Below, piece after piece: positions 1 through 64,000 of a DNA stretch of 64,000 nucleotides. The stretch comes from Cryomorphaceae bacterium. GTDB taxonomy: Bacteria; Bacteroidota; Bacteroidia; Flavobacteriales_D; Crocinitomicaceae. Position 1 is the first letter of the stretch. Every line of letters begins with the position of its first letter. The translations under genes and the position numbers were made by a program. The stretch lies in contig JAIXXP010000005.1 of NCBI GenBank assembly GCA_027490665.1, positions 1-64,000 of the forward strand. Direction: 5' to 3'. The notes below the pieces were generated by a model. It searched no databases, was not told the DNA's origin, and was given only the letters and a program-made list of their open reading frames with translations.

Positions 1-9
1 AAAAATAAT

Positions 10-585
10 ATGGCAATCAATTTACAAAAAGGTCAGAAAATTGACATAGGACTCAACAAAATGAGCGTTGGCCTCGGATGGACACCAAATGAAGGTACTG
101 GTTTCGATTTTGATCTAGATGCATCAGCATTTATGATCAATGGTGATAGATTAATTCCTGCGGAATCTTACTTTATTTTTTATGGAAATACAGATTCTCC
201 AGATGGGGCACTTCATCACACTGGCGATGATCCAACTGGCGGTAATAGTGATGATGGAGATGATGAAACAATAGAAGTTGATTTATCAAAAGTTGAAGAT
301 TCAATTAATGAAATTCTTTTCGTAGTTACAATCCATGAAGCTATATCTAGAAAACAAAATTATGGCCAAGTGAGAGATTCATATATTAGAATAGTTGATG
401 ATTCAAACGGCCAAGAAGTTGCTAAATACGAATTAGGAGAAGACTTCTCAATAGAAACAGCCGTTGAATTTGGTAGACTCTACAGACGAGATGGAAAATG
501 GAAATTTGAAGCGTCTGGAATTGGCTACAATGAAGATTTAGCTTTTTTCCTAGCTAAATATTACAAAGGTCAAATTATCAAATAA
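10..585 (+). CDS. terD: TerD family stress protein (first copy)
   Basis: This 191-residue protein is a full-length TerD-domain protein, a cytoplasmic calcium-binding family associated with resistance to tellurite, phage and other envelope stress. The N-terminus MAINLQKGQ is typical. The FDLDA-type acidic motif lies near residues 33-38, the second acidic loop rich in G and D (GDD...DDGDDE) near 72-86, and the conserved LYRRDGKWKF-like end near 157-166. Both acidic stretches are the expected metal ligands. It is the first gene of a same-strand series that continues to TerC at 8121, and the gap to the next TerD copy is only 11 bases. The window starts 9 bases upstream, so earlier operon genes and the promoter are not visible. 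Family assignment is firm; the substrate stress is unknown. Confidence 0.93.
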   Translation: MAINLQKGQKIDIGLNKMSVGLGWTPNEGTGFDFDLDASAFMINGDRLIPAESYFIFYGNTDSPDGALHHTGDDPTGGNSDDGDDETIEVDLSKVEDSINEILFVVTIHEAISRKQNYGQVRDSYIRIVDDSNGQEVAKYELGEDFSIETAVEFGRLYRRDGKWKFEASGIGYNEDLAFFLAKYYKGQIIK

Positions 586-596
586 TATAATTAAAA

Positions 597-1271
597 ATGG
601 CTATTAACCTACAAAAAGGTCAAACAATTGACCTGCGTAAAAATGATAAAGGAGAGACAATTTATGACCTCTCAAGTGTAACCATAGGTCTAGGTTGGGA
701 TGTCCGACAAAAACAATCGAGCCTATTGGGTAAATTATTTGGCGGAGGAAAAGAGGAAGAATATGACTTGGACGCTATTGCATTTTTATTAGATGCAAAC
801 GGCAAAGTTGCTAATCTTGGTAGAACTGTCCAAGCACAAAATGGAAGACAAATAAATTTATACGAAGGAGATGTAATTTACTTTAATTCCATGACGCATC
901 CATCAGGTCATATCTGGCTAACCGGGGACAACAGAACAGGCGCTGGTGATGGTGATGATGAACAAATCATAGTAAAACTAGATTCTCTTGACGAAAAATA
1001 TCAAAAAATACTGTTCATCGTCTCAATCTATCAAGGCAAAGCAAACAATCAACATTTTGGAATGGTTGAAAATGCCTTCATTAGAGCAGTAGATGCTAAA
1101 GGAAAAGAAATAACAAAATACAGCTTATCAGGAGATGAAACACTAAATGGCATGTGTAGCATGATATTCTCTGAGGCCTATAGAAAGGATGGAGGTTGGA
1201 AATTTCGAGCAATTGGCGAGCCTCAGCAATCTGACAATTTTGTTGAAATCCTTAAGAAATATATCAATTAA
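597..1271 (+). CDS. terD: TerD family stress protein (second copy)
   Basis: This 224-residue TerD paralogue starts with the same MAINLQKGQ sequence as the preceding gene. It differs by an insertion around residues 36-55 (a glycine- and lysine-rich linker before YDLDA at 56-60), and it has the second acidic loop GAGDGDDEQ near 115-123 and the conserved WKF motif near residue 200. The acidic residues needed for calcium binding are kept in both loops, so it should be active. Two adjacent TerD copies are common in Ter operons, where the proteins are thought to form a membrane-associated complex with TerC. The gene sits 11 bases after the first copy and 12 bases before the first VWA gene, which indicates one transcript. 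Confidence 0.93.
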   Translation: MAINLQKGQTIDLRKNDKGETIYDLSSVTIGLGWDVRQKQSSLLGKLFGGGKEEEYDLDAIAFLLDANGKVANLGRTVQAQNGRQINLYEGDVIYFNSMTHPSGHIWLTGDNRTGAGDGDDEQIIVKLDSLDEKYQKILFIVSIYQGKANNQHFGMVENAFIRAVDAKGKEITKYSLSGDETLNGMCSMIFSEAYRKDGGWKFRAIGEPQQSDNFVEILKKYIN

Positions 1272-1283
1272 AAATATTTAATC

Positions 1284-1922
1284 ATGAGAAGACTACCCGT
1301 ATATTTATTATTAGACACATCAGGCTCAATGAGCGGAGAACCTATTGAGGCTGTTAAAAACGGCGTCCAGGTCATGATAAGTTCACTGCGTCAAAATCCA
1401 CAAGCAATTGAAACTGCATTTTTAAGTGTAATTACCTTTGACAGTTCTGCTAGACAAATCATTCCACTCACAGATTTATCTTCATTCCAAATGCTTGATA
1501 TTAAAGCAACGGGAACCACGGCCCTTGGGGATGCACTTAAAGTTGTGAGTAATTGTATAGATTCTGAAGTGGCCACAACTACGGCAGAAACTAAAGGTGA
1601 TTGGAAACCTCTAGTTTTTATAATGACTGATGGGATTCCGACCGATGACTGGCAAAGTGGATTAAATGAATTCAAAAAACGAAAAACTGCTTTCACTGTA
1701 GCTTGCGCAGCCGGTTCCGGAGCTGATTCTAGTGTGTTAAAGCAGATAACAGAAAATGTTGTTAGTCTTGATACCGCGGATAGTCAAAGTATTTCTAAAT
1801 TCTTTGCATGGGTAACGGCTTCCATAGGGGTTTCTTCTACAAAGGTAGAAGATTCCGGAAAAGAAGTTACTGGATTGAATGAACTCCCACCACCTCCATC
1901 TGAGTTAAATATAGTTGTATAA
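1284..1922 (+). CDS. terY: TerY-type VWA protein 1
   Basis: This 212-residue protein consists of one von Willebrand A domain of the TerY type. A complete MIDAS metal site is visible: DTSGS at 11-15, the threonine region TGTT at 76-79 and TDG at 115-117. Its opening MRRLPVY-LLDTSGSM is nearly repeated in the two VWA genes downstream, so the three arose by tandem duplication. In Ter systems TerY acts with a PP2C phosphatase and a kinase (the TerY-P triad), and both partners are encoded downstream here. It lacks the C-terminal zinc domain found on the third copy. The C-terminus ends in a proline-rich PPPPSE segment shared with copy 2. Confidence 0.92.
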   Translation: MRRLPVYLLLDTSGSMSGEPIEAVKNGVQVMISSLRQNPQAIETAFLSVITFDSSARQIIPLTDLSSFQMLDIKATGTTALGDALKVVSNCIDSEVATTTAETKGDWKPLVFIMTDGIPTDDWQSGLNEFKKRKTAFTVACAAGSGADSSVLKQITENVVSLDTADSQSISKFFAWVTASIGVSSTKVEDSGKEVTGLNELPPPPSELNIVV

Positions 1923-1932
1923 GCTTGATATC

Positions 1933-2379
1933 ATGAATAGTAGTTTCGAAGAACAGATAAAAAAGAAGACGGATAGTGAATTAACCGAGATCTTTATAAA
2001 CGAATCAAATTATCAGAAAGAGTTTATTGAATTAGTTAAAATTGAGATAATTAACAGGAACTTACCAATTGATTCTATTATTGAATTAAGAAAAAAGAAT
2101 AATCAAATAATTGAAGAAACACTTTCTCAAGGTGAGCAAGGAAGCCCTGTCTGGATTGCTATTGGTTTTATTGCCCCAATTGTCGTTGGGCCTATATCAA
2201 CTTTTGGCGGGATATTTTCAATTTTTCTTGGCCATTCTTATGCCTATTCTAAAAAGAAGAAAAATGAAAAAGAATTTTTTGTTTATAACGAATCAACAAG
2301 GAAGTATGGACGCTACATGTTCTTTATTTACTCATCAATCATTGTTTTTGAATTGATTAGAAACTTTTTTCTTAAATAA
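1933..2379 (+). CDS. Small membrane protein within the Ter operon
   Basis: This protein of about 148 residues has no family I can name. The first ATG in frame (1933) is preferred over an upstream TTG at 1915 that would overlap the VWA gene. The first 75 residues are charged and probably helical and cytoplasmic. They are followed by a long hydrophobic stretch (about residues 73-105), a lysine-rich KKKKNEKE segment and a second hydrophobic segment near the C-terminus, so two or three membrane spans are likely. It lies between two VWA paralogues with short gaps (10 and 4 bases), which suggests it is co-expressed with them and may anchor them to the membrane. That role is inference from position only. 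Confidence 0.75.
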   Translation: MNSSFEEQIKKKTDSELTEIFINESNYQKEFIELVKIEIINRNLPIDSIIELRKKNNQIIEETLSQGEQGSPVWIAIGFIAPIVVGPISTFGGIFSIFLGHSYAYSKKKKNEKEFFVYNESTRKYGRYMFFIYSSIIVFELIRNFFLK

Positions 2380-2383
2380 ATAC

Positions 2384-3019
2384 ATGAGAAGATTACCCGT
2401 TTATTTTCTTTTAGATACTTCAGGCTCCATGAATGGAGAGCCTATTCAGGCATTAAACAATGCCTTGAGTGGGATGATTAACACATTGCGTTCAGATGCA
2501 CAAGCCTCAGAAAGTCTTTGGATAAGTGTTATAACTTTTGACAGGGAAGTGAATGAAATTTCACCTCTAACTGAATTACCTTCTTTTCAGTTAGCTGAAA
2601 TTGTATGTCCTCGCAGCGGGCCTACTAATACAGGAAAAGCTTTAGAACTTTTGTTTGATAAAGTAAAAAATGAAGTAAAAATTGGATCACCCACTCAAAA
2701 AGGAGACTGGAGACCTCTATTATTTATTTTCACTGACGGCAAACCATCTGATCCACAACTTTATTCTGAAATGATTCCAAAGATAAAATCATTGAATTTC
2801 GGATCAATCGTTGGTTGTGCAGCAGGATCGTTAGCTGACCACTCTAAACTTCAAGAACTTGCAGAAACAGTGGTTCATTTAGACACCGCTGATAGTTCAA
2901 CTTTAAAGCAGTTTTTCAAATGGGTTTCAGATACAATTGAACAGGGTAACAAAAGTATGGGTACCGTGGATACTGTTTCATTACCCGCACCGCCATCTGA
3001 AGTACATTTAGTAATATGA
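2384..3019 (+). CDS. terY: TerY-type VWA protein 2
   Basis: This 211-residue VWA protein is a close paralogue of the genes at 1284 and 3273. The MIDAS motif DTSGS is at 11-15, the TNTG segment at 81-84 supplies the likely threonine ligand, and TDGKPSD lies at 117-123. The domain ends in a PAPPSE tail similar to that of copy 1. Its stop codon overlaps the start of the next gene (ATGA at 3016-3019), so translation is probably coupled to that small membrane protein. The expected role is metal-dependent protein-protein interaction in the Ter phosphorylation module. Confidence 0.92.
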   Translation: MRRLPVYFLLDTSGSMNGEPIQALNNALSGMINTLRSDAQASESLWISVITFDREVNEISPLTELPSFQLAEIVCPRSGPTNTGKALELLFDKVKNEVKIGSPTQKGDWRPLLFIFTDGKPSDPQLYSEMIPKIKSLNFGSIVGCAAGSLADHSKLQELAETVVHLDTADSSTLKQFFKWVSDTIEQGNKSMGTVDTVSLPAPPSEVHLVI

Positions 3020-3264
3020 TGTTTTTACCAATCGTAGCAAATATCTTTATTCTAGGTTTATTCCTATACTCTAAACTTTTACCACATAAGGACAAACTCA
3101 ATCAGAAATATAAAGGAATATTTACTTTTTTTCAACGTGCATTTTCTCCAGCACTTAATTTCTTGAGTAGATTTTTCAAGCCGGTTCAGGTTGGTGTTGG
3201 CTTATCAATAGACATGACTCAAATAATCCTACTAGTAATATTATTAATCATTGGCAATTTTTAA
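3016..3264 (+). CDS. YggT-like small membrane protein
   Basis: This 82-residue protein has an N-terminal hydrophobic helix, an amphipathic middle region (FQRAFSPALNFLSRFF-like, about residues 39-54) and a C-terminal hydrophobic helix. The order helix, Pro-containing amphipathic segment, short Asp-containing turn and helix resembles the YggT family of two-span membrane proteins. The resemblance is by eye and moderate. Its start overlaps the stop of the second VWA gene by four bases, and the third VWA gene begins 8 bases after it. As with the gene at 1933, a small membrane protein follows a VWA gene, so each VWA may have its own membrane partner. Confidence 0.7.
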   Translation: MMFLPIVANIFILGLFLYSKLLPHKDKLNQKYKGIFTFFQRAFSPALNFLSRFFKPVQVGVGLSIDMTQIILLVILLIIGNF

Positions 3265-3272
3265 TTAACGGC

Positions 3273-4325
3273 ATGAGAAGACTTCCTATATTTTTCCTAA
3301 TAGATATTTCTGAATCAATGGTCGGAGAACCCATTCAACAAGTTGAGGAGGGGCTTGCCACAATTATTCAATCTCTCAAAACCGATCCAAATGCAATTGA
3401 AACTGTTTGGGTCTCAATAATTGTTTTTGCGGGCCAGCCTAAAACACTTGTTCCTTTACAAGAAATAATTAGTTTTTACCCTCCAAAGTTTCCAATAGGA
3501 AGCGGAACTTCATTAAGTAAAGGTTTAGGGCATTTAATGTTTGAATTGCAAAAGAACATTGTAAAGACTACATCAAAACAAAAAGGAGATTGGAAACCGA
3601 TCGTGTTTTTATTTTCTGATGGTGTACCTACAGATGATTCAAAATCTGCCATTTCAGAATGGAAACTAAACTGGCAAAAATCAGCCAATTTAGTTGCAAT
3701 ATCTTTTGGAAACGAAACCGATACCTCACTTTTGTCACAACTCACAGATAATGTTCTTCATTTCAAGAATACAGATGCGGATTCATATAAACATTTTTTT
3801 AAATGGGTCACTGACTCTATTAAAACAAGTAGTGTTAGCGTTGAAAACAATTCTTCTGGATTCGAACTTGCAAATCTCGATGGGGAAACATTAACAAAAA
3901 TTGACCTAACGAAACATCTACCTAGCAATCAATTTATTGACAATAATTTTGTTGTTTTGGTTGGGAAGTGTCAAAATACAGAACGCCCATATTTAATAAA
4001 ATACAGAAAAGCTATTTCAACAAATCATTTTGGTGATTTAGAAATTGACACTAGAAGCTACAAACTAGTTGCAGGCTATCAAGTAGACAACACTTACTTT
4101 GAATTGTCAGATACTTCAAATAACGAATTTAAAATCAATACTGATGAGCTGATTGGTGCTCCCACATGCCCATGCTGCGGCAATCAAATTGCTTTTGCAG
4201 TATGTAATTGCGGTAAGTTACACTGTTTAGGGCAAGAAGAAATAAGCACTTGCCCATGGTGCGGAAATGAAGGGGAATATGGCTCTGGAGAAGGTGGTTT
4301 TGATGTAAATCGAACACAAGGTTAG
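3273..4325 (+). CDS. terY: TerY-type VWA protein 3 with C-terminal zinc-binding domain
   Basis: This 350-residue protein has an N-terminal VWA domain like those of the two upstream paralogues, with MIDAS elements DISES at 11-15, GSGTS at 76-80 and SDG at 115-117. It then carries an extra region of about 150 residues. The last 55 residues hold a cysteine cluster (Cys 299, 301, 302, 311, 313, 318, 327 and 330, with His 317), which matches the zinc-binding TerY-C domain. This longer form is the one normally associated with the PP2C and kinase genes, and indeed they follow directly. The third MIDAS position carries Glu (DISES instead of DTSGS), a conservative difference from the other copies. Confidence 0.9.
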   Translation: MRRLPIFFLIDISESMVGEPIQQVEEGLATIIQSLKTDPNAIETVWVSIIVFAGQPKTLVPLQEIISFYPPKFPIGSGTSLSKGLGHLMFELQKNIVKTTSKQKGDWKPIVFLFSDGVPTDDSKSAISEWKLNWQKSANLVAISFGNETDTSLLSQLTDNVLHFKNTDADSYKHFFKWVTDSIKTSSVSVENNSSGFELANLDGETLTKIDLTKHLPSNQFIDNNFVVLVGKCQNTERPYLIKYRKAISTNHFGDLEIDTRSYKLVAGYQVDNTYFELSDTSNNEFKINTDELIGAPTCPCCGNQIAFAVCNCGKLHCLGQEEISTCPWCGNEGEYGSGEGGFDVNRTQG

Positions 4326-4326
4326 C

Positions 4327-5781
4327 ATGCAAGAAGTAAAAACATATATACAATCATTGTTCTCTGCAAAAGGAATAGAGATTAAACCAAATAGATTAAA
4401 CCAATTTGAGGAGTTTGTTGCATTAGAAGATTCTTTAGCTGCAGTAAAACACATATTTGAAAATCAAAATAGCCTGATGAATAAATGGAAACTAAAAAAT
4501 AGAATTTCTGATATTCTTTCACTACAAATTGTAATACCAAACGGCACAATTGGCAAAAATTATTCAGGTCATATTGATTTTGAAAAACTCAATTTATCAG
4601 ACTTGATTTTTGAACAATTTGAAGGCTTAGAAGAAATCGGTTTATACTTTAACAAAACCAATGATTGCATTGAAGGAATACCAAGCCTGAGTGGTGATTT
4701 GAAATTTACTCTATTATTTAAAGTTAATGGTGAGGATGAAAATGAAGAATTGAATAAAAAAGTAATTCAATTAATAGTTAATCCTGATCCAAAATCCCTT
4801 TGGAAAGATATTCCAAGTGATCCAACAGATCAATTCTGGAAAGAAGATGATGTTTCTATCTCCGATAAAATTGGTGAAAAAAATATTGTTATCTCCTCTA
4901 AAAGAGGTCGTTCACATAAAAATGTTGGGTCATTTAGGGATGATGATTTTGCTTATGCACATTTTACCAAAACTGGATGGTCAATAGTGGCCGTCTCAGA
5001 TGGCGCAGGAAGTTATTCTCTTTCTAGGGTTGGATCACAAATAGCTTGTAATGCTGTGATTGATTTCTTTGAAAACCACGCCGATTCAGAAAAATCTAAA
5101 GAATTTGAGGATAAAATTATTTCTTATAATGAAACAGGAGAGCAGTCTATATTGAAGGAAATAGAAGTGCTAGCTAAACAAAATCTATACAGAGCCACGG
5201 TTTTTGTGCATAACAAGATTAAGGCCGATGCAGAAGAAACATTTAACACTCATCCTGAATTATTCAACAATCCTAAAGCGAAAAGTTACTTGGACTATTA
5301 TCATGCTACTTTCATCTTTGCTCTCTTCAAGAAATATGAATTCGGGTATGTCATTCTTACTTTTGGTGTCGGCGATTGTCCGATAGCAGTGATGAATATA
5401 GAACAAACAGAAACAACATTACTCAATTGGCTTGACGTTGGTGAATTTGGAGGTGGAACTCGATTTATTACACAATCAGACATATTTCATAGTACAGAAC
5501 ACCCAATGGCTACAAGATTTAATTTCACAATTGTTCAAGACTTCTCTTATTTATTTTTAATGACCGATGGAATTTACGATCCTAAATTCGTCGTTGAAGC
5601 TAACCTAGAAAAATCTGAAAAATGGTTGGAATTCATGGAGGATTTAAAAGGAAAAAATGAAGATCATGTCGCTGTTGAATTTAATCCAGAAAATACACAA
5701 ATTGCAGATCAACTTTCTAATTGGATGGACTTTTGGAGCCAAGGCAACCACGATGATAGAACACTTGCAATTGTATATTAA
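4327..5781 (+). CDS. PP2C-type Ser/Thr phosphatase of the Ter module
   Basis: The C-terminal part of this 484-residue protein is a PP2C phosphatase domain. Visible motifs are RGRSHKNVG-x-x-RDD at 193-206, DGAGS at 225-229, GVGD at 347-350, TDG at 413-415 and HDDRTLA near 475-481, which together supply the metal-binding aspartates. The first 185 residues are a separate region. Residues about 65-155 look like an all-beta, perhaps immunoglobulin-like, domain (a pattern of hydrophobic strands ending in IQLIVNPDP). The gene starts 1 base after the VWA-3 stop and is followed after 9 bases by the kinase gene. In the TerY-P triad the phosphatase and kinase are thought to switch the VWA or associated proteins by phosphorylation. 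Confidence 0.9.
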   Translation: MQEVKTYIQSLFSAKGIEIKPNRLNQFEEFVALEDSLAAVKHIFENQNSLMNKWKLKNRISDILSLQIVIPNGTIGKNYSGHIDFEKLNLSDLIFEQFEGLEEIGLYFNKTNDCIEGIPSLSGDLKFTLLFKVNGEDENEELNKKVIQLIVNPDPKSLWKDIPSDPTDQFWKEDDVSISDKIGEKNIVISSKRGRSHKNVGSFRDDDFAYAHFTKTGWSIVAVSDGAGSYSLSRVGSQIACNAVIDFFENHADSEKSKEFEDKIISYNETGEQSILKEIEVLAKQNLYRATVFVHNKIKADAEETFNTHPELFNNPKAKSYLDYYHATFIFALFKKYEFGYVILTFGVGDCPIAVMNIEQTETTLLNWLDVGEFGGGTRFITQSDIFHSTEHPMATRFNFTIVQDFSYLFLMTDGIYDPKFVVEANLEKSEKWLEFMEDLKGKNEDHVAVEFNPENTQIADQLSNWMDFWSQGNHDDRTLAIVY

Positions 5782-5790
5782 ATATCAGAT

Positions 5791-7317
5791 ATGAGCACCA
5801 AAACAGTCACATCCATAATTAACATAAATAAAACATATCAATTTGTTGATAATGGAGAACCAATGCGTGGTGGCATGAAGGATGTGTATTTCAGTCCTGA
5901 CAAATCCTATGTTGTTGCATTTTATCGTGACCCTCAAGATTTTAATTCAAAAGAGCGCTTAAAAAAAATTGCTACCCAGTACTTTGATAGTTTTTTTGTT
6001 CGCGACGCTGTGAGTGGAGCATTTTATAAAGAATTATACAGCTGGCCAACGGATGTAGTCGAATTAGATAAGAAAGTTGGAATTGTGGTGCCCTGCTACA
6101 ATAAGAATTTTTTCTTTAAACAAGGATATGCCACCAATGACTTACTAAAAGGAAAAGAAAAAGAAGGGAAATGGTTTGCGAGTGCAAAATTTAGAGCCAT
6201 CCACTCCAAATCTAAATTACATGAAAGTGAATTAGGCAATTGGCTAAGCTATTTTCAAGTTTGTGTTAATATTGCAAGAGGTGTTAAAAGACTTCATGCG
6301 GCTGGTTTGGCGCATTCTGATTTGTCGTATAAGAACGTATTAATTGACCCAGTAAGTAAATCAGCAGCGATTATCGATATTGATGGTTTGGTAGTCCCTA
6401 ATTTATTCCCTCCTGATGTTATTGGTACTGCCGATTTTATTGCTCCTGAGGTTCTTGCAACAAAGCATATGGGTAAAAATGATCCTAACAGAAAATTACC
6501 CAATCGATTAACAGACCTGCATGCTTTAGCAGTTCTGATTTACATGTATTTGTTGTACAGGCATCCGCTGCGTGGAGGGAATTACTTTGGGCCAATGGAA
6601 ACAGAAAAAGAGGAAGACTTGTTAATGGGTTCTAAATCTTTATTCGTTGAACATCCGACCGATAAGAGTAATCAAAACTTCAAAAGAGAATATGGTGATA
6701 ATTTGCAAAAATTTTCACCTTGGACTGACCTAAATAAGACTCCTTACTCAATAACTGGTCCCTACTTAAAAGAATTATTTGATCAGGCTTTTGTAAAAGG
6801 CTTGCATAACCCAATTGATAGGCCAACAGCAGATGCTTGGGAACAAGCTTTAATTAAAACAAATGATTTAAAACTTCAATGTAGTAATGCTAAATGTGAT
6901 CAAAAATGGTTCATTTACAATAATACAAAAGTTACAAATTGTCCATTTTGCAATACAAAATATAATTTTTCTATACCCGTATTTGACTTCTTTTATCAAT
7001 TCAAAAAAGACGTTTGGAAACCAGAAAATCAAAGACTTGTAATTTACAATAACTCAACATTACATTTCTGGCATTCCGATAAAAATATTGTTCGCAATGA
7101 GCGTTTGACCGATGCTCAAAAGGCACGAGTCGGATACTTCTCATTTCACAACAGTAAATGGGTATTCGTTAATGAAAAATTAACTTCCTTAAAAGATGTT
7201 TCTGAGGGCAAAGACATAGCAATTGGTTCAATGGTAGAAATTACCGACGGCAAAAAACTTCTCCTTTCAAAAGAAGAAGGTGGACGAGTTGTGGTAATAT
7301 CAATAGCAAATAAATAA
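5791..7317 (+). CDS. Ser/Thr protein kinase-like protein with zinc ribbon, Ter module
   Basis: This 508-residue protein has a protein-kinase fold in residues about 20-355. The catalytic loop is HSDLSYKN at 175-182 (the HRD motif reads HSD), the metal motif reads DIDG at 196-199 instead of DFG, and the APE motif is at 218-220. A glycine-containing loop lies near 25-32. The usual VAIK lysine is not obvious, since the matching strand reads VVAFYR. Cys 364, 369, 384 and 387 form a zinc ribbon after the kinase domain. A C-terminal domain of about 100 residues follows. It is the kinase member of the TerY-PP2C-kinase triad. Activity is likely, but the odd lysine position should be kept in mind. Confidence 0.88.
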   Translation: MSTKTVTSIININKTYQFVDNGEPMRGGMKDVYFSPDKSYVVAFYRDPQDFNSKERLKKIATQYFDSFFVRDAVSGAFYKELYSWPTDVVELDKKVGIVVPCYNKNFFFKQGYATNDLLKGKEKEGKWFASAKFRAIHSKSKLHESELGNWLSYFQVCVNIARGVKRLHAAGLAHSDLSYKNVLIDPVSKSAAIIDIDGLVVPNLFPPDVIGTADFIAPEVLATKHMGKNDPNRKLPNRLTDLHALAVLIYMYLLYRHPLRGGNYFGPMETEKEEDLLMGSKSLFVEHPTDKSNQNFKREYGDNLQKFSPWTDLNKTPYSITGPYLKELFDQAFVKGLHNPIDRPTADAWEQALIKTNDLKLQCSNAKCDQKWFIYNNTKVTNCPFCNTKYNFSIPVFDFFYQFKKDVWKPENQRLVIYNNSTLHFWHSDKNIVRNERLTDAQKARVGYFSFHNSKWVFVNEKLTSLKDVSEGKDIAIGSMVEITDGKKLLLSKEEGGRVVVISIANK

Positions 7318-7341
7318 TAAATGTTAAACAATAAATAAAAT

Positions 7342-8121
7342 ATGAATATGCAAGAATTAATTCAACAAATAGTAGACAACCCAGGGGCTTCGTTAGCAAT
7401 AATTGGAAATTTAATTATCATAGAAAGCTTACTTTCTGTAGATAACGCTGCCGTTTTAGCAACAATGGTTATGGATTTACCCGAAAAACAACGTGATAAA
7501 GCCTTGAAATATGGCATAATCGGAGCCTATGTTTTCAGGGGTTTGGCAATGATTTTCGCTGCAATCCTAATTAAAATTTGGTGGTTAAAACCACTTGGAG
7601 GTCTTTATTTACTATACCTAGTATATGATTTCTGGAAAGGGAAACAGACCGAAACTACTGAAGATGATTTAATCGATAAAAAAAGTAATTGGTTATATCG
7701 AGCTACTGTTGGCTCATTGGGTAATTTCTGGGCAACAGTTGCCTTGGTTGAATTAATGGATATGGCATTTTCAATTGACAATGTATTTGCTGCAGTTGCG
7801 TTTACACCTAATATTATCTTAGTTTGTTTTGGCGTTTTTATAGGTATTCTAGCTATGCGATTCATAGCTCAATGGTTTGTAAAATTAATGGGGAAATACG
7901 CGTTCCTAGAAAACGCAGCATTCATAGTCATTGCAATTTTAGGCTTAAAACTTTCCCTCTCTTTATTCGAGCATTATTACCCTGAATCTGAATTGAGCAA
8001 ATTCCTAGGAAGTCATGCCGCAGATATTGGAATTTCAGTTTTAACAGTTGCAATATTCTTTGTTCCTATCATGACAAGTATGTTCTTTAATTTTCCAAAG
8101 AAAAGCGGAATCGAAGAATAA
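7342..8121 (+). CDS. terC: TerC family membrane protein
   Basis: This 259-residue integral membrane protein is a TerC family member with about seven hydrophobic segments. The two family signatures are visible: SVDN at 32-35 and SIDN at 144-147. Both place acidic and amide residues inside membrane helices and are thought to bind or transport metal ions (manganese export in better-studied members). TerC anchors the TerD proteins at the membrane in current models. It is the last gene of the Ter operon, 24 bases after the kinase gene, and is followed by a strong terminator. Confidence 0.93.
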   Translation: MNMQELIQQIVDNPGASLAIIGNLIIIESLLSVDNAAVLATMVMDLPEKQRDKALKYGIIGAYVFRGLAMIFAAILIKIWWLKPLGGLYLLYLVYDFWKGKQTETTEDDLIDKKSNWLYRATVGSLGNFWATVALVELMDMAFSIDNVFAAVAFTPNIILVCFGVFIGILAMRFIAQWFVKLMGKYAFLENAAFIVIAILGLKLSLSLFEHYYPESELSKFLGSHAADIGISVLTVAIFFVPIMTSMFFNFPKKSGIEE

Positions 8122-8143
8122 GATAAACCCAATTAAAGCATTA

Positions 8144-8179
8144 AGGGGAGGTTAACGCCTCCTTTTTTTTTTTTTTTTT
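8144..8179 (+). terminator. Rho-independent terminator after terC
   Basis: A GGAGG/CCTCC stem (8147-8151 with 8158-8162, extended by G-T and A-T pairs) is followed by 17 consecutive T residues. It ends the Ter transcript 22 bases after the terC stop. Confidence 0.9.
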
Positions 8180-8232
8180 AAAAAGTAATTAAGATTTCAC
8201 TTGTAATCTTACTATTAGGCTGTCTTTTAGAT

Positions 8233-8523
8233 ATGCCATATGGATATTTCATGTTAGTGAGATTGGTGGCCACTTGTACCTTCATATTCTTTTCCTACAA
8301 TTCAAAGTTAAAAGGATATGTAGGTGTTGCTTTATTTTATCTGGCGCTAGCGCTGTTATTTCAACCAGTTTTCAAAATTATGTTGGGAAGAATTATTTGG
8401 AATATCGTTGATGTAATTGTGTCCAGCATTCTAATGGTTAATCTTCTTTCAGATTTTAATTCAATTCATAAAATACCTAGATCAATAAATAAAACAATTA
8501 TTTATTTCTTGATGAATATTTAG
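8233..8523 (+). CDS. Small membrane protein, DUF6804-like
   Basis: This 96-residue protein is almost entirely hydrophobic with three likely membrane spans. Its opening MPYGYFMLVR and the NP-less LLFQPVFKI...IWNIVDV pattern recall a widespread small Bacteroidota membrane family (DUF6804), an identification made from memory. It follows the terC terminator, so it is transcribed separately, and the next gene starts 23 bases later. No function is known to me. Confidence 0.72.
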   Translation: MPYGYFMLVRLVATCTFIFFSYNSKLKGYVGVALFYLALALLFQPVFKIMLGRIIWNIVDVIVSSILMVNLLSDFNSIHKIPRSINKTIIYFLMNI

Positions 8524-8546
8524 AACCAGTTTAATTTTATGAGTAA

Positions 8547-9578
8547 ATGAAATATCACATTGAACGAAATAACCAAAGTCATGGGCCGTATGAAATAAAT
8601 ATTCTTAAGAAGTATGTTGAAGATGGATTAATTTTATTGCAAGATAAAACCAAAGATGATTTTGGAAAAGCATCCTGTGTTCGAGATGTATTGAAAAGTA
8701 ACAACTTAAAAGTAAGAGTAAATTCTAACGGAGGACTTTTCAAACAAATTAGCTCTTTTGGATTGAAGTTATTATTGCCAAAAGATTCAATTTCTTTTAA
8801 GAATTTAAAAAACGACAAGCGCCTATTAGTAATAGCCTTAGTGGGATTAGCTCCTGCATTTTTAATATCCTTTACAGGAGCGACGGTTTTTACTTTCTAC
8901 GCTATAGCGCTATACTTCTCTATGATCTGGGGCTTGTTTTATTATAGCGTTTTTAACACCCATCAAGTTTCTGTTAAGAAATCAATATCCCTTTTCTTTC
9001 TTACTCAATTGTTGATTTTCATTCTTGTTGACATTGTGCGAATACCACAAATTCATCCATTATATGCATTGATAAAACCTAATTTAGGTTTTATAGAACA
9101 TTTAATTGGATTTACTTTTGGTGTTGGGGTATTTGAAGAATTCGTGAAACTTCTACCCGTATATCTATTTATTAGAAAATCTAAGGAGCCATTAATCCCA
9201 CAAACAGTTGTTTTCTATGGGTTAATGAGTGGTATTGGGTTTGGCGTTTTCGAAGGAGTTATTTACCAGCTAACAGTTAATACTCAGCTTGATTACAACA
9301 CCTCTTTTTTGATGAATATAGCACGACTAACATCCTTACCATTTTTACATTCTGTGTGGGCTGGTATTAGTGCCTACTTCTTGGCTTTTTCTTTTTTATA
9401 TCCTACAAATAGATATTCTTTATGGTTTTTGGCTATCCTAATACCCGCTGTTTTACATGGGCTTTATGACACTCTTGGATGGTCACTCCCAGGGCTTTTT
9501 GTTTCATACTTGGGTGTAACTCTTTTGGTTATATATTTAAAAAATGCTAAAGATTTTCAAAGTAAAATTGTTAGATAA
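8547..9578 (+). CDS. PrsW-like intramembrane protease with N-terminal GYF_2-like domain
   Basis: The first 55 or so residues of this 343-residue protein (YHIERNNQSHGPYE...) resemble the GYF_2 domain found at the N-terminus of many membrane proteins. From residue 90 there are about seven hydrophobic segments with the PrsW/CPBP-type motifs: Glu 197 and Glu 198 in VFEEFVK, a second FE at 235-236, His 268, and HGLYD at 304-308. These are the expected metal-binding residues of PrsW-type intramembrane proteases, which in Bacillus start the release of a sigma factor from its anti-sigma factor. Its substrate here is unknown. It sits next to a degenerate TerD gene on the same strand, 5 bases apart, which hints at a link with the Ter island. 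Confidence 0.82.
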   Translation: MKYHIERNNQSHGPYEINILKKYVEDGLILLQDKTKDDFGKASCVRDVLKSNNLKVRVNSNGGLFKQISSFGLKLLLPKDSISFKNLKNDKRLLVIALVGLAPAFLISFTGATVFTFYAIALYFSMIWGLFYYSVFNTHQVSVKKSISLFFLTQLLIFILVDIVRIPQIHPLYALIKPNLGFIEHLIGFTFGVGVFEEFVKLLPVYLFIRKSKEPLIPQTVVFYGLMSGIGFGVFEGVIYQLTVNTQLDYNTSFLMNIARLTSLPFLHSVWAGISAYFLAFSFLYPTNRYSLWFLAILIPAVLHGLYDTLGWSLPGLFVSYLGVTLLVIYLKNAKDFQSKIVR

Positions 9579-9583
9579 AGTCC

Positions 9584-10153
9584 ATGAAATTAAGAATTAG
9601 CTTTAACATCGAAACCAAAAAGATTTCAAATCCAACTGTAGTTTCCAAATTATTTGGGAGTCGTAATTGTGAAATTGAACATTTTATTGATTGGGATATT
9701 AGCTTGGGTATTTTAAATAGTGTCGGGAATTTAGTTAGTCCAGATTCCTTTATTTTTTATAACAATTGTAATTATGAAAATGGAACGATTACTCTTCGTT
9801 CAGACACACTTATAAATGTACAATCTCCCGAGTTTGATGAAGAAGTGATTATTGATTTTAGTGAATTATCTATCGAGGCAAATAGTATAGTTTTCTATAT
9901 TTCAAATCATCAAAAGTTTAATTTTGAGATTACCCATATTGATGTCCAGATTGATAGCGTTCCAAAAATATGCGAAAAAGAGAATCAATTTAGAATCACC
10001 AACACTTCAATATGCAATGCGATTGAGCTTTTCAAATTTATTAGAAGCAATCAAAGTTGGACTATAGAAACTGTTAACAATCCCATAATAGAACCAAATG
10101 GTTTGGAGTATATTTTTAATAAGATTACATCAGATAAAAATATTTCGAAGTGA
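9584..10153 (+). CDS. Degenerate TerD-like protein without acidic loops
   Basis: This 189-residue protein has no obvious annotation, but it can be aligned by eye with the TerD copies at 10 and 597 along its whole length. HFIDWDIS stands in place of FDFDLDAS, SPDSFIFYNN in place of AESYFIFYGN, IDFSELSIEANSIVFYIS in place of the DLSK...ILFVVTI strand pair, and FKFIRSNQSWTIETV in place of LYRRDGKWKFEA. The second acidic loop (GDD...DDE) is missing and the first keeps only part of its aspartates, so calcium binding is probably lost or changed. It could be a non-binding partner of the active TerD proteins. The gene forms a pair with the PrsW-like gene, 5 bases upstream. Confidence 0.65.
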   Translation: MKLRISFNIETKKISNPTVVSKLFGSRNCEIEHFIDWDISLGILNSVGNLVSPDSFIFYNNCNYENGTITLRSDTLINVQSPEFDEEVIIDFSELSIEANSIVFYISNHQKFNFEITHIDVQIDSVPKICEKENQFRITNTSICNAIELFKFIRSNQSWTIETVNNPIIEPNGLEYIFNKITSDKNISK

Positions 10154-10251
10154 TTTATTTGATTAAAATAAAAAAGTTATTTGTGCCTTTTATTTCTCTT
10201 CGGGGATTGTCTAGTGTTGTATTTTGAATTTCTCATCTCTATGTTAATTAT

Positions 10252-10269
10252 GTAAGTATTTTTACTTAC
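10252..10269. repeat. Inverted repeat upstream of the sigma-54 activator gene
   Basis: GTAAGTA at 10252-10258 and TACTTAC at 10263-10269 form a perfect 7-bp inverted repeat with a TTTT loop, 19 bases before the ATG at 10289. It could be an operator or a leader hairpin. The rest of the 135-base gap (10154-10288) shows no clear promoter. Confidence 0.6.
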
Positions 10270-10288
10270 CTATATCAATTCCTGATAC

Positions 10289-11743
10289 ATGAAAACACTA
10301 ATTTCCTGGATTGCCTTCAATAATGACTTTGCGGAGGGGGCTGTGGATGCAACCGGGCCCACCGCGAGTTTTCATAAGTATTTTTATAAGCATGACCGGC
10401 ATATTATTTTGTCGGGGGCGGCGAGTGAGGCTGCGGATAGTCGGACTTTTCATTTGACGAATTACTTGGCGCGGACTTTTGCCGAGCATCAGGTGGAGGT
10501 GCGGTATTTGAATATTGCCGACCCGATAGATCATCAGGAGATTCAGGCGAAGGTGGCGCCGATTTTGGCGGAGTGCAAGGATGACAAGATAGATATTTAT
10601 ATTTCGCCGGGGACGCCGGCTATGCAGGTGGTGTGGTATTTGTGCCATATGTCGCTGGGTTTGCAAACTGCGCTTTATCAGACGCGTGAGGCGAAGTTTT
10701 CGAAACAAAAAGACAAAGACAAGCCGGAGCTCGTGAAGATTGCTTTGGAGAAGTCTTCGCTTCCTGTGACGGCGATGTATCATCAGGAAGAGATCAAGCG
10801 GTCTAGCGGAGATCATTATTTTTTGACGCCTTCGATTGAGAAAGTGTATGGGAGTGCGGCGAAGGTGGCGCAGGTAGATGCCGTGAGTGTGTTGATACTT
10901 GGGGCGAGCGGTACGGGAAAGGAGAATTTGGCGAAGTATATTCATAAGAATTCGGCCCGACAAGACAAACCGTATATTGCCATCAACTGCTCGGCGTTTT
11001 CGGATGGGCTGTTGGAGAGCCGTTTGTTTGGATACAAGAAAGGCGCGTTTACCGGTGCCGATAAAGATACCAGCGGTTTGTTTGAGCAGGCCCATGAAGG
11101 GATCATCTTTTTGGATGAAATTGGAGACATTTCGCCTTACATGCAACAGAGTTTGCTGCGGGTCTTGCAAGAAAAAGAAATCATGCCTTTGGGTGGCAAG
11201 GCCAAAAAAGTGGATGTGCGGGTTATTGCTGCTACCAATCAGAATTTGCCAAAACTCTGCGAAGAAGGGAAGTTCAGGTGGGATTTATATTACCGGCTTT
11301 CCGTTGTGGAGCTCGACCTCCCTACTCTATTGGAGCGCGGCAAGACCGACCTCAAGCTGCTCATGGAGCATTTTCTGAGCACCAAGAAAAAAGAATTGCA
11401 TCGGCCTAAAAAGTTGGTCTTGGACAAAGAAGCCCAGGATATTTTGCTCAACTACACCTACCCTGGCAATGTGCGCGAGCTCGAGAATATCATCTCGCGG
11501 TTATATGTTTTCAACGAAGAACGCATTAGTGCAGACGTACTGCCCAAGCGCCTGAAGCAGTCGAGTACGGAGCAACCCATGCACATGGATTACATCGAAA
11601 AAGAACACATCATTAAAGTCTTGAAACACCACCAAGGCAACCAACGACAAACCGCCATATCTATTGGCTGGGCGCTCAATACCTTGAAAAGCAAGATGGA
11701 GAAGTATGGGGTTGATCCGAGTCGTTATGAAGCTGATTCTTGA
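10289..11743 (+). CDS. Sigma-54-dependent activator with CARF/RtcR-like sensor domain
   Basis: This 484-residue protein has the central AAA+ domain of sigma-54 enhancer-binding proteins: Walker A GASGTGKE at 205-212, the sigma-54 contact loop GAFTGA at 252-257, Walker B FLDEIGD at 274-280, and arginine-finger region residues around 329-336. A Fis-type helix-turn-helix lies at about 448-478. The N-terminal 170 residues are not a response-regulator receiver. They show a Rossmann-like alternation with IYISPGTPAM at 103-112, resembling the ligand-binding CARF/RtcR fold whose known members sense cyclic oligonucleotides or RNA ends. That part is inference. Its likely targets are the divergent promoters at 12286-12499. 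The 3' end overlaps the convergent gene by 19 bases. Confidence 0.88.
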   Translation: MKTLISWIAFNNDFAEGAVDATGPTASFHKYFYKHDRHIILSGAASEAADSRTFHLTNYLARTFAEHQVEVRYLNIADPIDHQEIQAKVAPILAECKDDKIDIYISPGTPAMQVVWYLCHMSLGLQTALYQTREAKFSKQKDKDKPELVKIALEKSSLPVTAMYHQEEIKRSSGDHYFLTPSIEKVYGSAAKVAQVDAVSVLILGASGTGKENLAKYIHKNSARQDKPYIAINCSAFSDGLLESRLFGYKKGAFTGADKDTSGLFEQAHEGIIFLDEIGDISPYMQQSLLRVLQEKEIMPLGGKAKKVDVRVIAATNQNLPKLCEEGKFRWDLYYRLSVVELDLPTLLERGKTDLKLLMEHFLSTKKKELHRPKKLVLDKEAQDILLNYTYPGNVRELENIISRLYVFNEERISADVLPKRLKQSSTEQPMHMDYIEKEHIIKVLKHHQGNQRQTAISIGWALNTLKSKMEKYGVDPSRYEADS

Positions 11744-12285
11744 TCGCGCTGACTCATAAAATCGGCCACTACATCAAACGCATCTTTGCCCGTGTTGTGC
11801 ATGTTATGCGCACAGCGCGACATATCGTTGGCGATGGAATAGTGTTGGTATATCCGGTGTTCGATGAGGGCTGGTTCCCAGAAAAACTCGCGGATGCTGA
11901 CCACAGTTTTGTAGCGCAGAACGTTTCTTTCGCTGTAGTAATAGACATGCCCTTTGTTCAGCAGTGAGTTGAAGACATTAGAAAAACGGACGTATTCGAT
12001 GGGCTCGTCGGTGTCTTGGAGTTGGTAACAATAGGAGTCGAGAATGAAATCAGTGCCATCTTGGTAATAGAAGATGAGGCCACTGCGGGTGTCGTCAAAG
12101 CCAACCTGCCAACGGATCATGTTGTCGGGGTGCCCTACCGTAAACTGGATTTCTTTGTCGGTTAAGTGCGCTTTGATGCGCTCAAAAACGATGCTGTCCA
12201 TTTGTTCGATATCTTGCTTTTGTTTCTTAAAAGCAACGAGTTCTTTATAGAGGTTCCAGAGTTCTTTGGGCGTGTTGTATTTCAT
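11725..12285 (-). CDS. Unknown protein, divergent partner of the sigma-54 locus
   Basis: I do not recognise a family in this 186-residue soluble protein. It has an N-terminal helical, lysine-rich part (residues 1-45), then alternating beta and alpha elements (residues 50-140) that loosely recall the YbjN or secretion-chaperone-like fold, and a Ser/Gln-rich end. No signal peptide or membrane segment is seen. The gene is divergent from the operon that begins at 12500. A near-consensus sigma-54 promoter lies about 28 bases upstream of its start codon, so it should be under the activator encoded convergently next to it. The ATG at 12285 is the only suitable start after that promoter. Confidence 0.72.
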   Translation of the reverse strand: MKYNTPKELWNLYKELVAFKKQKQDIEQMDSIVFERIKAHLTDKEIQFTVGHPDNMIRWQVGFDDTRSGLIFYYQDGTDFILDSYCYQLQDTDEPIEYVRFSNVFNSLLNKGHVYYYSERNVLRYKTVVSIREFFWEPALIEHRIYQHYSIANDMSRCAHNMHNTGKDAFDVVADFMSQRDQESAS

Positions 12286-12312
12286 AGCCTGCGGTTTTGA
12301 TCAGGTCTTTTC

Positions 12313-12328
12313 GACAAGGATTGTGCCA
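12313..12328 (-). promoter_or_regulatory. Sigma-54-like promoter for the gene ending at 11725
   Basis: On the minus strand the sequence reads TGGCACAATCCTTGTC. The -24 part TGGCAC is a perfect match, and the -12 part is TTG with T in place of the invariant C. The GG to -12 spacing is correct. It lies about 28 bases upstream of the ATG at 12285, placing the transcript start about 16 bases before the gene. Confidence 0.65.
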
Positions 12329-12355
12329 TACTTTTTATCGCTTATCCGAAAAGAG

Positions 12356-12445
12356 CTGTTTTTGCAATTTACCTCCATTTTTTGACATATTTTTCATTTT
12401 TTGACACTTTTTGAGCATTTTTTGAACGATTTTACTCGTTTTTGA
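12356..12445 (+). promoter_or_regulatory. Phased upstream repeats, candidate enhancer for the sigma-54 activator
   Basis: CATTTTTTGA occurs exactly at 12376-12385, 12395-12404 and 12416-12425. Weaker versions are at 12356 (CTGTTTTTGCA) and 12437 (CGTTTTTGA). The starts are 20, 19, 21 and 21 bases apart, which is about two helical turns, so all copies face the same side of the DNA. The array lies between the two divergent sigma-54-like promoters, the normal place for activator binding sites. Confidence 0.6.
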
Positions 12446-12448
12446 GTT

Positions 12449-12464
12449 TGGCATACGGATTGAC
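12449..12464 (+). promoter_or_regulatory. Sigma-54-like promoter for the operon starting at 12500
   Basis: The sequence TGGCATACGGATTGAC matches the TGGCAC-N5-TTGCA consensus except for T at the last base of the -24 element and A in place of C at -12. The GG (12450-12451) and the -12 pair (12462-12463) are correctly spaced. The predicted transcript start is near 12475, about 25 bases before the ATG at 12500. Confidence 0.6.
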
Positions 12465-12499
12465 TAAGTGGCAGCAACCAACATAAAACCGCCTCTCCA

Positions 12500-12973
12500 A
12501 TGCTAGCCAAACAACTCCAAATTAGCCAAGACGAACTCAAGAAAAACGAGGACGCCGTCATGGACTTTCAATACGCCTTTCTGACCCAAAACCTGAAAAG
12601 AATTGGTTATTTGCTTTGGCCAAAAGGCACTTTTTTCGGCAAACAAAGCCTCACCTATGCCAAAGGGAAAATCTATGCTCTTTTTCATCAAAACGAACAT
12701 CCAGAGCGCGACTTCGCACATGTCAGCTCCATAGGATACAGCAATGACCACTCACCAGGGCAATTGGTCTTGGAATTTCGCTATCCAATTTTTACCCAAG
12801 ACAACCTCATGAGCTATCCGGACGCAGACGAACTCTTTGGACAAGCACCGCTCAAGGAATACCAAGAAGAGGTGATCCGCCTAGCGCTGACGGTTCAAAA
12901 GGGGAAAATCACCTCCATGAGGACACCCAAGAAAGTCATCAAGAGCCTGCAGAAATATATACATGAAAACTAA
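12500..12973 (+). CDS. Unknown protein, first gene of the sigma-54 operon
   Basis: This 157-residue soluble protein belongs to no family I can name. Its first 65 residues (FQYAFLTQNLKRIGYLLWPKGTFFGK... region) share a pattern with the next gene product: a hydrophobic helix, the L-x-YLL element, then aromatic and charged residues before a second helix. The two are therefore probably distant paralogues. The C-terminal half is beta-rich (LVLEFRYPIF) and ends in a lysine-rich helix. The ATG at 12500 follows a sigma-54-like promoter and a phased repeat array, and the next gene starts 12 bases after its stop, so it leads the operon. Confidence 0.72.
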   Translation: MLAKQLQISQDELKKNEDAVMDFQYAFLTQNLKRIGYLLWPKGTFFGKQSLTYAKGKIYALFHQNEHPERDFAHVSSIGYSNDHSPGQLVLEFRYPIFTQDNLMSYPDADELFGQAPLKEYQEEVIRLALTVQKGKITSMRTPKKVIKSLQKYIHEN

Positions 12974-12985
12974 ATAACAAATCAA

Positions 12986-13462
12986 ATGCAACAACAAGAA
13001 CTCACAACAACAAGCCAAGCAATTAGCCGCATTCAGATCACCAACGCCCAAATTGTACGCAAGTGTATCCAAGAAATGAACATAGAGGCCCTTTATTATT
13101 TGCTCGACGTAGAGCGCACCTATCAAGATTGGCAGCGCAACGAGTTTATTCTTAAACTCAAATACGTAATGCGACAATTCAAAGCCGATGGCGACACCTA
13201 CCTCAATGCGGTGCAGGGCAGCTGCGGCGGGTCTTGCTCAAAAGGCCAGAACGGATATCTATTTATTGGTAACAACAGCAAAAACTACATGAATTTGCTT
13301 TTTGTAGAGGAGCAACTCGAGCTTCAAGATTTATATGAGTGTAGCCTGTTCAGGACCAATTTCGAAAACATTGTACTCAACAAACGCTATTACCTCGACC
13401 CAAGTGCTCAGCGCATGGCTGGTTTCTTTGCCGAGTTCAACGCCTCCTTAGACGCCGAATAA
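12986..13462 (+). CDS. Unknown protein with CxxxC motif, second gene of the sigma-54 operon
   Basis: This 158-residue soluble protein resembles the preceding gene product in its N-terminal 70 residues (MNIEALYYLL-D-ERTYQDW pattern). It adds a CGGSC motif (Cys 80 and Cys 84) inside QGSCGGSCSKGQNGYLFIGN, which could bind a metal or be redox active. The C-terminal part is a mix of helix and strand without a recognisable fold. It lies 12 bases after the first gene and 37 bases before the VWA gene, so the three are probably co-transcribed. Function is unknown; a role as an adaptor for the VWA protein is only a guess from position. Confidence 0.72.
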   Translation: MQQQELTTTSQAISRIQITNAQIVRKCIQEMNIEALYYLLDVERTYQDWQRNEFILKLKYVMRQFKADGDTYLNAVQGSCGGSCSKGQNGYLFIGNNSKNYMNLLFVEEQLELQDLYECSLFRTNFENIVLNKRYYLDPSAQRMAGFFAEFNASLDAE

Positions 13463-13499
13463 CAACCATTCAACTTAGAAAAAATAAATACCACCTCTT

Positions 13500-14204
13500 A
13501 TGCGACAGAACATTGTAACTAAATTAAAAAACTTCCTCATGGAAAAACAAACCAACAAAAACGCCAATCAGCGCACCAACAAGAACACCCTTTATCATTT
13601 CATCATTGACCGCAGCGGCTCTATGAGCGGCATGGAGAAGATGGTAATTGACGGCTACAACGAACACGTAGCGAGCATTAAAAATTTGCAACGAACCTAC
13701 CCAGACCAAAAGTTCTTGATGTCGTTAACAGTCTTTGACCACGAAATCGAAACAATAGTGCCTGCAACGCCGATCGATCAACTTCAAGAAATCGGGCAAG
13801 ACGCTTTTATACCGCGCGGATCCACTGCCTTACTCGATGCCATCGGACGCAGCCTCGATCAAATTGAAGAACAATTTGCAAAGGACATCAAAAAGAATAA
13901 AATGAGCGTGGTAATGATCATCATTACCGATGGCGCGGAAAATAGCTCGCACCGCTACAGCTATGAAAGAATTTCTCGACGCATCAAAAAAAGAGATCAC
14001 TCAGACAAATGGACCTTCAGTTTTATAGGTTGTGACTTCAATGCTTTAGAACTCACCGAGCGCCTGAACATTCGCCGCGAAAATGTGCGCAGCTACAACA
14101 AACGCAACTATGCCCAAATGAGTCATTTCATCGACGATTCACTTGCGTTTTACGCCAAATCCAAATCGGAAGGCGACATCAAGAAGCAACTCTTTGATTT
14201 TTAG
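13500..14204 (+). CDS. VWA domain protein A of the sigma-54 locus
   Basis: This 234-residue protein is a single von Willebrand A domain with a complete MIDAS: DRSGS at 37-41, the GST element at 107-109 and TDG at 143-145. It is much closer to the VWA gene at 15308 than to the TerY copies at the left end. The two share LYHF-x-ID-x-SGSM, the GST-LLDA element, the ITDG-x-ENSS segment and NIRREN near the end. There is no signal peptide. A second in-frame ATG at 13539 gives a start more like that of its paralogue and may be the real one. The 3' end overlaps the convergent deacetylase gene by 26 bases. Confidence 0.88.
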   Translation: MRQNIVTKLKNFLMEKQTNKNANQRTNKNTLYHFIIDRSGSMSGMEKMVIDGYNEHVASIKNLQRTYPDQKFLMSLTVFDHEIETIVPATPIDQLQEIGQDAFIPRGSTALLDAIGRSLDQIEEQFAKDIKKNKMSVVMIIITDGAENSSHRYSYERISRRIKKRDHSDKWTFSFIGCDFNALELTERLNIRRENVRSYNKRNYAQMSHFIDDSLAFYAKSKSEGDIKKQLFDF

Positions 14205-15156
14205 GCGGGTGCTGAAAAACAAAAGTTGTATTCACCTGGGTCTGACCACACACTACTTTTGCGATGGTCGCCAAGGAGCTCAAATGTAAATCCAACACCG
14301 CGTTGTAGTTATCGGCGCGGTAGCCACCAAATAAGGCAAGCGTTACAGGTAGCGGCTTGCCTATTTTTTTGGAGATGGCGTTCACCCATTCGGCAAAGAT
14401 TTCAGCGCAAAGCAACCAGTGCTTGGTATCGCAGCCGCCACCGATATCGTCATCGGCATGTGAGTCTGCTCCATGAGCAAAAACAACGTAATGGATCTTG
14501 TCCGCTAAAATGAGTTCTTCAACATGGTTCAACCCATCTTGAAATGATTGAATATAGCTTTCATTATAACCACTTGGGTTTATATTGCATCCTAAAGGAA
14601 TAGCTAAGTTTAATTTTGGACAATATGTTCTAGAGTCTTCTATACTGTTTCCGTAGTGCCCGTCCAAGTCAAAGTAAGCGCCCGACACCCCAAATTCGTC
14701 GTAGAGTTTGAGTGCCGAGATAACCTGCCCAGAGAAGGTGCAAAATCCAGAGCCACGATTCGGTTGCGCATGGTGCATGCCAGATACCGGTGCAAAACAA
14801 ACCGTTTGTGGATGCAGCAGCGCATACTTTTTGGCTTCATAAAGTGCGGCGTTTGTATAGCCCACGCTATACACTAAATTCTTTGACCACGGGAGGGAAT
14901 TGGAACGGTAATTACCGACGCCCTCATAAAAATTGTCAACGTACATTTTGGTGTGCGCAAGTTGAAAATCTGACTTTTTGAAAGGTTCAAACTTGTCTGT
15001 TTTCAGGAACAAAGAACTGTACTTTTTTTCTTTGATGCGCTGCATTAACAAATAAGGCTTGAGCGGTGATTTCGAAAATGAAGCATTTTGAATGTTGTCA
15101 AAACAAACTTGTTGGTCGGTGTAAAACGTTCGGATTTTCTTGCTGCGCTGTTTCAT
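14179..15156 (-). CDS. Histone-deacetylase-fold hydrolase (acetylpolyamine amidohydrolase-like)
   Basis: This 325-residue protein has the arginase/deacetylase fold motifs. SGMHHA at 125-130 holds the catalytic His pair, YFDLDGHYGN at 161-170 gives the metal-binding Asp and His, AHGADSH at 227-233 and DDDIGG at 235-240 supply the second metal Asp, and a GGY element near 284 may hold the catalytic Tyr. It is therefore likely an active zinc deacetylase acting on an acetylated lysine, polyamine or small molecule. It lies in opposite orientation between two paralogous VWA genes, converging on one and diverging from the other. A shared role with the VWA proteins is inference from that arrangement. 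Confidence 0.87.
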   Translation of the reverse strand: MKQRSKKIRTFYTDQQVCFDNIQNASFSKSPLKPYLLMQRIKEKKYSSLFLKTDKFEPFKKSDFQLAHTKMYVDNFYEGVGNYRSNSLPWSKNLVYSVGYTNAALYEAKKYALLHPQTVCFAPVSGMHHAQPNRGSGFCTFSGQVISALKLYDEFGVSGAYFDLDGHYGNSIEDSRTYCPKLNLAIPLGCNINPSGYNESYIQSFQDGLNHVEELILADKIHYVVFAHGADSHADDDIGGGCDTKHWLLCAEIFAEWVNAISKKIGKPLPVTLALFGGYRADNYNAVLDLHLSSLATIAKVVCGQTQVNTTFVFQHPPKNQRVAS

Positions 15157-15193
15157 GGCTTAAGGGTTTTGGGGTTATACAATTGCGATTTCT

Positions 15194-15284
15194 CTGCAAA
15201 GTTCGGCAGCAAAAGCCCCTCAACTGCAATCATTGCAAGCTTGCAGAAAAGCAGAATTCAAATTGTATCCCCTCAACTTTGCAG
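15194..15284. repeat. Repeat-rich divergent regulatory region between deacetylase and VWA genes
   Basis: This interval between divergent genes contains a 10-bp inverted repeat (CTGCAAAGTT at 15194-15203 with AACTTTGCAG at 15275-15284). It also has a direct repeat CCCCTCAACT at 15216-15225 and 15269-15278, and a perfect 12-bp palindrome TGCAAGCTTGCA at 15234-15245. The AACTTTG cores resemble the -7 part of Bacteroidota promoters on both strands. These are candidate operators. A weak sigma-54-like site (GG at 15173, GC at 15185) lies just outside. Confidence 0.5.
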
Positions 15285-15307
15285 TGTAATTTTTAAAAAC
15301 AAACCTT

Positions 15308-15970
15308 ATGAAAAACAAAACAACACTTTACCACTTCGTGATTGACCAAAGTGGATCTATGGCCGGAATGGAAGCACTCGCAATTGGTGGTTTCAACACC
15401 CAATTACAAACCATTCAAACCCTTCAAAAAGAGAAACCAGCCGAAACATTTTTATGCTCGCTCACGCTTTTTAATGGCGATGTAGTAGATGTGCTGCGCC
15501 AAGCGCCCGTTGAAAAATTAATTGCACTGAGCGATGGTTATTTCAGGCCAAGTGGCTCAACCTCCCTACTCGATGCCCTCGGAAAAAGCATCTTCAACAT
15601 CAAAGAGCAATTCGGAAATGACATCGCCGAAGACAAAATGTCAGTAGTTATGGTGATCATTACAGACGGACACGAAAACAGCTCTAGAATGTACACCTAC
15701 CATGACATTGCGCAGTTAATCAAAACCTTAGACGAGACCGGAAAATGGACATTTAGTTTTCTTGGTGCAGATTTTGATGCCATACATACGTCGCAAATGT
15801 TGAACATCCGCCGAGAAAACGCCATGAGTTACAGCAAAACGAGTTACTCCGAAATGATGTACGACCTCAGCGATTCTATCAAGGCCTACTCCAACAGTAA
15901 GTCGGATGGGAAATTAAAAAAAGACTTACTCGACATCTTTAAAATCAAAGACCGTCGCCAAACAAAATAA
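15308..15970 (+). CDS. VWA domain protein B of the sigma-54 locus
   Basis: This 220-residue VWA protein is a clear paralogue of the one at 13500. It has DQSGS at 13-17, a GSTSLLDA element and ITDGHENSS, so the MIDAS is complete. The C-terminus ends in a basic tail (KIKDRRQTK). There is no signal peptide or membrane segment, so it acts in the cytoplasm as a metal-dependent binding module. The next gene begins 19 bases after its stop. It is separated from VWA A only by the reverse-oriented deacetylase gene, so the two VWA genes may once have been adjacent. Confidence 0.88.
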   Translation: MKNKTTLYHFVIDQSGSMAGMEALAIGGFNTQLQTIQTLQKEKPAETFLCSLTLFNGDVVDVLRQAPVEKLIALSDGYFRPSGSTSLLDALGKSIFNIKEQFGNDIAEDKMSVVMVIITDGHENSSRMYTYHDIAQLIKTLDETGKWTFSFLGADFDAIHTSQMLNIRRENAMSYSKTSYSEMMYDLSDSIKAYSNSKSDGKLKKDLLDIFKIKDRRQTK

Positions 15971-15989
15971 ACTAGAAAAACGATAGCTC

Positions 15990-17120
15990 ATGAAGGTACA
16001 TCTTATCCGATCTGAAGGTTTTGATATCGAAGATTTTAACAATGTTCTGAACTTGTTAAAAGCCACTAAAGGCACCATTGAGTTTGTGCCTTCTGAGCCA
16101 ATTATTTTACCTGAATTTGAAAACTACATCAATTTTGAAGATCTAAAATCTTTCGAGAAAAAGGGAATGCCCCAGTTCAGCATGAACGAATCAATGCGCA
16201 TGGAAAACCGCGTATTTCCAATGAAAACTCCCGTTTTTACTTGGGAACAACTCTTTGGCATATGCAAGGATTTTCGCTCGGACAACAACATCCCCGATGC
16301 CGATCATGTAATGCTACTCACCGAGCAAGCCAACGATTTAAATTGGTTTGGCGCCATTGATGCCAGCATGAAAAACTACTTCATTCATACTGCCGATTGG
16401 GACCATTACTTTCAGAATAATGTTGATGTGCGCTTTCCAATTACCTACGAAATAGTTGTATGGTTGCTGCGGAGTATGATGTTTAAAAATCGCAATGAAA
16501 TTATCGATAACATTCACGAAAATGCGCAAGGTTGCATGATGGATTTTTGTCAGAATAAAAAAGAAATTACCATCAAAATGCGCACTGCAGATTTATGCCC
16601 TTCATGCACGTCGCTCATCACGAAGAAAGACATACGCAAAAACTACCTCAAACAGCTCTTTGACACTATGGAGAGCATCCGTAAAAACTTACTCTTCAGA
16701 CAGCGTTCCGTTTTACTCAATGAGCCCAGCAGATTGGAAATCCGCGGCTATTCTAAAAACATTTTCCTCAGTGACCTCGGCGATTTACAGATCAACCTGA
16801 CACCCAAAGAAAAAACGCTCTATTTGCTTTTTCTCAAGCATCCTGAAGGGATCAATTTGAGTTATTTGATAGACCACAAACTAGAATTGACAGCTTATTA
16901 CTCAATGCTTTCGCGCTCTGGCTCACCAGAACAAGTAGAGACGGTCATCTCTAATATGATCAATTACGAATACGCCAATGACATCAGCATTCAATTTTCA
17001 AGAATCAAAAACAAGTTTGTTGCTGCACTGGGCGAATTTGGTAAGCAATATACCATTGAAAAAGTCGGCGACAAGCACAAAATTGTCCTCAACCGTGAAC
17101 TCGTTCAATTTATCGATTAA
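15990..17120 (+). CDS. Protein with archaemetzincin-like cysteine cluster and winged-helix-like C-terminus
   Basis: This 376-residue protein has no firm family assignment. Residues 175-206 contain IHENAQ followed by GC-x4-C (Cys 182, 187) and later DLCPSC (Cys 203, 206). This arrangement recalls the C-terminal zinc-binding end of archaemetzincin peptidases, but no complete HExxHxxGxxH motif is present, so peptidase activity is doubtful. The C-terminal region (about 262-376) begins with LTPKEKTLYLLFLKHPEGI, a pattern of helices like a winged-helix domain, and ends with strands FGKQYTIEKVGDKHKIVL. It could be an effector or DNA-binding regulator of the locus. It is co-directional with VWA B (19 bases) and the HAD gene (3 bases). 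Confidence 0.68.
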   Translation: MKVHLIRSEGFDIEDFNNVLNLLKATKGTIEFVPSEPIILPEFENYINFEDLKSFEKKGMPQFSMNESMRMENRVFPMKTPVFTWEQLFGICKDFRSDNNIPDADHVMLLTEQANDLNWFGAIDASMKNYFIHTADWDHYFQNNVDVRFPITYEIVVWLLRSMMFKNRNEIIDNIHENAQGCMMDFCQNKKEITIKMRTADLCPSCTSLITKKDIRKNYLKQLFDTMESIRKNLLFRQRSVLLNEPSRLEIRGYSKNIFLSDLGDLQINLTPKEKTLYLLFLKHPEGINLSYLIDHKLELTAYYSMLSRSGSPEQVETVISNMINYEYANDISIQFSRIKNKFVAALGEFGKQYTIEKVGDKHKIVLNRELVQFID

Positions 17121-17123
17121 ACC

Positions 17124-17522
17124 ATGACCATCTACCTTGACTTCGACGGCACAGTTGTAGAACATGCCTATCCTCAAATTGGTGCGCCTAACCCACATGC
17201 CTTGCGCGTTATTGGCAAACTACAAGCCGCTGGGCATCAATTCATTTTAAACACTTACCGAGCCGACCTCAACGACGGCAGTCTAGAGGAGGCATTTGCT
17301 TACCTACTCGCTTCAACAGCAATCAAACCTATTTCAGAACACCTTCCGTTAAAAGTGCAACCTCCAAAATTCGATCTCGATGCGGCTATTTCAAAAAACG
17401 AGCTCTACATCGATGATATTTCGGAAGGCACACCCATGAGGCCTAATAAAGCACTCGAGTATGGCATCATGGTGGATTGGATAGAGCTAGAACGCCAGTT
17501 GATCAATGCCAAAATTTTATGA
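17124..17522 (+). CDS. Small HAD-superfamily phosphatase-like protein
   Basis: This 132-residue protein starts with the HAD motif I, YLDFDGTVV (Asp 6 and Asp 8), and has an LYIDDIS element near residues 94-100 that fits motif IV. A threonine in LNTYRADL around residue 44 could be motif II. It is a minimal, cap-less HAD hydrolase, likely a phosphatase with a small substrate that cannot be predicted. It follows the archaemetzincin-like gene by 3 bases and probably ends that transcript. The next gene starts 7 bases downstream with a signal peptide and belongs to a different function. Confidence 0.78.
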   Translation: MTIYLDFDGTVVEHAYPQIGAPNPHALRVIGKLQAAGHQFILNTYRADLNDGSLEEAFAYLLASTAIKPISEHLPLKVQPPKFDLDAAISKNELYIDDISEGTPMRPNKALEYGIMVDWIELERQLINAKIL

Positions 17523-17529
17523 GTTTAAG

Positions 17530-18525
17530 ATGCGCCTCATCTATTCAATATTTGGTTTACTCTTCATTACAAATCTGCACGCGCAGTACGGCCGCATAGA
17601 CTCACTTGCGCGCAGTTGCCCGGTGGATAGCATGCAATCACTAACGCAAGTAGCAAACTACCTGAAGTCCATCAGCTCGACAGACAAAGAAATTGCACGC
17701 AGTATCTACACCTGGATTTGTGAAAACATACGCTACGACGACAAAGCATTTAACGAAGGGACTACCAGCGCAATGGAGCCTACAGAGATATTAAAAGGCA
17801 AAAAGGCCGTTTGCATTGGATATGCCATTTTATATGCAGAACTTGGCTCTTTATGCGGAATTGTTGCTGAGGTAGTTACTGGATATTCAAAAGGATACGA
17901 CTACATCGAAGGCTACCCTCTTGAAGACCCAGATCATGCCTGGAATGTCGTTTCGATAGACGGAGAATTCTTTCTTCTTGATGCCACATGGGGTGCTGGC
18001 GCTGGTGAAACAAATAAAAAAGGCAAACTAGTATCCAAAAAAGGATTTGACGACCAATGGTTTTTGATGCAACCCGAGCATGCTATTTTTACACACTATG
18101 CTGAATATCTCCCTGGACTTTTCAAATCAATGCCAGCCGTTTCACTGAAAGATTTTGAGCACTTGCCAAATCTAAGGCCGTCAATGTTTACCAAAAACTT
18201 GCTCCAACCTACTGTATTTTTTATGCAGTTGACTACCAATACTTACCTTTTTGCACCTGAGGTTTATGATATCCCTTTTGAAATCGAGCATTCAGAAGTA
18301 CCACATCAATTGGTGCTTAAGCATAAAAAACCTATTCAAATCGAAATCACGACAAACGCAGTTCCAAGCATTTACGTCGTGGATCAAAATGATCAATATA
18401 CAGCATTAAAAAATGATGGTGGTGTTTTTCGCCTCACTTATAAACCAGAGCTCACTGGCGAACTAAAAATTGTGGTTCAAAACGATCAACACTATTACAC
18501 CTTGTATCAATATGAGGTAAGATGA
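17530..18525 (+). CDS. Secreted transglutaminase-like cysteine protease fold protein
   Basis: The start at 17530 gives a signal peptide (MRLIYSIFGLLFITNLHA), better than an upstream codon that would overlap the HAD gene. The protein of about 331 residues has a transglutaminase-like core with the Cys-His-Asp triad: KAVCIGYA, then DHAWNVV, then LLDATWG. The spacing matches the kyphoscoliosis-peptidase type of the superfamily. The C-terminal third is beta-rich and unidentified. It is likely exported to the periplasm, where such enzymes cut or cross-link proteins or peptidoglycan peptides. Confidence 0.85.
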   Translation: MRLIYSIFGLLFITNLHAQYGRIDSLARSCPVDSMQSLTQVANYLKSISSTDKEIARSIYTWICENIRYDDKAFNEGTTSAMEPTEILKGKKAVCIGYAILYAELGSLCGIVAEVVTGYSKGYDYIEGYPLEDPDHAWNVVSIDGEFFLLDATWGAGAGETNKKGKLVSKKGFDDQWFLMQPEHAIFTHYAEYLPGLFKSMPAVSLKDFEHLPNLRPSMFTKNLLQPTVFFMQLTTNTYLFAPEVYDIPFEIEHSEVPHQLVLKHKKPIQIEITTNAVPSIYVVDQNDQYTALKNDGGVFRLTYKPELTGELKIVVQNDQHYYTLYQYEVR

Positions 18526-18578
18526 GTTATCTTCACCTCAGCAAATAGAGAACTACCCATTCCGTTTAAGTTTAAACA

Positions 18579-19127
18579 ATGAAAAAAAATATTATTCTGG
18601 TCACAGTTGTATTGTTAATCGGAGCTGTTGCTTTGCCGATTCTATTCAAATTCAACAATAAAAAGCACAATGAAAAAGCACAAAAAGTAGAACAAAACAA
18701 TCCCGCTGAATTTGACCCAGGGCCGCATGCAGATCAAGCAACAATGAACCTTGATAGCTATGAAGCCGTTCAGTTCTGGAAAAAGAAAATGAACGCCCGT
18801 TTGGACAGCATCATGAAAATCTACGAAAAAAAAGATTGGATGGAACCATCTCACAAAAAACGATTTTTCGAGAATTTAGACGCTGCACAAAATGCGTTCA
18901 TGGCTTCAGTGAAAGCAGAAGTTGAATTGCGTTTCCCGATTGGAGAAGCGGATGAATGGTGGGGCTCCTCAGCCCCTTTGTGTATCAATATGATTTACCT
19001 AGAGCATTACAAGCGCAGATATAACGACTTAGGCTTATGGGTAAAAGGCACCCCAAAAGGAGAAATTTGTGGGGGCACAGCCATGACAGCTTTTGAGTTA
19101 AATGAGCTGGGCGTATTTAAAAAATAA
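18579..19127 (+). CDS. Membrane-anchored protein with LprI-like domain
   Basis: This 182-residue protein has an N-terminal hydrophobic helix (about residues 4-24) that should anchor it facing the periplasm. The remainder has the layout of the LprI/DUF1311 lysozyme-inhibitor-like domain. There is a helix around FFENLDAAQNAFMASVKAEVE, then a WWGSSAPLC region, a second cysteine near the end (GEICGGT), and a helix ending in YKRRYNDLG. This match is by eye and moderate. It lies 53 bases after the transglutaminase gene on the same strand. Confidence 0.62.
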   Translation: MKKNIILVTVVLLIGAVALPILFKFNNKKHNEKAQKVEQNNPAEFDPGPHADQATMNLDSYEAVQFWKKKMNARLDSIMKIYEKKDWMEPSHKKRFFENLDAAQNAFMASVKAEVELRFPIGEADEWWGSSAPLCINMIYLEHYKRRYNDLGLWVKGTPKGEICGGTAMTAFELNELGVFKK

Positions 19128-19137
19128 TTTCACTGCG

Positions 19138-19551
19138 ATGGAACGGCACGATTATTCTGAAATGGTATATGGCTTCCTTTCGCTAAGCCCTAAAAACAGC
19201 GACTTTGGGCCCCGTGTGAGGTCCTATCGAATAGACTTCCGCCATGATGCATTTTATTTCTTCGCCAAATGTCCAGAAGAAGTGCTCGATGTAGAGGTTT
19301 TTGACATACTAGGCGGCGAATTACATCAGGCCGACAGCACTACATTTACACCCCGGCGGTTCTTATATGTAGAAAAGAAAGAAAGCGATGCCGAACTCGA
19401 TGCCTTGATGCAAATGAAGGGTTTTGAGAAACAAGACAATTTTTACGAAAGTCGCTACCTAATGGCATTTCCACACCAAAACGGCCTTGTCTATACGGTA
19501 AAGAATTGTAGAAAGAGTTTTGGTGAAACAAAAAATGAACGCCGTCTCTGA
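19138..19551 (+). CDS. Unknown small protein
   Basis: This protein of about 137 residues is soluble and unrecognised. The ATG at 19138 is chosen because an earlier start at 19102 would overlap the previous gene by 26 bases and add residues encoded by that gene's end. The product is rich in aromatic and charged residues, begins MERHDYSEMVYGF, and has a beta-alpha pattern with no motif I can name. It converges on the ADP-ribosylglycohydrolase gene with only 4 bases between the stop codons. Confidence 0.6.
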   Translation: MERHDYSEMVYGFLSLSPKNSDFGPRVRSYRIDFRHDAFYFFAKCPEEVLDVEVFDILGGELHQADSTTFTPRRFLYVEKKESDAELDALMQMKGFEKQDNFYESRYLMAFPHQNGLVYTVKNCRKSFGETKNERRL

Positions 19552-19555
19552 AAAA

Positions 19556-20752
19556 TCAAAAAGATTTACTCAATCGTTGTACCAAATCTTGAATATCCCC
19601 CTTCCTTGCCAACGCATCAACCCATTTACTTAGTATGGCGTCGAAGCCGTAAAACATACCTGCAAGCCCTCCTGTAACCGCTGCAGTTGTGTCGGTGTCG
19701 TGGCCTAAATTAACTGCTTTTAAAACGGCGTCTTTGTAATTATTAGTTGTTAATAAACACCAAATACAGGCCTCAATTGTTTCAATGACGTATCCCCCAC
19801 TCCTTATTTCAGAAAGTGGTAAATCGGTAATGTTGGCTTTGAGTATGCGATCAAAATGCACGATTTCCGAGGGCTCGATACCCATTTCTGCAAAAAAGGA
19901 AGGTAGCATTTTTTGGAGATTTTCGTATATCTCGAACTTACCCCTGCCTTCTATAATTTGCCGAGCAAATTCCAAATAATAGAAACACGCCATTACTGAC
20001 CTGATATGGCCGTGTGTAATAGAAGAAACTTGTTTGGTCCGATTGAAACGTTCTTTGATGGGTAAATCTTTGATGGCAAAAACAAGCGGCAAAATGCGCA
20101 TCAAAGAGCCATTTCCATTGGCATCTTCATCGGTGCCGCCAGCTAACTCGGCCTTAGTTCCGTGTTTGATTCTATAAAGTGCTTCACGTGTACCAATTCC
20201 AATATCAAATACATGGCCGCTTGCCGTCCAGTAGTCTTTGTAGTACCACTTGACAAATGTTTCACCGATTTGATCAATGTCGAAACCCAAGCAGAGTGCC
20301 TCAGCAAGGCAAAATGTGAGCGAGCTGTCATCGGACCACGTTCCGGACGGTAGATTATAGGTGCCAAAACCGCGCATGTCGGTCACCGGATTTTGTTCTA
20401 GGTCCGTACGTCTGGTAAATTCAACTGGTACCCCAAGCGCGTCGCCAACGGCAACGCCAAAGAGGGCTGAGTGGACATGCTGTTCTGAGCTTTGCTTTGA
20501 ATGAAATGTTGAAAATGACGCTTCCTTCACCCCATCTATCCCCTTCGCCAACTCCCAATCCTTTTCAGTTATCGTATATCCTGCATCATGCGTGCAGAGC
20601 CAGATTTCTACTACATTGTAGGCGTTGCGCCAAGTGGGATGGTGATTTTGCTTTTCGGCAAGTGCGGCCACATGTGTCATGAAAGCAAAAGCAGATTTGA
20701 AATCTTGGAATTCAAATTTGCGGTAAAGTTGGTTGTTTTGGGTTTGCCACAT
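19556..20752 (-). CDS. Pterin carbinolamine dehydratase / ADP-ribosylglycohydrolase fusion
   Basis: The start at 20752 (MWQTQNN...) removes a spurious hydrophobic extension. Residues about 10-90 form a pterin-4a-carbinolamine dehydratase domain (FKSAFAFM...EKQNHHPTW...VEIWLCTHDAG...KDWELAKGID) with the catalytic HH pair. From about residue 105 the protein is an ADP-ribosylglycohydrolase (DraG type). It shows GDALGVPVEF, SDDSSLTFCLAEAL, DEDANGNGS and GHDTDTTAAVTGGLAG, which keeps the acidic residues that bind the two magnesium ions. The fusion of a pterin enzyme with an ADP-ribose hydrolase is unusual. The hydrolase half could reverse ADP-ribosylation or cleave ADP-ribose-like compounds. Confidence 0.86.
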   Translation of the reverse strand: MWQTQNNQLYRKFEFQDFKSAFAFMTHVAALAEKQNHHPTWRNAYNVVEIWLCTHDAGYTITEKDWELAKGIDGVKEASFSTFHSKQSSEQHVHSALFGVAVGDALGVPVEFTRRTDLEQNPVTDMRGFGTYNLPSGTWSDDSSLTFCLAEALCLGFDIDQIGETFVKWYYKDYWTASGHVFDIGIGTREALYRIKHGTKAELAGGTDEDANGNGSLMRILPLVFAIKDLPIKERFNRTKQVSSITHGHIRSVMACFYYLEFARQIIEGRGKFEIYENLQKMLPSFFAEMGIEPSEIVHFDRILKANITDLPLSEIRSGGYVIETIEACIWCLLTTNNYKDAVLKAVNLGHDTDTTAAVTGGLAGMFYGFDAILSKWVDALARKGDIQDLVQRLSKSF

Positions 20753-20782
20753 GGAATTATACTTGTTCAGTAAAAATACGGA

Positions 20783-20813
20783 TTTGAATTGTAGAAAAAA
20801 GTATATACTTTTG
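20783..20813 (+). promoter_or_regulatory. Promoter of the mazEF-like module
   Basis: TTTG at 20783-20786 and TACTTTTG at 20806-20813 are separated by 19 bases, matching the Bacteroidota housekeeping promoter TTTG-N19-TAnnTTTG. It lies 22 bases before the ATG at 20836. Confidence 0.75.
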
Positions 20814-20822
20814 ATGTATACT
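20800..20822. promoter_or_regulatory. Operator-like inverted repeat over the mazEF promoter
   Basis: AGTATATA at 20800-20807 and TGTATACT at 20815-20822 form a near-perfect inverted repeat that covers the -7 element, which suits autorepression by the antitoxin. Confidence 0.6.
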
Positions 20823-20835
20823 AAAGCCAATAGAA

Positions 20836-21075
20836 ATGAAAGTACTATCACTTAAACTAGACGAAGACATTTTTGACGAAACTGAAACGGTTTGCGAACA
20901 AATAAAAAAAACACGCAACCGTTACATCAACGAAGCACTACATTTTTACAATCGCTTGCAAAAAAGAAGATTGCTTGCCTTGCAATTAGGGCTCGAATCT
21001 CAGTTAGTAAGCGATGAGTCTATGCTTGTGCTGCAAGAATTTGAAAGTTTTGAGGAAGATGCACAAAAAGAATGA
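20836..21075 (+). CDS. Ribbon-helix-helix antitoxin of a MazEF-type module
   Basis: This 79-residue protein starts with a beta strand and the ribbon-helix-helix pattern (MKVLSLKLDEDIF...KTRNRYINEALHFY) and has an acidic C-terminal tail (FESFEEDAQKE) expected to wrap the toxin. Its stop overlaps the toxin start by 17 bases, so translation is coupled. A promoter with an overlapping inverted repeat is directly upstream. It would neutralise the MazF-type ribonuclease encoded next and repress its own promoter. Confidence 0.85.
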   Translation: MKVLSLKLDEDIFDETETVCEQIKKTRNRYINEALHFYNRLQKRRLLALQLGLESQLVSDESMLVLQEFESFEEDAQKE

Positions 21076-21400
21076 AATTTGGTTGGCTAATCTAGACCCT
21101 AGATTCGGTACAGAAGCCGGTAAAACAAGACCCGTACTGATTGTTCAGACGGATTTACTCAATCGGATGCACCCCTCTACTTTGGTTTGCCCTATCACCA
21201 CAAACACGCAACCTGGTAGTAAAATATTGCGTGTTCACCTCAAGAAAGGTGTCGGAAACGTCGGAAAGGCAAGCGATATCATGATTGATCAATTGCGCGC
21301 CATTGACAACCAAAGGTTGGTCAAAAAACTTGGAGAAGTACCCAGAGAAATCGCTCGGAAGGTGCATGAAAACATCATTTTGATCTTGGATGCTGATTAA
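21059..21400 (+). CDS. mazF: MazF/PemK-type endoribonuclease toxin
   Basis: The start at 21059 (MHKKNEIWLANLDPRFG) is the typical MazF N-terminus. An upstream in-frame codon at 21014 would only add antitoxin-derived sequence. The protein of 113 residues contains GTEAGKTRPVLIVQ, the CPITTN strand, and the QLRAIDNQRL segment, all conserved in MazF. The Arg and Thr of the active site (KTRP and PITT) are kept. It would cleave mRNA at short sequences when free of antitoxin. It follows and overlaps the RHH antitoxin. Confidence 0.9.
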   Translation: MHKKNEIWLANLDPRFGTEAGKTRPVLIVQTDLLNRMHPSTLVCPITTNTQPGSKILRVHLKKGVGNVGKASDIMIDQLRAIDNQRLVKKLGEVPREIARKVHENIILILDAD

Positions 21401-21484
21401 AGCAGACACACAATAATCTTCCTCTTTCAAGTGTTTAAGGAAAAAAACACGATGAAAAACAAATCGATAAACGCAGCAAATTTA

Positions 21485-21515
21485 TTACGTGTGTTTTTTG
21501 TATTTTTACACGTAA
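21485..21515. promoter_or_regulatory. Operator-like inverted repeat before the second toxin-antitoxin module
   Basis: TTACGTGT at 21485-21492 and ACACGTAA at 21508-21515 are perfect 8-bp inverted repeats, 15 bases apart and 11 bases before the ATG at 21527. This position fits an autoregulatory operator. Confidence 0.6.
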
Positions 21516-21526
21516 ATACAAAAGAC

Positions 21527-21766
21527 ATGTATACCAAACTCACCTTGAACATAGATAAAGAAACCATTGAACAGGCCAAATTATATGCAAAAGAGCAAAA
21601 TTTGAGTTTGTCAAAATTGATAGAGGCCTATCTGAAAGCACTTACACAAAAACGGCCTGAAGATGAAGCCGTAAGCCCTTTGGTAGCTCAGCTTACGGGC
21701 CTTATACCGAGTGACTACAACGAGAAAGCAGACTATAGAGCGCACCAACTTCAAAAACATTCTTGA
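21527..21766 (+). CDS. DUF6364-like antitoxin of a PIN toxin module
   Basis: The ATG at 21527 (MYTKLTLNIDKETIEQAKLY) gives a 79-residue protein with a ribbon-helix-helix-like start followed by helices and a C-terminal region, as seen in antitoxins paired with VapC-type PIN toxins. An upstream start at 21431 would add residues from the leader, including the operator repeat, and is rejected. The stop codon TGA at 21764-21766 overlaps the toxin ATG by one base. Confidence 0.82.
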   Translation: MYTKLTLNIDKETIEQAKLYAKEQNLSLSKLIEAYLKALTQKRPEDEAVSPLVAQLTGLIPSDYNEKADYRAHQLQKHS

Positions 21767-22173
21767 TGCAGCGCGTTTTTGTAGACACCAATATCGTTAT
21801 TGACTTGATTGGCAATCGAGAGCCATTTGTAAAAGATGCGCAACGCTTGTTTACGTTGGCCGAACGCAAGGAAATTGAAATCTATGTTTCAGCCTTGACT
21901 ATTGCCAATACCTACTACGCATTGACAAGAACATATAAAGTAGTTGCTGCGAAAAAATACTTACAACTCTTTAAAGTTTTGGTAAATGTTGTTTCTTTTG
22001 ATCAGCAAACAATTGATTTGGCATTGGCTTCGAAATTTGACGATTTGGAGGATGGTTTTCAGCACTTTATGGCCTTACAGTGTCAAGCTGATATCATTAT
22101 TACAAGAAATAAAAAAGACTTCAAACACGCTCAACTCCCGACCCTTACTGCCAACGAGTTCCTGCGCCGTTAA
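21766..22173 (+). CDS. PIN-domain (VapC-type) toxin
   Basis: This protein of about 135 residues is a PIN-domain ribonuclease. The first acidic residue lies in FVDTNIVIDL near the N-terminus, and the other conserved acidic positions are in the FDDLEDGFQHFMAL region and ADIIITRNKKDF near the end. The ITRNKKDF element is typical of PIN toxins. The ATG at 21766 overlaps the antitoxin stop by one base. It is the second toxin-antitoxin module within 1.3 kb. Confidence 0.88.
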   Translation: MQRVFVDTNIVIDLIGNREPFVKDAQRLFTLAERKEIEIYVSALTIANTYYALTRTYKVVAAKKYLQLFKVLVNVVSFDQQTIDLALASKFDDLEDGFQHFMALQCQADIIITRNKKDFKHAQLPTLTANEFLRR

Positions 22174-22248
22174 ACAAGCGAAGGTTCATGCCGCATATTC
22201 CTTCCGTTTGCCGTATTTTTGCATCTTTTTTACTGATACGGTTCCTAA

Positions 22249-23226
22249 ATGGTTTTACCACACCAACTCGAAGTACTCAAAGCCATTGAACCCGAAGTAG
22301 GGGCTTTCATTGACGACAAAATGAATTTACCTGCTGCGTCTTGGCAACCCACAGATTTTTTGCCTGATTTATCCCAAAAGGATTTTCCCGATACAATCAA
22401 AGCACTGCAGCAACGCATGGCTAATTTGCCAGATACCGTTTTGGTTTCTTTGATTGGCAACATGATTACCGAAGAGGCTTTGCCGGGCTACCAGACGTTT
22501 TTCAATTTGCTCGAGGGCATCAATGAGGAACGCAACGTGGCGAGTTTGAGGCCGTGGGTACGTTGGTCTAGACTCTAGACTGCTGAGGAAAACCGACATG
22601 GTGATTTGCTCAATAAATACTTGTACCTGAGCGGACGCGTAGACATGCGGGCTGTGGAGCAAAGCATCCAGCAGCTGATCCATAACGGAATCGATCTACA
22701 AACCGATGCCAATCCGTATTACGGACTCATTTACACTTCTTTTCAGGAGCGCGCAACCAAGATTTCGCATGTCAATACAGGCAAACTTGCCACCAAAGCT
22801 GGCGATACCATCTTGACTAAAATTTGCAATACTATTGCCGGCGAAGAAGCCTTGCACGAGCGCGCCTATAAGTTTTTCATGAGCAAGATTATAGAGATTG
22901 ATCCGAATGGCGGCCTCTCGGCATTCATGACCATGATGAAGAAAAAAATTGTGATGCCAGCCAGCCTTATAGACTACGGCACCACAAACAATCAGTACCA
23001 CAGCTATGCGAGCATCACGCAGAAAATTGGCGTATACACTAGCATAGATTATGCTAGTATCATTGACCATTTGGTCAAGTTTTGGCATATCGACAAGATT
23101 CAAGAACTCAACGACCAAGGCAAGCGCGCCCAAGATTACCTATCCGGCCTCGCCGAACGCTATTACCGCTTGGCCGAAAGGCTCCAAGAACCCGAAGAAG
23201 TGCAGTTGGTTTGGCTAAAGCATTAA
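22249..23226 (+). pseudogene. Acyl-ACP desaturase gene interrupted by an in-frame TAG
   Basis: Both halves are in the same frame and together form a type-2 acyl-ACP desaturase of about 325 residues, a soluble di-iron enzyme that makes unsaturated fatty acids. The iron ligands are visible as EEALPGYQT, EENRHGD, QERATKISH and GEEALHERAY. The codon at 22576-22578 is TAG where the family has the Trp of the W-T-R-A-W-TAEENRHGD motif. The stop lies in a tandem TCTAGAC repeat (22567-22580). It may be a true nonsense mutation, a sequencing error, or read through. Everything else is intact, so the loss would be recent. A TATTTTTG promoter-like element is at 22214-22221. Confidence 0.85.
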
Positions 23227-23240
23227 TATCACTACCTTTG
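23210..23240 (+). promoter_or_regulatory. Promoter of the J-domain/KTSC gene
   Basis: TTTG at 23210-23213 and TACCTTTG at 23233-23240 are separated by 19 bases, the Bacteroidota housekeeping pattern. The -33 part lies inside the 3' end of the desaturase gene. Confidence 0.75.
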
Positions 23241-23257
23241 CAGGCTTAATTCTCTCC

Positions 23258-23710
23258 ATGAAACGTATCAACGAATACAAAAAATTATTTGGCATCGACA
23301 AACCTATTGTTTTGGCCGAACTCAAACAGTCTTACCGTGTATTGGTTAAGCAATGGCACCCAGATAAATTTCAGGACGGTGACCCCCTCAAAGAACAAGC
23401 CGAAGAAATGGGCCGCCAAATTGTAGACGGATATCATTTTTTAGTGAGCATTGCTCCCGAAACCAAAGCTGCGCAATTGCCAGACTACCATCGTACTATC
23501 AACGAGTGCGGTATTGCCGATTATCGCCACAAAGGACTTTTATTGGAAATTACCTTCACAGACGGCTCTTGCTATGAGTATTTTGGCGTCAATGCCAATG
23601 TGTATAAGAAGCTCATCAATGCCGACAAGCAAGTGCGCTTTGCCAAGCGTTTCATCTATGAGAGTTTCTTGTATCGCCAGTCTAAGAAAGCCACTCCTGT
23701 AGAGGCCTAA
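23258..23710 (+). CDS. J-domain protein with C-terminal KTSC domain
   Basis: The N-terminal half of this 150-residue protein is a DnaJ-type J domain with the HPDK motif (QWHPDKFQDGD, residues about 34-44), which stimulates DnaK ATPase. The C-terminal half (from about 85) is a KTSC domain, with YEYFGVN-x-YKKLINA and RFIYESFLYR. Such domains occur at the end of some lysyl-tRNA synthetases and as stand-alone proteins. The fusion would place a KTSC-bound target near the Hsp70 chaperone. The gene has its own promoter and overlaps the convergent rmuC by 4 bases. Confidence 0.86.
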   Translation: MKRINEYKKLFGIDKPIVLAELKQSYRVLVKQWHPDKFQDGDPLKEQAEEMGRQIVDGYHFLVSIAPETKAAQLPDYHRTINECGIADYRHKGLLLEITFTDGSCYEYFGVNANVYKKLINADKQVRFAKRFIYESFLYRQSKKATPVEA

Positions 23711-24927
23711 TCTTCTTCAATTTCTAAGGGTTCTGTAGGGCCACCCAAAAACTGCTGGCTTTCTGCGGCCGGCAACTCTTCTACTTTGCGCAATTTTGAC
23801 ATCAATACATTGGTGCGGGTAGTGACTAATTTCTCTAGTTCGTCGTCGGCTTCTGAAATTTTCTTGCGGGCTTTTTCTAAAACGCCACCAAATTTGGTGA
23901 ATTCGGTCTTGACGGCACCTAAAATTTGCCATACTTCGCTGCTGCGCTTTTGAATAGCGAGGGTCTTGAAGCCCATTTGCAGGCTATTGAGCATGGCGGC
24001 TAAAGTAGTTGGGCCCGTGACAATTATTTTGTACTCGCGCTGCAAAAGCGCTACGAGTTCTGGCTGGCGCACCACTTCGGCAAAAAGGCCTTCTATGGGC
24101 AAGAACATGATGCCAAAATCGGTGGTGTAAGGCGGATCAATGTATTTGTCGCGGATGTCTTTGGCGAATTTCTTGATGCTGGTGGCGAGCGCTTTGTTGG
24201 CGCTTTCTATGCCGGTGAGGTCGGCGGTGTCGTAGGCGGTTTGGAGGCGCACGTAGTCTTCTTGAGGGAATTTAGCGTCGATTGGCAAGTAAACTTCCTG
24301 ACCGAGGTCATCTTTGCCCGGAAGTTTGATAGCGAATTCTACGTGGTCATTGGATCCTTTTTTGGTCTTGACATTCGCTGCGTATTGTTCGGGCGCCATA
24401 ATTTGTTCAAGGATATTGCCCAATTGGATTTCGCCAAGTACTCCTCTGGTTTTGACATTACTAAGCACTTTTTTGAGGTCGCCTACGCCGTTAGCCAAGG
24501 TTTGCATTTCGCCCAAACCTTTTTGCACAGCCTCAAGCCGATCAGAAACCAATTTAAAAGATTGCCCCAAGCGCTCCTCGAGTGTTTTATGGAGCTTTTC
24601 GTCGACGGTTTCGCGCATTTTTTCGAGTTTGTCTTCTGTTGATTTCATCAGCTCACCTTGTTTGAGCGACATCGTTTCAGAAAAGTTTTTGAGTGCTAAT
24701 GTGAGCTCATCGCGGTTGTCTTTGGCGTTTTTATTGAGACCATCTGAAATGAGCGTGAGTTTTTCCTCTAATTTGACGGTAAGGCGATCAATGCCGGCGC
24801 TGAGTTCCTCTCGATTCTGACGCAATGCCATAGCTAGTTCTTTGCGGTTGTCTTTGAATTGGGTATAATTGGCCAAAAGAATGAAGAGGACCAAAATAAA
24901 AAGGATAATAGGAATGTAGACCATCAT
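23707..24927 (-). CDS. rmuC: DNA recombination protein RmuC
   Basis: This 406-residue protein has an N-terminal membrane helix (about 3-22), a long coiled-coil (about 25-150) and the RmuC nuclease-like domain, with GVLGEIQLG, VEFAIKLPG, LPIDAKFP and FLPIEGLFAEV. RmuC limits inversions at short inverted repeats in E. coli and is linked to defence of the genome. Its length and order are normal for the family. It stands alone, convergent with the J-domain gene. Confidence 0.93.
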   Translation of the reverse strand: MMVYIPIILFILVLFILLANYTQFKDNRKELAMALRQNREELSAGIDRLTVKLEEKLTLISDGLNKNAKDNRDELTLALKNFSETMSLKQGELMKSTEDKLEKMRETVDEKLHKTLEERLGQSFKLVSDRLEAVQKGLGEMQTLANGVGDLKKVLSNVKTRGVLGEIQLGNILEQIMAPEQYAANVKTKKGSNDHVEFAIKLPGKDDLGQEVYLPIDAKFPQEDYVRLQTAYDTADLTGIESANKALATSIKKFAKDIRDKYIDPPYTTDFGIMFLPIEGLFAEVVRQPELVALLQREYKIIVTGPTTLAAMLNSLQMGFKTLAIQKRSSEVWQILGAVKTEFTKFGGVLEKARKKISEADDELEKLVTTRTNVLMSKLRKVEELPAAESQQFLGGPTEPLEIEED

Positions 24928-25035
24928 TTTCGTAATTTTTTACGAAACTACAGCAGAGGAACGTAAACTATTTACGTATATAAAAAAAGCAGCGCGGTTG
25001 CCCGCACTGCTCCTTTTCTATAGTATGATTTTCCT

Positions 25036-25695
25036 TCAAAAATCATACACGACAGCCAGTTCGTTGTCTACTTCATTGACCCCTGGCGCATTCCAGGCCA
25101 AGCGCGCTGCTTCGTCCTTCTCAAAGAGAGATTCTACTGCACCACGCAAGACAACTTTATTGCCTTTCACTTTCACTTGGATATTGTGATCATCGATCAT
25201 CCAGCTACGGGAAAGGGCTTTTTCGATCGCTTCTTGCTCGACTAAATCGGCAGACAACGAATTGACCTTGATGTTATTGATTACTCCTTTTACCCCAATT
25301 AGATCTGCAGCAGAATTTTTAGCTGCATCTCTTTGGTAGTTCCACTCAACTGCTCCATCTAAGGTTACCCAACCATCTTCTACCTTGACTTGAATTTTGT
25401 CATTTGGAATAGACCAATTCCACTTCATGCCACTCAAGACTTCATTGGCTAAATCCAAATCTGTTTTATTGATATCATTGGCAAATTTGACATGGATATC
25501 TTCTACAACAGCTTTCACTCCTAAAACACCCTTAGCAGCTTTTTCAGCTTCTAATTTTTTGGTAAAACTGCTAACGATTCCTGTTAAAGAAACCACACCA
25601 TCTTTGGCGGTAACACCCACCTCAGCGGCCTTGAGCAATGGTTGCCATTTGATAGCGTCTTGCACGTCTTTTTGTAATTGTTCATTTGTTTTCAT
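25036..25695 (-). CDS. Triple BON-domain protein (OsmY-like)
   Basis: This 219-residue protein consists of three BON domains, each about 70 residues, with the repeated pattern VTVKDGVVSLTG, VKVEDGWVTLDG and VKVKGNKVVLRG and a conserved GVKGV-like turn. BON domains bind phospholipid surfaces and are induced by osmotic and envelope stress in OsmY. No signal peptide is seen, so it appears cytoplasmic here, unlike E. coli OsmY. It is monocistronic. Confidence 0.9.
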   Translation of the reverse strand: MKTNEQLQKDVQDAIKWQPLLKAAEVGVTAKDGVVSLTGIVSSFTKKLEAEKAAKGVLGVKAVVEDIHVKFANDINKTDLDLANEVLSGMKWNWSIPNDKIQVKVEDGWVTLDGAVEWNYQRDAAKNSAADLIGVKGVINNIKVNSLSADLVEQEAIEKALSRSWMIDDHNIQVKVKGNKVVLRGAVESLFEKDEAARLAWNAPGVNEVDNELAVVYDF

Positions 25696-25809
25696 GTTTC
25701 TTTTTGTTTGACTGCAACGGTATTGTTACAATTCAAATTTCTAAAATCTTCGACGGTCCATGCTTATAGAATTCAGCTGAAAATTTGCATTTTTTTAGAT
25801 TGAAATGAC

Positions 25810-25837
25810 AAAAAAAGCCGCTCCTAAAAGCGGCTTT
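25810..25837 (-). terminator. Rho-independent terminator after the secreted repeat protein gene
   Basis: AAAGCCGCT and AGCGGCTTT form a 9-bp stem (25814-25822 with 25829-25837). On the minus strand it is followed by a run of seven T. It ends the transcript of the gene at 25861-29559. Confidence 0.88.
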
Positions 25838-25860
25838 CTATAACAGTTAAAAAGGGTGGA

Positions 25861-28800
25861 TTACTTGATGACTGTCAATTTTTTAGTTTCTACAATTGCG
25901 CCTATTTGGGCTTTTACCAAATAGGTTCCCGAAGAGAAATCAGTAAGAGAAACTGCAACTTGCGCTGCAGCTTCACTGGTTTTCCAAACGAGTTGACCTT
26001 GTAAATTGTAAATCTCGAGGCTTGTGATTTTTTGGTCATTTGCGTCTATCCAAACGGTTTCATTTGCCGGGTTTGGATACAGATTCCATGCGTTCAACAC
26101 CGGTGTTTCTACTCCTGCAGTGCTATTGATTTGGAACGTTGTAGCCAAAGAACAACCGTTGTCATCGGTTATGGTGATCAAATACACGCCCACACCCAAA
26201 TCTGTGAGGTCTTCATCTGTTGAAAGCGTTGACCATATGTAGGTATAAGGAGCGGTTCCGCCAGTTGTAGTGAGGTCAAGCGCGCCATCTAATGCACTTA
26301 AAGAAGTGGCATTGGTAATAGTCGCATTGACAACCAAAGGCGAAGTTGGAGCCGTAATGGTAAAGTCCATTTGACCATTGCAACCATTGAGGTCGGTGAC
26401 CAAAACGCTCAACTGCCCTGCACTTAAATTATTGATTTGGGCTTCAGATGTTTGATCAGACCAAAGATAAGTATACGGTGCTATACCGCCACTTACATTC
26501 AGACTAAGCGCACCGTTATTGCCACCGTAACATGAAACCGGCGTCAGTAAATAAGCCACTTGAATAAGTGATGGCTCATTGATAAAGCGATAGGCGGTAA
26601 CCAAACAATTGTTAGAATCGCGCACATGTACTTCGTAGATGAGGTCGCCTGGAAGACTATCAAAGTTACTAGCTGTTCCGAAAGGTTGCGCATTGAGGCT
26701 GTACAGATAAGGAGCTACACCACCACTAGCCGTTACGTTAATGGCACCATTATTTGCACCGAAACACGTTACATTCAAACCAGTTGTATGCACCTGAATT
26801 TGACTAGGCTCAGTGATTTCAAAAGCTTGTGTGGCTATGCAATTTGCCGCATCTTTGATCAGTACTGTATAGGTTCCTGCATATAAGTTAAGGAAACTTG
26901 AACCAGACTGATAGTTGAGGCCATTGTTGAGGCTGTAGGCAAAAAAGCCTGCTCCACCCGATGCCAAAACCTGGACACTTCCTGCAGGCGTACCATGACA
27001 CAAGATGTCGGTAACATTCGTTTGAACAACAAAAGCATTTGGTTGTAAAATGACCTTCGCCATTGTATCCAAACAACCATTCGCGTCTTTGACATACATG
27101 ATATAAGCGCCGGCAACTAAGCCAGAAAACGTAGGACTTACTTGATAATTGACGCCATTTTTACTGTAAAGCAGTGTTCCGGTTCCGCTCGTTACATTTT
27201 GAATGCTAATGGTGCCATCTTGACCACCAAAACAAGAAACATTCTGAGCACTTAGGTTGCCAATATTTGGACCACCTGCTGAAGTAATGACACCAGAAAC
27301 CATGTTCTGACACATATTAGCGTCGCGCAAGACAATAAAGTAATTGCCCGCAGCGAGGTTCGTGAATAAACCTGTACCACTAAAAGTACTGCCATCCAAA
27401 CTGTATTGGTAACCCGCACCAGAACCTCCAGTAGCCATTGCCATGATAGAACCATTGCTCGTTGTACAAGTGGCATTGGTTGTATTCACTGTTGCTGTAA
27501 TTTGACTTGGTTGGGTAATGATAATTGTTGTGGCTAACATACAGTTATTTACGTCTTTCACACGTAGTAAAAAAGTATCTGCAGGTAAGTTATTGAAAAC
27601 GTTGCCGCTTTGATACGAAATACCATCCAAGCTAAATGCATAAGTTGGTGTACCACCGCTCACAACAGCAGTAAGTGTGCCCGTTGAAGTTCCATAGCAA
27701 GTTGCAGAAAGTGGCGTGACTGTATTCGCCAATTGTGTTGGTTGTGTAACCGTAACCACGCCTGTTTTCACACAACCCGTTACATCTTTTACATAAACTG
27801 TATAGCTACTTGCATACAAACCTGTAAATACTGCTGAAGACTGGTAATTCACCCCATTCAAACTATAAATATGGGTACCTGTTCCACCAAAAGAGGCTAC
27901 TTGAATACTGCCATTATTGCCACCAAAACAACTGACGGTTCCGGTGCTCAATTGCATACTCATGGCTGTACCTTGGGTAATGGTTGCCACCGCAAAACTT
28001 GTACATCCTGCGTTGTCTTTGACCACACACGTATAATTTCCAGCGATCAAACCAGTAAAAATACTGGCACTTTGAAAAGTAACCCCATTATTAATGCTGT
28101 ACTGAACTGCTCCTGTACCTCCTGTTGATGCCAAACTAATAGCGCCATCGTTTCCGTTGAAACAACTCACTTGGTTCACATTTGGTGCAGCTAAAACTGG
28201 TGCAGCATTGGCATTGACCAATACATTAGCGGTTGTAGAACATGCATTTGCGTCTTTTACAGTAAGTAAATAAGCCCCTGCAGCAAGGGAACCAAACGTA
28301 CCTGAACTTTGAAAAGCCCCTGCATTCAGTTTGTATTGAAGTGGCGACATCCCGCCTGTTGCGTTGCAAGTAAATGCACCGTTACTCAATCCACAAGCAC
28401 TATTTGTGACCAAAATACTGTTTAACGCGATACCCAGTGGTTGGGTAATTGTAAAAGTGGTAGTTGTCAGACAGCCTTTGGCATCCTTTAAATAAAGGGT
28501 ATACACCCCTGGAGCAAGATTTGAAAAAGCTGCAGTTGTTTGCCAAGGCCCATTATTTAGGTTGAATTGATAAGGTGCTGCTCCAAATTGCCCAACAGCT
28601 AATATAGATCCATTGGCTGCACCATTACACGTCACATTCGTCAAAGCACTTACTGTAGCGGTTAGCCCAACCGAAACTTGCTTCGTATAAGTCTGAGTGC
28701 AAGTGTTGTTCCAGCCTTCAATTTTAGTGGTCAGACTGATGGTATAAGCCCCGCCTGTAGCGTAAGCATGTGTAGGATTCATCGCATGTGAAACTGGCGT

Positions 28801-29559
28801 GCCATCGCCAAAATCCCAAGAATATAGAAAATTAGGACCCGCATAGTTCGTGGCGCCAATTTTATTGAACATGCTATCTGTAGGGAGCAACGATGTATTG
28901 AGTGGCGAAAAATTGCCACTCGTTGCCAAACAGGTGCTAGCCAAATCAAAAGAAGGAGCGTTGTTGTTAGCCATTGTCGGGATAATGTAAAAATCACCAT
29001 TACTACCAAAACTACTCATAGCGCTCGTCCAGTTATTGCCAGTTGAAGTACCTGATAAGGAAGCTAAATCTTGACCTAATCCTTCGCCGTTTCCGGTGTA
29101 GCGCAAGTTGAAACTTGTTCCGAAAGGCGGTGCATTAAGCAGCTCCACAGTGAGTGCAAAATCATTATTGACACTTACCCCTCCTGGGAAATTCAGCTGA
29201 ATGTAGCCCGTGTTGTTGTCTGGATAAGACCACCAAACATGCTGCGCACTTGCAATTGTTGTGGTTGGTTTACCACTCGCATCTACGTTTGTGACACTGA
29301 CTTTCAAGGGAACACCTGAAAAAAAAGGTGTTTGATGTGTACCATAAACGCGCACACTTTGCACTTTTCCGGATCCGTTAAACTTGTAGGTTTGAGCTGC
29401 GCGTTCCTCTACCCCACTTTGGAGCTGATAACTACTCGTTGATCCTACATTTTTGCTGGCCACAAATCCATTTGGATCGTTGGTGCAGGTGTATTGCGCC
29501 TGGGCGCTTCCGTACCACATGAGCAGTCCGGTGGTGAGCATTGTAATTTTTCTTTTCAT
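25861..29559 (-). CDS. Secreted SprB-repeat protein with T9SS sorting domain
   Basis: This 1,232-residue protein starts with a signal peptide (MKRKITMLTTGLLMWYGSAQA). It contains a PKD domain near residues 230-300 (YSWDFGDGTPV) and then about eleven tandem repeats of roughly 75 residues from about 305 to 1145. Each has a CxG-x-NG-like start, GG-x-PYxYS-like middle and LxAGxYxxxVKD-x-x-C end, the SprB repeat pattern. It ends in a type A C-terminal domain (NLYPNPANETV...GTYLVKA...KLTVIK) for export and surface attachment by type IX secretion. SprB-type repeats occur in gliding and adhesion proteins. It is followed by a terminator. Confidence 0.92.
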   Translation of the reverse strand: MKRKITMLTTGLLMWYGSAQAQYTCTNDPNGFVASKNVGSTSSYQLQSGVEERAAQTYKFNGSGKVQSVRVYGTHQTPFFSGVPLKVSVTNVDASGKPTTTIASAQHVWWSYPDNNTGYIQLNFPGGVSVNNDFALTVELLNAPPFGTSFNLRYTGNGEGLGQDLASLSGTSTGNNWTSAMSSFGSNGDFYIIPTMANNNAPSFDLASTCLATSGNFSPLNTSLLPTDSMFNKIGATNYAGPNFLYSWDFGDGTPVSHAMNPTHAYATGGAYTISLTTKIEGWNNTCTQTYTKQVSVGLTATVSALTNVTCNGAANGSILAVGQFGAAPYQFNLNNGPWQTTAAFSNLAPGVYTLYLKDAKGCLTTTTFTITQPLGIALNSILVTNSACGLSNGAFTCNATGGMSPLQYKLNAGAFQSSGTFGSLAAGAYLLTVKDANACSTTANVLVNANAAPVLAAPNVNQVSCFNGNDGAISLASTGGTGAVQYSINNGVTFQSASIFTGLIAGNYTCVVKDNAGCTSFAVATITQGTAMSMQLSTGTVSCFGGNNGSIQVASFGGTGTHIYSLNGVNYQSSAVFTGLYASSYTVYVKDVTGCVKTGVVTVTQPTQLANTVTPLSATCYGTSTGTLTAVVSGGTPTYAFSLDGISYQSGNVFNNLPADTFLLRVKDVNNCMLATTIIITQPSQITATVNTTNATCTTSNGSIMAMATGGSGAGYQYSLDGSTFSGTGLFTNLAAGNYFIVLRDANMCQNMVSGVITSAGGPNIGNLSAQNVSCFGGQDGTISIQNVTSGTGTLLYSKNGVNYQVSPTFSGLVAGAYIMYVKDANGCLDTMAKVILQPNAFVVQTNVTDILCHGTPAGSVQVLASGGAGFFAYSLNNGLNYQSGSSFLNLYAGTYTVLIKDAANCIATQAFEITEPSQIQVHTTGLNVTCFGANNGAINVTASGGVAPYLYSLNAQPFGTASNFDSLPGDLIYEVHVRDSNNCLVTAYRFINEPSLIQVAYLLTPVSCYGGNNGALSLNVSGGIAPYTYLWSDQTSEAQINNLSAGQLSVLVTDLNGCNGQMDFTITAPTSPLVVNATITNATSLSALDGALDLTTTGGTAPYTYIWSTLSTDEDLTDLGVGVYLITITDDNGCSLATTFQINSTAGVETPVLNAWNLYPNPANETVWIDANDQKITSLEIYNLQGQLVWKTSEAAAQVAVSLTDFSSGTYLVKAQIGAIVETKKLTVIK

Positions 29560-29694
29560 GTCTGAAATTTTAGTGAATAAACAGCTACAAAATTGCCGTA
29601 CATTAAGCCCGCATTACTTACATAAGAATTGGAATGAGTTGCGAAAGTTTAGGCGGTCAGCGTTCTATTAACCTAAGATTTGTACATTTAAACA

Positions 29695-30252
29695 ATGAAA
29701 GAAAGCCTATTTGCAGTGTTCTTTACATCGATGATGCTGGTCACAAACCAGCATGCTTTCTCCCAAACCTTTGCACGCAGTTGGGATGCCTGGTTTGGTC
29801 AGTTACAAGTAGGCAAAGCCACAGGCATGGAAGCCACAGGAACTAGTTACAGTTTAGGACTATATAAGTCTGTTCAAAATCACGGTTATGGACTAGACTT
29901 CAGTGGCGTTCATTTACAAGACTCCCGCTTGATATTCAGCACCTTCAGCCTTAGCCAAGACCTCCTGAGAATTACCCGCAACCGACGCTCCTCATTTTAC
30001 CTCTATGGCTCTGCAGGCGTTGGCTTGACCCACCTGCGCAACGACAAACTCCAAGACAAATTTTTGTTGCGCGGCGACGACATGATCCATCTTCAAGTTG
30101 GCCTGAGCCCCACTTATTTCTTTTCCAGAGATTTCGCCTTACAGTTGTCGGCCAAATACCAAAAGCAAATCCTCATTGATGATCAGCTCGACAAACTTTG
30201 GAGCATTCAAATCGGTATGTTCTTTTTAATACCAAACTTCAAACCATTCTAG
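29695..30252 (+). CDS. Secreted outer-membrane beta-barrel-like protein
   Basis: This 185-residue protein has a signal peptide (MKESLFAVFFTSMMLVTNQHAFSQ). The mature part shows alternating hydrophobic strands, with aromatic ends such as SSFYLYGSAGVGLTHL and LQVGLSPTYFF, and ends in FFLIPNFKPF. This pattern fits a small outer-membrane beta-barrel, but I cannot name the family. It is divergent from the secreted repeat protein, with 135 bases between them, and may share its regulation. Confidence 0.75.
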   Translation: MKESLFAVFFTSMMLVTNQHAFSQTFARSWDAWFGQLQVGKATGMEATGTSYSLGLYKSVQNHGYGLDFSGVHLQDSRLIFSTFSLSQDLLRITRNRRSSFYLYGSAGVGLTHLRNDKLQDKFLLRGDDMIHLQVGLSPTYFFSRDFALQLSAKYQKQILIDDQLDKLWSIQIGMFFLIPNFKPF

Positions 30253-30282
30253 TTTGCACTTGTTGTAAATTCAAAACAACTT

Positions 30283-30906
30283 ATGTCTCTGATCCGAATA
30301 GACCGCTCCGAAATCGAAAAAATGGGCCGTATTGATCGCCTCAACTTCGTCAATAGCTGCACTGGCTATAAATCTGCCAACCTCATTGCGACCATATCCA
30401 ACGAAGGCAAAACCAACGTTGCGGTGTTTTCGAGCATCACACATTTAGGCAGTGACCCTGCGCTGATTGGTTTTATTTTACGGCCTACAACTGTGCCGCG
30501 TCATACCTATCAAAACATCAAAGCTTACGGCTATTTCTCGGTCAATCACATTACTTCCGACCAAATTGCCGATGCCCACCACACCTCTGCCAACTACCCA
30601 GAAGACGTCAGCGAGTTCGACATGACCAACCTCGATCCAGTATACCACGGCGGTTGTCCTGTGCCATTTGTCAAAGGCAGCCCCGTTAAATTATTGTGTA
30701 AATATGTCAACGAATACCTCATTGAAGAAAATGGCTGCATTCATGTCATTGCCAGCATTGAAGCCGTTTTTTACGAAGAAGAACTCCTGACCCCAGACAA
30801 CTGGCTACAACTAGACAAAGGAAATGTTGTAGCGATCAACGGACTTGACGGCTATGCACTTCCTCAACTTTTGGAACGATTTTCGTATGCAAGAGCTAAA
30901 AAATAA
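30283..30906 (+). CDS. Flavin reductase-like / FMN-binding split-barrel protein
   Basis: This 207-residue protein matches the flavin reductase-like domain: NFVNSCTGYKSANLIATIS, VAVFSSITHLGSDPALIGFILRP, the TYQNIKAYGYFSVNHI segment and ADAHHTSANY. These proteins bind FMN and reduce flavin or act as flavoprotein oxidoreductases. It is cytoplasmic, with no signal peptide. It follows the beta-barrel gene by 30 bases and precedes a lipoprotein gene by 6 bases. Confidence 0.88.
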   Translation: MSLIRIDRSEIEKMGRIDRLNFVNSCTGYKSANLIATISNEGKTNVAVFSSITHLGSDPALIGFILRPTTVPRHTYQNIKAYGYFSVNHITSDQIADAHHTSANYPEDVSEFDMTNLDPVYHGGCPVPFVKGSPVKLLCKYVNEYLIEENGCIHVIASIEAVFYEEELLTPDNWLQLDKGNVVAINGLDGYALPQLLERFSYARAKK

Positions 30907-30912
30907 ATAAGC

Positions 30913-31572
30913 ATGATTAAACTTTTCCTCTTTTTAGGCCTTACAGTATTCTTAACTGCTTGTGTTTCTGTTCAAGAAGCACCGAACATAGTGGAACTTA
31001 CCCAAGAACACACACGCATTGCAATTATGCCTATCTCGGCAACACTCGAGCGTAAAATTTGGATGAACCAAGACAAATACAATGAACTCTGCCGCATCAA
31101 AAGTGAAGAAACACAACAGCGCCTCTACCGGCAACTTTCATTTTATGCCCGCAGTGGCGCACTGCATGCAGAACTCATGACACCAGATGAAGTCAATTCT
31201 ATCCTTTTTGGAGCTGGGTACCCAATTACTCCCAAAACCAATAACGACCTTTGTAGCTTATTAAATGTAGACGCTCTAGTTTTTGGAAATATTCAAGTAA
31301 TGGAACCGGTCAGCGAAGCAACAGCAATTATGCTCAATACAGCAAATCCTAACTTCACAGTGATCACTAACATCGTCAACCTCAACCTCTCCATTTACGA
31401 TGCCAAACGCGCCGAACAAATTTGGAATGGTCAGACCTCACTTCATGGTCAATATGGCTCAATCAAAGAAAACATGCAACGAAAAGCGATTCGTCGAATG
31501 GTACGCAACGTGCCTCATACGCTTAAAAAACGCCGTTACAAAAAAGCTTATCAGAAATTGAATGGCATTTAG
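30913..31572 (+). CDS. Putative lipoprotein
   Basis: This 219-residue protein has a lipoprotein signal with lipobox LTAC (Cys 17), so it is anchored to the envelope by lipid. The mature part has an alpha-beta pattern (TRIAIMPISATLE...ALVFGNIQVMEPV...NLNLSIYDAKRAEQIWNGQTS) that recalls lipoproteins of the DUF799/GNA1162 type, which are thought to assemble outer-membrane structures. That resemblance is loose. The C-terminus is very basic. Its stop codon region overlaps the end of the convergent gene by 4 bases. Confidence 0.78.
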   Translation: MIKLFLFLGLTVFLTACVSVQEAPNIVELTQEHTRIAIMPISATLERKIWMNQDKYNELCRIKSEETQQRLYRQLSFYARSGALHAELMTPDEVNSILFGAGYPITPKTNNDLCSLLNVDALVFGNIQVMEPVSEATAIMLNTANPNFTVITNIVNLNLSIYDAKRAEQIWNGQTSLHGQYGSIKENMQRKAIRRMVRNVPHTLKKRRYKKAYQKLNGI

Positions 31573-32852
31573 TTGACATCAAAATAGCGCTCAAAATAAA
31601 GTCCTTCGAAAATTGGGTAATTCAAACGTGTTTTTCGCAAATTGAATTCAAGCTCAAATGCTGAAGTATCCTCATTTAAATTTTTGGCAATATACCACCT
31701 GAAAAATGCCACGTACAATTCGATGAATTCACGGTAACCGTGTCGGATGTGCCCGTAGGGAATATTGTCCAAAATGCTTTTTGCCGAATGAAACTGCGCT
31801 TTTTGCAGCAACAACTTTACTTGCAGCACCCGATGGATTGCTACTTGAGACATATGATACCAAAAATTGATCTGATTGATTTGGTGCTTGTGCGCTTCTA
31901 AAATTTGCTCATGTATTTCTGAATTCAATACTAAGGCTTGCACTGCCGGCTCATAAAGTAATTCAGTAACAAAATGTGGCTCTCTGCTGATGCGAAGCTC
32001 CATTTCTAGCTTGTGTTTTTGCTGTACCTTTTTGTTTTTTGTAGTTAAAATTTTAAGACCGAATAAACGACCAAATAAAATGGGGTGCTGTGCGGTGTCA
32101 AGATTTGGCAATTGCTTCATTTGAAGGGATTCTAGCAAATGCTCCTTATGGAGCAATCCACGCCAAAGGAGCAGACAACGCACAAAAAGTCTGGTTTCCT
32201 CATCTAAATGAGCAAGTTTTTCCAAGTAGTCTAACCAATCACCAAACTTTCCACTTAAGCGGCCGTAATCCACAAATATTTTAAGTACTAAATCTCTGAA
32301 GTTTGGCTCAAGCAACAAGACTTCTTCAATTTCTCGATCGTGAAATTCCCGAAAATGCAAACCAATCAGCACGCCAATTTGTGCCACCTCATCATAGGGC
32401 AAAGCCTTAAATTGAAACATAGGGTCTCTAAAAATCAAAAGCAAAGTGGACAAATCTCGGCGGTTCAAAAGTTCGCGTACCACAATCGTAAAAGTGATGG
32501 AAAACTGATTTTGTTTTCGCTTGCGCAAATGTAAAAATGTCAAAATATTTTGAGCATCAGCCTCAGAAAGCACAACATAAAGGTGTTCCCACAGCGGCCA
32601 AGTATCCACCTCACTAAAACGTTTGGAGAAGTCTTGAAAAGACTGAAAACCAACATATAATGACAAAGCATCCAGTGTGCTCTCACGCGGCTTTCTATAC
32701 TCAATCACTCCAAAAAGCCGGCGAAAAGTATTGTAAGAGAGTACAGCACCCGTTTTCTGATATAAGTCCTCGCAGAGCAGCTCGCAATCGCCGCGCGTTA
32801 CGATTCTAAGCCCTAGGGTCTTCTCTACCTCTGTCTTTAATTCGTCAATCAC
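31569..32852 (-). CDS. Unknown helical protein, GTG start
   Basis: This 427-residue protein begins at a GTG codon; no in-frame ATG exists before the upstream stop. The N-terminus (residues 1-80) looks like a helix-turn-helix or death-like helical region (TRGDCELLCEDLYQKTGAVLSYNTFRRLFGVI), a start seen in many Bacteroidota hypothetical proteins. The rest is entirely helical, rich in Leu and aromatic residues, and may form TPR-like repeats. No signal peptide is found. It is divergent from the poly-A gene at 32952. Confidence 0.72.
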   Translation of the reverse strand: MIDELKTEVEKTLGLRIVTRGDCELLCEDLYQKTGAVLSYNTFRRLFGVIEYRKPRESTLDALSLYVGFQSFQDFSKRFSEVDTWPLWEHLYVVLSEADAQNILTFLHLRKRKQNQFSITFTIVVRELLNRRDLSTLLLIFRDPMFQFKALPYDEVAQIGVLIGLHFREFHDREIEEVLLLEPNFRDLVLKIFVDYGRLSGKFGDWLDYLEKLAHLDEETRLFVRCLLLWRGLLHKEHLLESLQMKQLPNLDTAQHPILFGRLFGLKILTTKNKKVQQKHKLEMELRISREPHFVTELLYEPAVQALVLNSEIHEQILEAHKHQINQINFWYHMSQVAIHRVLQVKLLLQKAQFHSAKSILDNIPYGHIRHGYREFIELYVAFFRWYIAKNLNEDTSAFELEFNLRKTRLNYPIFEGLYFERYFDVN

Positions 32853-32951
32853 ACATTAAATGTACCATTTATGTATCAAATAACCGATGGAAAGCATAGA
32901 TATTTGGTTAAAATAAGCCGCTTATCAATTTCACTAAACCCAACACAAATA

Positions 32952-34010
32952 ATGGCAAAAGATTCAACAATATTCAGAATCAAAAGAACCGATAAAAAAA
33001 AAAAAAAAAATAGATTGGTATTGAGCTGCTTGCAACAATTTTTCAAGGATGTGATTGTCAAGAATTACCATCCAAATGAGAACTGGCCGGCAGAAATTCA
33101 AGGGAGTGCAGGTGTTATTGTGGCGCTCGAGGATGTATCTAATGATAGATATTACTTCATGGAAGATGTTCTTGTAGCAGAAGATGGCAAAAAATATGTG
33201 GTCTGCAACCAATGGGGATCAAGCAACTTTGAGACATTTATTGAACGTGCTGTTGCGATGGGTTACCCGATTGAGAACAACCAGAGCGAAGCAAGTGCAA
33301 GCCAACAAGAAACTGTACCACCTACGGCAAGTCAAAAAACTCAAAAACTACAAATTGAAATCAGTGGACTTATTCAACAAATCCTGCAAGGCACTTGCGA
33401 AGATAGCAATGACAGCGACTACTTAGAAGAAAACCCCTACGATGGTATCCACACCAATTTTTATAAGTTTGACAGTGACAACCTCATCAAAATTAGCCTA
33501 GATGACACCGTTATCTTTGAAAAAGAAATCAAGTCTTTGGACTTAAAAGGATGTTGGAATACAGAACTTGTTCTTGATTGGGATGACGACAAATTAGAGG
33601 CGCTCTATCAGCAGATTTCATCGAACAGCAAATTTGAAACAAAAAACGAGCACGATGAATCTTGCTTGTATATCCATCCTGATTCAAACATATTTCTAAT
33701 TGAGGGCAAAGCAGATACCAGTAATAAATCTATTGATGAAATTGATATTGACCAACGGTATGCACTCATAGATTATGGCTGGTACCACCTCAAATCGTAC
33801 CCGATGGAAGTGAGTGACTTTCAAATGAATCAGCTTGTTTTCATCAAAGACAGCAACGTGATTGATTTTACGGGTTCTGACGATTCTGATGAGATTTATT
33901 ATGCCTTTACCAACCTATTCTATTGCGATGGAAAGCAAATTGAATTTGAAATCGAGGACAACCGTTCGAAATCACTTGATGTAATCAAAGGCTGGGTTCA
34001 GGATGTGTGA
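32952..34010 (+). CDS. Unknown protein with A17 homopolymer in the coding region
   Basis: This protein of about 352 residues (from ATG 32952; an earlier in-frame ATG at 32871 is possible) has no recognised family. A run of 17 A residues at 32994-33010 encodes KKKKK near residue 15. The first 110 residues (YVVCNQWG-S-NFETFIERAVAMGYPI) resemble small uncharacterised Bacteroidota proteins, and the middle and C-terminal parts are acidic with a beta pattern. The homopolymer invites slippage that would put downstream residues out of frame, so expression may vary. It is divergent from the helical protein gene. Confidence 0.7.
   Translation: MAKDSTIFRIKRTDKKKKKNRLVLSCLQQFFKDVIVKNYHPNENWPAEIQGSAGVIVALEDVSNDRYYFMEDVLVAEDGKKYVVCNQWGSSNFETFIERAVAMGYPIENNQSEASASQQETVPPTASQKTQKLQIEISGLIQQILQGTCEDSNDSDYLEENPYDGIHTNFYKFDSDNLIKISLDDTVIFEKEIKSLDLKGCWNTELVLDWDDDKLEALYQQISSNSKFETKNEHDESCLYIHPDSNIFLIEGKADTSNKSIDEIDIDQRYALIDYGWYHLKSYPMEVSDFQMNQLVFIKDSNVIDFTGSDDSDEIYYAFTNLFYCDGKQIEFEIEDNRSKSLDVIKGWVQDV
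32994..33010 (+). repeat. 17-base poly-A tract inside a coding sequence
   Basis: Seventeen uninterrupted A residues lie in the first 60 bases of the gene at 32952, long enough for replication or transcription slippage. Confidence 0.95.
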
Positions 34011-34052
34011 TTTTTATAATTAATAATAGAAAAAGAAATGTGAGCAAAATAA

Positions 34053-34673
34053 CTACCCGGCCAACGCACGCTCAAAAGCCTCCACTTCTCTTGCGCCGTG
34101 GATGGCAACCTTCCGATCAAAGATGAAATACGGGACGCCGCGCAGGCCGAGCTCTTGGGCTTCTTGTAGGTCTTGGGTAAAGGCGCGGCTATGTTTACCT
34201 CCTAAGATGGCGAGGTCTAGGTGATCAGTTTTCAGGCCAACTTCTTGAGCTAATTCCTGCAAAACCTGGACATCATCGATATTCTTCCCTTCGGTGAAGT
34301 ACGCCTTTAACAAACGCATTTTACAAGCCCACTGCAGCCCTTGCTCGTGGGCTTCATGCAATAAAAGATGTGCTTTAATGGTATTGGCAACTTTGATTTG
34401 CTCCATTTGAAAATCGAGTCCGAATTCCTGACCTTGTTGCACAATTCTTTGGTTCATGACTGCAATTTGATCCATTGGAATTTGCTTGTGCTCGTGCAAA
34501 TACTGCGTAATGGACTTAGAAAGATCTGTTTTAAGTCCAGGGTTCAATAAAAAAGTGCGCAACTCAATTTGAACTTCCTCTTGTAAGTTCAAAATTTCTA
34601 TGGCTTTATTGAGTTTAGAGAGTCCGAGATAACAAAAAGGACAAGCAATATCAGACCAAATTTCAATTAACAT
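34053..34673 (-). CDS. DsbA-family oxidoreductase (FrnE-like)
   Basis: This 206-residue protein has a thioredoxin-fold start with the redox motif CPFC at 11-14 (IWSDIACPFCYLG) and the cis-proline region GVPYFIF near residue 184. Its length and the all-helical insert match the FrnE type of DsbA proteins, which are cytoplasmic disulfide oxidoreductases, consistent with the missing signal peptide. It lies 12 bases after the WYL regulator gene and is probably co-transcribed with it. Confidence 0.9.
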   Translation of the reverse strand: MLIEIWSDIACPFCYLGLSKLNKAIEILNLQEEVQIELRTFLLNPGLKTDLSKSITQYLHEHKQIPMDQIAVMNQRIVQQGQEFGLDFQMEQIKVANTIKAHLLLHEAHEQGLQWACKMRLLKAYFTEGKNIDDVQVLQELAQEVGLKTDHLDLAILGGKHSRAFTQDLQEAQELGLRGVPYFIFDRKVAIHGAREVEAFERALAG

Positions 34674-34685
34674 ATAGATTTTTTT

Positions 34686-35642
34686 TTAGCGAACCTCAAC
34701 GCCGTAGTCTCTGAAACGCGACAATAGCATGGAAAGTTCATAAGTGCGGTAAATATAAAGCTCCACGACAATATAATTGGGGTTATCTACTACAATGCGT
34801 TGCGAGGCATGCAAACGACGCGCTTTGACATAAGAGATGGCCCAATCCGTGAATTTCAGTCGGATTACCTCGGGTATACTTTCTTTGAACCGAGCAATCC
34901 CTAAGCAATGTTTAAAGTACGACTTTAGCCCTACTTCTTGCATCAGTTGCAGCCAAGAAAAATACTGTAAATCTCCTTCACTGCCATCTTCGCGCTCTAC
35001 CAAAGCAGGCACCACAACGTTGTCTTCTATGAGGTCAAAAGCAAATACTTTTATTTGAGATTTTGGAGCTTTTTGACGCTCGGACCAAACACTCGCCACC
35101 AAATAAAAGCGCCCCTCATAAAAACGTACTTGCAAGGGGGCAACTACTTGTAATTTAGATTTATATGTACCAAAGGCTGACTGATACAAAAATTGAATAA
35201 GATATTGTTGTGAAATAGCCTGCGTACAAACGGCAGCAAGTTCAAAGGAATTACCATCGTCGTTGAGTCCAGAAAAACTAAAAACAAGTTTATCCTCAAG
35301 AATATCGTCTTTTCCTATTCCTTTGGCCCCCAATTGCAATGCGATTTGCTCGAGCATACTGGATTTTAATGCTTCTGAAATGGACTCTCTCGGCGCCGAC
35401 AACAATTGATAGTAGTGTTTCTTGGATACTCTTATATGGAACAAGCGGTCGCTACCTTGTTCTCGTAGAACCTGTAAATCTGCCTCCAAAGAACGCCTTG
35501 AAATTGGTTTGAGGCCAAGAACAGGCAACACTTTGCGTAAATACTCATGGATTTGAACAAACGAAGCCCGCATGAAAGCTTGCTCCTTCAAAAAGTCGAG
35601 GATAAGTTGCAGGCGTTGGCTTTGTGCTTTGAGCTGTAGCAT
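34686..35642 (-). CDS. WYL-domain transcriptional regulator
   Basis: The ATG at 35642 (MLQLKAQSQR...) is used; two codons upstream a TTG would also be in frame. The N-terminal region (about 1-75) has a helix-turn-helix pattern (FVQIHEYLRKV...SRRSLEADLQVLRE), and the middle (about 150-185) has the WYL-domain strand pattern LIQFLYQSAFGTYKSKLQVVAPLQVRFYEGRFYLVAS. WYL proteins sense small molecules or nucleotides and often regulate defence or stress genes. Its likely target is its own operon with the DsbA-like gene. Confidence 0.82.
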   Translation of the reverse strand: MLQLKAQSQRLQLILDFLKEQAFMRASFVQIHEYLRKVLPVLGLKPISRRSLEADLQVLREQGSDRLFHIRVSKKHYYQLLSAPRESISEALKSSMLEQIALQLGAKGIGKDDILEDKLVFSFSGLNDDGNSFELAAVCTQAISQQYLIQFLYQSAFGTYKSKLQVVAPLQVRFYEGRFYLVASVWSERQKAPKSQIKVFAFDLIEDNVVVPALVEREDGSEGDLQYFSWLQLMQEVGLKSYFKHCLGIARFKESIPEVIRLKFTDWAISYVKARRLHASQRIVVDNPNYIVVELYIYRTYELSMLLSRFRDYGVEVR

Positions 35643-35764
35643 GCCCAAAGGTAGTTATTCCGCAGAAATATTGCGTAGTTATTATTTGATATCGAAAAAT
35701 GGAACTGTACAAAGAAGCTGTTTTGGCACGAAAATTGTCTAAATTTGAGCCTAAAATCAACAAT

Positions 35765-36208
35765 ATGAAAACCACCTTACTTTCCCTAAGCCTTATTGCT
35801 TTATTGGGCGCATGCTCCAAATGGCAAAGCAATCAAAAGCAAATCAACAATATTTCTACAGATGGCAACTGGATCGTAAGCAGTTATATAGACAACGGCG
35901 ACGACGAAACAGCAGATTTCACTACCTTTCGTTTTACCTTTTTAGAAAGCGGCGTTTTGAATGCAACAGACTTACTGAGCAGTAACTCCAATCCTTATGT
36001 TGGAAGTTGGTCTGTCACAGACTCCAATAGCAACGACGACGACAACCTCGCCGACCTCGATTTCAATATCAACTTTAATGTGAGTAATCAACTAGATGAT
36101 TTATCTGACGACTGGGATATCATATCATATACAGATACAGAAATCAAACTCATCGATGTGTCTGGCGGAAACGGAGGCACAGACTACCTCACGCTTACCA
36201 AACAATAA
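35765..36208 (+). CDS. Putative lipoprotein, lipocalin-like
   Basis: The ATG at 35765 gives a lipoprotein signal (MKTTLLSLSLIALLGAC) with the lipidated Cys at position 17; an upstream start at 35699 would put a non-signal extension before it. The mature part of about 130 residues is all-beta with many Asp and Asn (GNWIVSSYIDNGDDE...FRFTFLESGVLNA), as in lipocalin-like envelope proteins. The gene is followed by a terminator hairpin that overlaps the end of hemF. Confidence 0.82.
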   Translation: MKTTLLSLSLIALLGACSKWQSNQKQINNISTDGNWIVSSYIDNGDDETADFTTFRFTFLESGVLNATDLLSSNSNPYVGSWSVTDSNSNDDDNLADLDFNINFNVSNQLDDLSDDWDIISYTDTEIKLIDVSGGNGGTDYLTLTKQ

Positions 36209-36211
36209 GCA

Positions 36212-37102
36212 CTAACAAAATTCGTGGAAAGCCCTGAGGAAACTCAGGGTTTTTTGTTCCTCAGTATTTTCAGCTGGCTCGTGGTTGTAAACCCAATTGG
36301 CTACTGGTGGCAAACTCATTAGAATAGATTCGGTTCGGCCGCCTGAGTAAATCCCAAATTTGGTTCCGCGGTCATGGAGCAAGTTGAATTCGACATAGCG
36401 ACCTCTTCTGAGTGCCTGCCAAGAAAGCTCCGCGGCTGTGGGCTCAGTCAAGACCACCCCCTGGACTTGTTGGGCATAGACCACAGGAAACAAACGACCT
36501 AAATCTTGACAGTAAGCAAAAAGTTGGTCTTTGCTGAGGCCACAACTTTCATCAAGTTGGTCAAAAAAGATGCCTCCAACTCCTCTTGATTCACCTCTAT
36601 GTGGCAAGAAGAAGTAGCGGTCGGCCCATTCTTTGAATTTGGGATAAAAACTGGCATCGTAGCGATCAGAAACTTCTTTTAAAGAAGTGTGAAAGGCGGT
36701 TGCTTTTTCTACATCTACATAATGGGGCGTGAGATCGATGCCGCCACCAAACCAATAGTTGCTGTCTTCCAATTCGAAATAACGCACGTTCATGTGCATA
36801 ATGGGATGCCTCGGATGCTTTGGGTGCAAGACAATAGATACTCCTGTTGCAAAAAAGCGCTCGCCTTCGTGACCAAGTTGTTGTTTCATGGCGGCCGTTA
36901 CAGGCCCATGAACCGCACTAAAAGCGACGCCCGCTTTTTCTAAGAGGTGGCCACCTTGCAAGGTGCGGGTGTGACCGCCGCCGCCTTCTTGGCGCTCCCA
37001 GGTGTCTTCGTTAAAAGTAGCAAAGCCGTCGAGTTGCTCAAGGGCTTGGCAAATATGTAATTGTAAGTCGCGGAAACGCGCGGAAATAGCTGTTTTATTC
37101 AT
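36212..37102 (-). CDS. hemF: Oxygen-dependent coproporphyrinogen III oxidase
   Basis: This 296-residue enzyme catalyses the aerobic oxidative decarboxylation of coproporphyrinogen III to protoporphyrinogen IX in haem synthesis. Typical segments are visible: WERQEGGGGHTRTLQGG-like, the HPKHPRHPIMHMNVRYFE region with conserved His residues, WFGGGIDLTPHY, and the ERGRYVEFNLL-like end. Its start overlaps the stop of the LysM protein gene by 8 bases, so the two are translationally linked. Confidence 0.95.
   Translation of the reverse strand: MNKTAISARFRDLQLHICQALEQLDGFATFNEDTWERQEGGGGHTRTLQGGHLLEKAGVAFSAVHGPVTAAMKQQLGHEGERFFATGVSIVLHPKHPRHPIMHMNVRYFELEDSNYWFGGGIDLTPHYVDVEKATAFHTSLKEVSDRYDASFYPKFKEWADRYFFLPHRGESRGVGGIFFDQLDESCGLSKDQLFAYCQDLGRLFPVVYAQQVQGVVLTEPTAAELSWQALRRGRYVEFNLLHDRGTKFGIYSGGRTESILMSLPPVANWVYNHEPAENTEEQKTLSFLRAFHEFC
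36232..36255 (+). terminator. Terminator hairpin for the lipoprotein gene, inside hemF
   Basis: CCCTGAG at 36232-36238 and CTCAGGG at 36243-36249 form a perfect 7-bp stem with a GAAA loop, followed by T residues. It terminates the plus-strand lipoprotein gene and at the same time encodes hemF residues on the other strand. Confidence 0.78.
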
Positions 37103-38816
37103 TTTTTGGTACTAACAATTGAGCATTTCGGTATGTAACAACAACTCCTGCGCTGTTTTCGATAGACAAACCGTTGGCTGCAGTTTTCAAGATCATGTCG
37201 CTGATGAGACCTTGTTGCGTTGTGTTCGTGCCCAGTAATTGCTTTCCGATGTGAAGGGTGAGGTCGTAGCCCAAACAAGACATTTTGGTGAGGTCTGCGT
37301 TGTAGCGCCTGCGATAGGTTTTGTGAAAAGGAATGATTTGGGGAGCGTGGTAATTGAAGTAACTCGGCAATGCCACCAAAAATGGTTCGTTGCGCACCGC
37401 AGGATCGTCGAGTTCTTTGTAGTCTAGCCAGTCTTTTTGCCCTACAACCAACAAATTGCTATCGAGGGCTGCCGCTTTAAGTAAACCCACAACCTTGGCG
37501 CGGTCTGAACTGAAACTCACCAATAATTGCGGACCACCAATTGGCTTGAATTTCGGATAGGTTGCCCATGTGGCTTCTTGAAGTTTGAGCTTAGATTGGG
37601 TAGTAGCTACTTTTCCAAATGCCGTTTTGAATTGTTGCTCTAAATTTTGATCGGCGGCAATGGGGCTGGAAATGAGGACAACTGTATAACCTTGGTATTG
37701 CTGATGGATTTGAGCTGCCAAACTTTGAATGAGAAAGGCATCTGGGGTAGTATAAGCAATGAAATTTGGTGCCATCTGGACAATTGCCGCAGGCATTTGA
37801 ACGGGAAACACAACAGGTATGCCATTGTCTTTTGCGAAAGTTGCGACGATTTTGGCTTGTTTTTCTTGAAGCGGCGAAAAAATAAGGTCCATGGACTTCA
37901 TTTGAGGGCTATTCAATTGTGCTTCAAGACTTGTGCTGATGGAGTTGTCGTCGAAAACATGAATATTGGCAGCGAAACCAAGTTTTTTGAGGCTGTCTAA
38001 AGCCAATTTCATACCCATGTAGTAGTCTAGAGCAGCAGCGGCAACAAAGCGATTGTTATTGGCGCTGGAATCTAGCTGTAAAGGTAAAAAGACAGCGATA
38101 TTATACACCTCATTTATGGCAACTGGAAAGTCAGATGTGCTGGTTAAAGAAGTTTTTTGAGCAGGCGGAATGACTTGCACTGGAACGTTGGTCGTCTTCT
38201 CTGGTTGTATAGGCACTTTGATTTGCTGTCCGGGGCTCACCCGCGAGGAACTCATGTTATTGAGCGCTAAAAGCGTATCGATAGACACCATGTAACGCTT
38301 GGAAATCGAATAGAGTGTCTCTTTATCCAATACGGTATGCCTGATGATGGTGTCGGTGAGTTTATGGGGAAAAGTAGATTGGCTTTGTGCGACAGCAACT
38401 TGGGGTTGGGCAGCATCAAAAGGTAAGATGGCATTTTGAATGCGCAGTGACTGACCAACTTTAAGACCTGCTTTTGCGCTCGGATTCCAACGCATGAGGG
38501 AATCTACAGGTACTTCGTACTTTCTAGAAATGGCAAATAAAGTTTGATCTGGCTGTACCTTATGATAAACAGTACCGCGCTGAACAGGGAAAACAAGGGT
38601 GTTGCCAGGTACCACACCTCTTTCCAAACCGGGATTGAGCGCCAAGAGTTGATCGGCATCTAGTTTGGTTAGTGCTTGAAGCTGATAGAGTGTTTGACCT
38701 TCTTGCAGCTGATATTGATAATATTGCTGACCATTTTTTTCAATGATTGGCAAAGCTTGCGCCGCAGCTTTCAGGCTAAAGAACAAGATGCCAATACAGA
38801 GAAAAAAGTGTGTCAT
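37095..38816 (-). CDS. LysM-repeat, periplasmic-binding-fold protein
   Basis: The ATG at 38816 gives a signal peptide (MTHFFLCIGILFFSLKAAA); a start at 38831 would overlap guaA by 14 bases. The protein has three LysM peptidoglycan-binding domains in its first 220 residues, each with the TLY-x-I or TLF-x-I core. A receptor-like domain follows from about residue 230 to the end (FLPLQLDSSANNNRF...AAALDYYMGMKLALDSLK), the fold of amino-acid-binding proteins and eukaryotic receptor ligand domains. It should act at the cell wall. It lies between guaA and hemF and overlaps hemF. Confidence 0.85.
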   Translation of the reverse strand: MTHFFLCIGILFFSLKAAAQALPIIEKNGQQYYQYQLQEGQTLYQLQALTKLDADQLLALNPGLERGVVPGNTLVFPVQRGTVYHKVQPDQTLFAISRKYEVPVDSLMRWNPSAKAGLKVGQSLRIQNAILPFDAAQPQVAVAQSQSTFPHKLTDTIIRHTVLDKETLYSISKRYMVSIDTLLALNNMSSSRVSPGQQIKVPIQPEKTTNVPVQVIPPAQKTSLTSTSDFPVAINEVYNIAVFLPLQLDSSANNNRFVAAAALDYYMGMKLALDSLKKLGFAANIHVFDDNSISTSLEAQLNSPQMKSMDLIFSPLQEKQAKIVATFAKDNGIPVVFPVQMPAAIVQMAPNFIAYTTPDAFLIQSLAAQIHQQYQGYTVVLISSPIAADQNLEQQFKTAFGKVATTQSKLKLQEATWATYPKFKPIGGPQLLVSFSSDRAKVVGLLKAAALDSNLLVVGQKDWLDYKELDDPAVRNEPFLVALPSYFNYHAPQIIPFHKTYRRRYNADLTKMSCLGYDLTLHIGKQLLGTNTTQQGLISDMILKTAANGLSIENSAGVVVTYRNAQLLVPKNE

Positions 38817-38817
38817 G

Positions 38818-40350
38818 TTATTCCCATTCAATGGTGGCGGGTGGCTTGGAGCTGATGTCGTAGGTGACGCGATTGATGCCGCGCACTTGGTTGATGATGC
38901 GGTTGGAGATTTTGGCCAAGAACTCGTAAGGTAAATGGCACCAATCGGCGGTCATGCCGTCGGTAGAGCTCACAGCCCTTAGCGCCACAGCGTTTTCGTA
39001 AGTGCGCTCATCGCCCATTACGCCGACAGATTGGATCGGTAGGAAAATGGCGCCCGCTTGCCAAACGTCGTTGTATAGGTTGTCTTCTTTGAGACCATTG
39101 ATGAAAATGGAATCGACTTCTTGTAAGATGCGCACTTTGTCTGGGGTGACTTCGCCAAGAATACGGATACCAAGACCTGGGCCCGGAAACGGATGACGAC
39201 CTAAAATGCGCTCGTCTATTTGCAAAGAGCGGCCAATGCGACGCACTTCGTCTTTGAAGAGCAAGCGCAAAGGTTCTACAACTTGGAGTTTCATGTAATC
39301 TGGCAAACCACCAACGTTGTGGTGCGACTTAATGGTTTGAGACGGCCCGCCAGTAGCAGAAACAGACTCAATGACATCTGGATAGATGGTGCCTTGGCCC
39401 AACCATTTGGCGTTTTCGACCAATTTAGATTCTTCGTCAAAGACATCGACAAACACTTTACCGATGGCTTTTCTTTTGAGCTCTGGATCGGTGAGGCCAG
39501 CCAGTGCGTCGTAAAAACGACTCGAAGCATTGACACCTTTTACATTGAGACCCATGCCTTGGTAAGAAGCCAAAACTTCTTCAAATTCGTTTTTGCGCAA
39601 CAAACCGTTGTCGACAAAAATACAGTGTAAGTTAGGGCCAATGGCTTTGTGCAAGAGTACCGCCGCAACTGAGGAGTCGACGCCGCCCGAAAGACCTAAA
39701 ATGACTTTGTCCTGACCCAACTGCGCTTGGAGGCGAGCAGTGGTTTCTTCGATGAAGGAATCGGGGGTCCAGTCGCAGGCGCAATGGCAGACGTCTACAA
39801 TAAAGTTTTGCAAAAGGGTTTTGCCTTCAGTGGAATGGTAAACTTCTGGATGAAATTGAATGCCAAAAGTTTGTTCGCCTTCAATGGCATAACCCGCTAC
39901 TTCGACGTCTTGGGTAGAACAAATGATTTGGTAATTGGCAGGAATTTTTTTGATGGTGTCGCCATGTGACATCCAGACTTGAGAGCCTTGGGTAAGGCCT
40001 TTAGTGAGGACATTGGAGTTGTCGACAAAATTGAGGTGCGCGCGACCGTACTCGCGGGTGTTGGACGGCAATACTTCGCCACCAAAGTGATGAGAAAGAT
40101 ATTGCGCACCAAAACAAACTCCTAAAAGTGGTAACTGACCTTTGATGGCTGATAAATCGGGGCGTGGTGCCTGCGGGTCGCGGACAGAAAATGGACTTCC
40201 TGAGAGGATAACTCCTTTGACATTGCTGCCGAGCTCCGGAATTTTATTCCAAGGGTGGATTTCACAATAAACATTGAGTTCGCGGATTCTTCTGGCAATC
40301 AGTTGGGTATATTGAGAACCAAAATCTAGGATAACTATTAATTCATGCAT
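38818..40350 (-). CDS. guaA: GMP synthase (glutamine-hydrolysing)
   Basis: This 510-residue enzyme converts XMP to GMP with glutamine. The N-terminal glutamine amidotransferase has the nucleophile in GVCFGAQYL and His-Glu in FHPEVYHS. The ATP pyrophosphatase domain has the P-loop [10 protein letters not shown] near residue 220, and the C-terminal dimerisation domain ends in [17 protein letters not shown]. Length and motif order are normal. Confidence 0.97.
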
Positions 40351-40437
40351 GCCACAAAGATAGCTGAAATACGATTTATTTGCCGTTAAAATCCATAGAA
40401 TTCATTAATTTTGAAGTTCGCTAAATTGAACAAAGAC

Positions 40438-43400
40438 ATGATCGGAGATTTACTCAAATCTATTTTCGGAGACAAGACCACAAAAGACCGCAAAGAATAC
40501 TGGCCTTTCGTAGAAAAAGCCAAAACCGCTTGGGAAAGCATCCAAAACTTTTCAGACGACCAACTCCGCGACAAAACACGCGGTTTTCAAGAGCAAATTC
40601 GCCTCAGCATTGCACCTCTAGAAGAAACCCTCGCTGGGCTAGAAGCGAAAGCTGCTGATCTACAAACGCCTTTTGACGAAAAAGAAAAACTATACGACGA
40701 AATCGACCAAATGACGAAGTCTATAGATGAGCGCATCGAAGAAGAACTCCTCGTCATTTTACCCGAAGCCTTTGCCGTAGTAAAAGAAACCGCACGCCGT
40801 TGGGCCGAAAACGGTCAGCTCAGCGTGAGCGCCACCGATTTTGACCGCCAACTTGCTGCAGCCCGGGATGGCATCAGCATTGAAGGCGACCGCGCTATCT
40901 GGCACAACGAATGGACCGCCGCAGGCAACAAAATACAATGGGCCATGGTTCACTACGACGTTCAGCTCATGGGAGGCGCTGTTTTGCACCGTGGCAATAT
41001 TGCCGAAATGCAAACCGGTGAAGGTAAAACGTTAGTGGCTACCCTACCCGTTTACCTCAATGCCCTATCTGGCAAAGGTGTTCACGTCGTAACTGTCAAC
41101 GACTACCTCGCTAAACGCGATGCCGAATGGATGGGTCCGTTGTACGAGTTTCATGGTTTGCGCGTCGATTGCATCGACAAACACCAACCCAATTCTCAGC
41201 GCCGTCGCCAAGCTTACTTAGCCGACATCACCTTCGGAACCAACAACGAATTTGGCTTTGACTACCTCCGCGACAACATGGCGGGCCATGTCGACGACAT
41301 CGTTCAACGCAAGCACCACTTCGCTATTGTCGATGAGGTCGATTCCGTTTTAATTGACGACGCCCGTACGCCACTCATTATTGCTGGCCCTACTCCAAAA
41401 GGCGATGAGCACGAGTTCCACGAACTCAAGCCGCGCATCGAACGCGTGGTAGAGGCCCAAAGAGCTTTTGTTCAGCAATGCCTGAACGACGCCAAAAAAA
41501 TGTTGACCGTCATCAACGAACCCAACCCAGACAAAAACGAACAAAAACGCCTCCTCGAAGAAGGCGGAATTGCCCTGTTACGCGCCCACCGTGGTTTGCC
41601 TAAAAACAGAGCGCTCATTAAGTTCTTATCAGAACCTGGTATAAAAGTGCATTTGCAGAAAACCGAGAATTTCTACATGGCCGAGCAAGGCAAAAACATG
41701 AAGAAAATCGACGTCGACTTATTCTTTGTGATCGACGAAAAAAACAACTCCATCGAACTCACCGACAAAGGTATTGACCTCGTTTCGGGCCAAGACGACC
41801 GCGACTTCTTCGTGATGCCTGACATCGGCGCCGAAATCGCCAAATTGCAAAAAGAAGCCCTCGAAAAAGAAGCCTACATTGAGCGAAAAGATATTTTGAT
41901 CCGAGAATACTCCATCAAATCTGAACGCATTCACTCCGTAAGCCAACTCTTGCGTGCCTATACCCTTTTCGAAAAAGAAGTAGAATACGTTATTATGGAC
42001 GGCAAAGTGAAAATCGTAGACGAATCTACAGGCCGTATTATGGAAGGCCGTCGCTATTCAGACGGTTTGCACCAAGCAATCGAAGCCAAAGAAAACGTAA
42101 CCGTAGAAGCCGCCACCCAAACCTACGCTTCAATTACCTTACAAAATTACTTCCGCATGTACCACAAACTTGCGGGCATGACCGGAACAGCCGAAACAGA
42201 AGCACGCGAGTTTTGGGATATCTACAAACTAGATGTGGTGGTGGTACCTACCAACAGAGCTATCACCCGCAAAGACCAAGACGACTTCGTATACAAAACA
42301 GCCCGCGAAAAGTACAACGCCATCATTTTAGAAATCGAAGACCTCGTTTCAAAAGGCCGCCCGGTACTTGTGGGTACCACAACCGTTGAGATATCCGAGT
42401 TGTTGTCGCGCATGCTGCAAATGAAAAAAATTCAGCACCAAGTACTCAACGCTAAATACCACCAAAAAGAAGCCGAAATTGTTGCCAATGCAGGTAAAGC
42501 CGGAACCGTAACCATTGCCACAAACATGGCTGGTCGTGGAACCGACATCAAACTCGGCGAAGGCGTCAAAGAAGCCGGCGGTTTGGCCATTATCGGTACC
42601 GAACGTCACGATTCCCGTCGCGTAGACCGCCAGTTGCGCGGACGCGCCGGACGCCAAGGCGACCCAGGATCTTCTCGTTTCTTTGTGTCACTAGAAGACG
42701 ACCTCATGCGTAAATTTGGCTCGGAGCGCATTGCAGCTATCATGGACCGCATGGGCCTCAAAGAAGGCGAAGTCATTACCGCAGGAATGGTTTCTAAATC
42801 TATAGAGCGCGCCCAGAAAAAAGTCGAAGAAAACAACTTCGGGATGCGTAAGAACCTCCTCGAATACGACGACGTCATGAGCGCGCAGCGCAAGGCCATT
42901 TATCGCAAGCGCCGCAATGCCCTATATGGCGATCGCCTAGACATGGATATCGACAACATGTTCTACGACCTCTGTGAAAACACCGTTGCCACCTATTCCA
43001 AAGTTTCGTACCAAGAATTTGAAATGGAACTCTTGCGCCTCATCGGCATCGAAACACCTGTTGACGAAGCTACTTTCAAGCAACTGAACACAGACGAACT
43101 CACGGAGCGTGTCTATGCAACACTCCGTGAAACCTACGACCGCAAATGCGACAAAATCGCACGTATGGCGTATCCGCAAGTGAAGCATGTTTTTGAGACC
43201 ATGTCTCAGCAATACAAAAACATCGTATTCCCACTCACCGACGGCCGCCGTCAAATGCAACTCATCGTTAACCTCGAAGAAGCCTACCAATCAGAAGGTC
43301 GAGCCATCAGCAAATACTTCGAGCGCAATGTATTGTTAAGCAAAATCGACGACGAATGGAAAGAGCACCTTCGCGAAATGGACGACCTCCGCACAGCGGT

Positions 43401-43743
43401 GCGCAACGCCCAATACGAGCAAAAAGATCCATTGGTCATTTACAAACTTGAATCCTACGAACTCTTCCGCAGCATGCTGATGCGCCTCAATGAAGAAGCA
43501 CTAGACTTACTCATGCGCATGGACGTACCTCTAGAACAACAAATCCAGAGCACCAACCAAGAAGACCACCAAAACAACTACGACAAAGCACAAACGAGCA
43601 ACCAAGAGGCCATTGCCAATTCTGCAACCGCTGCGCCTGAAGTAGAGAAAAAGCAACCTGTCGTAGTGGAACAAAAAATCAACCGCAACGATCCTTGCCC
43701 CTGCGGAAGCGGCAAGAAATTCAAACAGTGTCACGGTCAGTAA
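40438..43743 (+). CDS. secA: Preprotein translocase ATPase SecA
   Basis: The ATG at 40438 is chosen over a TTG at 40411 that would add nine residues. The protein of 1,101 residues is longer than E. coli SecA (about 900), as in other Bacteroidota. It has Walker A MQTGEGKT near residue 205, Walker B IVDEVDS, the helicase motif [11 protein letters not shown], and a C-terminal zinc-binding tail [16 protein letters not shown] that contacts SecB or the ribosome. It drives secretion of unfolded proteins through SecYEG. Confidence 0.96.
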
Positions 43744-44502
43744 ATGCACCTTACACAAATTGGAATTGTCGGTTCTGGAAAGGTAGCACAAACCTTTTTG
43801 CGCTTAGCAACTGATGCACAAGTGCCGGTGGCTGGCATTTATGCCCGGTCCTTTGAGAAAGCACAAGCGTTGGCCAACAAATACAAATGCGCTGCGTTTG
43901 AGAAACTAGAAGAGCTCCGCCCTGAGCTGCTCCTCATTTGCGTTTCCGACGACGCGCTTCCCGAAATCATAGGTCAACTTGCACCCCAACAAGTTGCGGC
44001 CTATACCGCAGGCAGCCCGAGCATTAAACTATTCAACCATGCGCAATTAGGCGTTTGTTATCCATATCAATCTATTTCCAAAGGACGCGACCTTCTGGCC
44101 TCAGATATCCCTTTTATGATAGAAGGCAAAAACGACCTCGTTCTGCAGCGCATCATAAGTTTTTTACAACAACTCGGGGCGCAATACCAACAATGTGGTT
44201 CTGCACAGCGCGCACAATATCATTTAGCAGGCGTTTTCGTCAACAATTTTGGGAACCTCATGCTCTTGGAGGCTAGCAAAATTCTTAGTCATGCCAGCCT
44301 CGACATGACACCCTTATATCCTTTGCTCAACGAGACCATCGCCAAAGCCATCCTTTTGGGCCCAGAAAATGCCCAAACAGGCCCAGCTTTACGCCACGAC
44401 CAAAACACACTAGACCGACACCGCTCTCAACTCGACCCCGAACAATTAGTGGTGTACGAATGTCTTACCCAAAGAATTCAAGACCTCTTTAAAAATGCTT
44501 AG
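43744..44502 (+). CDS. Rossmann-fold and DUF2520 domain protein
   Basis: The protein has 252 residues. The N-terminal part is a Rossmann fold with GIVGSGKVAQTFL at 7-19, and the C-terminal half is a helical DUF2520 domain, resembling ketopantoate reductase or pyrroline carboxylate reductase-type dehydrogenases. The substrate is unknown. It starts directly after the secA stop, and the next gene overlaps its stop by 8 bases, indicating one transcript with the KdsC-like gene. Confidence 0.85.
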   Translation: MHLTQIGIVGSGKVAQTFLRLATDAQVPVAGIYARSFEKAQALANKYKCAAFEKLEELRPELLLICVSDDALPEIIGQLAPQQVAAYTAGSPSIKLFNHAQLGVCYPYQSISKGRDLLASDIPFMIEGKNDLVLQRIISFLQQLGAQYQQCGSAQRAQYHLAGVFVNNFGNLMLLEASKILSHASLDMTPLYPLLNETIAKAILLGPENAQTGPALRHDQNTLDRHRSQLDPEQLVVYECLTQRIQDLFKNA

Positions 44503-45013
44503 CTACAAACAACGACTCAATCACATCACTACTTTTATCTTTGATGTCGACGGTGTTTTCACAGACGGCAAGGTTTATCTGATCAACGATGAAATTGTCA
44601 GAGCCGTCAATTCCAAGGATGGTTATGCAGTACAGTATGCCGTCAAGATGGGCTACAAAATCTTTTGTATTACGGGTGGTTCTTCCCCAGAAGTCAAAAA
44701 ACGCCTCATGGGCTTAGGCGTACACGACGTCTATTTAGCCTCTCACAACAAACTTGAGCGCTACGAACAAATCAAAAAAGAATACAACCTAAGCGATACC
44801 GAAATTGCTTACATGGGCGATGACATCCCGGATATTCCGGTGCTGTGTGTAGCTGGGCTTTCTGCATGCCCACAAGATGCCGTGAGCGATGTCAAAGCCA
44901 ACGTACACTACCAAAGTCCGTTTCTGGGCGGCAAAACATGTGTCCGCGACCTCATCGAGCAAACCCTCCGTTGCCAAAACAAATGGCTCAGCGAATTGGC
45001 TTACGAGTGGTAA
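44495..45013 (+). CDS. KdsC-like HAD phosphatase
   Basis: This 172-residue HAD protein has motif I FDVDGVFTDG (residues about 16-25), motif II TGG near 63, and MGDDIPD near residues 108-114. The size and the DVDGV form match KdsC, the 3-deoxy-D-manno-octulosonate 8-phosphate phosphatase of lipopolysaccharide synthesis. Cap-less HAD proteins of this size can also act on acylneuraminate 9-phosphate, so specificity is not certain. It overlaps DUF2520 by 8 bases and converges on the kinase gene. Confidence 0.87.
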   Translation: MLSYKQRLNHITTFIFDVDGVFTDGKVYLINDEIVRAVNSKDGYAVQYAVKMGYKIFCITGGSSPEVKKRLMGLGVHDVYLASHNKLERYEQIKKEYNLSDTEIAYMGDDIPDIPVLCVAGLSACPQDAVSDVKANVHYQSPFLGGKTCVRDLIEQTLRCQNKWLSELAYEW

Positions 45014-45976
45014 CCCAATATGCTTTGAGTTCTTCAGCCAAACGCAACTGATTGAAGGCCCTTCTTAAGTTGTGCTGCTCGTCTTTAACCTTGTAATAGA
45101 CATCGTTCTGTAAATAATCGGTCAAAAAACGCAAGGCCTGAACCAGAATGACGCCACATGCTGCCTTAAAAATTTTTACTTCATCCAATTGGAAGGATGC
45201 GAGTAAAACTTCAAAAATCTCCTCCCTAAACAAGGGTTTTCCTTCCGGGACATCCTCTCCTAACGAACAATAAGAACGTATCATATCGCCGTAATCGTAA
45301 AACGGGCTTCCAAGCTGAATGGTATCCCAGTCGATGAGCGCACGCACTTGAATGCCGCTCGGATGAAATAAAAAATTACTGAGTTTTGGGTCGGCATGGA
45401 TCAGTACTTTTGGGGCTTTTTCCAAAAAAAGTTGCCATTCAGTCAAAAAGGACCAATTCTGTACAAGAAGTGCAATTGCTTCTGTTGCTTTTAACTTCCT
45501 TTCAGAATCCGTATTTCTAAGCGCATCTTGATACGCTTGTAAGCGCAGGCCAACATCTAAAAAACCAGCAATTGGTGCTTGCCAAGTCTGTGCATCTATT
45601 CGTGTGAGTGCGGCATGAAATTCAAGGAGAGCTGCGGCAGCCAGTTTGGAATTCTCGGTAGTTACCGTGGCGAGCGTCCTACTTGGCGTAATGGCGGCTG
45701 CTAGTCTAAAATATTGATATTCAAACTCAAGACAAGTGGTTCCGGACTTCGTTGGTAGAAATTGCAACGGTATCAATTTAGGCAAAATGACAGCCTTCGA
45801 AAGTTGTTCCAATTGTTGTTGTAAATGCGCGGGATCTTTAAAAACATGCGCATTGATTTTTTGTAGGATGAAATTCGAAGTCGTGGTTCGAACCAACCAA
45901 GTATGATTGATCAGGCCCTCATCAATTGGACTGATTTGCGTAGGTTGTAAACCCCATTCTTGAAAGAGTAAAACTT

Positions 45977-45986
<10 letters not shown>
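44988..45986 (-). CDS. APH-fold sugar kinase
   Basis: This 332-residue protein has the aminoglycoside-phosphotransferase-type kinase fold with the catalytic motif IHADPKLSNFLF and the metal motif LIDWDTIQLG. Together with the following nucleotidyltransferase gene it resembles the AmgK-MurU pair that recycles N-acetylmuramic acid by phosphorylation and uridylation. The substrate here is not proven. It overlaps the nucleotidyltransferase gene by 10 bases, so the pair is co-expressed. Confidence 0.82.
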
Positions 45987-48243
<2,257 letters not shown>

Positions 48244-48268
48244 CATTCGTTTAAAAAATCACTCAAAC

Positions 48269-48973
48269 CTACTTTGAAAAATCTAAATTATACACAACTG
48301 AAGTCCAAAGCGTATGGTTACGCTCTATGTGCAAACCATCTGGCTTGATCACAAACTGATTGAGGTAACCCATTTGCAAACTGAAATCCTTATTGAATTG
48401 ATAACCAACCGCCCCTATGAAACGGTTTTGATCTAAGATGTTCTTACCAATTCCCTTTCCAAACCCAAGAAAAACTTCATTATTGACATTCAGGAACAAA
48501 CCCTGTTTCTTGTCGACGAAAGATTTCTGTAGCGGAATCAAAACTTGCGCACGGTAACGCATGCGCTGCTTGAATTGGTTGTCTATCCAGCGTTGCTCGA
48601 GCCTGTACCGATGTTGTACTTGAAAGTTACCAATCGGTTGTTTTAAGATAAGTTGTTGCCACAAACGGTTTTCGTTTGTTTGATTGGCTATAGGTTGACT
48701 TCCATAAGGATATGTTAGGATCCAAGCATAACCGCCAGAAATAGTCACTGATGGGTTCAGCTTATAATCCAGACCAACCCTTGCCAAAGATTGCTGCCAG
48801 TCTGCAAAGCCATTTGCCCTGCGCCATTGGTATTCGGTATGCAGGTCAAATTGACTATTGAGCTTGTGATTGCCCTGGTAGAGCACCCAACCGTGCAGTT
48901 GGTCGTCTATTGTTTTTTGAGCGTAGGAAGAAAAAATAAAAACCCAACTCGAAAGAATAAAAAATATTTTCAT
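48269..48973 (-). CDS. DUF2490 outer-membrane beta-barrel protein
   Basis: This 234-residue protein has a signal peptide (MKIFFILSSWVFIFSSYAQ) and then regularly spaced beta strands with aromatic girdle residues (FDLHTEYQWRRAN, VQHRYRLEQRWI, VGYQFNKDFSLQMGYLNQFVIKP). This is the DUF2490 family of outer-membrane proteins of unknown function. It is the last gene after SulP with 6 bases between them, so it may supply an outer-membrane path for the same substrate. Confidence 0.87.
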   Translation of the reverse strand: MKIFFILSSWVFIFSSYAQKTIDDQLHGWVLYQGNHKLNSQFDLHTEYQWRRANGFADWQQSLARVGLDYKLNPSVTISGGYAWILTYPYGSQPIANQTNENRLWQQLILKQPIGNFQVQHRYRLEQRWIDNQFKQRMRYRAQVLIPLQKSFVDKKQGLFLNVNNEVFLGFGKGIGKNILDQNRFIGAVGYQFNKDFSLQMGYLNQFVIKPDGLHIERNHTLWTSVVYNLDFSK

Positions 48974-48979
48974 ATCGCC

Positions 48980-50575
48980 TTATTTACGCCTTGCGGCTGC
49001 GTGATGCTTGGACTTGTGCATAGCTGTAAACTCTTGTAAACCGATCAAATTGAGATGACCACCAGCATTTTTGAAGTCTGCTTGCCACAAATGTAGTGCT
49101 TCTAATGAGGAATGATCAATAAAACGACAAGGCGTCAAATCAAGATGTAAATGCAAAGATGTATCCTGGGTTTGCAGTGTTTTTTGCAACCTTAAAAAGT
49201 TTGAAAATACAAGTGGAGATTGAATTAGTATCACGCCGTTTGCAGCACTTAATTTCAAACTAAAAAGTTCAGAAATGCGTACTCCTCTCACCGTATGCAA
49301 AATCATTTTTAGAAAAATCCCCACGCCTATACCAACGAGTAAATCAGTAGCTAAAGTGACGATTACAGTGGTGCAAAAAACCAACAATTGATCGGAGCCA
49401 ATTTTTAAAGCTGAGCCAAATTCTCTTGGGTGTGCCAATTTCCACCCGACACCAATAAGAAGAGCTGCCAATGCAGACATAGGAATGAGGTCGCTAAAAG
49501 AAACATCAACAATCAAAAAGAGCAAGATAAACAAACCGTGAAAAAAATTGGCCCAACGCGATTGCGCTCCATTCGCCACATTGGCCGAAGAACGTGCAAC
49601 TTCTGATATCATGGGTAATCCTCCAAAAATTCCGGCTAGCATATTTCCAAAACCAACAGCCATGAGGTCTTTGTTGTAATTAGATTTTCGCTTTTGGGCA
49701 TCGAGTAAATCTACCGCTTTAACGGTAAGCAAAGATTCCAATGAACCCACCAAGGCAAACATGACAACAAACTTGATGAAAGTTCCAAACTGATTGAAAC
49801 CCTCAAAACTTTCATTGATGCGCAAGATTTCAAAAAGTGCTTTATCAAAAGAGAGTAATGGCTTAAATGTATCCGTATTGTGGATAGAAAAGACTTTAAC
49901 CAAAACGATTGAAACCAAAATCACAACCAATGCAGATGGAATCTTTTTGAAGAGCGGTTGTTTCAACAGCGGCCATATAAAAATGATTGCCAAGGAGATG
50001 ATTCCAATCAATGCAACTTGCCAATGCATAAAGAAATTAGGAAGCGTTGTTTTGAATTCGGCGAGAAGCTCCAGCGGTTCTGTCATCGGTTTACCTTGCG
50101 CTGTAGTAGGTGAAAAACCAGCGAGAATATGAACTTGCTTACTGATGATTATGATCCCAATTGCAGCTAACATGCCGTGTACAGCAGAAAGTGGAAAAAG
50201 ATCCGTGTATTTTCCCCATTTGAACCAACCCATGAGCACTTGTAGCGCACCAGCCACGATAATTGCACCTAGAGCTAAGTGCCAACCAAGCTCATTATTG
50301 CCATGACCCAACTCAGCAACAGAACCTGCAACAATGACAATAAGACCCGCCGCCGGGCCCTTGATGGTGAGGGGAGCACCCATGATGAAAGACACCAGAA
50401 CACCTCCAAACATGGCCGAAATAAGACCATAAATTGGTGGGAAATCACTGGCTTTGGCAATACCCAAACTTAAGGGTAAAGCGAGTAAGAAGACCAGAAA
50501 ACCAGATAGCATGTCAGCCTTCCAGTGTTTCTTCAATTGATCTAATTCGAGTCTATTATAAATTGAATTTTTCAT
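48980..50575 (-). CDS. SulP family anion transporter with STAS domain
   Basis: This 531-residue protein has about eleven to thirteen membrane segments, the SulP signature in GLISAMFGGVLVSFIMGAP with KGPAAGLIVIVAGS, and a short C-terminal STAS domain. SulP proteins carry bicarbonate, sulfate or other anions with sodium or protons. Its place directly after dabB (11 bases) suggests bicarbonate transport as part of an inorganic-carbon uptake operon. Confidence 0.9.
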   Translation of the reverse strand: MKNSIYNRLELDQLKKHWKADMLSGFLVFLLALPLSLGIAKASDFPPIYGLISAMFGGVLVSFIMGAPLTIKGPAAGLIVIVAGSVAELGHGNNELGWHLALGAIIVAGALQVLMGWFKWGKYTDLFPLSAVHGMLAAIGIIIISKQVHILAGFSPTTAQGKPMTEPLELLAEFKTTLPNFFMHWQVALIGIISLAIIFIWPLLKQPLFKKIPSALVVILVSIVLVKVFSIHNTDTFKPLLSFDKALFEILRINESFEGFNQFGTFIKFVVMFALVGSLESLLTVKAVDLLDAQKRKSNYNKDLMAVGFGNMLAGIFGGLPMISEVARSSANVANGAQSRWANFFHGLFILLFLIVDVSFSDLIPMSALAALLIGVGWKLAHPREFGSALKIGSDQLLVFCTTVIVTLATDLLVGIGVGIFLKMILHTVRGVRISELFSLKLSAANGVILIQSPLVFSNFLRLQKTLQTQDTSLHLHLDLTPCRFIDHSSLEALHLWQADFKNAGGHLNLIGLQEFTAMHKSKHHAAARRK

Positions 50576-50586
50576 TTGATGTCATA

Positions 50587-52452
50587 TTATGATGAACGTT
50601 TAGCAATTTGATGGTAATTTTTAACGTGCGGACCAAGAAACACACGTGCGTAAATGCGCATCGTAGCCAAGCCATTGATGACAAGGCTAAAAGCTGTAAA
50701 AAAGGCGAGTCCAAACTGATCCAACTCGATATGAGAAAAAATCAAATCCTCTCCAATAAAGGATGGGGTAATGGGGAATCCGGATAAACCAAGACATACA
50801 AGTAGAAATACAAATCCTGTTTTGGGGTATTCATAAATGTGTCCGTAAAAATTATCCAAACTGATCCATTCGGTTTTTCTCATGCGGGTCAGCAGAAAAT
50901 AACCAATCGCCCAAGCCAATACAATGCCGCTGAGGTACCATACGTGATGGGCGTTGTCAAAATGGGCATTGAATGAGAGAGCCAAAGAAATGGAAACGTG
51001 ATTGAACATAATCAAAGTCAAGCTTTTGCGCACAGAATCTCTTTCGGTAAAAGCTTTGACGGCCATTAAAAAGCCCCAGAAAGTAAAGAAAAATGGCAGG
51101 CGTTCTCTGACCACCGGCGCAAGAATGGCTTCATTGAAGCGCAATAGCAGCCCAATTCCTAAGATGAGCGCCATGAGCCAAAAAACATAGCGAAAGTTCA
51201 AGACCTTCCATCCCCTTCCTATTTTTTTCAAGGGCTTCCACAAGACGCTATAAAGACCATTGTCTAGATTCCATTCCTTGAGGCTGAGCACGTAATAACG
51301 ATTCAAAAATCCCTTCAACCTACTGCTTTTATTCTCCTGAGCGGGTACTTCGTACAATTGCTCGCGGATTTTGTAACTGACAATTGAGGGAGAAATGAGC
51401 AATTGATAAGTTCTCAAGAAGGCATTGCCGAGGATATGTAAAAGTGCGATATTCTCCCAGCCAAAAGCAATTTCGATGAAAATCAGGCCAATCTGGGCAA
51501 CTGAAGCATACGCAATCTGACTTTTAACGGTACTCTGCACCCTGCTTATAACTGTAGCAATTACAGCCGTTAGAAGACCCGCGAAGACCAAACCAAATTT
51601 GAAATACAGCTGGTTCTCCCAAAAATGCAAGGTGCGCAGCAGTAAAAATGCGCCAATATGCACCGACATCGAGCCATAAAATATGGCACTCGAAGGCGTT
51701 GGACCTTCCATGGCTCGGGGCAGCCAAGACGAAAAAGGAAGTTGAGCGGATTTTGCAGCAGCTGAGAGGTAAAACAGTGTTGCAATGAGCAAACCAACCC
51801 CAGAATTTTGGGCTAAGTGCTCGTGCAGTGTAACTGTCCGATTCATTTCTAAAAACGTGACATTCTCGTGCCAAAAATGGTGCAATAACCACATGGCAAG
51901 GATGATACCGATATCACCAATTCGATAGACTGAAAAAACCTTCAAAGCATTTTTGACCGGCAACAAGCGCTCGCGGTAAAAAGCAATTAACAAAAACGAA
52001 GAAACGCCTAAAATTTCCCAACCAATAAAGAGCGTCTCCATATTACCTGAAAAAATGATAATAGAATAGCCAATATTGAAGAAAAGAATGGTGTTAAAAA
52101 ATCGCTTGTAACCGCTCTCCCTGTGCAAATAATAACGCGAATATATCGTGATCAAAAAGGTAAGTGAGGCACCTAAAAATGCAAAGGTCAAGGTGAGTTT
52201 ATCTACCAAAAAATCAATGAAGAAGTCATAGTTTTCTGAGCGATACACCGAGATTTCTTTGAACTGAACTGGTACAGCACCGTGGAGCAACCAAGAACCA
52301 GAAAAAACCAGTACTAAAAGCAATTGCAAAAAGGCTGTGCTGTAACTTAAAACAGAGAGGGCGCCCTCTTTTTTGGACGACAGAAACAAACTGATCAAGA
52401 AACCTAGAATGGGCAGGCCTAAAAACCCATGAACGAAATAAGTAGTATTCAT
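50587..52452 (-). CDS. dabB: DabB, ion-coupling membrane subunit of the DAB inorganic-carbon pump
   Basis: This 621-residue protein is a NuoL/MrpA-like antiporter subunit with about fourteen membrane segments and a conserved proton-channel core (helix-breaking segments such as LPFSSWLPRAMEGPTPSSAIFYGS). In the DAB complex, DabB supplies cation-driven energy to the partner DabA. It lies directly after dabA, whose stop codon overlaps its start (ATGA). Confidence 0.9.
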   Translation of the reverse strand: MNTTYFVHGFLGLPILGFLISLFLSSKKEGALSVLSYSTAFLQLLLVLVFSGSWLLHGAVPVQFKEISVYRSENYDFFIDFLVDKLTLTFAFLGASLTFLITIYSRYYLHRESGYKRFFNTILFFNIGYSIIIFSGNMETLFIGWEILGVSSFLLIAFYRERLLPVKNALKVFSVYRIGDIGIILAMWLLHHFWHENVTFLEMNRTVTLHEHLAQNSGVGLLIATLFYLSAAAKSAQLPFSSWLPRAMEGPTPSSAIFYGSMSVHIGAFLLLRTLHFWENQLYFKFGLVFAGLLTAVIATVISRVQSTVKSQIAYASVAQIGLIFIEIAFGWENIALLHILGNAFLRTYQLLISPSIVSYKIREQLYEVPAQENKSSRLKGFLNRYYVLSLKEWNLDNGLYSVLWKPLKKIGRGWKVLNFRYVFWLMALILGIGLLLRFNEAILAPVVRERLPFFFTFWGFLMAVKAFTERDSVRKSLTLIMFNHVSISLALSFNAHFDNAHHVWYLSGIVLAWAIGYFLLTRMRKTEWISLDNFYGHIYEYPKTGFVFLLVCLGLSGFPITPSFIGEDLIFSHIELDQFGLAFFTAFSLVINGLATMRIYARVFLGPHVKNYHQIAKRSS

Positions 52453-54851
52453 GAGGCTAATTTTGAATGTTCAACCCTAACATAAGGCATAAATTGACCC
52501 TTCTGAAAAACTAAAAAATGCTTTTCTTCAGGATCAAAGCAAACCAAACGCACCCATTCGTTTGCAAACCATTCAAATGTATTTGGATTACGACTAATCG
52601 CAGCCAAAACAACTTGAGCTTTCTGCTCGACAATGACCATTAGGCGGTAAGGGTCGTGGATTTCAATCATCTGACTAGGCAATCCGGTTCTGAGGTCACC
52701 ATCCACGCCATTTGCAACGCCCAACAAGCCCATTACATTGTGCGGGAGTTTGGACCCAGCGCCTAACTGTTCGTTGTCTACTCTCGAAAAATAATATTCC
52801 AAGTTGATGCCTCCACAAACCGGAGCAACGGCGTTCAGAATACCACTCAGTAATTCACCTGTTGGATCAATGCAGTAATCGTAAGAATTCAGAAAAGCCC
52901 TACGGTCTAGGAAAATACCGCGTGAAAATTGTCGGCGACCTACAATACACAAGGCATTCGTGGCGTGATTCAATTCCGGCCGTGGCTCAAACAATGAGAC
53001 GGTCCGTAACTGCACCTTTTGATGAATTTGATGGGGTCTGCCCTGCGAATTGACCGTCATGAATTTTTTGGAGCGCTCCACTGCATTTAGTTCGCAAGCT
53101 TTAGCGAAAATGGCACGATCTGCTTTAAAGACATCCACCAAATGTGGTGGGATTTGACTCAGGTCGTAATAAACAAACTCATCCCTGGCGGTGTCATGTA
53201 AGATTGGAACAAAATGTGTTTGATCCTGAATGTCAACACCTTCTGAACGCAAAGCTCTTCGAACCAAAAGATGATTTGCCATATAAGCAAAAGCGCGGGC
53301 ATTCACTGACCCTGGCCTGCCAGAGCATGCACCACAATCATAACCTGCGTAGTGGGTATTATTGGCGCTACTCGAGCCGTGTGCAACAAGGTAAACGAGG
53401 GGCGAAAACTGATTTTGCAAACCAATACTTTTGAACATTCCGCCCACAATTGCCGTCATTTCTGCGACAGTAAAACCAATTTGCATTCCATCTGGTGTAA
53501 ATTGAGCATCCAAATGTTCGACACTAAGAAATGCATCCGGATTCATGTGTTGTTTTGAAGAGAAGGCCATTGTATTCATGAAAGGCCATAATATGCTCAA
53601 TGCCAGTTTAAATGCCGACCACAAACCAAAAGTATGGGTGAGTATCCAACCGAGTAACAAACCGTGTGTACGCTTATCAAAATGCCATTCTTTTTGCTTT
53701 TTTTGACGAAAAGTATGTTCTATAATTAGGTGTGTGGGCTGCACTGGTGCAGGGCATATTTTGGTGCGTTGCAAAGAGCCATGCGCTTGAAAGTAGGTTT
53801 CAATGTTGAAATGACCAGGTGTGCCAAAAGAGAGAAATGACGGATTGAGCTGCTCAATATGCCTTCGGATAGAACATTCGCGGTCATCGATACAAAAGAT
53901 ACCTATGCTACTTGGTTTTGGCGACTCGTTACTCACCTTTTGTTGCAGCGAGGCCAAAACTTGATCGTAGTAGGTCCATTCGTAGGCATCTTGCCAAATG
54001 GCTTTCAGCTTTTGCGCTGTGGTAGAAAGTACTTGTTTGGGATCAAATACATACCTTTCCAGACCTAATTTAGCGGCTGGAATCCAGCTGTTATGGTGCT
54101 GATCCAAGGCGTCGATTTCCAATAGACACTCCAGAAGCACGAAATCTTCAAAGGAAATTTCACGCTTCAGAACCAATAAATTGGGTCTGTTGGCTATTTG
54201 CGCAATCATGCCCGCATAACCCGGATGGGCAAATTGTTGGTCGTACAAATAATTCTCAAAGGCCCGTTGGTCGCCTACTAATAAATCGAGCGCATCCTGA
54301 AGGGTGAAAGCCGGATTTAACAAACAATTTCTAGCGCGTTCACCGGAAAAAATAGAGGCTGTATTTTCAGACTCCAATTGTCTCAATGCGGCAAGAAAAG
54401 GCAAATCATTGGTCGGAAAGCGCCAAATTGCAATGCCTTGATCGAGAAATGAATTGACGATGCGAAACAAGAGCGGATGCACGCGCGCATCTAAATCAAA
54501 TCCAAGTTTTTTCTTCCATTGCAGTCTGTATGAACCAACAACCGTAGGGTTTTCGGTTGCTGTCTCAAATTGAAAAAGCTGGTCTTTGCTCAATTCTCTT
54601 TGTTCGGCTAGCGCACGATCCAAACTATCGGCTGAGATAGTGCCCTTTGAATATAAATCGCGATAGGCCTCTAAAGACAAATAGGTCTGGAAACCGAATA
54701 GTTGCTGCGCTGCATGCAAGCCTTTATGAAAAGGTTGATCCTGAAAGGCGTGCAGCGTGTTGTGATGGATAAAATCCTTTAATGGAGCCTGACTGGGCAG
54801 GTAATGCTCAAGTTCATGTAGGATGTCTTTGAGCTGGTGATTCTCATGCAT
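52449..54851 (-). CDS. dabA: DabA, zinc-binding subunit of the DAB inorganic-carbon pump
   Basis: This 800-residue protein is the DUF2309/YbcC family, a beta-carbonic-anhydrase-like protein. The zinc ligands are in FCIDDRECS (Cys and Asp, near residue 320) and VAHGSSSANNTHYAGYDCGACSG (His and Cys, near 490). It would hydrate CO2 in a one-way manner to bicarbonate, driven by ions through DabB. It is known from chemoautotrophs and as MpsAB in heterotrophs such as Staphylococcus. Having it in a Bacteroidota chromosome suggests a need for bicarbonate in anaplerotic reactions. Confidence 0.93.
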   Translation of the reverse strand: MHENHQLKDILHELEHYLPSQAPLKDFIHHNTLHAFQDQPFHKGLHAAQQLFGFQTYLSLEAYRDLYSKGTISADSLDRALAEQRELSKDQLFQFETATENPTVVGSYRLQWKKKLGFDLDARVHPLLFRIVNSFLDQGIAIWRFPTNDLPFLAALRQLESENTASIFSGERARNCLLNPAFTLQDALDLLVGDQRAFENYLYDQQFAHPGYAGMIAQIANRPNLLVLKREISFEDFVLLECLLEIDALDQHHNSWIPAAKLGLERYVFDPKQVLSTTAQKLKAIWQDAYEWTYYDQVLASLQQKVSNESPKPSSIGIFCIDDRECSIRRHIEQLNPSFLSFGTPGHFNIETYFQAHGSLQRTKICPAPVQPTHLIIEHTFRQKKQKEWHFDKRTHGLLLGWILTHTFGLWSAFKLALSILWPFMNTMAFSSKQHMNPDAFLSVEHLDAQFTPDGMQIGFTVAEMTAIVGGMFKSIGLQNQFSPLVYLVAHGSSSANNTHYAGYDCGACSGRPGSVNARAFAYMANHLLVRRALRSEGVDIQDQTHFVPILHDTARDEFVYYDLSQIPPHLVDVFKADRAIFAKACELNAVERSKKFMTVNSQGRPHQIHQKVQLRTVSLFEPRPELNHATNALCIVGRRQFSRGIFLDRRAFLNSYDYCIDPTGELLSGILNAVAPVCGGINLEYYFSRVDNEQLGAGSKLPHNVMGLLGVANGVDGDLRTGLPSQMIEIHDPYRLMVIVEQKAQVVLAAISRNPNTFEWFANEWVRLVCFDPEEKHFLVFQKGQFMPYVRVEHSKLAS

Positions 54852-54899
54852 AAATAGGGTTTAAAAAGTGTAAAAAACAAAATGGTTTCTACTTACTTT

Positions 54900-55304
54900 T
54901 TAAATCCTAAACACCTGAAAATGAATGAATATATTGTTTTTATACAGCCAATTGCGAAAGATATTGGCGGCGTATTTGGGATGTTTGCATCCGTCATGAA
55001 TGCGTGAATAAACATAAGAATGATGGCCTTGAAAAATACCTGATTGATTTTTTGAATCAATGCTAAAGTCATGATCGGTTTCCTGCTCGGTATCATGTTC
55101 GGCCTCTTCGATTTCTTCGAGAAATTCACAGGTAACAAACGAGAGATATTCGTTAGAGGGGTGCTTGTATTGCGCTTGGTTGAGTTGTTTTGCCGTTGCC
55201 TTTTGATTCAATTTTGGACCAACCGGTAAGGACATGCCGAATGCGAGATTGCTCAAAAAAGCAACTAATGTGATCAAGAAAACGGCTCTTTTAGACCAAT
55301 GCAT
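54900..55304 (-). CDS. Small secreted protein, unknown
   Basis: This 134-residue protein has a signal peptide (MHWSKRAVFLITLVAFLSNLAFG). The mature part contains an acidic stretch (EEIEEAEHDTEQETDHD) and several His residues, which could bind metal ions. There is no family I recognise. A promoter-like TAATTTTG element lies just before the start codon. It lies upstream of dabA on the same strand with 48 bases between, and may be co-regulated. Confidence 0.7.
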   Translation of the reverse strand: MHWSKRAVFLITLVAFLSNLAFGMSLPVGPKLNQKATAKQLNQAQYKHPSNEYLSFVTCEFLEEIEEAEHDTEQETDHDFSIDSKNQSGIFQGHHSYVYSRIHDGCKHPKYAANIFRNWLYKNNIFIHFQVFRI

Positions 55305-55369
55305 GCAACAAAATTAACCACTTAGCTGTAAAGTGTTGTTAAATTATTCCTAAAAAAACAAGATTGCCT

Positions 55370-55377
55370 TATCTTTG
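55370..55377 (+). promoter_or_regulatory. Promoter -7 element of rocD, possible leaderless transcript
   Basis: TATCTTTG fits the Bacteroidota TAnnTTTG element. The expected transcript start lies 6-7 bases downstream, at or next to the ATG at 55384. No clear TTTG is found 19 bases upstream. Confidence 0.45.
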
Positions 55378-55383
55378 CTTCCT

Positions 55384-56670
55384 ATGCAATCAACAATTAC
55401 TCATTCAGACAAAACCCAAGCCTATATCGATCTAGAAGATCAGTACGGCGCCCACAACTACCACCCACTACCAGTTGTTTTGACAAAAGGAGAGGGCGTT
55501 TACGTTTGGGACGTCGATGGCAAGCGTTACTTTGACTTTCTTTCTGCTTATTCGGCAGTCAATCAAGGACACGCACATCCAAAAATTACCCAAGCGCTTA
55601 TCGATCAAGCTAAAACATTGGCCCTGACCTCCCGCGCTTTCTACAACGATTGCCTTGGCGACTACGAAAAATACGTCACCAACTACTTCGGCTTTGACAA
55701 AGTGCTGCCGATGAATACCGGAGCAGAAGCGGTAGAAACCGCAATTAAATTATGTCGCAAATGGGCGTATGAAAAGAAAGGTATTGCTGAAAACCAAGCC
55801 CAAATTGTGGTCTGTGAAGGTAATTTCCACGGCCGCACCACCACAATTGTCTCCTTTTCTTCCGACCCTGACTCCAACAAAAACTTTGGCCCGTATCCGG
55901 CTGGCTTCATCTCCATCCCCTACAACGATATTGCAGCACTCGAAGCTGCACTCGCCCAACCAAATGTGGCAGGTTTCTTGGTAGAGCCTATTCAAGGTGA
56001 GGCGGGTGTGTATACGCCCTCAGACGACTACATGCGCCAAGCCAGAGCGCTTTGCACCCAACACAACGCCCTATTTATTGCCGATGAAGTACAAACAGGC
56101 ATTGCTCGCACTGGTAGTCTTTTGGCTGTTTGTGGCAATTGTTCTTGTGAAAACAAATGCGAACAACAAGCCGCAACTTACGCCAGACCAGACATCCTCA
56201 TACTCGGCAAAGCACTTTCCGGTGGCGTTTACCCTGTTTCTGCAGTATTAGCCGACGACCACATCATGATGGTTATCAAGCCCGGACAGCACGGATCTAC
56301 TTTCGGCGGAAATCCTATAGCTGCCAAAGTAGCAATTGCTGCACTCACAGCTGTTGAAGAAGAACACCTCATTCAAAATGCACGCAAGCTCGGCCACTTA
56401 TTCAGAAGCGAAATGCAGCGCATCATAGACCAACACGACCTTCTCGTTAAGGTGCGTGGTAAAGGTCTACTCAATGCTGTTGTGGTCAATGACGGCCCAG
56501 ATTCCGACACCGCATGGCGCTTGTGTGTGGCGCTCAAAGAAAACGGTCTTTTGGCCAAACCAACCCACGGCAACATCATACGCTTTGCGCCACCGCTTGT
56601 CATTACAGAAGCGCAACTCCTGGAGTGCATTGCAATCATAGAAACTACAGTTCAACATTTCACTAAATAA
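55384..56670 (+). CDS. rocD: Ornithine aminotransferase
   Basis: The ATG at 55384 is used; a TTG three codons earlier is less likely. This 428-residue class-III aminotransferase converts ornithine and 2-oxoglutarate to glutamate semialdehyde and glutamate in arginine breakdown. The PLP-binding Lys is in [17 protein letters not shown], and [16 protein letters not shown] and [13 protein letters not shown] are typical ornithine aminotransferase segments. It is followed after 7 bases by the phosphohexomutase gene. Confidence 0.94.
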
Positions 56671-56677
56671 TTTTACT

Positions 56678-58087
56678 TTGGCAACACCTATTAAATTTGG
56701 AACCGATGGCTGGAGAGCGATCATTGCAGCAGACTTCACCGTTGAAAACGTAGCCCGTGTTACCGAAGCTACAGGTATCTGGCTCAAGGCACAATTTGAA
56801 AACCCAACGGTTGTTATTGGCCACGACTGCCGTTTTGCAGGCGAACTCTTCATGGAAACCGCTGCCAAAGTTTTGCTAGCACAAGGCATTCAAATCAAAA
56901 TGGCCCGCGGTTTTGTCTCTACCCCAATGATCTCGCTAGCTGCCAATCAGTTGGGCTGCGAGGTAGGCATCATCATTACGGCCAGTCATAATCCGCCATC
57001 TTACAACGGTTTTAAGTTAAAAGCCAAATTTGGAGGGCCACTCGAGCCCGAAAAAGTCAATGAAGTAGAAGCACTCATCCCCGATGCGTGCAGCATTGAT
57101 TTTCAAGCAATCGACCTTCAAGAAGCGCTCAGTTCAGGTCAGCTCGAAGAAATCGATATCGAAACGCGTTATATCAACCACGTCAAAGCCAATTTTGACC
57201 TCGCTGCCATCCGCAACTCAGGTCTTAAGCTCATGTACGACGCCATGTACGGCGCTGGCCAACGCGCACTCCCGCTCGTTTTACCTGAAGTCGAACTCCT
57301 GCACTGCGAACCCAACCCATCTTTCATGGGTACAGCTCCAGAGCCCATTGCCAAAAATCTTCAAGAACTCGCTCAAACCATCCAAACTAAAGCAGACATC
57401 TCTTGCGCACTCGCCACCGACGGCGATGCAGATCGCATTGGCCTTTACAACAGCCATGGCGAGTTTGTAGATTCTCACCACATCATCTTGCTTTTGATCC
57501 ATTACATGGTCAAGTACAAACAAATGACAGGCAAGGTTGTCATTGCATTTTCGGTCACACCACGCGTCGAAAAACTCTGCAAGCATTACGGTCTGGAATT
57601 AGAAGTGACCAAAATTGGCTTTAAAGAAATTGCCAACATCATGATCAAAGAAGATGTTCTTCTTGGTGGTGAAGAATCTGGCGGTATTGCCGTTAAAGGA
57701 CACATTCCAGAGCGCGACGGCATCTGGATGGGTCTCATTGTATGGGAATTCATGGCTAAATCTGGCAAATCCCTCGACGAACTTATCGATGAAGTATATG
57801 CTATCGTTGGACCTTTCCAATTTGAACGCAACGACCTCCACATCACCGAAGAACTCAAACAAAAAATAATCGCCAACTGCAAAGCAGACAACTACAAATC
57901 TTTTGGCAAATACCAAGTTCGAGAAGTACAGACCATCGATGGCTTCAAATATTTCTTCGACGACGAACGCTGGGTCATGATCAGACCGTCTGGCACAGAA
58001 CCAGTATTGCGCACCTACGCCGAAGCACCAACTTTAGAAGAAGTGAGAGAAATCCTAACTGCAACTGCACAAGCTATTTGCAATTAA
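56678..58087 (+). CDS. Phosphoglucomutase/phosphomannomutase, TTG start
   Basis: No suitable ATG precedes the conserved IKFGTDGWRAI, so the start is TTG at 56678. The 469-residue enzyme belongs to the alpha-D-phosphohexomutase superfamily. It has the phosphoserine loop TASHNPPSYNGFK near residue 105, the metal site DGDADR near 248, GGEESGG near 331 and the phosphate-binding RPSGTEP near the C-terminus. It interconverts hexose 1- and 6-phosphates; the exact sugar is not determined by sequence alone. Confidence 0.9.
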   Translation: MATPIKFGTDGWRAIIAADFTVENVARVTEATGIWLKAQFENPTVVIGHDCRFAGELFMETAAKVLLAQGIQIKMARGFVSTPMISLAANQLGCEVGIIITASHNPPSYNGFKLKAKFGGPLEPEKVNEVEALIPDACSIDFQAIDLQEALSSGQLEEIDIETRYINHVKANFDLAAIRNSGLKLMYDAMYGAGQRALPLVLPEVELLHCEPNPSFMGTAPEPIAKNLQELAQTIQTKADISCALATDGDADRIGLYNSHGEFVDSHHIILLLIHYMVKYKQMTGKVVIAFSVTPRVEKLCKHYGLELEVTKIGFKEIANIMIKEDVLLGGEESGGIAVKGHIPERDGIWMGLIVWEFMAKSGKSLDELIDEVYAIVGPFQFERNDLHITEELKQKIIANCKADNYKSFGKYQVREVQTIDGFKYFFDDERWVMIRPSGTEPVLRTYAEAPTLEEVREILTATAQAICN

Positions 58088-58118
58088 CAGTTCGCCGTAT
58101 AATTGATACTGAAATTTA

Positions 58119-58156
58119 CGCACAAGCCCTTCAAATTGGAGGGCTTTTTTTGTGCC
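58119..58156 (+). terminator. Terminator after the phosphohexomutase gene
   Basis: AAGCCCT and AGGGCTT (58124-58130 with 58140-58146) form a stem with seven T. An outer GCACA/TGTGC pairing extends the hairpin. Confidence 0.85.
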
Positions 58157-58189
58157 TTCAAATCAAAAGAACTAATTTTATATTTATAA

Positions 58190-58598
58190 ATCATAAATAC
58201 GCAAGTTTTCACGAGTTCACTCCCGGACACACTTTTTGCCTTGCTTTCCGAAAAAGCACAAGAACTGAACGTTCCTAAAAATAAAATCATTGAGAAGGCA
58301 CTCGCAGTCTATTTAGAGCAGCTCAATAAAGCAGCCTATATTGGTATTCAGCGGAGATTTATTCAATACCCATACACCACTCATTATTGGCCTAACACTG
58401 TCCTCCAAAATCAAAAACTTTAAAGGGAGTCTCATTCTTGAACCCGACCCCGAAAATGGCCTGAAAGAAAAGTCTGAAATTTTTACTTTTCACATCCGCT
58501 CTATTTCAAAAGAGCGCTTTATTGAAAAGATTAGCCGCATTGACGGTAAAAAACTTAAAGAATTAAGAAAAGCGCTTCAAGAAATCCTTACTTATTAA
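58190..58598 (+). pseudogene. Remnant of a ribbon-helix-helix / MazF-like toxin-antitoxin pair
   Basis: From 58190 an open frame reads IINTQVFTSSLPDTLFALLSEK and continues to KNKIIEKALAVYLEQLNKAAYI, which is an RHH antitoxin N-terminus without an ATG; ATC and ATA stand where the start should be. After about residue 48 it loses similarity. Another frame from about 58341 encodes GDLFNTHTPLIIGLTLSS...SRIDGKKLKELRKALQEIL, which fits the middle and end of a MazF-type toxin but lacks the toxin N-terminus. A deletion seems to have joined the two. The locus is probably dead. Confidence 0.68.
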
Positions 58599-59422
58599 CC
58601 CAAAGCGACATCCAAGATCATCATCACTAAGAAGCCTCCAATGAAGCCTAAAACAGCTACATCGGTGTATTTGTCGCGCTGGGTTTCGGGGATCACTTCT
58701 TCTACCACCACAAAGATCATGGCGCCCGCGGCAAAAGAGAGCGCGAAAGGCAAAATTGGTTCCATGTATATAACTGCTACAGCGCCAATAACGCCCGCAA
58801 TTGGCTCTACGATAGCGGAAAGTTGGCCATACATAAAACTCTTCATACGGCTCGCTCCCGCTCGCCGCAAAGGCATGGCCACGGCAAATCCTTCCGGGAA
58901 GTTTTGGATGCCAATTCCAATTGCCAAAGCAATAGCACCAGCAATTGTGGCGCCTTCCATACCGTTGGCTGCTGCGCCAAACAAAACCCCAACAGCTAAG
59001 CCTTCAGGAATGTTGTGCAAAGTAATGGCGAGTACCAAAAGGGTGGTTTTGTGTAGCTGCGTTTTGACACCTTCGGTTTCGTTTTCATTAAAGTTGATGT
59101 GCAAATGCGGTAATTTCTTGTCGAGGAAAAACAAAAACAATGCACCTGTCAGAAAACCAATTGCGGCTGGCATCCAGGGTGCGCTTGGGTAAAGCCTTTC
59201 GGAAAGCTCAATGGAAGGCATAAGTAAAGACCAGAAGCTAGCCGCCACCATTACGCCACCGGTAAAGCCAAGCATGCCATCGAGCAAACCGCGGTGCATA
59301 CTTTTAAAGAAGAAAACCAAACTAGCACCTGCTGCGGTTACCAACCACGTAAAAGTGGTGGCCAAAAAGGCTGCAAAAACAGGATCGATATGGGTAAAGT
59401 AATGTTCGAGTTGTTGCATCAT
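58595..59422 (-). CDS. ZIP family metal transporter
   Basis: This 275-residue membrane protein has eight hydrophobic segments. Its HNIPEG motif in ITLHNIPEGLAVGV and the related NFPEGFAVAM are the metal-binding sites of ZIP transporters for zinc and other divalent ions, and EEVIPE lies in the later membrane segment. It overlaps the toxin-antitoxin remnant by 4 bases at its end. No regulatory site was recognised in the short gap upstream. Confidence 0.92.
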   Translation of the reverse strand: MMQQLEHYFTHIDPVFAAFLATTFTWLVTAAGASLVFFFKSMHRGLLDGMLGFTGGVMVAASFWSLLMPSIELSERLYPSAPWMPAAIGFLTGALFLFFLDKKLPHLHINFNENETEGVKTQLHKTTLLVLAITLHNIPEGLAVGVLFGAAANGMEGATIAGAIALAIGIGIQNFPEGFAVAMPLRRAGASRMKSFMYGQLSAIVEPIAGVIGAVAVIYMEPILPFALSFAAGAMIFVVVEEVIPETQRDKYTDVAVLGFIGGFLVMMILDVALG

Positions 59423-59448
59423 GGTACAAAAATACCAATAAATGGAAC

Positions 59449-59856
59449 CTACAAATCAAAGTATTGCAAAGCAAGTTTGTAGCTATCCAAACCAAAACCA
59501 AAAATACAGCCTTTGCAAACCGGGCTTAATAAGGATTCATGCCGAAATGATTCGCGGGCAGTTATATTCGAAATATGCACTTCTACTACCGGAACTGAAA
59601 TAGCGGCAATGCAATCACGCAAGGCAACACTTGTGTGCGTGTAGCCACCAGCATTGAGAATAATGCCATCTACTGCTGCAGTTTGAAGCAAATCTATGAG
59701 CTCCCCTTCAATATTGGACTGAAAATAAGCCAATTCATGCGTGCTTTGACCTTTCAGCTGCTCAAAATAAGCTTCGAACGTGACATTCCCATATATTTGT
59801 GTTTCACGGGTGCCGAGTAAATTCAAATTTGGACCATTGACAATAAGCAACTTCAT
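59449..59856 (-). CDS. aroQ: 3-dehydroquinate dehydratase, type II
   Basis: This 135-residue enzyme of the shikimate pathway has the flexible loop with Arg and catalytic Tyr region (NGPNLNLLGTRE), the NAGGYTHTSVALRD helix and the VEVHISNITARESFRHESLLS end. Length and motifs are normal. It is transcribed away from xerD with only 5 bases between the two start codons. Confidence 0.95.
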   Translation of the reverse strand: MKLLIVNGPNLNLLGTRETQIYGNVTFEAYFEQLKGQSTHELAYFQSNIEGELIDLLQTAAVDGIILNAGGYTHTSVALRDCIAAISVPVVEVHISNITARESFRHESLLSPVCKGCIFGFGLDSYKLALQYFDL

Positions 59857-59861
59857 AAGAC

Positions 59862-60764
59862 ATGCATTGGGAGCGCTATATTAAGGATTTTGTTTCATAC
59901 CTAAAAATTGAAAAGGGTTTGGCTGAAAACTCAATCCTGGCCTACCAGCGCGATGTCAGCTTGTTGGCCGAGCATTTCACCAACGAAAAAAGTAAACCGG
60001 AACAAGTTACATACGAACAACTCAAAACTTTCGTAGCACATCTTTACGACCTAGGGCTCAGTGCACGAAGCCAGGCGCGTATCATTTCAGGTGTCAAGCA
60101 GTTTTTTAGATACCTCATCTTAGAACGGTATATCCATATCGATCCATCCGAACTTTTGGAACAACCCAAACTTGGCAGAAAATTACCTGAAGTGCTTGAA
60201 ATTGAAGAAATCGACGCTCTGTTAGCTGCCATTGACTTAAGTTTGGCAGAGGGCCAACGCAATCATGCCATGCTCGAAACTCTATACAGCTGCGGACTGC
60301 GCGTATCTGAACTTATTGGACTGCGTTTCTCTGATTTGTATTTTGACGAGGGATTCATCCGTGTTATTGGAAAAGGCAATAAGGAGCGTTTGGTGCCAGT
60401 TTCGCCACAGGTTGTGCAAGAGATCACTGCCTACACAGCGCAATCTAGACTAGAAGTTCCGATCAAAAAAGGACAGGAACATTTTATTTTTCTCAATCGC
60501 AGAGGAGCCGCCCTCACGAGAGTCATGATTTTTACGATCATCAAGCAATTGGCACAAAAAATTGGCTTAGGAAAGCAAATTTCTCCGCATACTTTTCGAC
60601 ACAGTTTTGCCACACATTTAGTAGAAGGCGGAGCCAATTTGCGCGCCGTTCAAGAGATGCTCGGACACGAATCTATCACCACCACAGAGATTTACACACA
60701 TCTCGACCAACGATTTTTACGCACGGCGATCTTAAGTCATCATCCGAGAAATCAAGGGAAATAA
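59862..60764 (+). CDS. xerD: Tyrosine recombinase XerD
   Basis: This 300-residue protein has an N-terminal SAM-like DNA-binding domain (YIKDFVSYLKIEKGLAENSILAY) and the catalytic domain with Arg in CGLRVSEL, HTFRHSFATHL and Tyr in TEIYTHL. These give the R-H-R-Y active site. XerD with XerC resolves chromosome dimers at dif. It is divergent from aroQ. A second copy (xerC) is expected elsewhere in the genome. Confidence 0.93.
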   Translation: MHWERYIKDFVSYLKIEKGLAENSILAYQRDVSLLAEHFTNEKSKPEQVTYEQLKTFVAHLYDLGLSARSQARIISGVKQFFRYLILERYIHIDPSELLEQPKLGRKLPEVLEIEEIDALLAAIDLSLAEGQRNHAMLETLYSCGLRVSELIGLRFSDLYFDEGFIRVIGKGNKERLVPVSPQVVQEITAYTAQSRLEVPIKKGQEHFIFLNRRGAALTRVMIFTIIKQLAQKIGLGKQISPHTFRHSFATHLVEGGANLRAVQEMLGHESITTTEIYTHLDQRFLRTAILSHHPRNQGK

Positions 60765-60805
60765 TGTGCTTTGTTGAAAAAGGCTGCTTTTTTGTGGATA
60801 ATGGG

Positions 60806-60836
60806 TTTGTAGTATTGTAAAAAGTTGTTATCTTTG
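60806..60836 (+). promoter_or_regulatory. Promoter of the rpmB operon
   Basis: TTTG at 60806-60809 and TATCTTTG at 60829-60836 are separated by exactly 19 bases, the strongest Bacteroidota housekeeping promoter in the window. Start codon is 35 bases downstream. Confidence 0.82.
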
Positions 60837-60871
60837 CATCCGCTTTTGTAATTACACGTAATAATATAGAC

Positions 60872-61108
60872 ATGTCACGAGTTTGTCAGTTAACAGGAAA
60901 GTCAGTGATGGTTGGAAACAACGTATCGCACTCAAATCGCAAGACCAAGCGTCGTTTTTATCCGAACTTGATCACGAAGAAGTTTTTCGTTCCTGAAGAA
61001 GATAATTATATCACTTTAAAGATTTCTGCTGCTGCCTTGCGCACCATCAACAAAAAAGGAATCTCCGCTTGCTTGAAAGAAGCACGCCAAAAAGGATTTT
61101 TGAAATAA
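60872..61108 (+). CDS. rpmB: Ribosomal protein L28
   Basis: This 78-residue basic protein matches bL28, with [29 protein letters not shown] at the N-terminus and its typical short length. It is the first gene of a ribosomal operon with rpmG and the DUF4295 gene and has a clear promoter. Confidence 0.97.
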
Positions 61109-61139
61109 CCTGTTGGGAAACAGAATAAACATTTAGAAA

Positions 61140-61328
61140 ATGGCTAAGAAGAGTAAAGGCAACCGCATCCAAGTAATTCTAGAGTGCACTGAGCACAAAG
61201 AGTCTGGTATGCCCGGTACATCACGCTACATCACAACTAAGAACCGTAAAAATACGCCAGACCGTATGGAGATTAAAAAATACAATCCCATCCTCAAGCG
61301 TATGACTGTCCATAAAGAAATTAAATAA
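61140..61328 (+). CDS. rpmG: Ribosomal protein L33
   Basis: This 62-residue protein matches bL33 with [14 protein letters not shown] and [26 protein letters not shown]. The usual Zn-binding Cys pairs are largely absent (only one Cys), which marks it as the zinc-free form. It lies 31 bases after rpmB. Confidence 0.97.
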
Positions 61329-61335
61329 GTAAGTC

Positions 61336-61491
61336 ATGGCAAAGAAAGTAGTTGCATCCCTCCAGAAAGGTGGAGGTAAAGAACATACAAAGGTGATCAA
61401 AATGGTCAAGTCTGAAAAGTCTGTCTCGTACACCTTTAAAGAAGAAATCGTACACAACGACAAAGTTAAAGAGTGGTTTACCAAAGGCTAA
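61336..61491 (+). CDS. DUF4295 protein (Bacteroidota-specific small protein)
   Basis: This 51-residue basic protein (MAKKVVASLQKGGGKEH... to ...DKVKEWFTKG) matches DUF4295, a short protein found only in Bacteroidota and usually directly after rpmG. The gene starts 7 bases after the rpmG stop and ends before a terminator. It is likely ribosome associated, from its place and charge; function is unproven. Confidence 0.85.
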   Translation: MAKKVVASLQKGGGKEHTKVIKMVKSEKSVSYTFKEEIVHNDKVKEWFTKG

Positions 61492-61511
61492 ACCGTTGTG
61501 CAATCCCTTTT

Positions 61512-61541
61512 AAAGCTTCCAAGTTGGGAGCTTTTTTTTTA
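61512..61541 (+). terminator. Terminator of the rpmB-rpmG-DUF4295 operon
   Basis: AAAGCTTCC and GGGAGCTTT form an 8- to 9-bp stem with a five-base loop, followed by T residues. It lies only 10 bases before the ftsY start. Confidence 0.82.
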
Positions 61542-61550
61542 TCTTAGCAA

Positions 61551-62531
61551 ATGGGCATATTTGATTTTTTTTCAAAATCTAAAAAAGAGACCCTTGATCC
61601 GGTTCAAAAAGAAACCCTCGACCAAGGTCTAGAGAAAACCAAACAAACCTTTTTCTCTAAAATCACGCGCTTGCTCGTGGGCAAAAGTCGTGTAGATCAA
61701 GGCGTCCTCGACGACCTCGAAGAACTTCTCATTACCGCCGATGTAGGCGTCGAGACCACTCTCAAAATCATTGAGCGCATCGAAACCCGTGTGTCCAAAG
61801 ACCGCGTCATCAACTCCGAAGAACTCAATCAAATTCTCCGAGACGAAATCATCGGCTTACTCGAGGAAAATGCCGCTAACTTTGAAGGCAAACTCAAAGT
61901 TGACAAACCTACAGATGGCAACCCTTATGTTTTAATGGTGGTTGGCGTCAATGGCGTGGGGAAAACCACTACCATTGGCAAACTTGCTTATCAAATGAAA
62001 CAAGCCGGCCTCAAAGTAGTGTTGGGCGCCTCAGACACCTTCAGAGCAGCTGCCGTAGACCAACTCATCATTTGGGCCGACCGCGTAGGTGTTCCTATCG
62101 TACAACAAGGTATGGGTGCCGACCCAGCAAGTGTTGCTTTCGACGCGTTGCAATCGGCCAAAGCACAAGGTGCTGATGTCGTGATCATCGATACCGCAGG
62201 TCGCTTACACAACAAAGTCAACCTCATGCAAGAGCTCTCCAAGATCAAGCGCGTGATGGACAAAGTTGTGCCAAACGCACCCCACGAAATTTTATTGGTA
62301 TTAGATGGTTCAACCGGGCAAAACGCCTACGAACAAGCCAAGCAATTTGCACAAGCCACAGACATCAATGCTTTAGCAGTTACCAAATTAGATGGTACAG
62401 CAAAAGGCGGTGTGGTTATTGGCATCTCTGACCAAATGAAAATTCCGGTCAAGTATATTGGCGTTGGCGAAAAAATGCAAGACCTCCAGCTTTTTGACCG
62501 CAAGGCCTTTGTGGAATCCCTCTTCAAGTAA
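61551..62531 (+). CDS. ftsY: Signal recognition particle receptor FtsY
   Basis: This 326-residue SRP GTPase has a short N-terminal charged region, an NG domain with P-loop GVNGVGKTTTIGKL near residue 132, DTFRAAAVDQL, DTAGRLHNK and TKLDGTAKGG. It receives ribosome-SRP complexes at the membrane and binds SecYEG. The acidic A domain of E. coli FtsY is missing, as usual in this phylum. Its expression should start after the upstream terminator; a TATCTTAG element lies near 61540. Confidence 0.96.
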   Translation: MGIFDFFSKSKKETLDPVQKETLDQGLEKTKQTFFSKITRLLVGKSRVDQGVLDDLEELLITADVGVETTLKIIERIETRVSKDRVINSEELNQILRDEIIGLLEENAANFEGKLKVDKPTDGNPYVLMVVGVNGVGKTTTIGKLAYQMKQAGLKVVLGASDTFRAAAVDQLIIWADRVGVPIVQQGMGADPASVAFDALQSAKAQGADVVIIDTAGRLHNKVNLMQELSKIKRVMDKVVPNAPHEILLVLDGSTGQNAYEQAKQFAQATDINALAVTKLDGTAKGGVVIGISDQMKIPVKYIGVGEKMQDLQLFDRKAFVESLFK

Positions 62532-62570
62532 GTAATCTAAGCACTAGAGTACTTCTTTCATTATCATTCC

Positions 62571-64000
62571 TTAAATCAACTGCTGCGCCACATAAGTAGC
62601 GTACTGTCCATTTAGCGTCATGAGTTCGTCGTGCTTGCCTTGTTCTATTATTTGGCCATCTTGCAAGACCAATATTTGATCTGCTTTGCGAATGGTAGAC
62701 AAACGGTGCGCAATAACGATAGACGTGCGGCCTTTCATGAGTTCTTCTAAAGCAGCTTGCACCAAACGCTCAGAGGTGGAGTCTAGTGCTGAGGTGGCTT
62801 CATCTAAAATAAGAATACTTGGATTTTTGAGAATAGCTCGCGCAATGGCGATGCGTTGTTTTTGACCACCCGACAACTGAATGCCACGGTCGCCGACTTC
62901 AGTGGCTAACTGTTCAGGGAAGGTGGAAATGAATTCCCAGGCGTTTGCTTTTTGTGCAGCGTCCATGACTTCAGCATCGGTAGCATCTGGGCGCCCAAAA
63001 CGGATATTTTCTAAGATGCTGCCTGAAAACAACAAGACTTCCTGTGGCACAATAGCCATATGCTGGCGCAACGCATGTAAATCAAACGTACTTGCTTTGC
63101 TCGAGCCAAAATAAATTTCACCTTCAGTTGGTTGGTAAAACTGCAATAGCAAATTAGCAATGGTAGACTTTCCAGAACCACTCTTCCCTACTAGTGCTAA
63201 AGTTTGATTAGGTGCCAGCGTAAAGTTTATTCCTTTGAGCACTTCGATATCTGCGCGCTGCGGGTAACTAAAATGTAAGTTTTCAAAACGTACTGAGCCG
63301 TCAATAGAAATTGGCGCTGGTGTATGGCTCGTTTGCTCTGAGCTCTCTTGCAAGATGTCGAGAAGATTTTCGGTGGCGCCTACTGCTTTTTGCACACTGG
63401 CATATAAGTCGGGTAAAGAACCAATGGAGGCTCCCATCATGATAGTAAACAACACAAACTGATAAAAACCTTCAGATGCCAACTCAGGATTCGGGCCTTG
63501 GGTCATGAGAAGACCCTTCCAAACAATAAATACGATGGCTCCGAACAAACAAAAGATGATAAAAGACACAAACAAACCACGCCAAATTCCGCTTCTGACA
63601 TTGAGGTCGCGGGTTTGTTGGGTGCTCTTTTTGTATTTACCCAATAAAAACCATTCGTTGGTAAATGCTTTCACGTTGGCAATGCCAGTAAGCGCCTCTT
63701 CTAAGACAGAATTAGAGGTGGCGATGTAGTCTTGCGCTTCTTTACTCAGTTTGCGGATGTAGCGACCAAAAAATACGGCCACAATAGCCATGACTGGCAC
63801 AGTTGCGAGCATGATCAGGGAGAGTTTCCAGGAAATAAAGAACAAAAAGGCGATCCCGCCAAAAACAATGATGATTTGTCTGAAGAATTCAGCGATGGTG
63901 GTGCGGAGTACTTCTTGAATTTGGGTGATGTCCGATGCAACTCTTGAAGTGAGCTCCCCTACCTTTTGACGGTTGAAGAAGTCCATGGGCATGTAGACCA
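62571..64000 (-). CDS. ABC exporter, fused permease-ATPase (5' end beyond the window)
   Basis: The visible part, about 476 codons, contains a transmembrane domain with five or six spans and an ATP-binding domain. It has Walker A GKSGSGKSTIANLL, the signature LSGGQKQRIAIARAI and Walker B ILILDEATSALD. It resembles MsbA-type half-exporters for lipids or drugs. The N-terminal methionine is not visible: codons upstream of 63992 stay open to the window edge and read VYMPMDFF, which is internal in the family, so the gene runs past 64000. Confidence 0.93.
   Translation of the reverse strand, partial: VYMPMDFFNRQKVGELTSRVASDITQIQEVLRTTIAEFFRQIIIVFGGIAFLFFISWKLSLIMLATVPVMAIVAVFFGRYIRKLSKEAQDYIATSNSVLEEALTGIANVKAFTNEWFLLGKYKKSTQQTRDLNVRSGIWRGLFVSFIIFCLFGAIVFIVWKGLLMTQGPNPELASEGFYQFVLFTIMMGASIGSLPDLYASVQKAVGATENLLDILQESSEQTSHTPAPISIDGSVRFENLHFSYPQRADIEVLKGINFTLAPNQTLALVGKSGSGKSTIANLLLQFYQPTEGEIYFGSSKASTFDLHALRQHMAIVPQEVLLFSGSILENIRFGRPDATDAEVMDAAQKANAWEFISTFPEQLATEVGDRGIQLSGGQKQRIAIARAILKNPSILILDEATSALDSTSERLVQAALEELMKGRTSIVIAHRLSTIRKADQILVLQDGQIIEQGKHDELMTLNGQYATYVAQQLI

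Follow-up and report, generated by a model that had tools for sequence, protein, structure and literature searches.

A candidate sigma-54 enhancer between two divergent promoters, beside the gene of a CARF-type activator, in a Cryomorphaceae bacterium

How can a single regulator serve two transcription units that diverge from one short gap? This question is raised by 214 bp (12286-12499) in a Cryomorphaceae genome, lying between the gene B186 on the minus strand and the gene A157 on the plus strand. The window, i.e. the whole 64-kb stretch of DNA that was analysed, is the start of its contig in a draft genome of 2.79 Mb. An earlier note had described about five repeats in this gap as activator sites, placed between two divergent sigma-54-like promoters. 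From comparison with related genomes we consider it very probable that the gap is a sigma-54 enhancer in which one operator pair serves both promoters under the control of the adjacent CARF-type activator. Most likely, the activator encoded at 10289-11743 would bind the repeats and turn on genes both ways.

The candidate regulator and the site at its own leader are as follows.

10289-11743, plus strand: sigma-54 activator with N-terminal CARF, AAA+ and Fis-type HTH domains (RtcR_PspF2 family), assigned by profile matches and predicted fold
10273-10287, no strand assigned: candidate autoregulatory palindrome TATCAATTCCTGATA, first in the window by operator matrix and present at the same position in most relatives

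The protein matches the PADLOC profile RtcR_PspF2--CARF_AAA_HTH (PDLC01995) over positions 1-480 of 481 (E=1.3e-137) and contains the Pfam domains PF00158, PF25601 and PF02954. Sensor proteins of this family mostly have antiviral genes as neighbours. Pfam RtcR matches all 29 orthologous N-termini, the window's own being just under the cut-off. A usable model of the N-terminal 181 residues (mean pLDDT 79) resembles the CARF structures VC1899, Csm6, Can2 and Csa3 with Z of 11-13.7. The protein falls outside the NCBIfam RtcR equivalog, with 271 bits against a cut-off of 650 bits. A link to rtcBA was dropped because of this score and because no RtcB gene was found (the genome, 92% complete, had no hit to PF01139). 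The genome encodes two other true sigma-54 activators, and RpoN itself is encoded outside this locus (PF04552, E=2.5e-53). The activator is carried by about 30 genomes of the genus and family, plus some distant Bacteroidota.

Directly upstream of the activator lies a Ter-type cluster (1-10153) with TerD, vWA/TerY, PP2C, kinase-like, TerC and PrsW genes; its own promoter may be off the contig. Most relatives have the activator and the A157 gene set near each other without Ter genes. The 3′ ends of the activator gene and of B186 overlap over 19 bases (11725-11743).

In most relatives a palindrome TATCA-W5-TGATA stands about 14 bases 5′ of the activator start codon; it is absent in the loci L073 and L075. 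In the window the corresponding site lies directly 5′ of the ATG at 10289, so that an activator site at the activator's own leader, as in autoregulation, was found here and likewise in most relatives. The leader motif was first spotted by eye in five relatives and then served as the pattern for collecting training sites. The operator matrix was built from 18 distinct leader palindromes of the relatives' activator genes, none of them from the window, and sigma-54 positions play no part when it is applied to the window and to promoter distances. In a scan of all 64 kb this matrix ranked the site at 10275 first (17.4 bits) and a site at 12394, within the repeats, second (11.7 bits). The bare palindrome had 12+12 matches in the whole genome against 8+9 for the control, a count that tells little, the motif being too short by itself.

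What, then, are the repeats? The elements concerned are listed here.

12394-12404, no strand assigned: strong candidate operator TCATTTTTTGA, of the form TCA-N5-TGA (15-mer TTTCATTTTTTGACA, 12392-12406)
12375-12385, no strand assigned: weak candidate partner operator CCATTTTTTGA, with half-site TTTGACAT of 10.6 bits, 19 bp from the strong operator
12405-12425, plus strand: further repeat units CACTTTTTGA (12405) and CATTTTTTGA (12416), poor as operators, identical in the relative L151 and belonging to the phased T-tract array
12356-12446, no strand assigned: phased T-tracts, candidate curved DNA by a Fourier test with run-preserving shuffles, including the two weak copies at 12356 and 12437

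Exact copies of CATTTTTTGA start at 12376, 12395 and 12416 with spacings of 19 and 21 bp, and comparison with relatives supports the proposal that such spacings put sites on one face of the DNA. The two outer units are weak copies (CTGTTTTTGC at 12356, 7/10; CGTTTTTGAG at 12437, 6/10), and a better one had been overlooked: the unit at 12405 matches at 9/10 positions but breaks the 20-bp register. Shuffling the 214-bp gap 20,000 times with dinucleotides preserved never produced three non-overlapping copies of a 10-mer, whichever its sequence, spaced 18-22 bp apart (0 of 20,000). The close-pair pattern of the repeat had no second occurrence in a search of the whole 2.79-Mb genome.

Matrix scoring changed the interpretation of these units. 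Only those at 12376 and 12395 have half-site scores and only 12394-12404 forms a full operator, which corresponds to the middle repeat shifted left by one base; the 12416 unit and both weak units have no operator score. The idea of five equal operators was dropped after this scoring, which leaves about two. The predicted operator is thus the palindrome TCA-N5-TGA of the relatives-derived matrix, rather than the direct repeat CATTTTTTGA that had been proposed as the activator site. The 12394 site is weakish beside the leader site of the window, 11.7 versus 17.4 bits.

Two candidate promoters flank the operators.

12449-12464, plus strand: predicted sigma-54 -24/-12 promoter of the A157 operon, TGGCATACGGATTGAC, ranked first in the window, conserved upstream of A157, predicted start about 12475
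12313-12328, minus strand: predicted sigma-54 -24/-12 promoter of B186, TGGCACAATCCTTGTC, ranked third, kept in L068 and L151 at 76 and 75 bp from the operator, predicted start about 12302

The textbook sigma-54 consensus with up to two mismatches had 76 matches in the window versus 71.5 expected, i.e. it occurs at chance level, and therefore a promoter matrix from relatives was needed. With this relatives-only matrix, 12449(+) and 12328(-) took ranks 1 and 3, and both divergent elements are present where the earlier note had placed them. Their -24 and -12 parts have the fixed spacing of such promoters, TGGCAT-N5-TTG at 12449 and TGGCAC-N5-TTG at 12328. The base after TTG is A or T in the window versus the classical C, and C, A or T in relatives; the rightward -12 region reads TTGAC, not the classical TTGC. 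The second-ranked sigma-54-like site, TGGCACGAAAATTGTC at 35724-35739 (+), has no CARF-activator operator nearby among the top-scoring sites and is probably served by another activator.

How constant is the geometry of operator and promoter across the relatives? Two arrangements are found: in type I, which is that of the window, activator and A157 share a strand and A157 follows downstream, and in type II A157 is divergent from the activator. The best operator is 55/56 or 75/76 bp from the TGG in 33 of 34 promoters taken from across the phylum, the relaxed sigma-54 sites of L023, L084 and L098 having been accepted once the pattern was known. The relatives are mutually non-independent, and the distances were therefore tested by similarity cluster, where the rule held in 5 of 6 (P ~3e-7). 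The exception, L097, has its operator at 86 and another site at 66, positions shifted outward by one turn of the helix.

The 14 type I promoters can be aligned, and in each of them the operator, which resembles TTTTCA-N5-TGAYA, stands 55 or 56 bp before TGGCAY-N5-TTG; one of the 14, L099, has no linkage to the activator. In 10 of these 14 gaps the runner-up site is found upstream of the best one at a distance of exactly 19 bp, and its sequence is kept as TTTGAYA. In type II the leader palindrome itself stands 75 or 76 bp before the promoter, and several type II loci and loci linked to restriction-modification (R-M) genes have, besides the strong site, a weaker one at a distance of 20 bp. In two distant R-M-linked relatives, with relaxed -24/-12 matching, operators lie at 76 and 56 (L098) and at 75 and 55 bp (L023). 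By this comparison types I and II would share two operator positions, at about 56 and 76 bp, with the strong and weak sites exchanged. In the window the rightward promoter has the strong operator at 55 bp and the weak one at 74 bp, and the leftward promoter (12328) has the weak one at 57 bp and the strong one at 76 bp.

The repeat core (12370-12430) is 95% identical to that of L151 over 61 bp, and outside the core identity is 59-60% for the leaders, 71% for the left spacer and about 61% for the 5′ end of A157. The earlier note had made conservation of the repeats in relatives with the same genes the test of its reading, and they are conserved. L151 itself (genome G405, G405:C33, 1020-1150) has a near-identical enhancer array, and no CARF activator was found in this 99%-complete assembly. 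The contig ends about 430 bp beyond B186, and an assembly gap is a possible reason for the missing gene. In the genome G389, A157 with its operator-promoter (L099, G389:C13) and the activator (G389:C4) are on different contigs, which indicates that enhancer-A157 and activator co-occur without close linkage. Linkage to defence genes was found in L097, L098 and L023, in which type I R-M genes adjoin an activator of this kind and such palindromes. This agrees with the report of RtcR-like proteins near R-M systems by Makarova et al. 2014 (PMC4012209) and with the occurrence of RtcR homologs in the vicinity of CoCoNuT systems (PMC11090510).

The predicted target genes and their neighbours in the window are the following.

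11725-12285, minus strand: B186, orphan protein with no convincing family match
12500-12973, plus strand: A157, first gene of the rightward operon, predicted fold NTF2/SnoaL-like
12986-13462, plus strand: A158, orphan, next operon gene
13500-14204, plus strand: vWA protein, next operon gene
14179-15156, opposite (minus) strand: HDAC-like gene between target-region genes
15308-15970, plus strand: vWA protein, conserved target-region gene
15990-17120, plus strand: 376-aa orphan, conserved target-region gene
17124-17522, plus strand: HAD-like protein, conserved target-region gene
17506-18525, plus strand: transglutaminase-like protein, conserved target-region gene

The NTF2/SnoaL-like fold of A157 (Z up to 9.7) says little on function. 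The same gene set as at 15308-18525 is found near A157 in relatives, and these genes are presumably co-transcribed. No recognised defence gene was found in the target operon of the window with PADLOC profiles. Residues 216-365 of the 376-aa protein have a weak PADLOC CARF5 match (E=5e-4); this protein could be a second sensor. Further on, one ORF at 19556-20851 (minus strand) unites a pterin-4a-carbinolamine dehydratase (residues 33-107) with an ADP-ribosylglycohydrolase (129-406), which is an unusual pairing.

The slot of B186 varies. Among the relatives compared, B186 with its promoter is present only in the window, L068 and L151; elsewhere the slot is empty or is taken by a Fic-domain gene that lacks a strong sigma-54 site. 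In L071 it holds a 187-aa protein with a Fic domain, and L070 and L077 are similar. In L069 (3226-8528) it is occupied by an unrelated cassette of four genes, the first of which encodes a T5orf172/MUG113 domain. On the same side L069 has a sigma-54-like site, at 76 bp, that faces this cassette, although the first ORF begins about 400 bp further on.

Could the repeats be something else? They may mainly be a curved-DNA element, the 20-bp repeat of CATTTTTTGA being a by-product and the activator binding only one palindrome; we regard this as a serious possibility, although the less probable one. The T-tracts of the window have a period of 10.0 bp (0 of 500 run-preserving shuffles), and phasing near 10 bp has P<0.05 in 11 of the 14 type I gaps, window included, so that the 20-bp repeat is partly a T-tract rhythm of 10 bp. 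Such phasing explains why the poor-operator units at 12405 and 12416 keep the rhythm, the former at half spacing. The regularity of the 12416 unit and of the two weak units (12437 has a poor operator score as well) fits phased T-tracts better than operators, and two HU-type genes are present in the genome. The phased T-tracts probably reflect curved DNA between the sites. However, a partner 19 bp away that is kept both in position and as TTTGAYA in 10 of 14 relatives speaks for a second operator, as does the retention of the 20-bp pair in a different sequence context by the R-M-linked relatives. Curvature thus complements the enhancer reading rather than replaces it. That the repeats arose by chance or slippage in T-rich low-complexity intergenic DNA is scarcely credible: the core is 52% T and triple 10-mers occurred in 195 of 20,000 shuffles of its 100 bp, but the observed spacing of three non-overlapping copies (18-22 bp) occurred in only 7 of 20,000, and the conservation of the core and a promoter distance fixed in 14 loci disfavour it.

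Two more doubts concern the partners of the enhancer. The rightward promoter may be its only real target, with the leftward element fortuitous or decayed and B186 expressed otherwise, which is rather unlikely in our estimate. The narrow distribution of B186 and its promoter, and the state of the slot in other relatives, speak in its favour. Yet the leftward element is kept in all three loci with 88-100% identity to the window, versus 54-71% for spacer and leader, and its 75/76-bp spacing is that of nearly all divergent-type relatives; both L151 (75) and L068 (76) keep B186. The minus promoter is a local addition, found in the window and in two closely related loci that carry B186 as well. As for the regulator, it is very improbable that a different protein binds the palindrome. 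Either of the two other sigma-54 activators in the genome might do so, and in G405 the array is retained although no CARF activator was detected. But the motif was derived from leaders of CARF activator genes and tracks the activator across the phylum, and with the sole exception of G405 the operator-promoter pattern in a real A157 context is restricted to genomes that carry this activator. Moreover, relatives that have the motif retain the recognition-helix region NTLxxK(M/I)xKY, and this region is altered in L096, where the motif is missing.

We therefore return to the enhancer with an operator pair. An activator site between divergent sigma-54 promoters is supported by the comparison, so that the compact two-way switch of the earlier note stands, with about two operators instead of five. 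Two-way use appears to be a local elaboration of a conserved one-way enhancer, since the leftward promoter is restricted to few genomes. In the proposed mechanism the activator would bind tandem operators 19 bp apart, the full one at 12394-12404 and the weaker one at 12375-12385. The AAA+ ring would be released once the CARF domain binds its ligand, which, if RtcR is a guide, may be a nucleotide or a signal from damaged RNA. The intervening DNA, curved by phased T-tracts and perhaps aided by HU/IHF-like proteins, would loop, so that one operator pair contacts sigma-54 RNA polymerase at both 12449 (A157 operon) and 12328 (B186). Both promoters would then be used and both operons switched on. 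The palindrome at 10275-10285, 5′ of the activator start codon, probably serves self-repression.

How does this scheme compare with known systems? RtcR of Escherichia coli and Salmonella, which controls rtcBA, is likewise a CARF-AAA+-HTH activator acting at a sigma-54 promoter with an upstream activation sequence. Its CARF domain normally represses, and a nucleic-acid signal relieves the repression (PMC9650030, PMC7790460); the RtcR site of Salmonella was given as not known in a 2016 review (PMC4987338). In contrast to rtcBA, no RtcB gene was found here, the targets are unrelated, and two divergent promoters share the sites. The RtcR_PspF2/RtcR-like activators associated with R-M systems agree in the full-length family match, and distant orthologs stand beside type I R-M operons (PMC4012209), whereas the target here is an NTF2-like/vWA/HDAC-like/transglutaminase-like set beside a Ter cluster. 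In the literature searched we found no operator or spacing rule for the RtcR_PspF2 family. RtcR homologs associated with CoCoNuT systems, too, are sigma-54 activators of the CARF type, for which induction of defence genes has been predicted (PMC11090510); among the proteins that we tested, none was recognised as a CoCoNuT component.

Two systems resemble the locus in layout. PspF of E. coli (pspA/pspF) uses two activating sites upstream of a sigma-54 promoter, and in divergent-type relatives of the window the sites overlap the activator's own leader, as in PspF self-repression (PMC3709507). However, PspF is without a CARF domain, the activator leader of the window has a separate palindrome, and its enhancer is placed 3′ of the activator gene, with a transcription unit other than the activator's on either side. 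ZraR (zraP/zraSR) also drives divergent sigma-54 promoters with one activator (PMC4987338), but it is a two-component response regulator in its sensing, has no CARF domain and controls other genes.

Each component is of a known kind; in the literature searched we met no description of the operator code, of the fixed geometry or of the payload. CARF-type sigma-54 activators of the RtcR_PspF group have so far been known by domain architecture and neighbours. A defined palindrome with a two-position geometry would make the targets of these activators predictable from sequence across Bacteroidota, and a small two-way reporter could then be used to test which signal the CARF domain senses. A new payload comes from the window: an operon adjoining a Ter-type cluster. 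Tentatively, and with somewhat less than even confidence, we suggest that the family shares a portable enhancer cassette, i.e. a palindrome pair with fixed 56/76-bp geometry that can be read in either or both directions and carries interchangeable payload operons under a nucleotide-type alarm. If so, its payloads would include type I R-M systems, the NTF2-like/vWA/HDAC-like operon and small single genes such as B186, and a nucleotide-type alarm would switch on interchangeable defence or stress modules.
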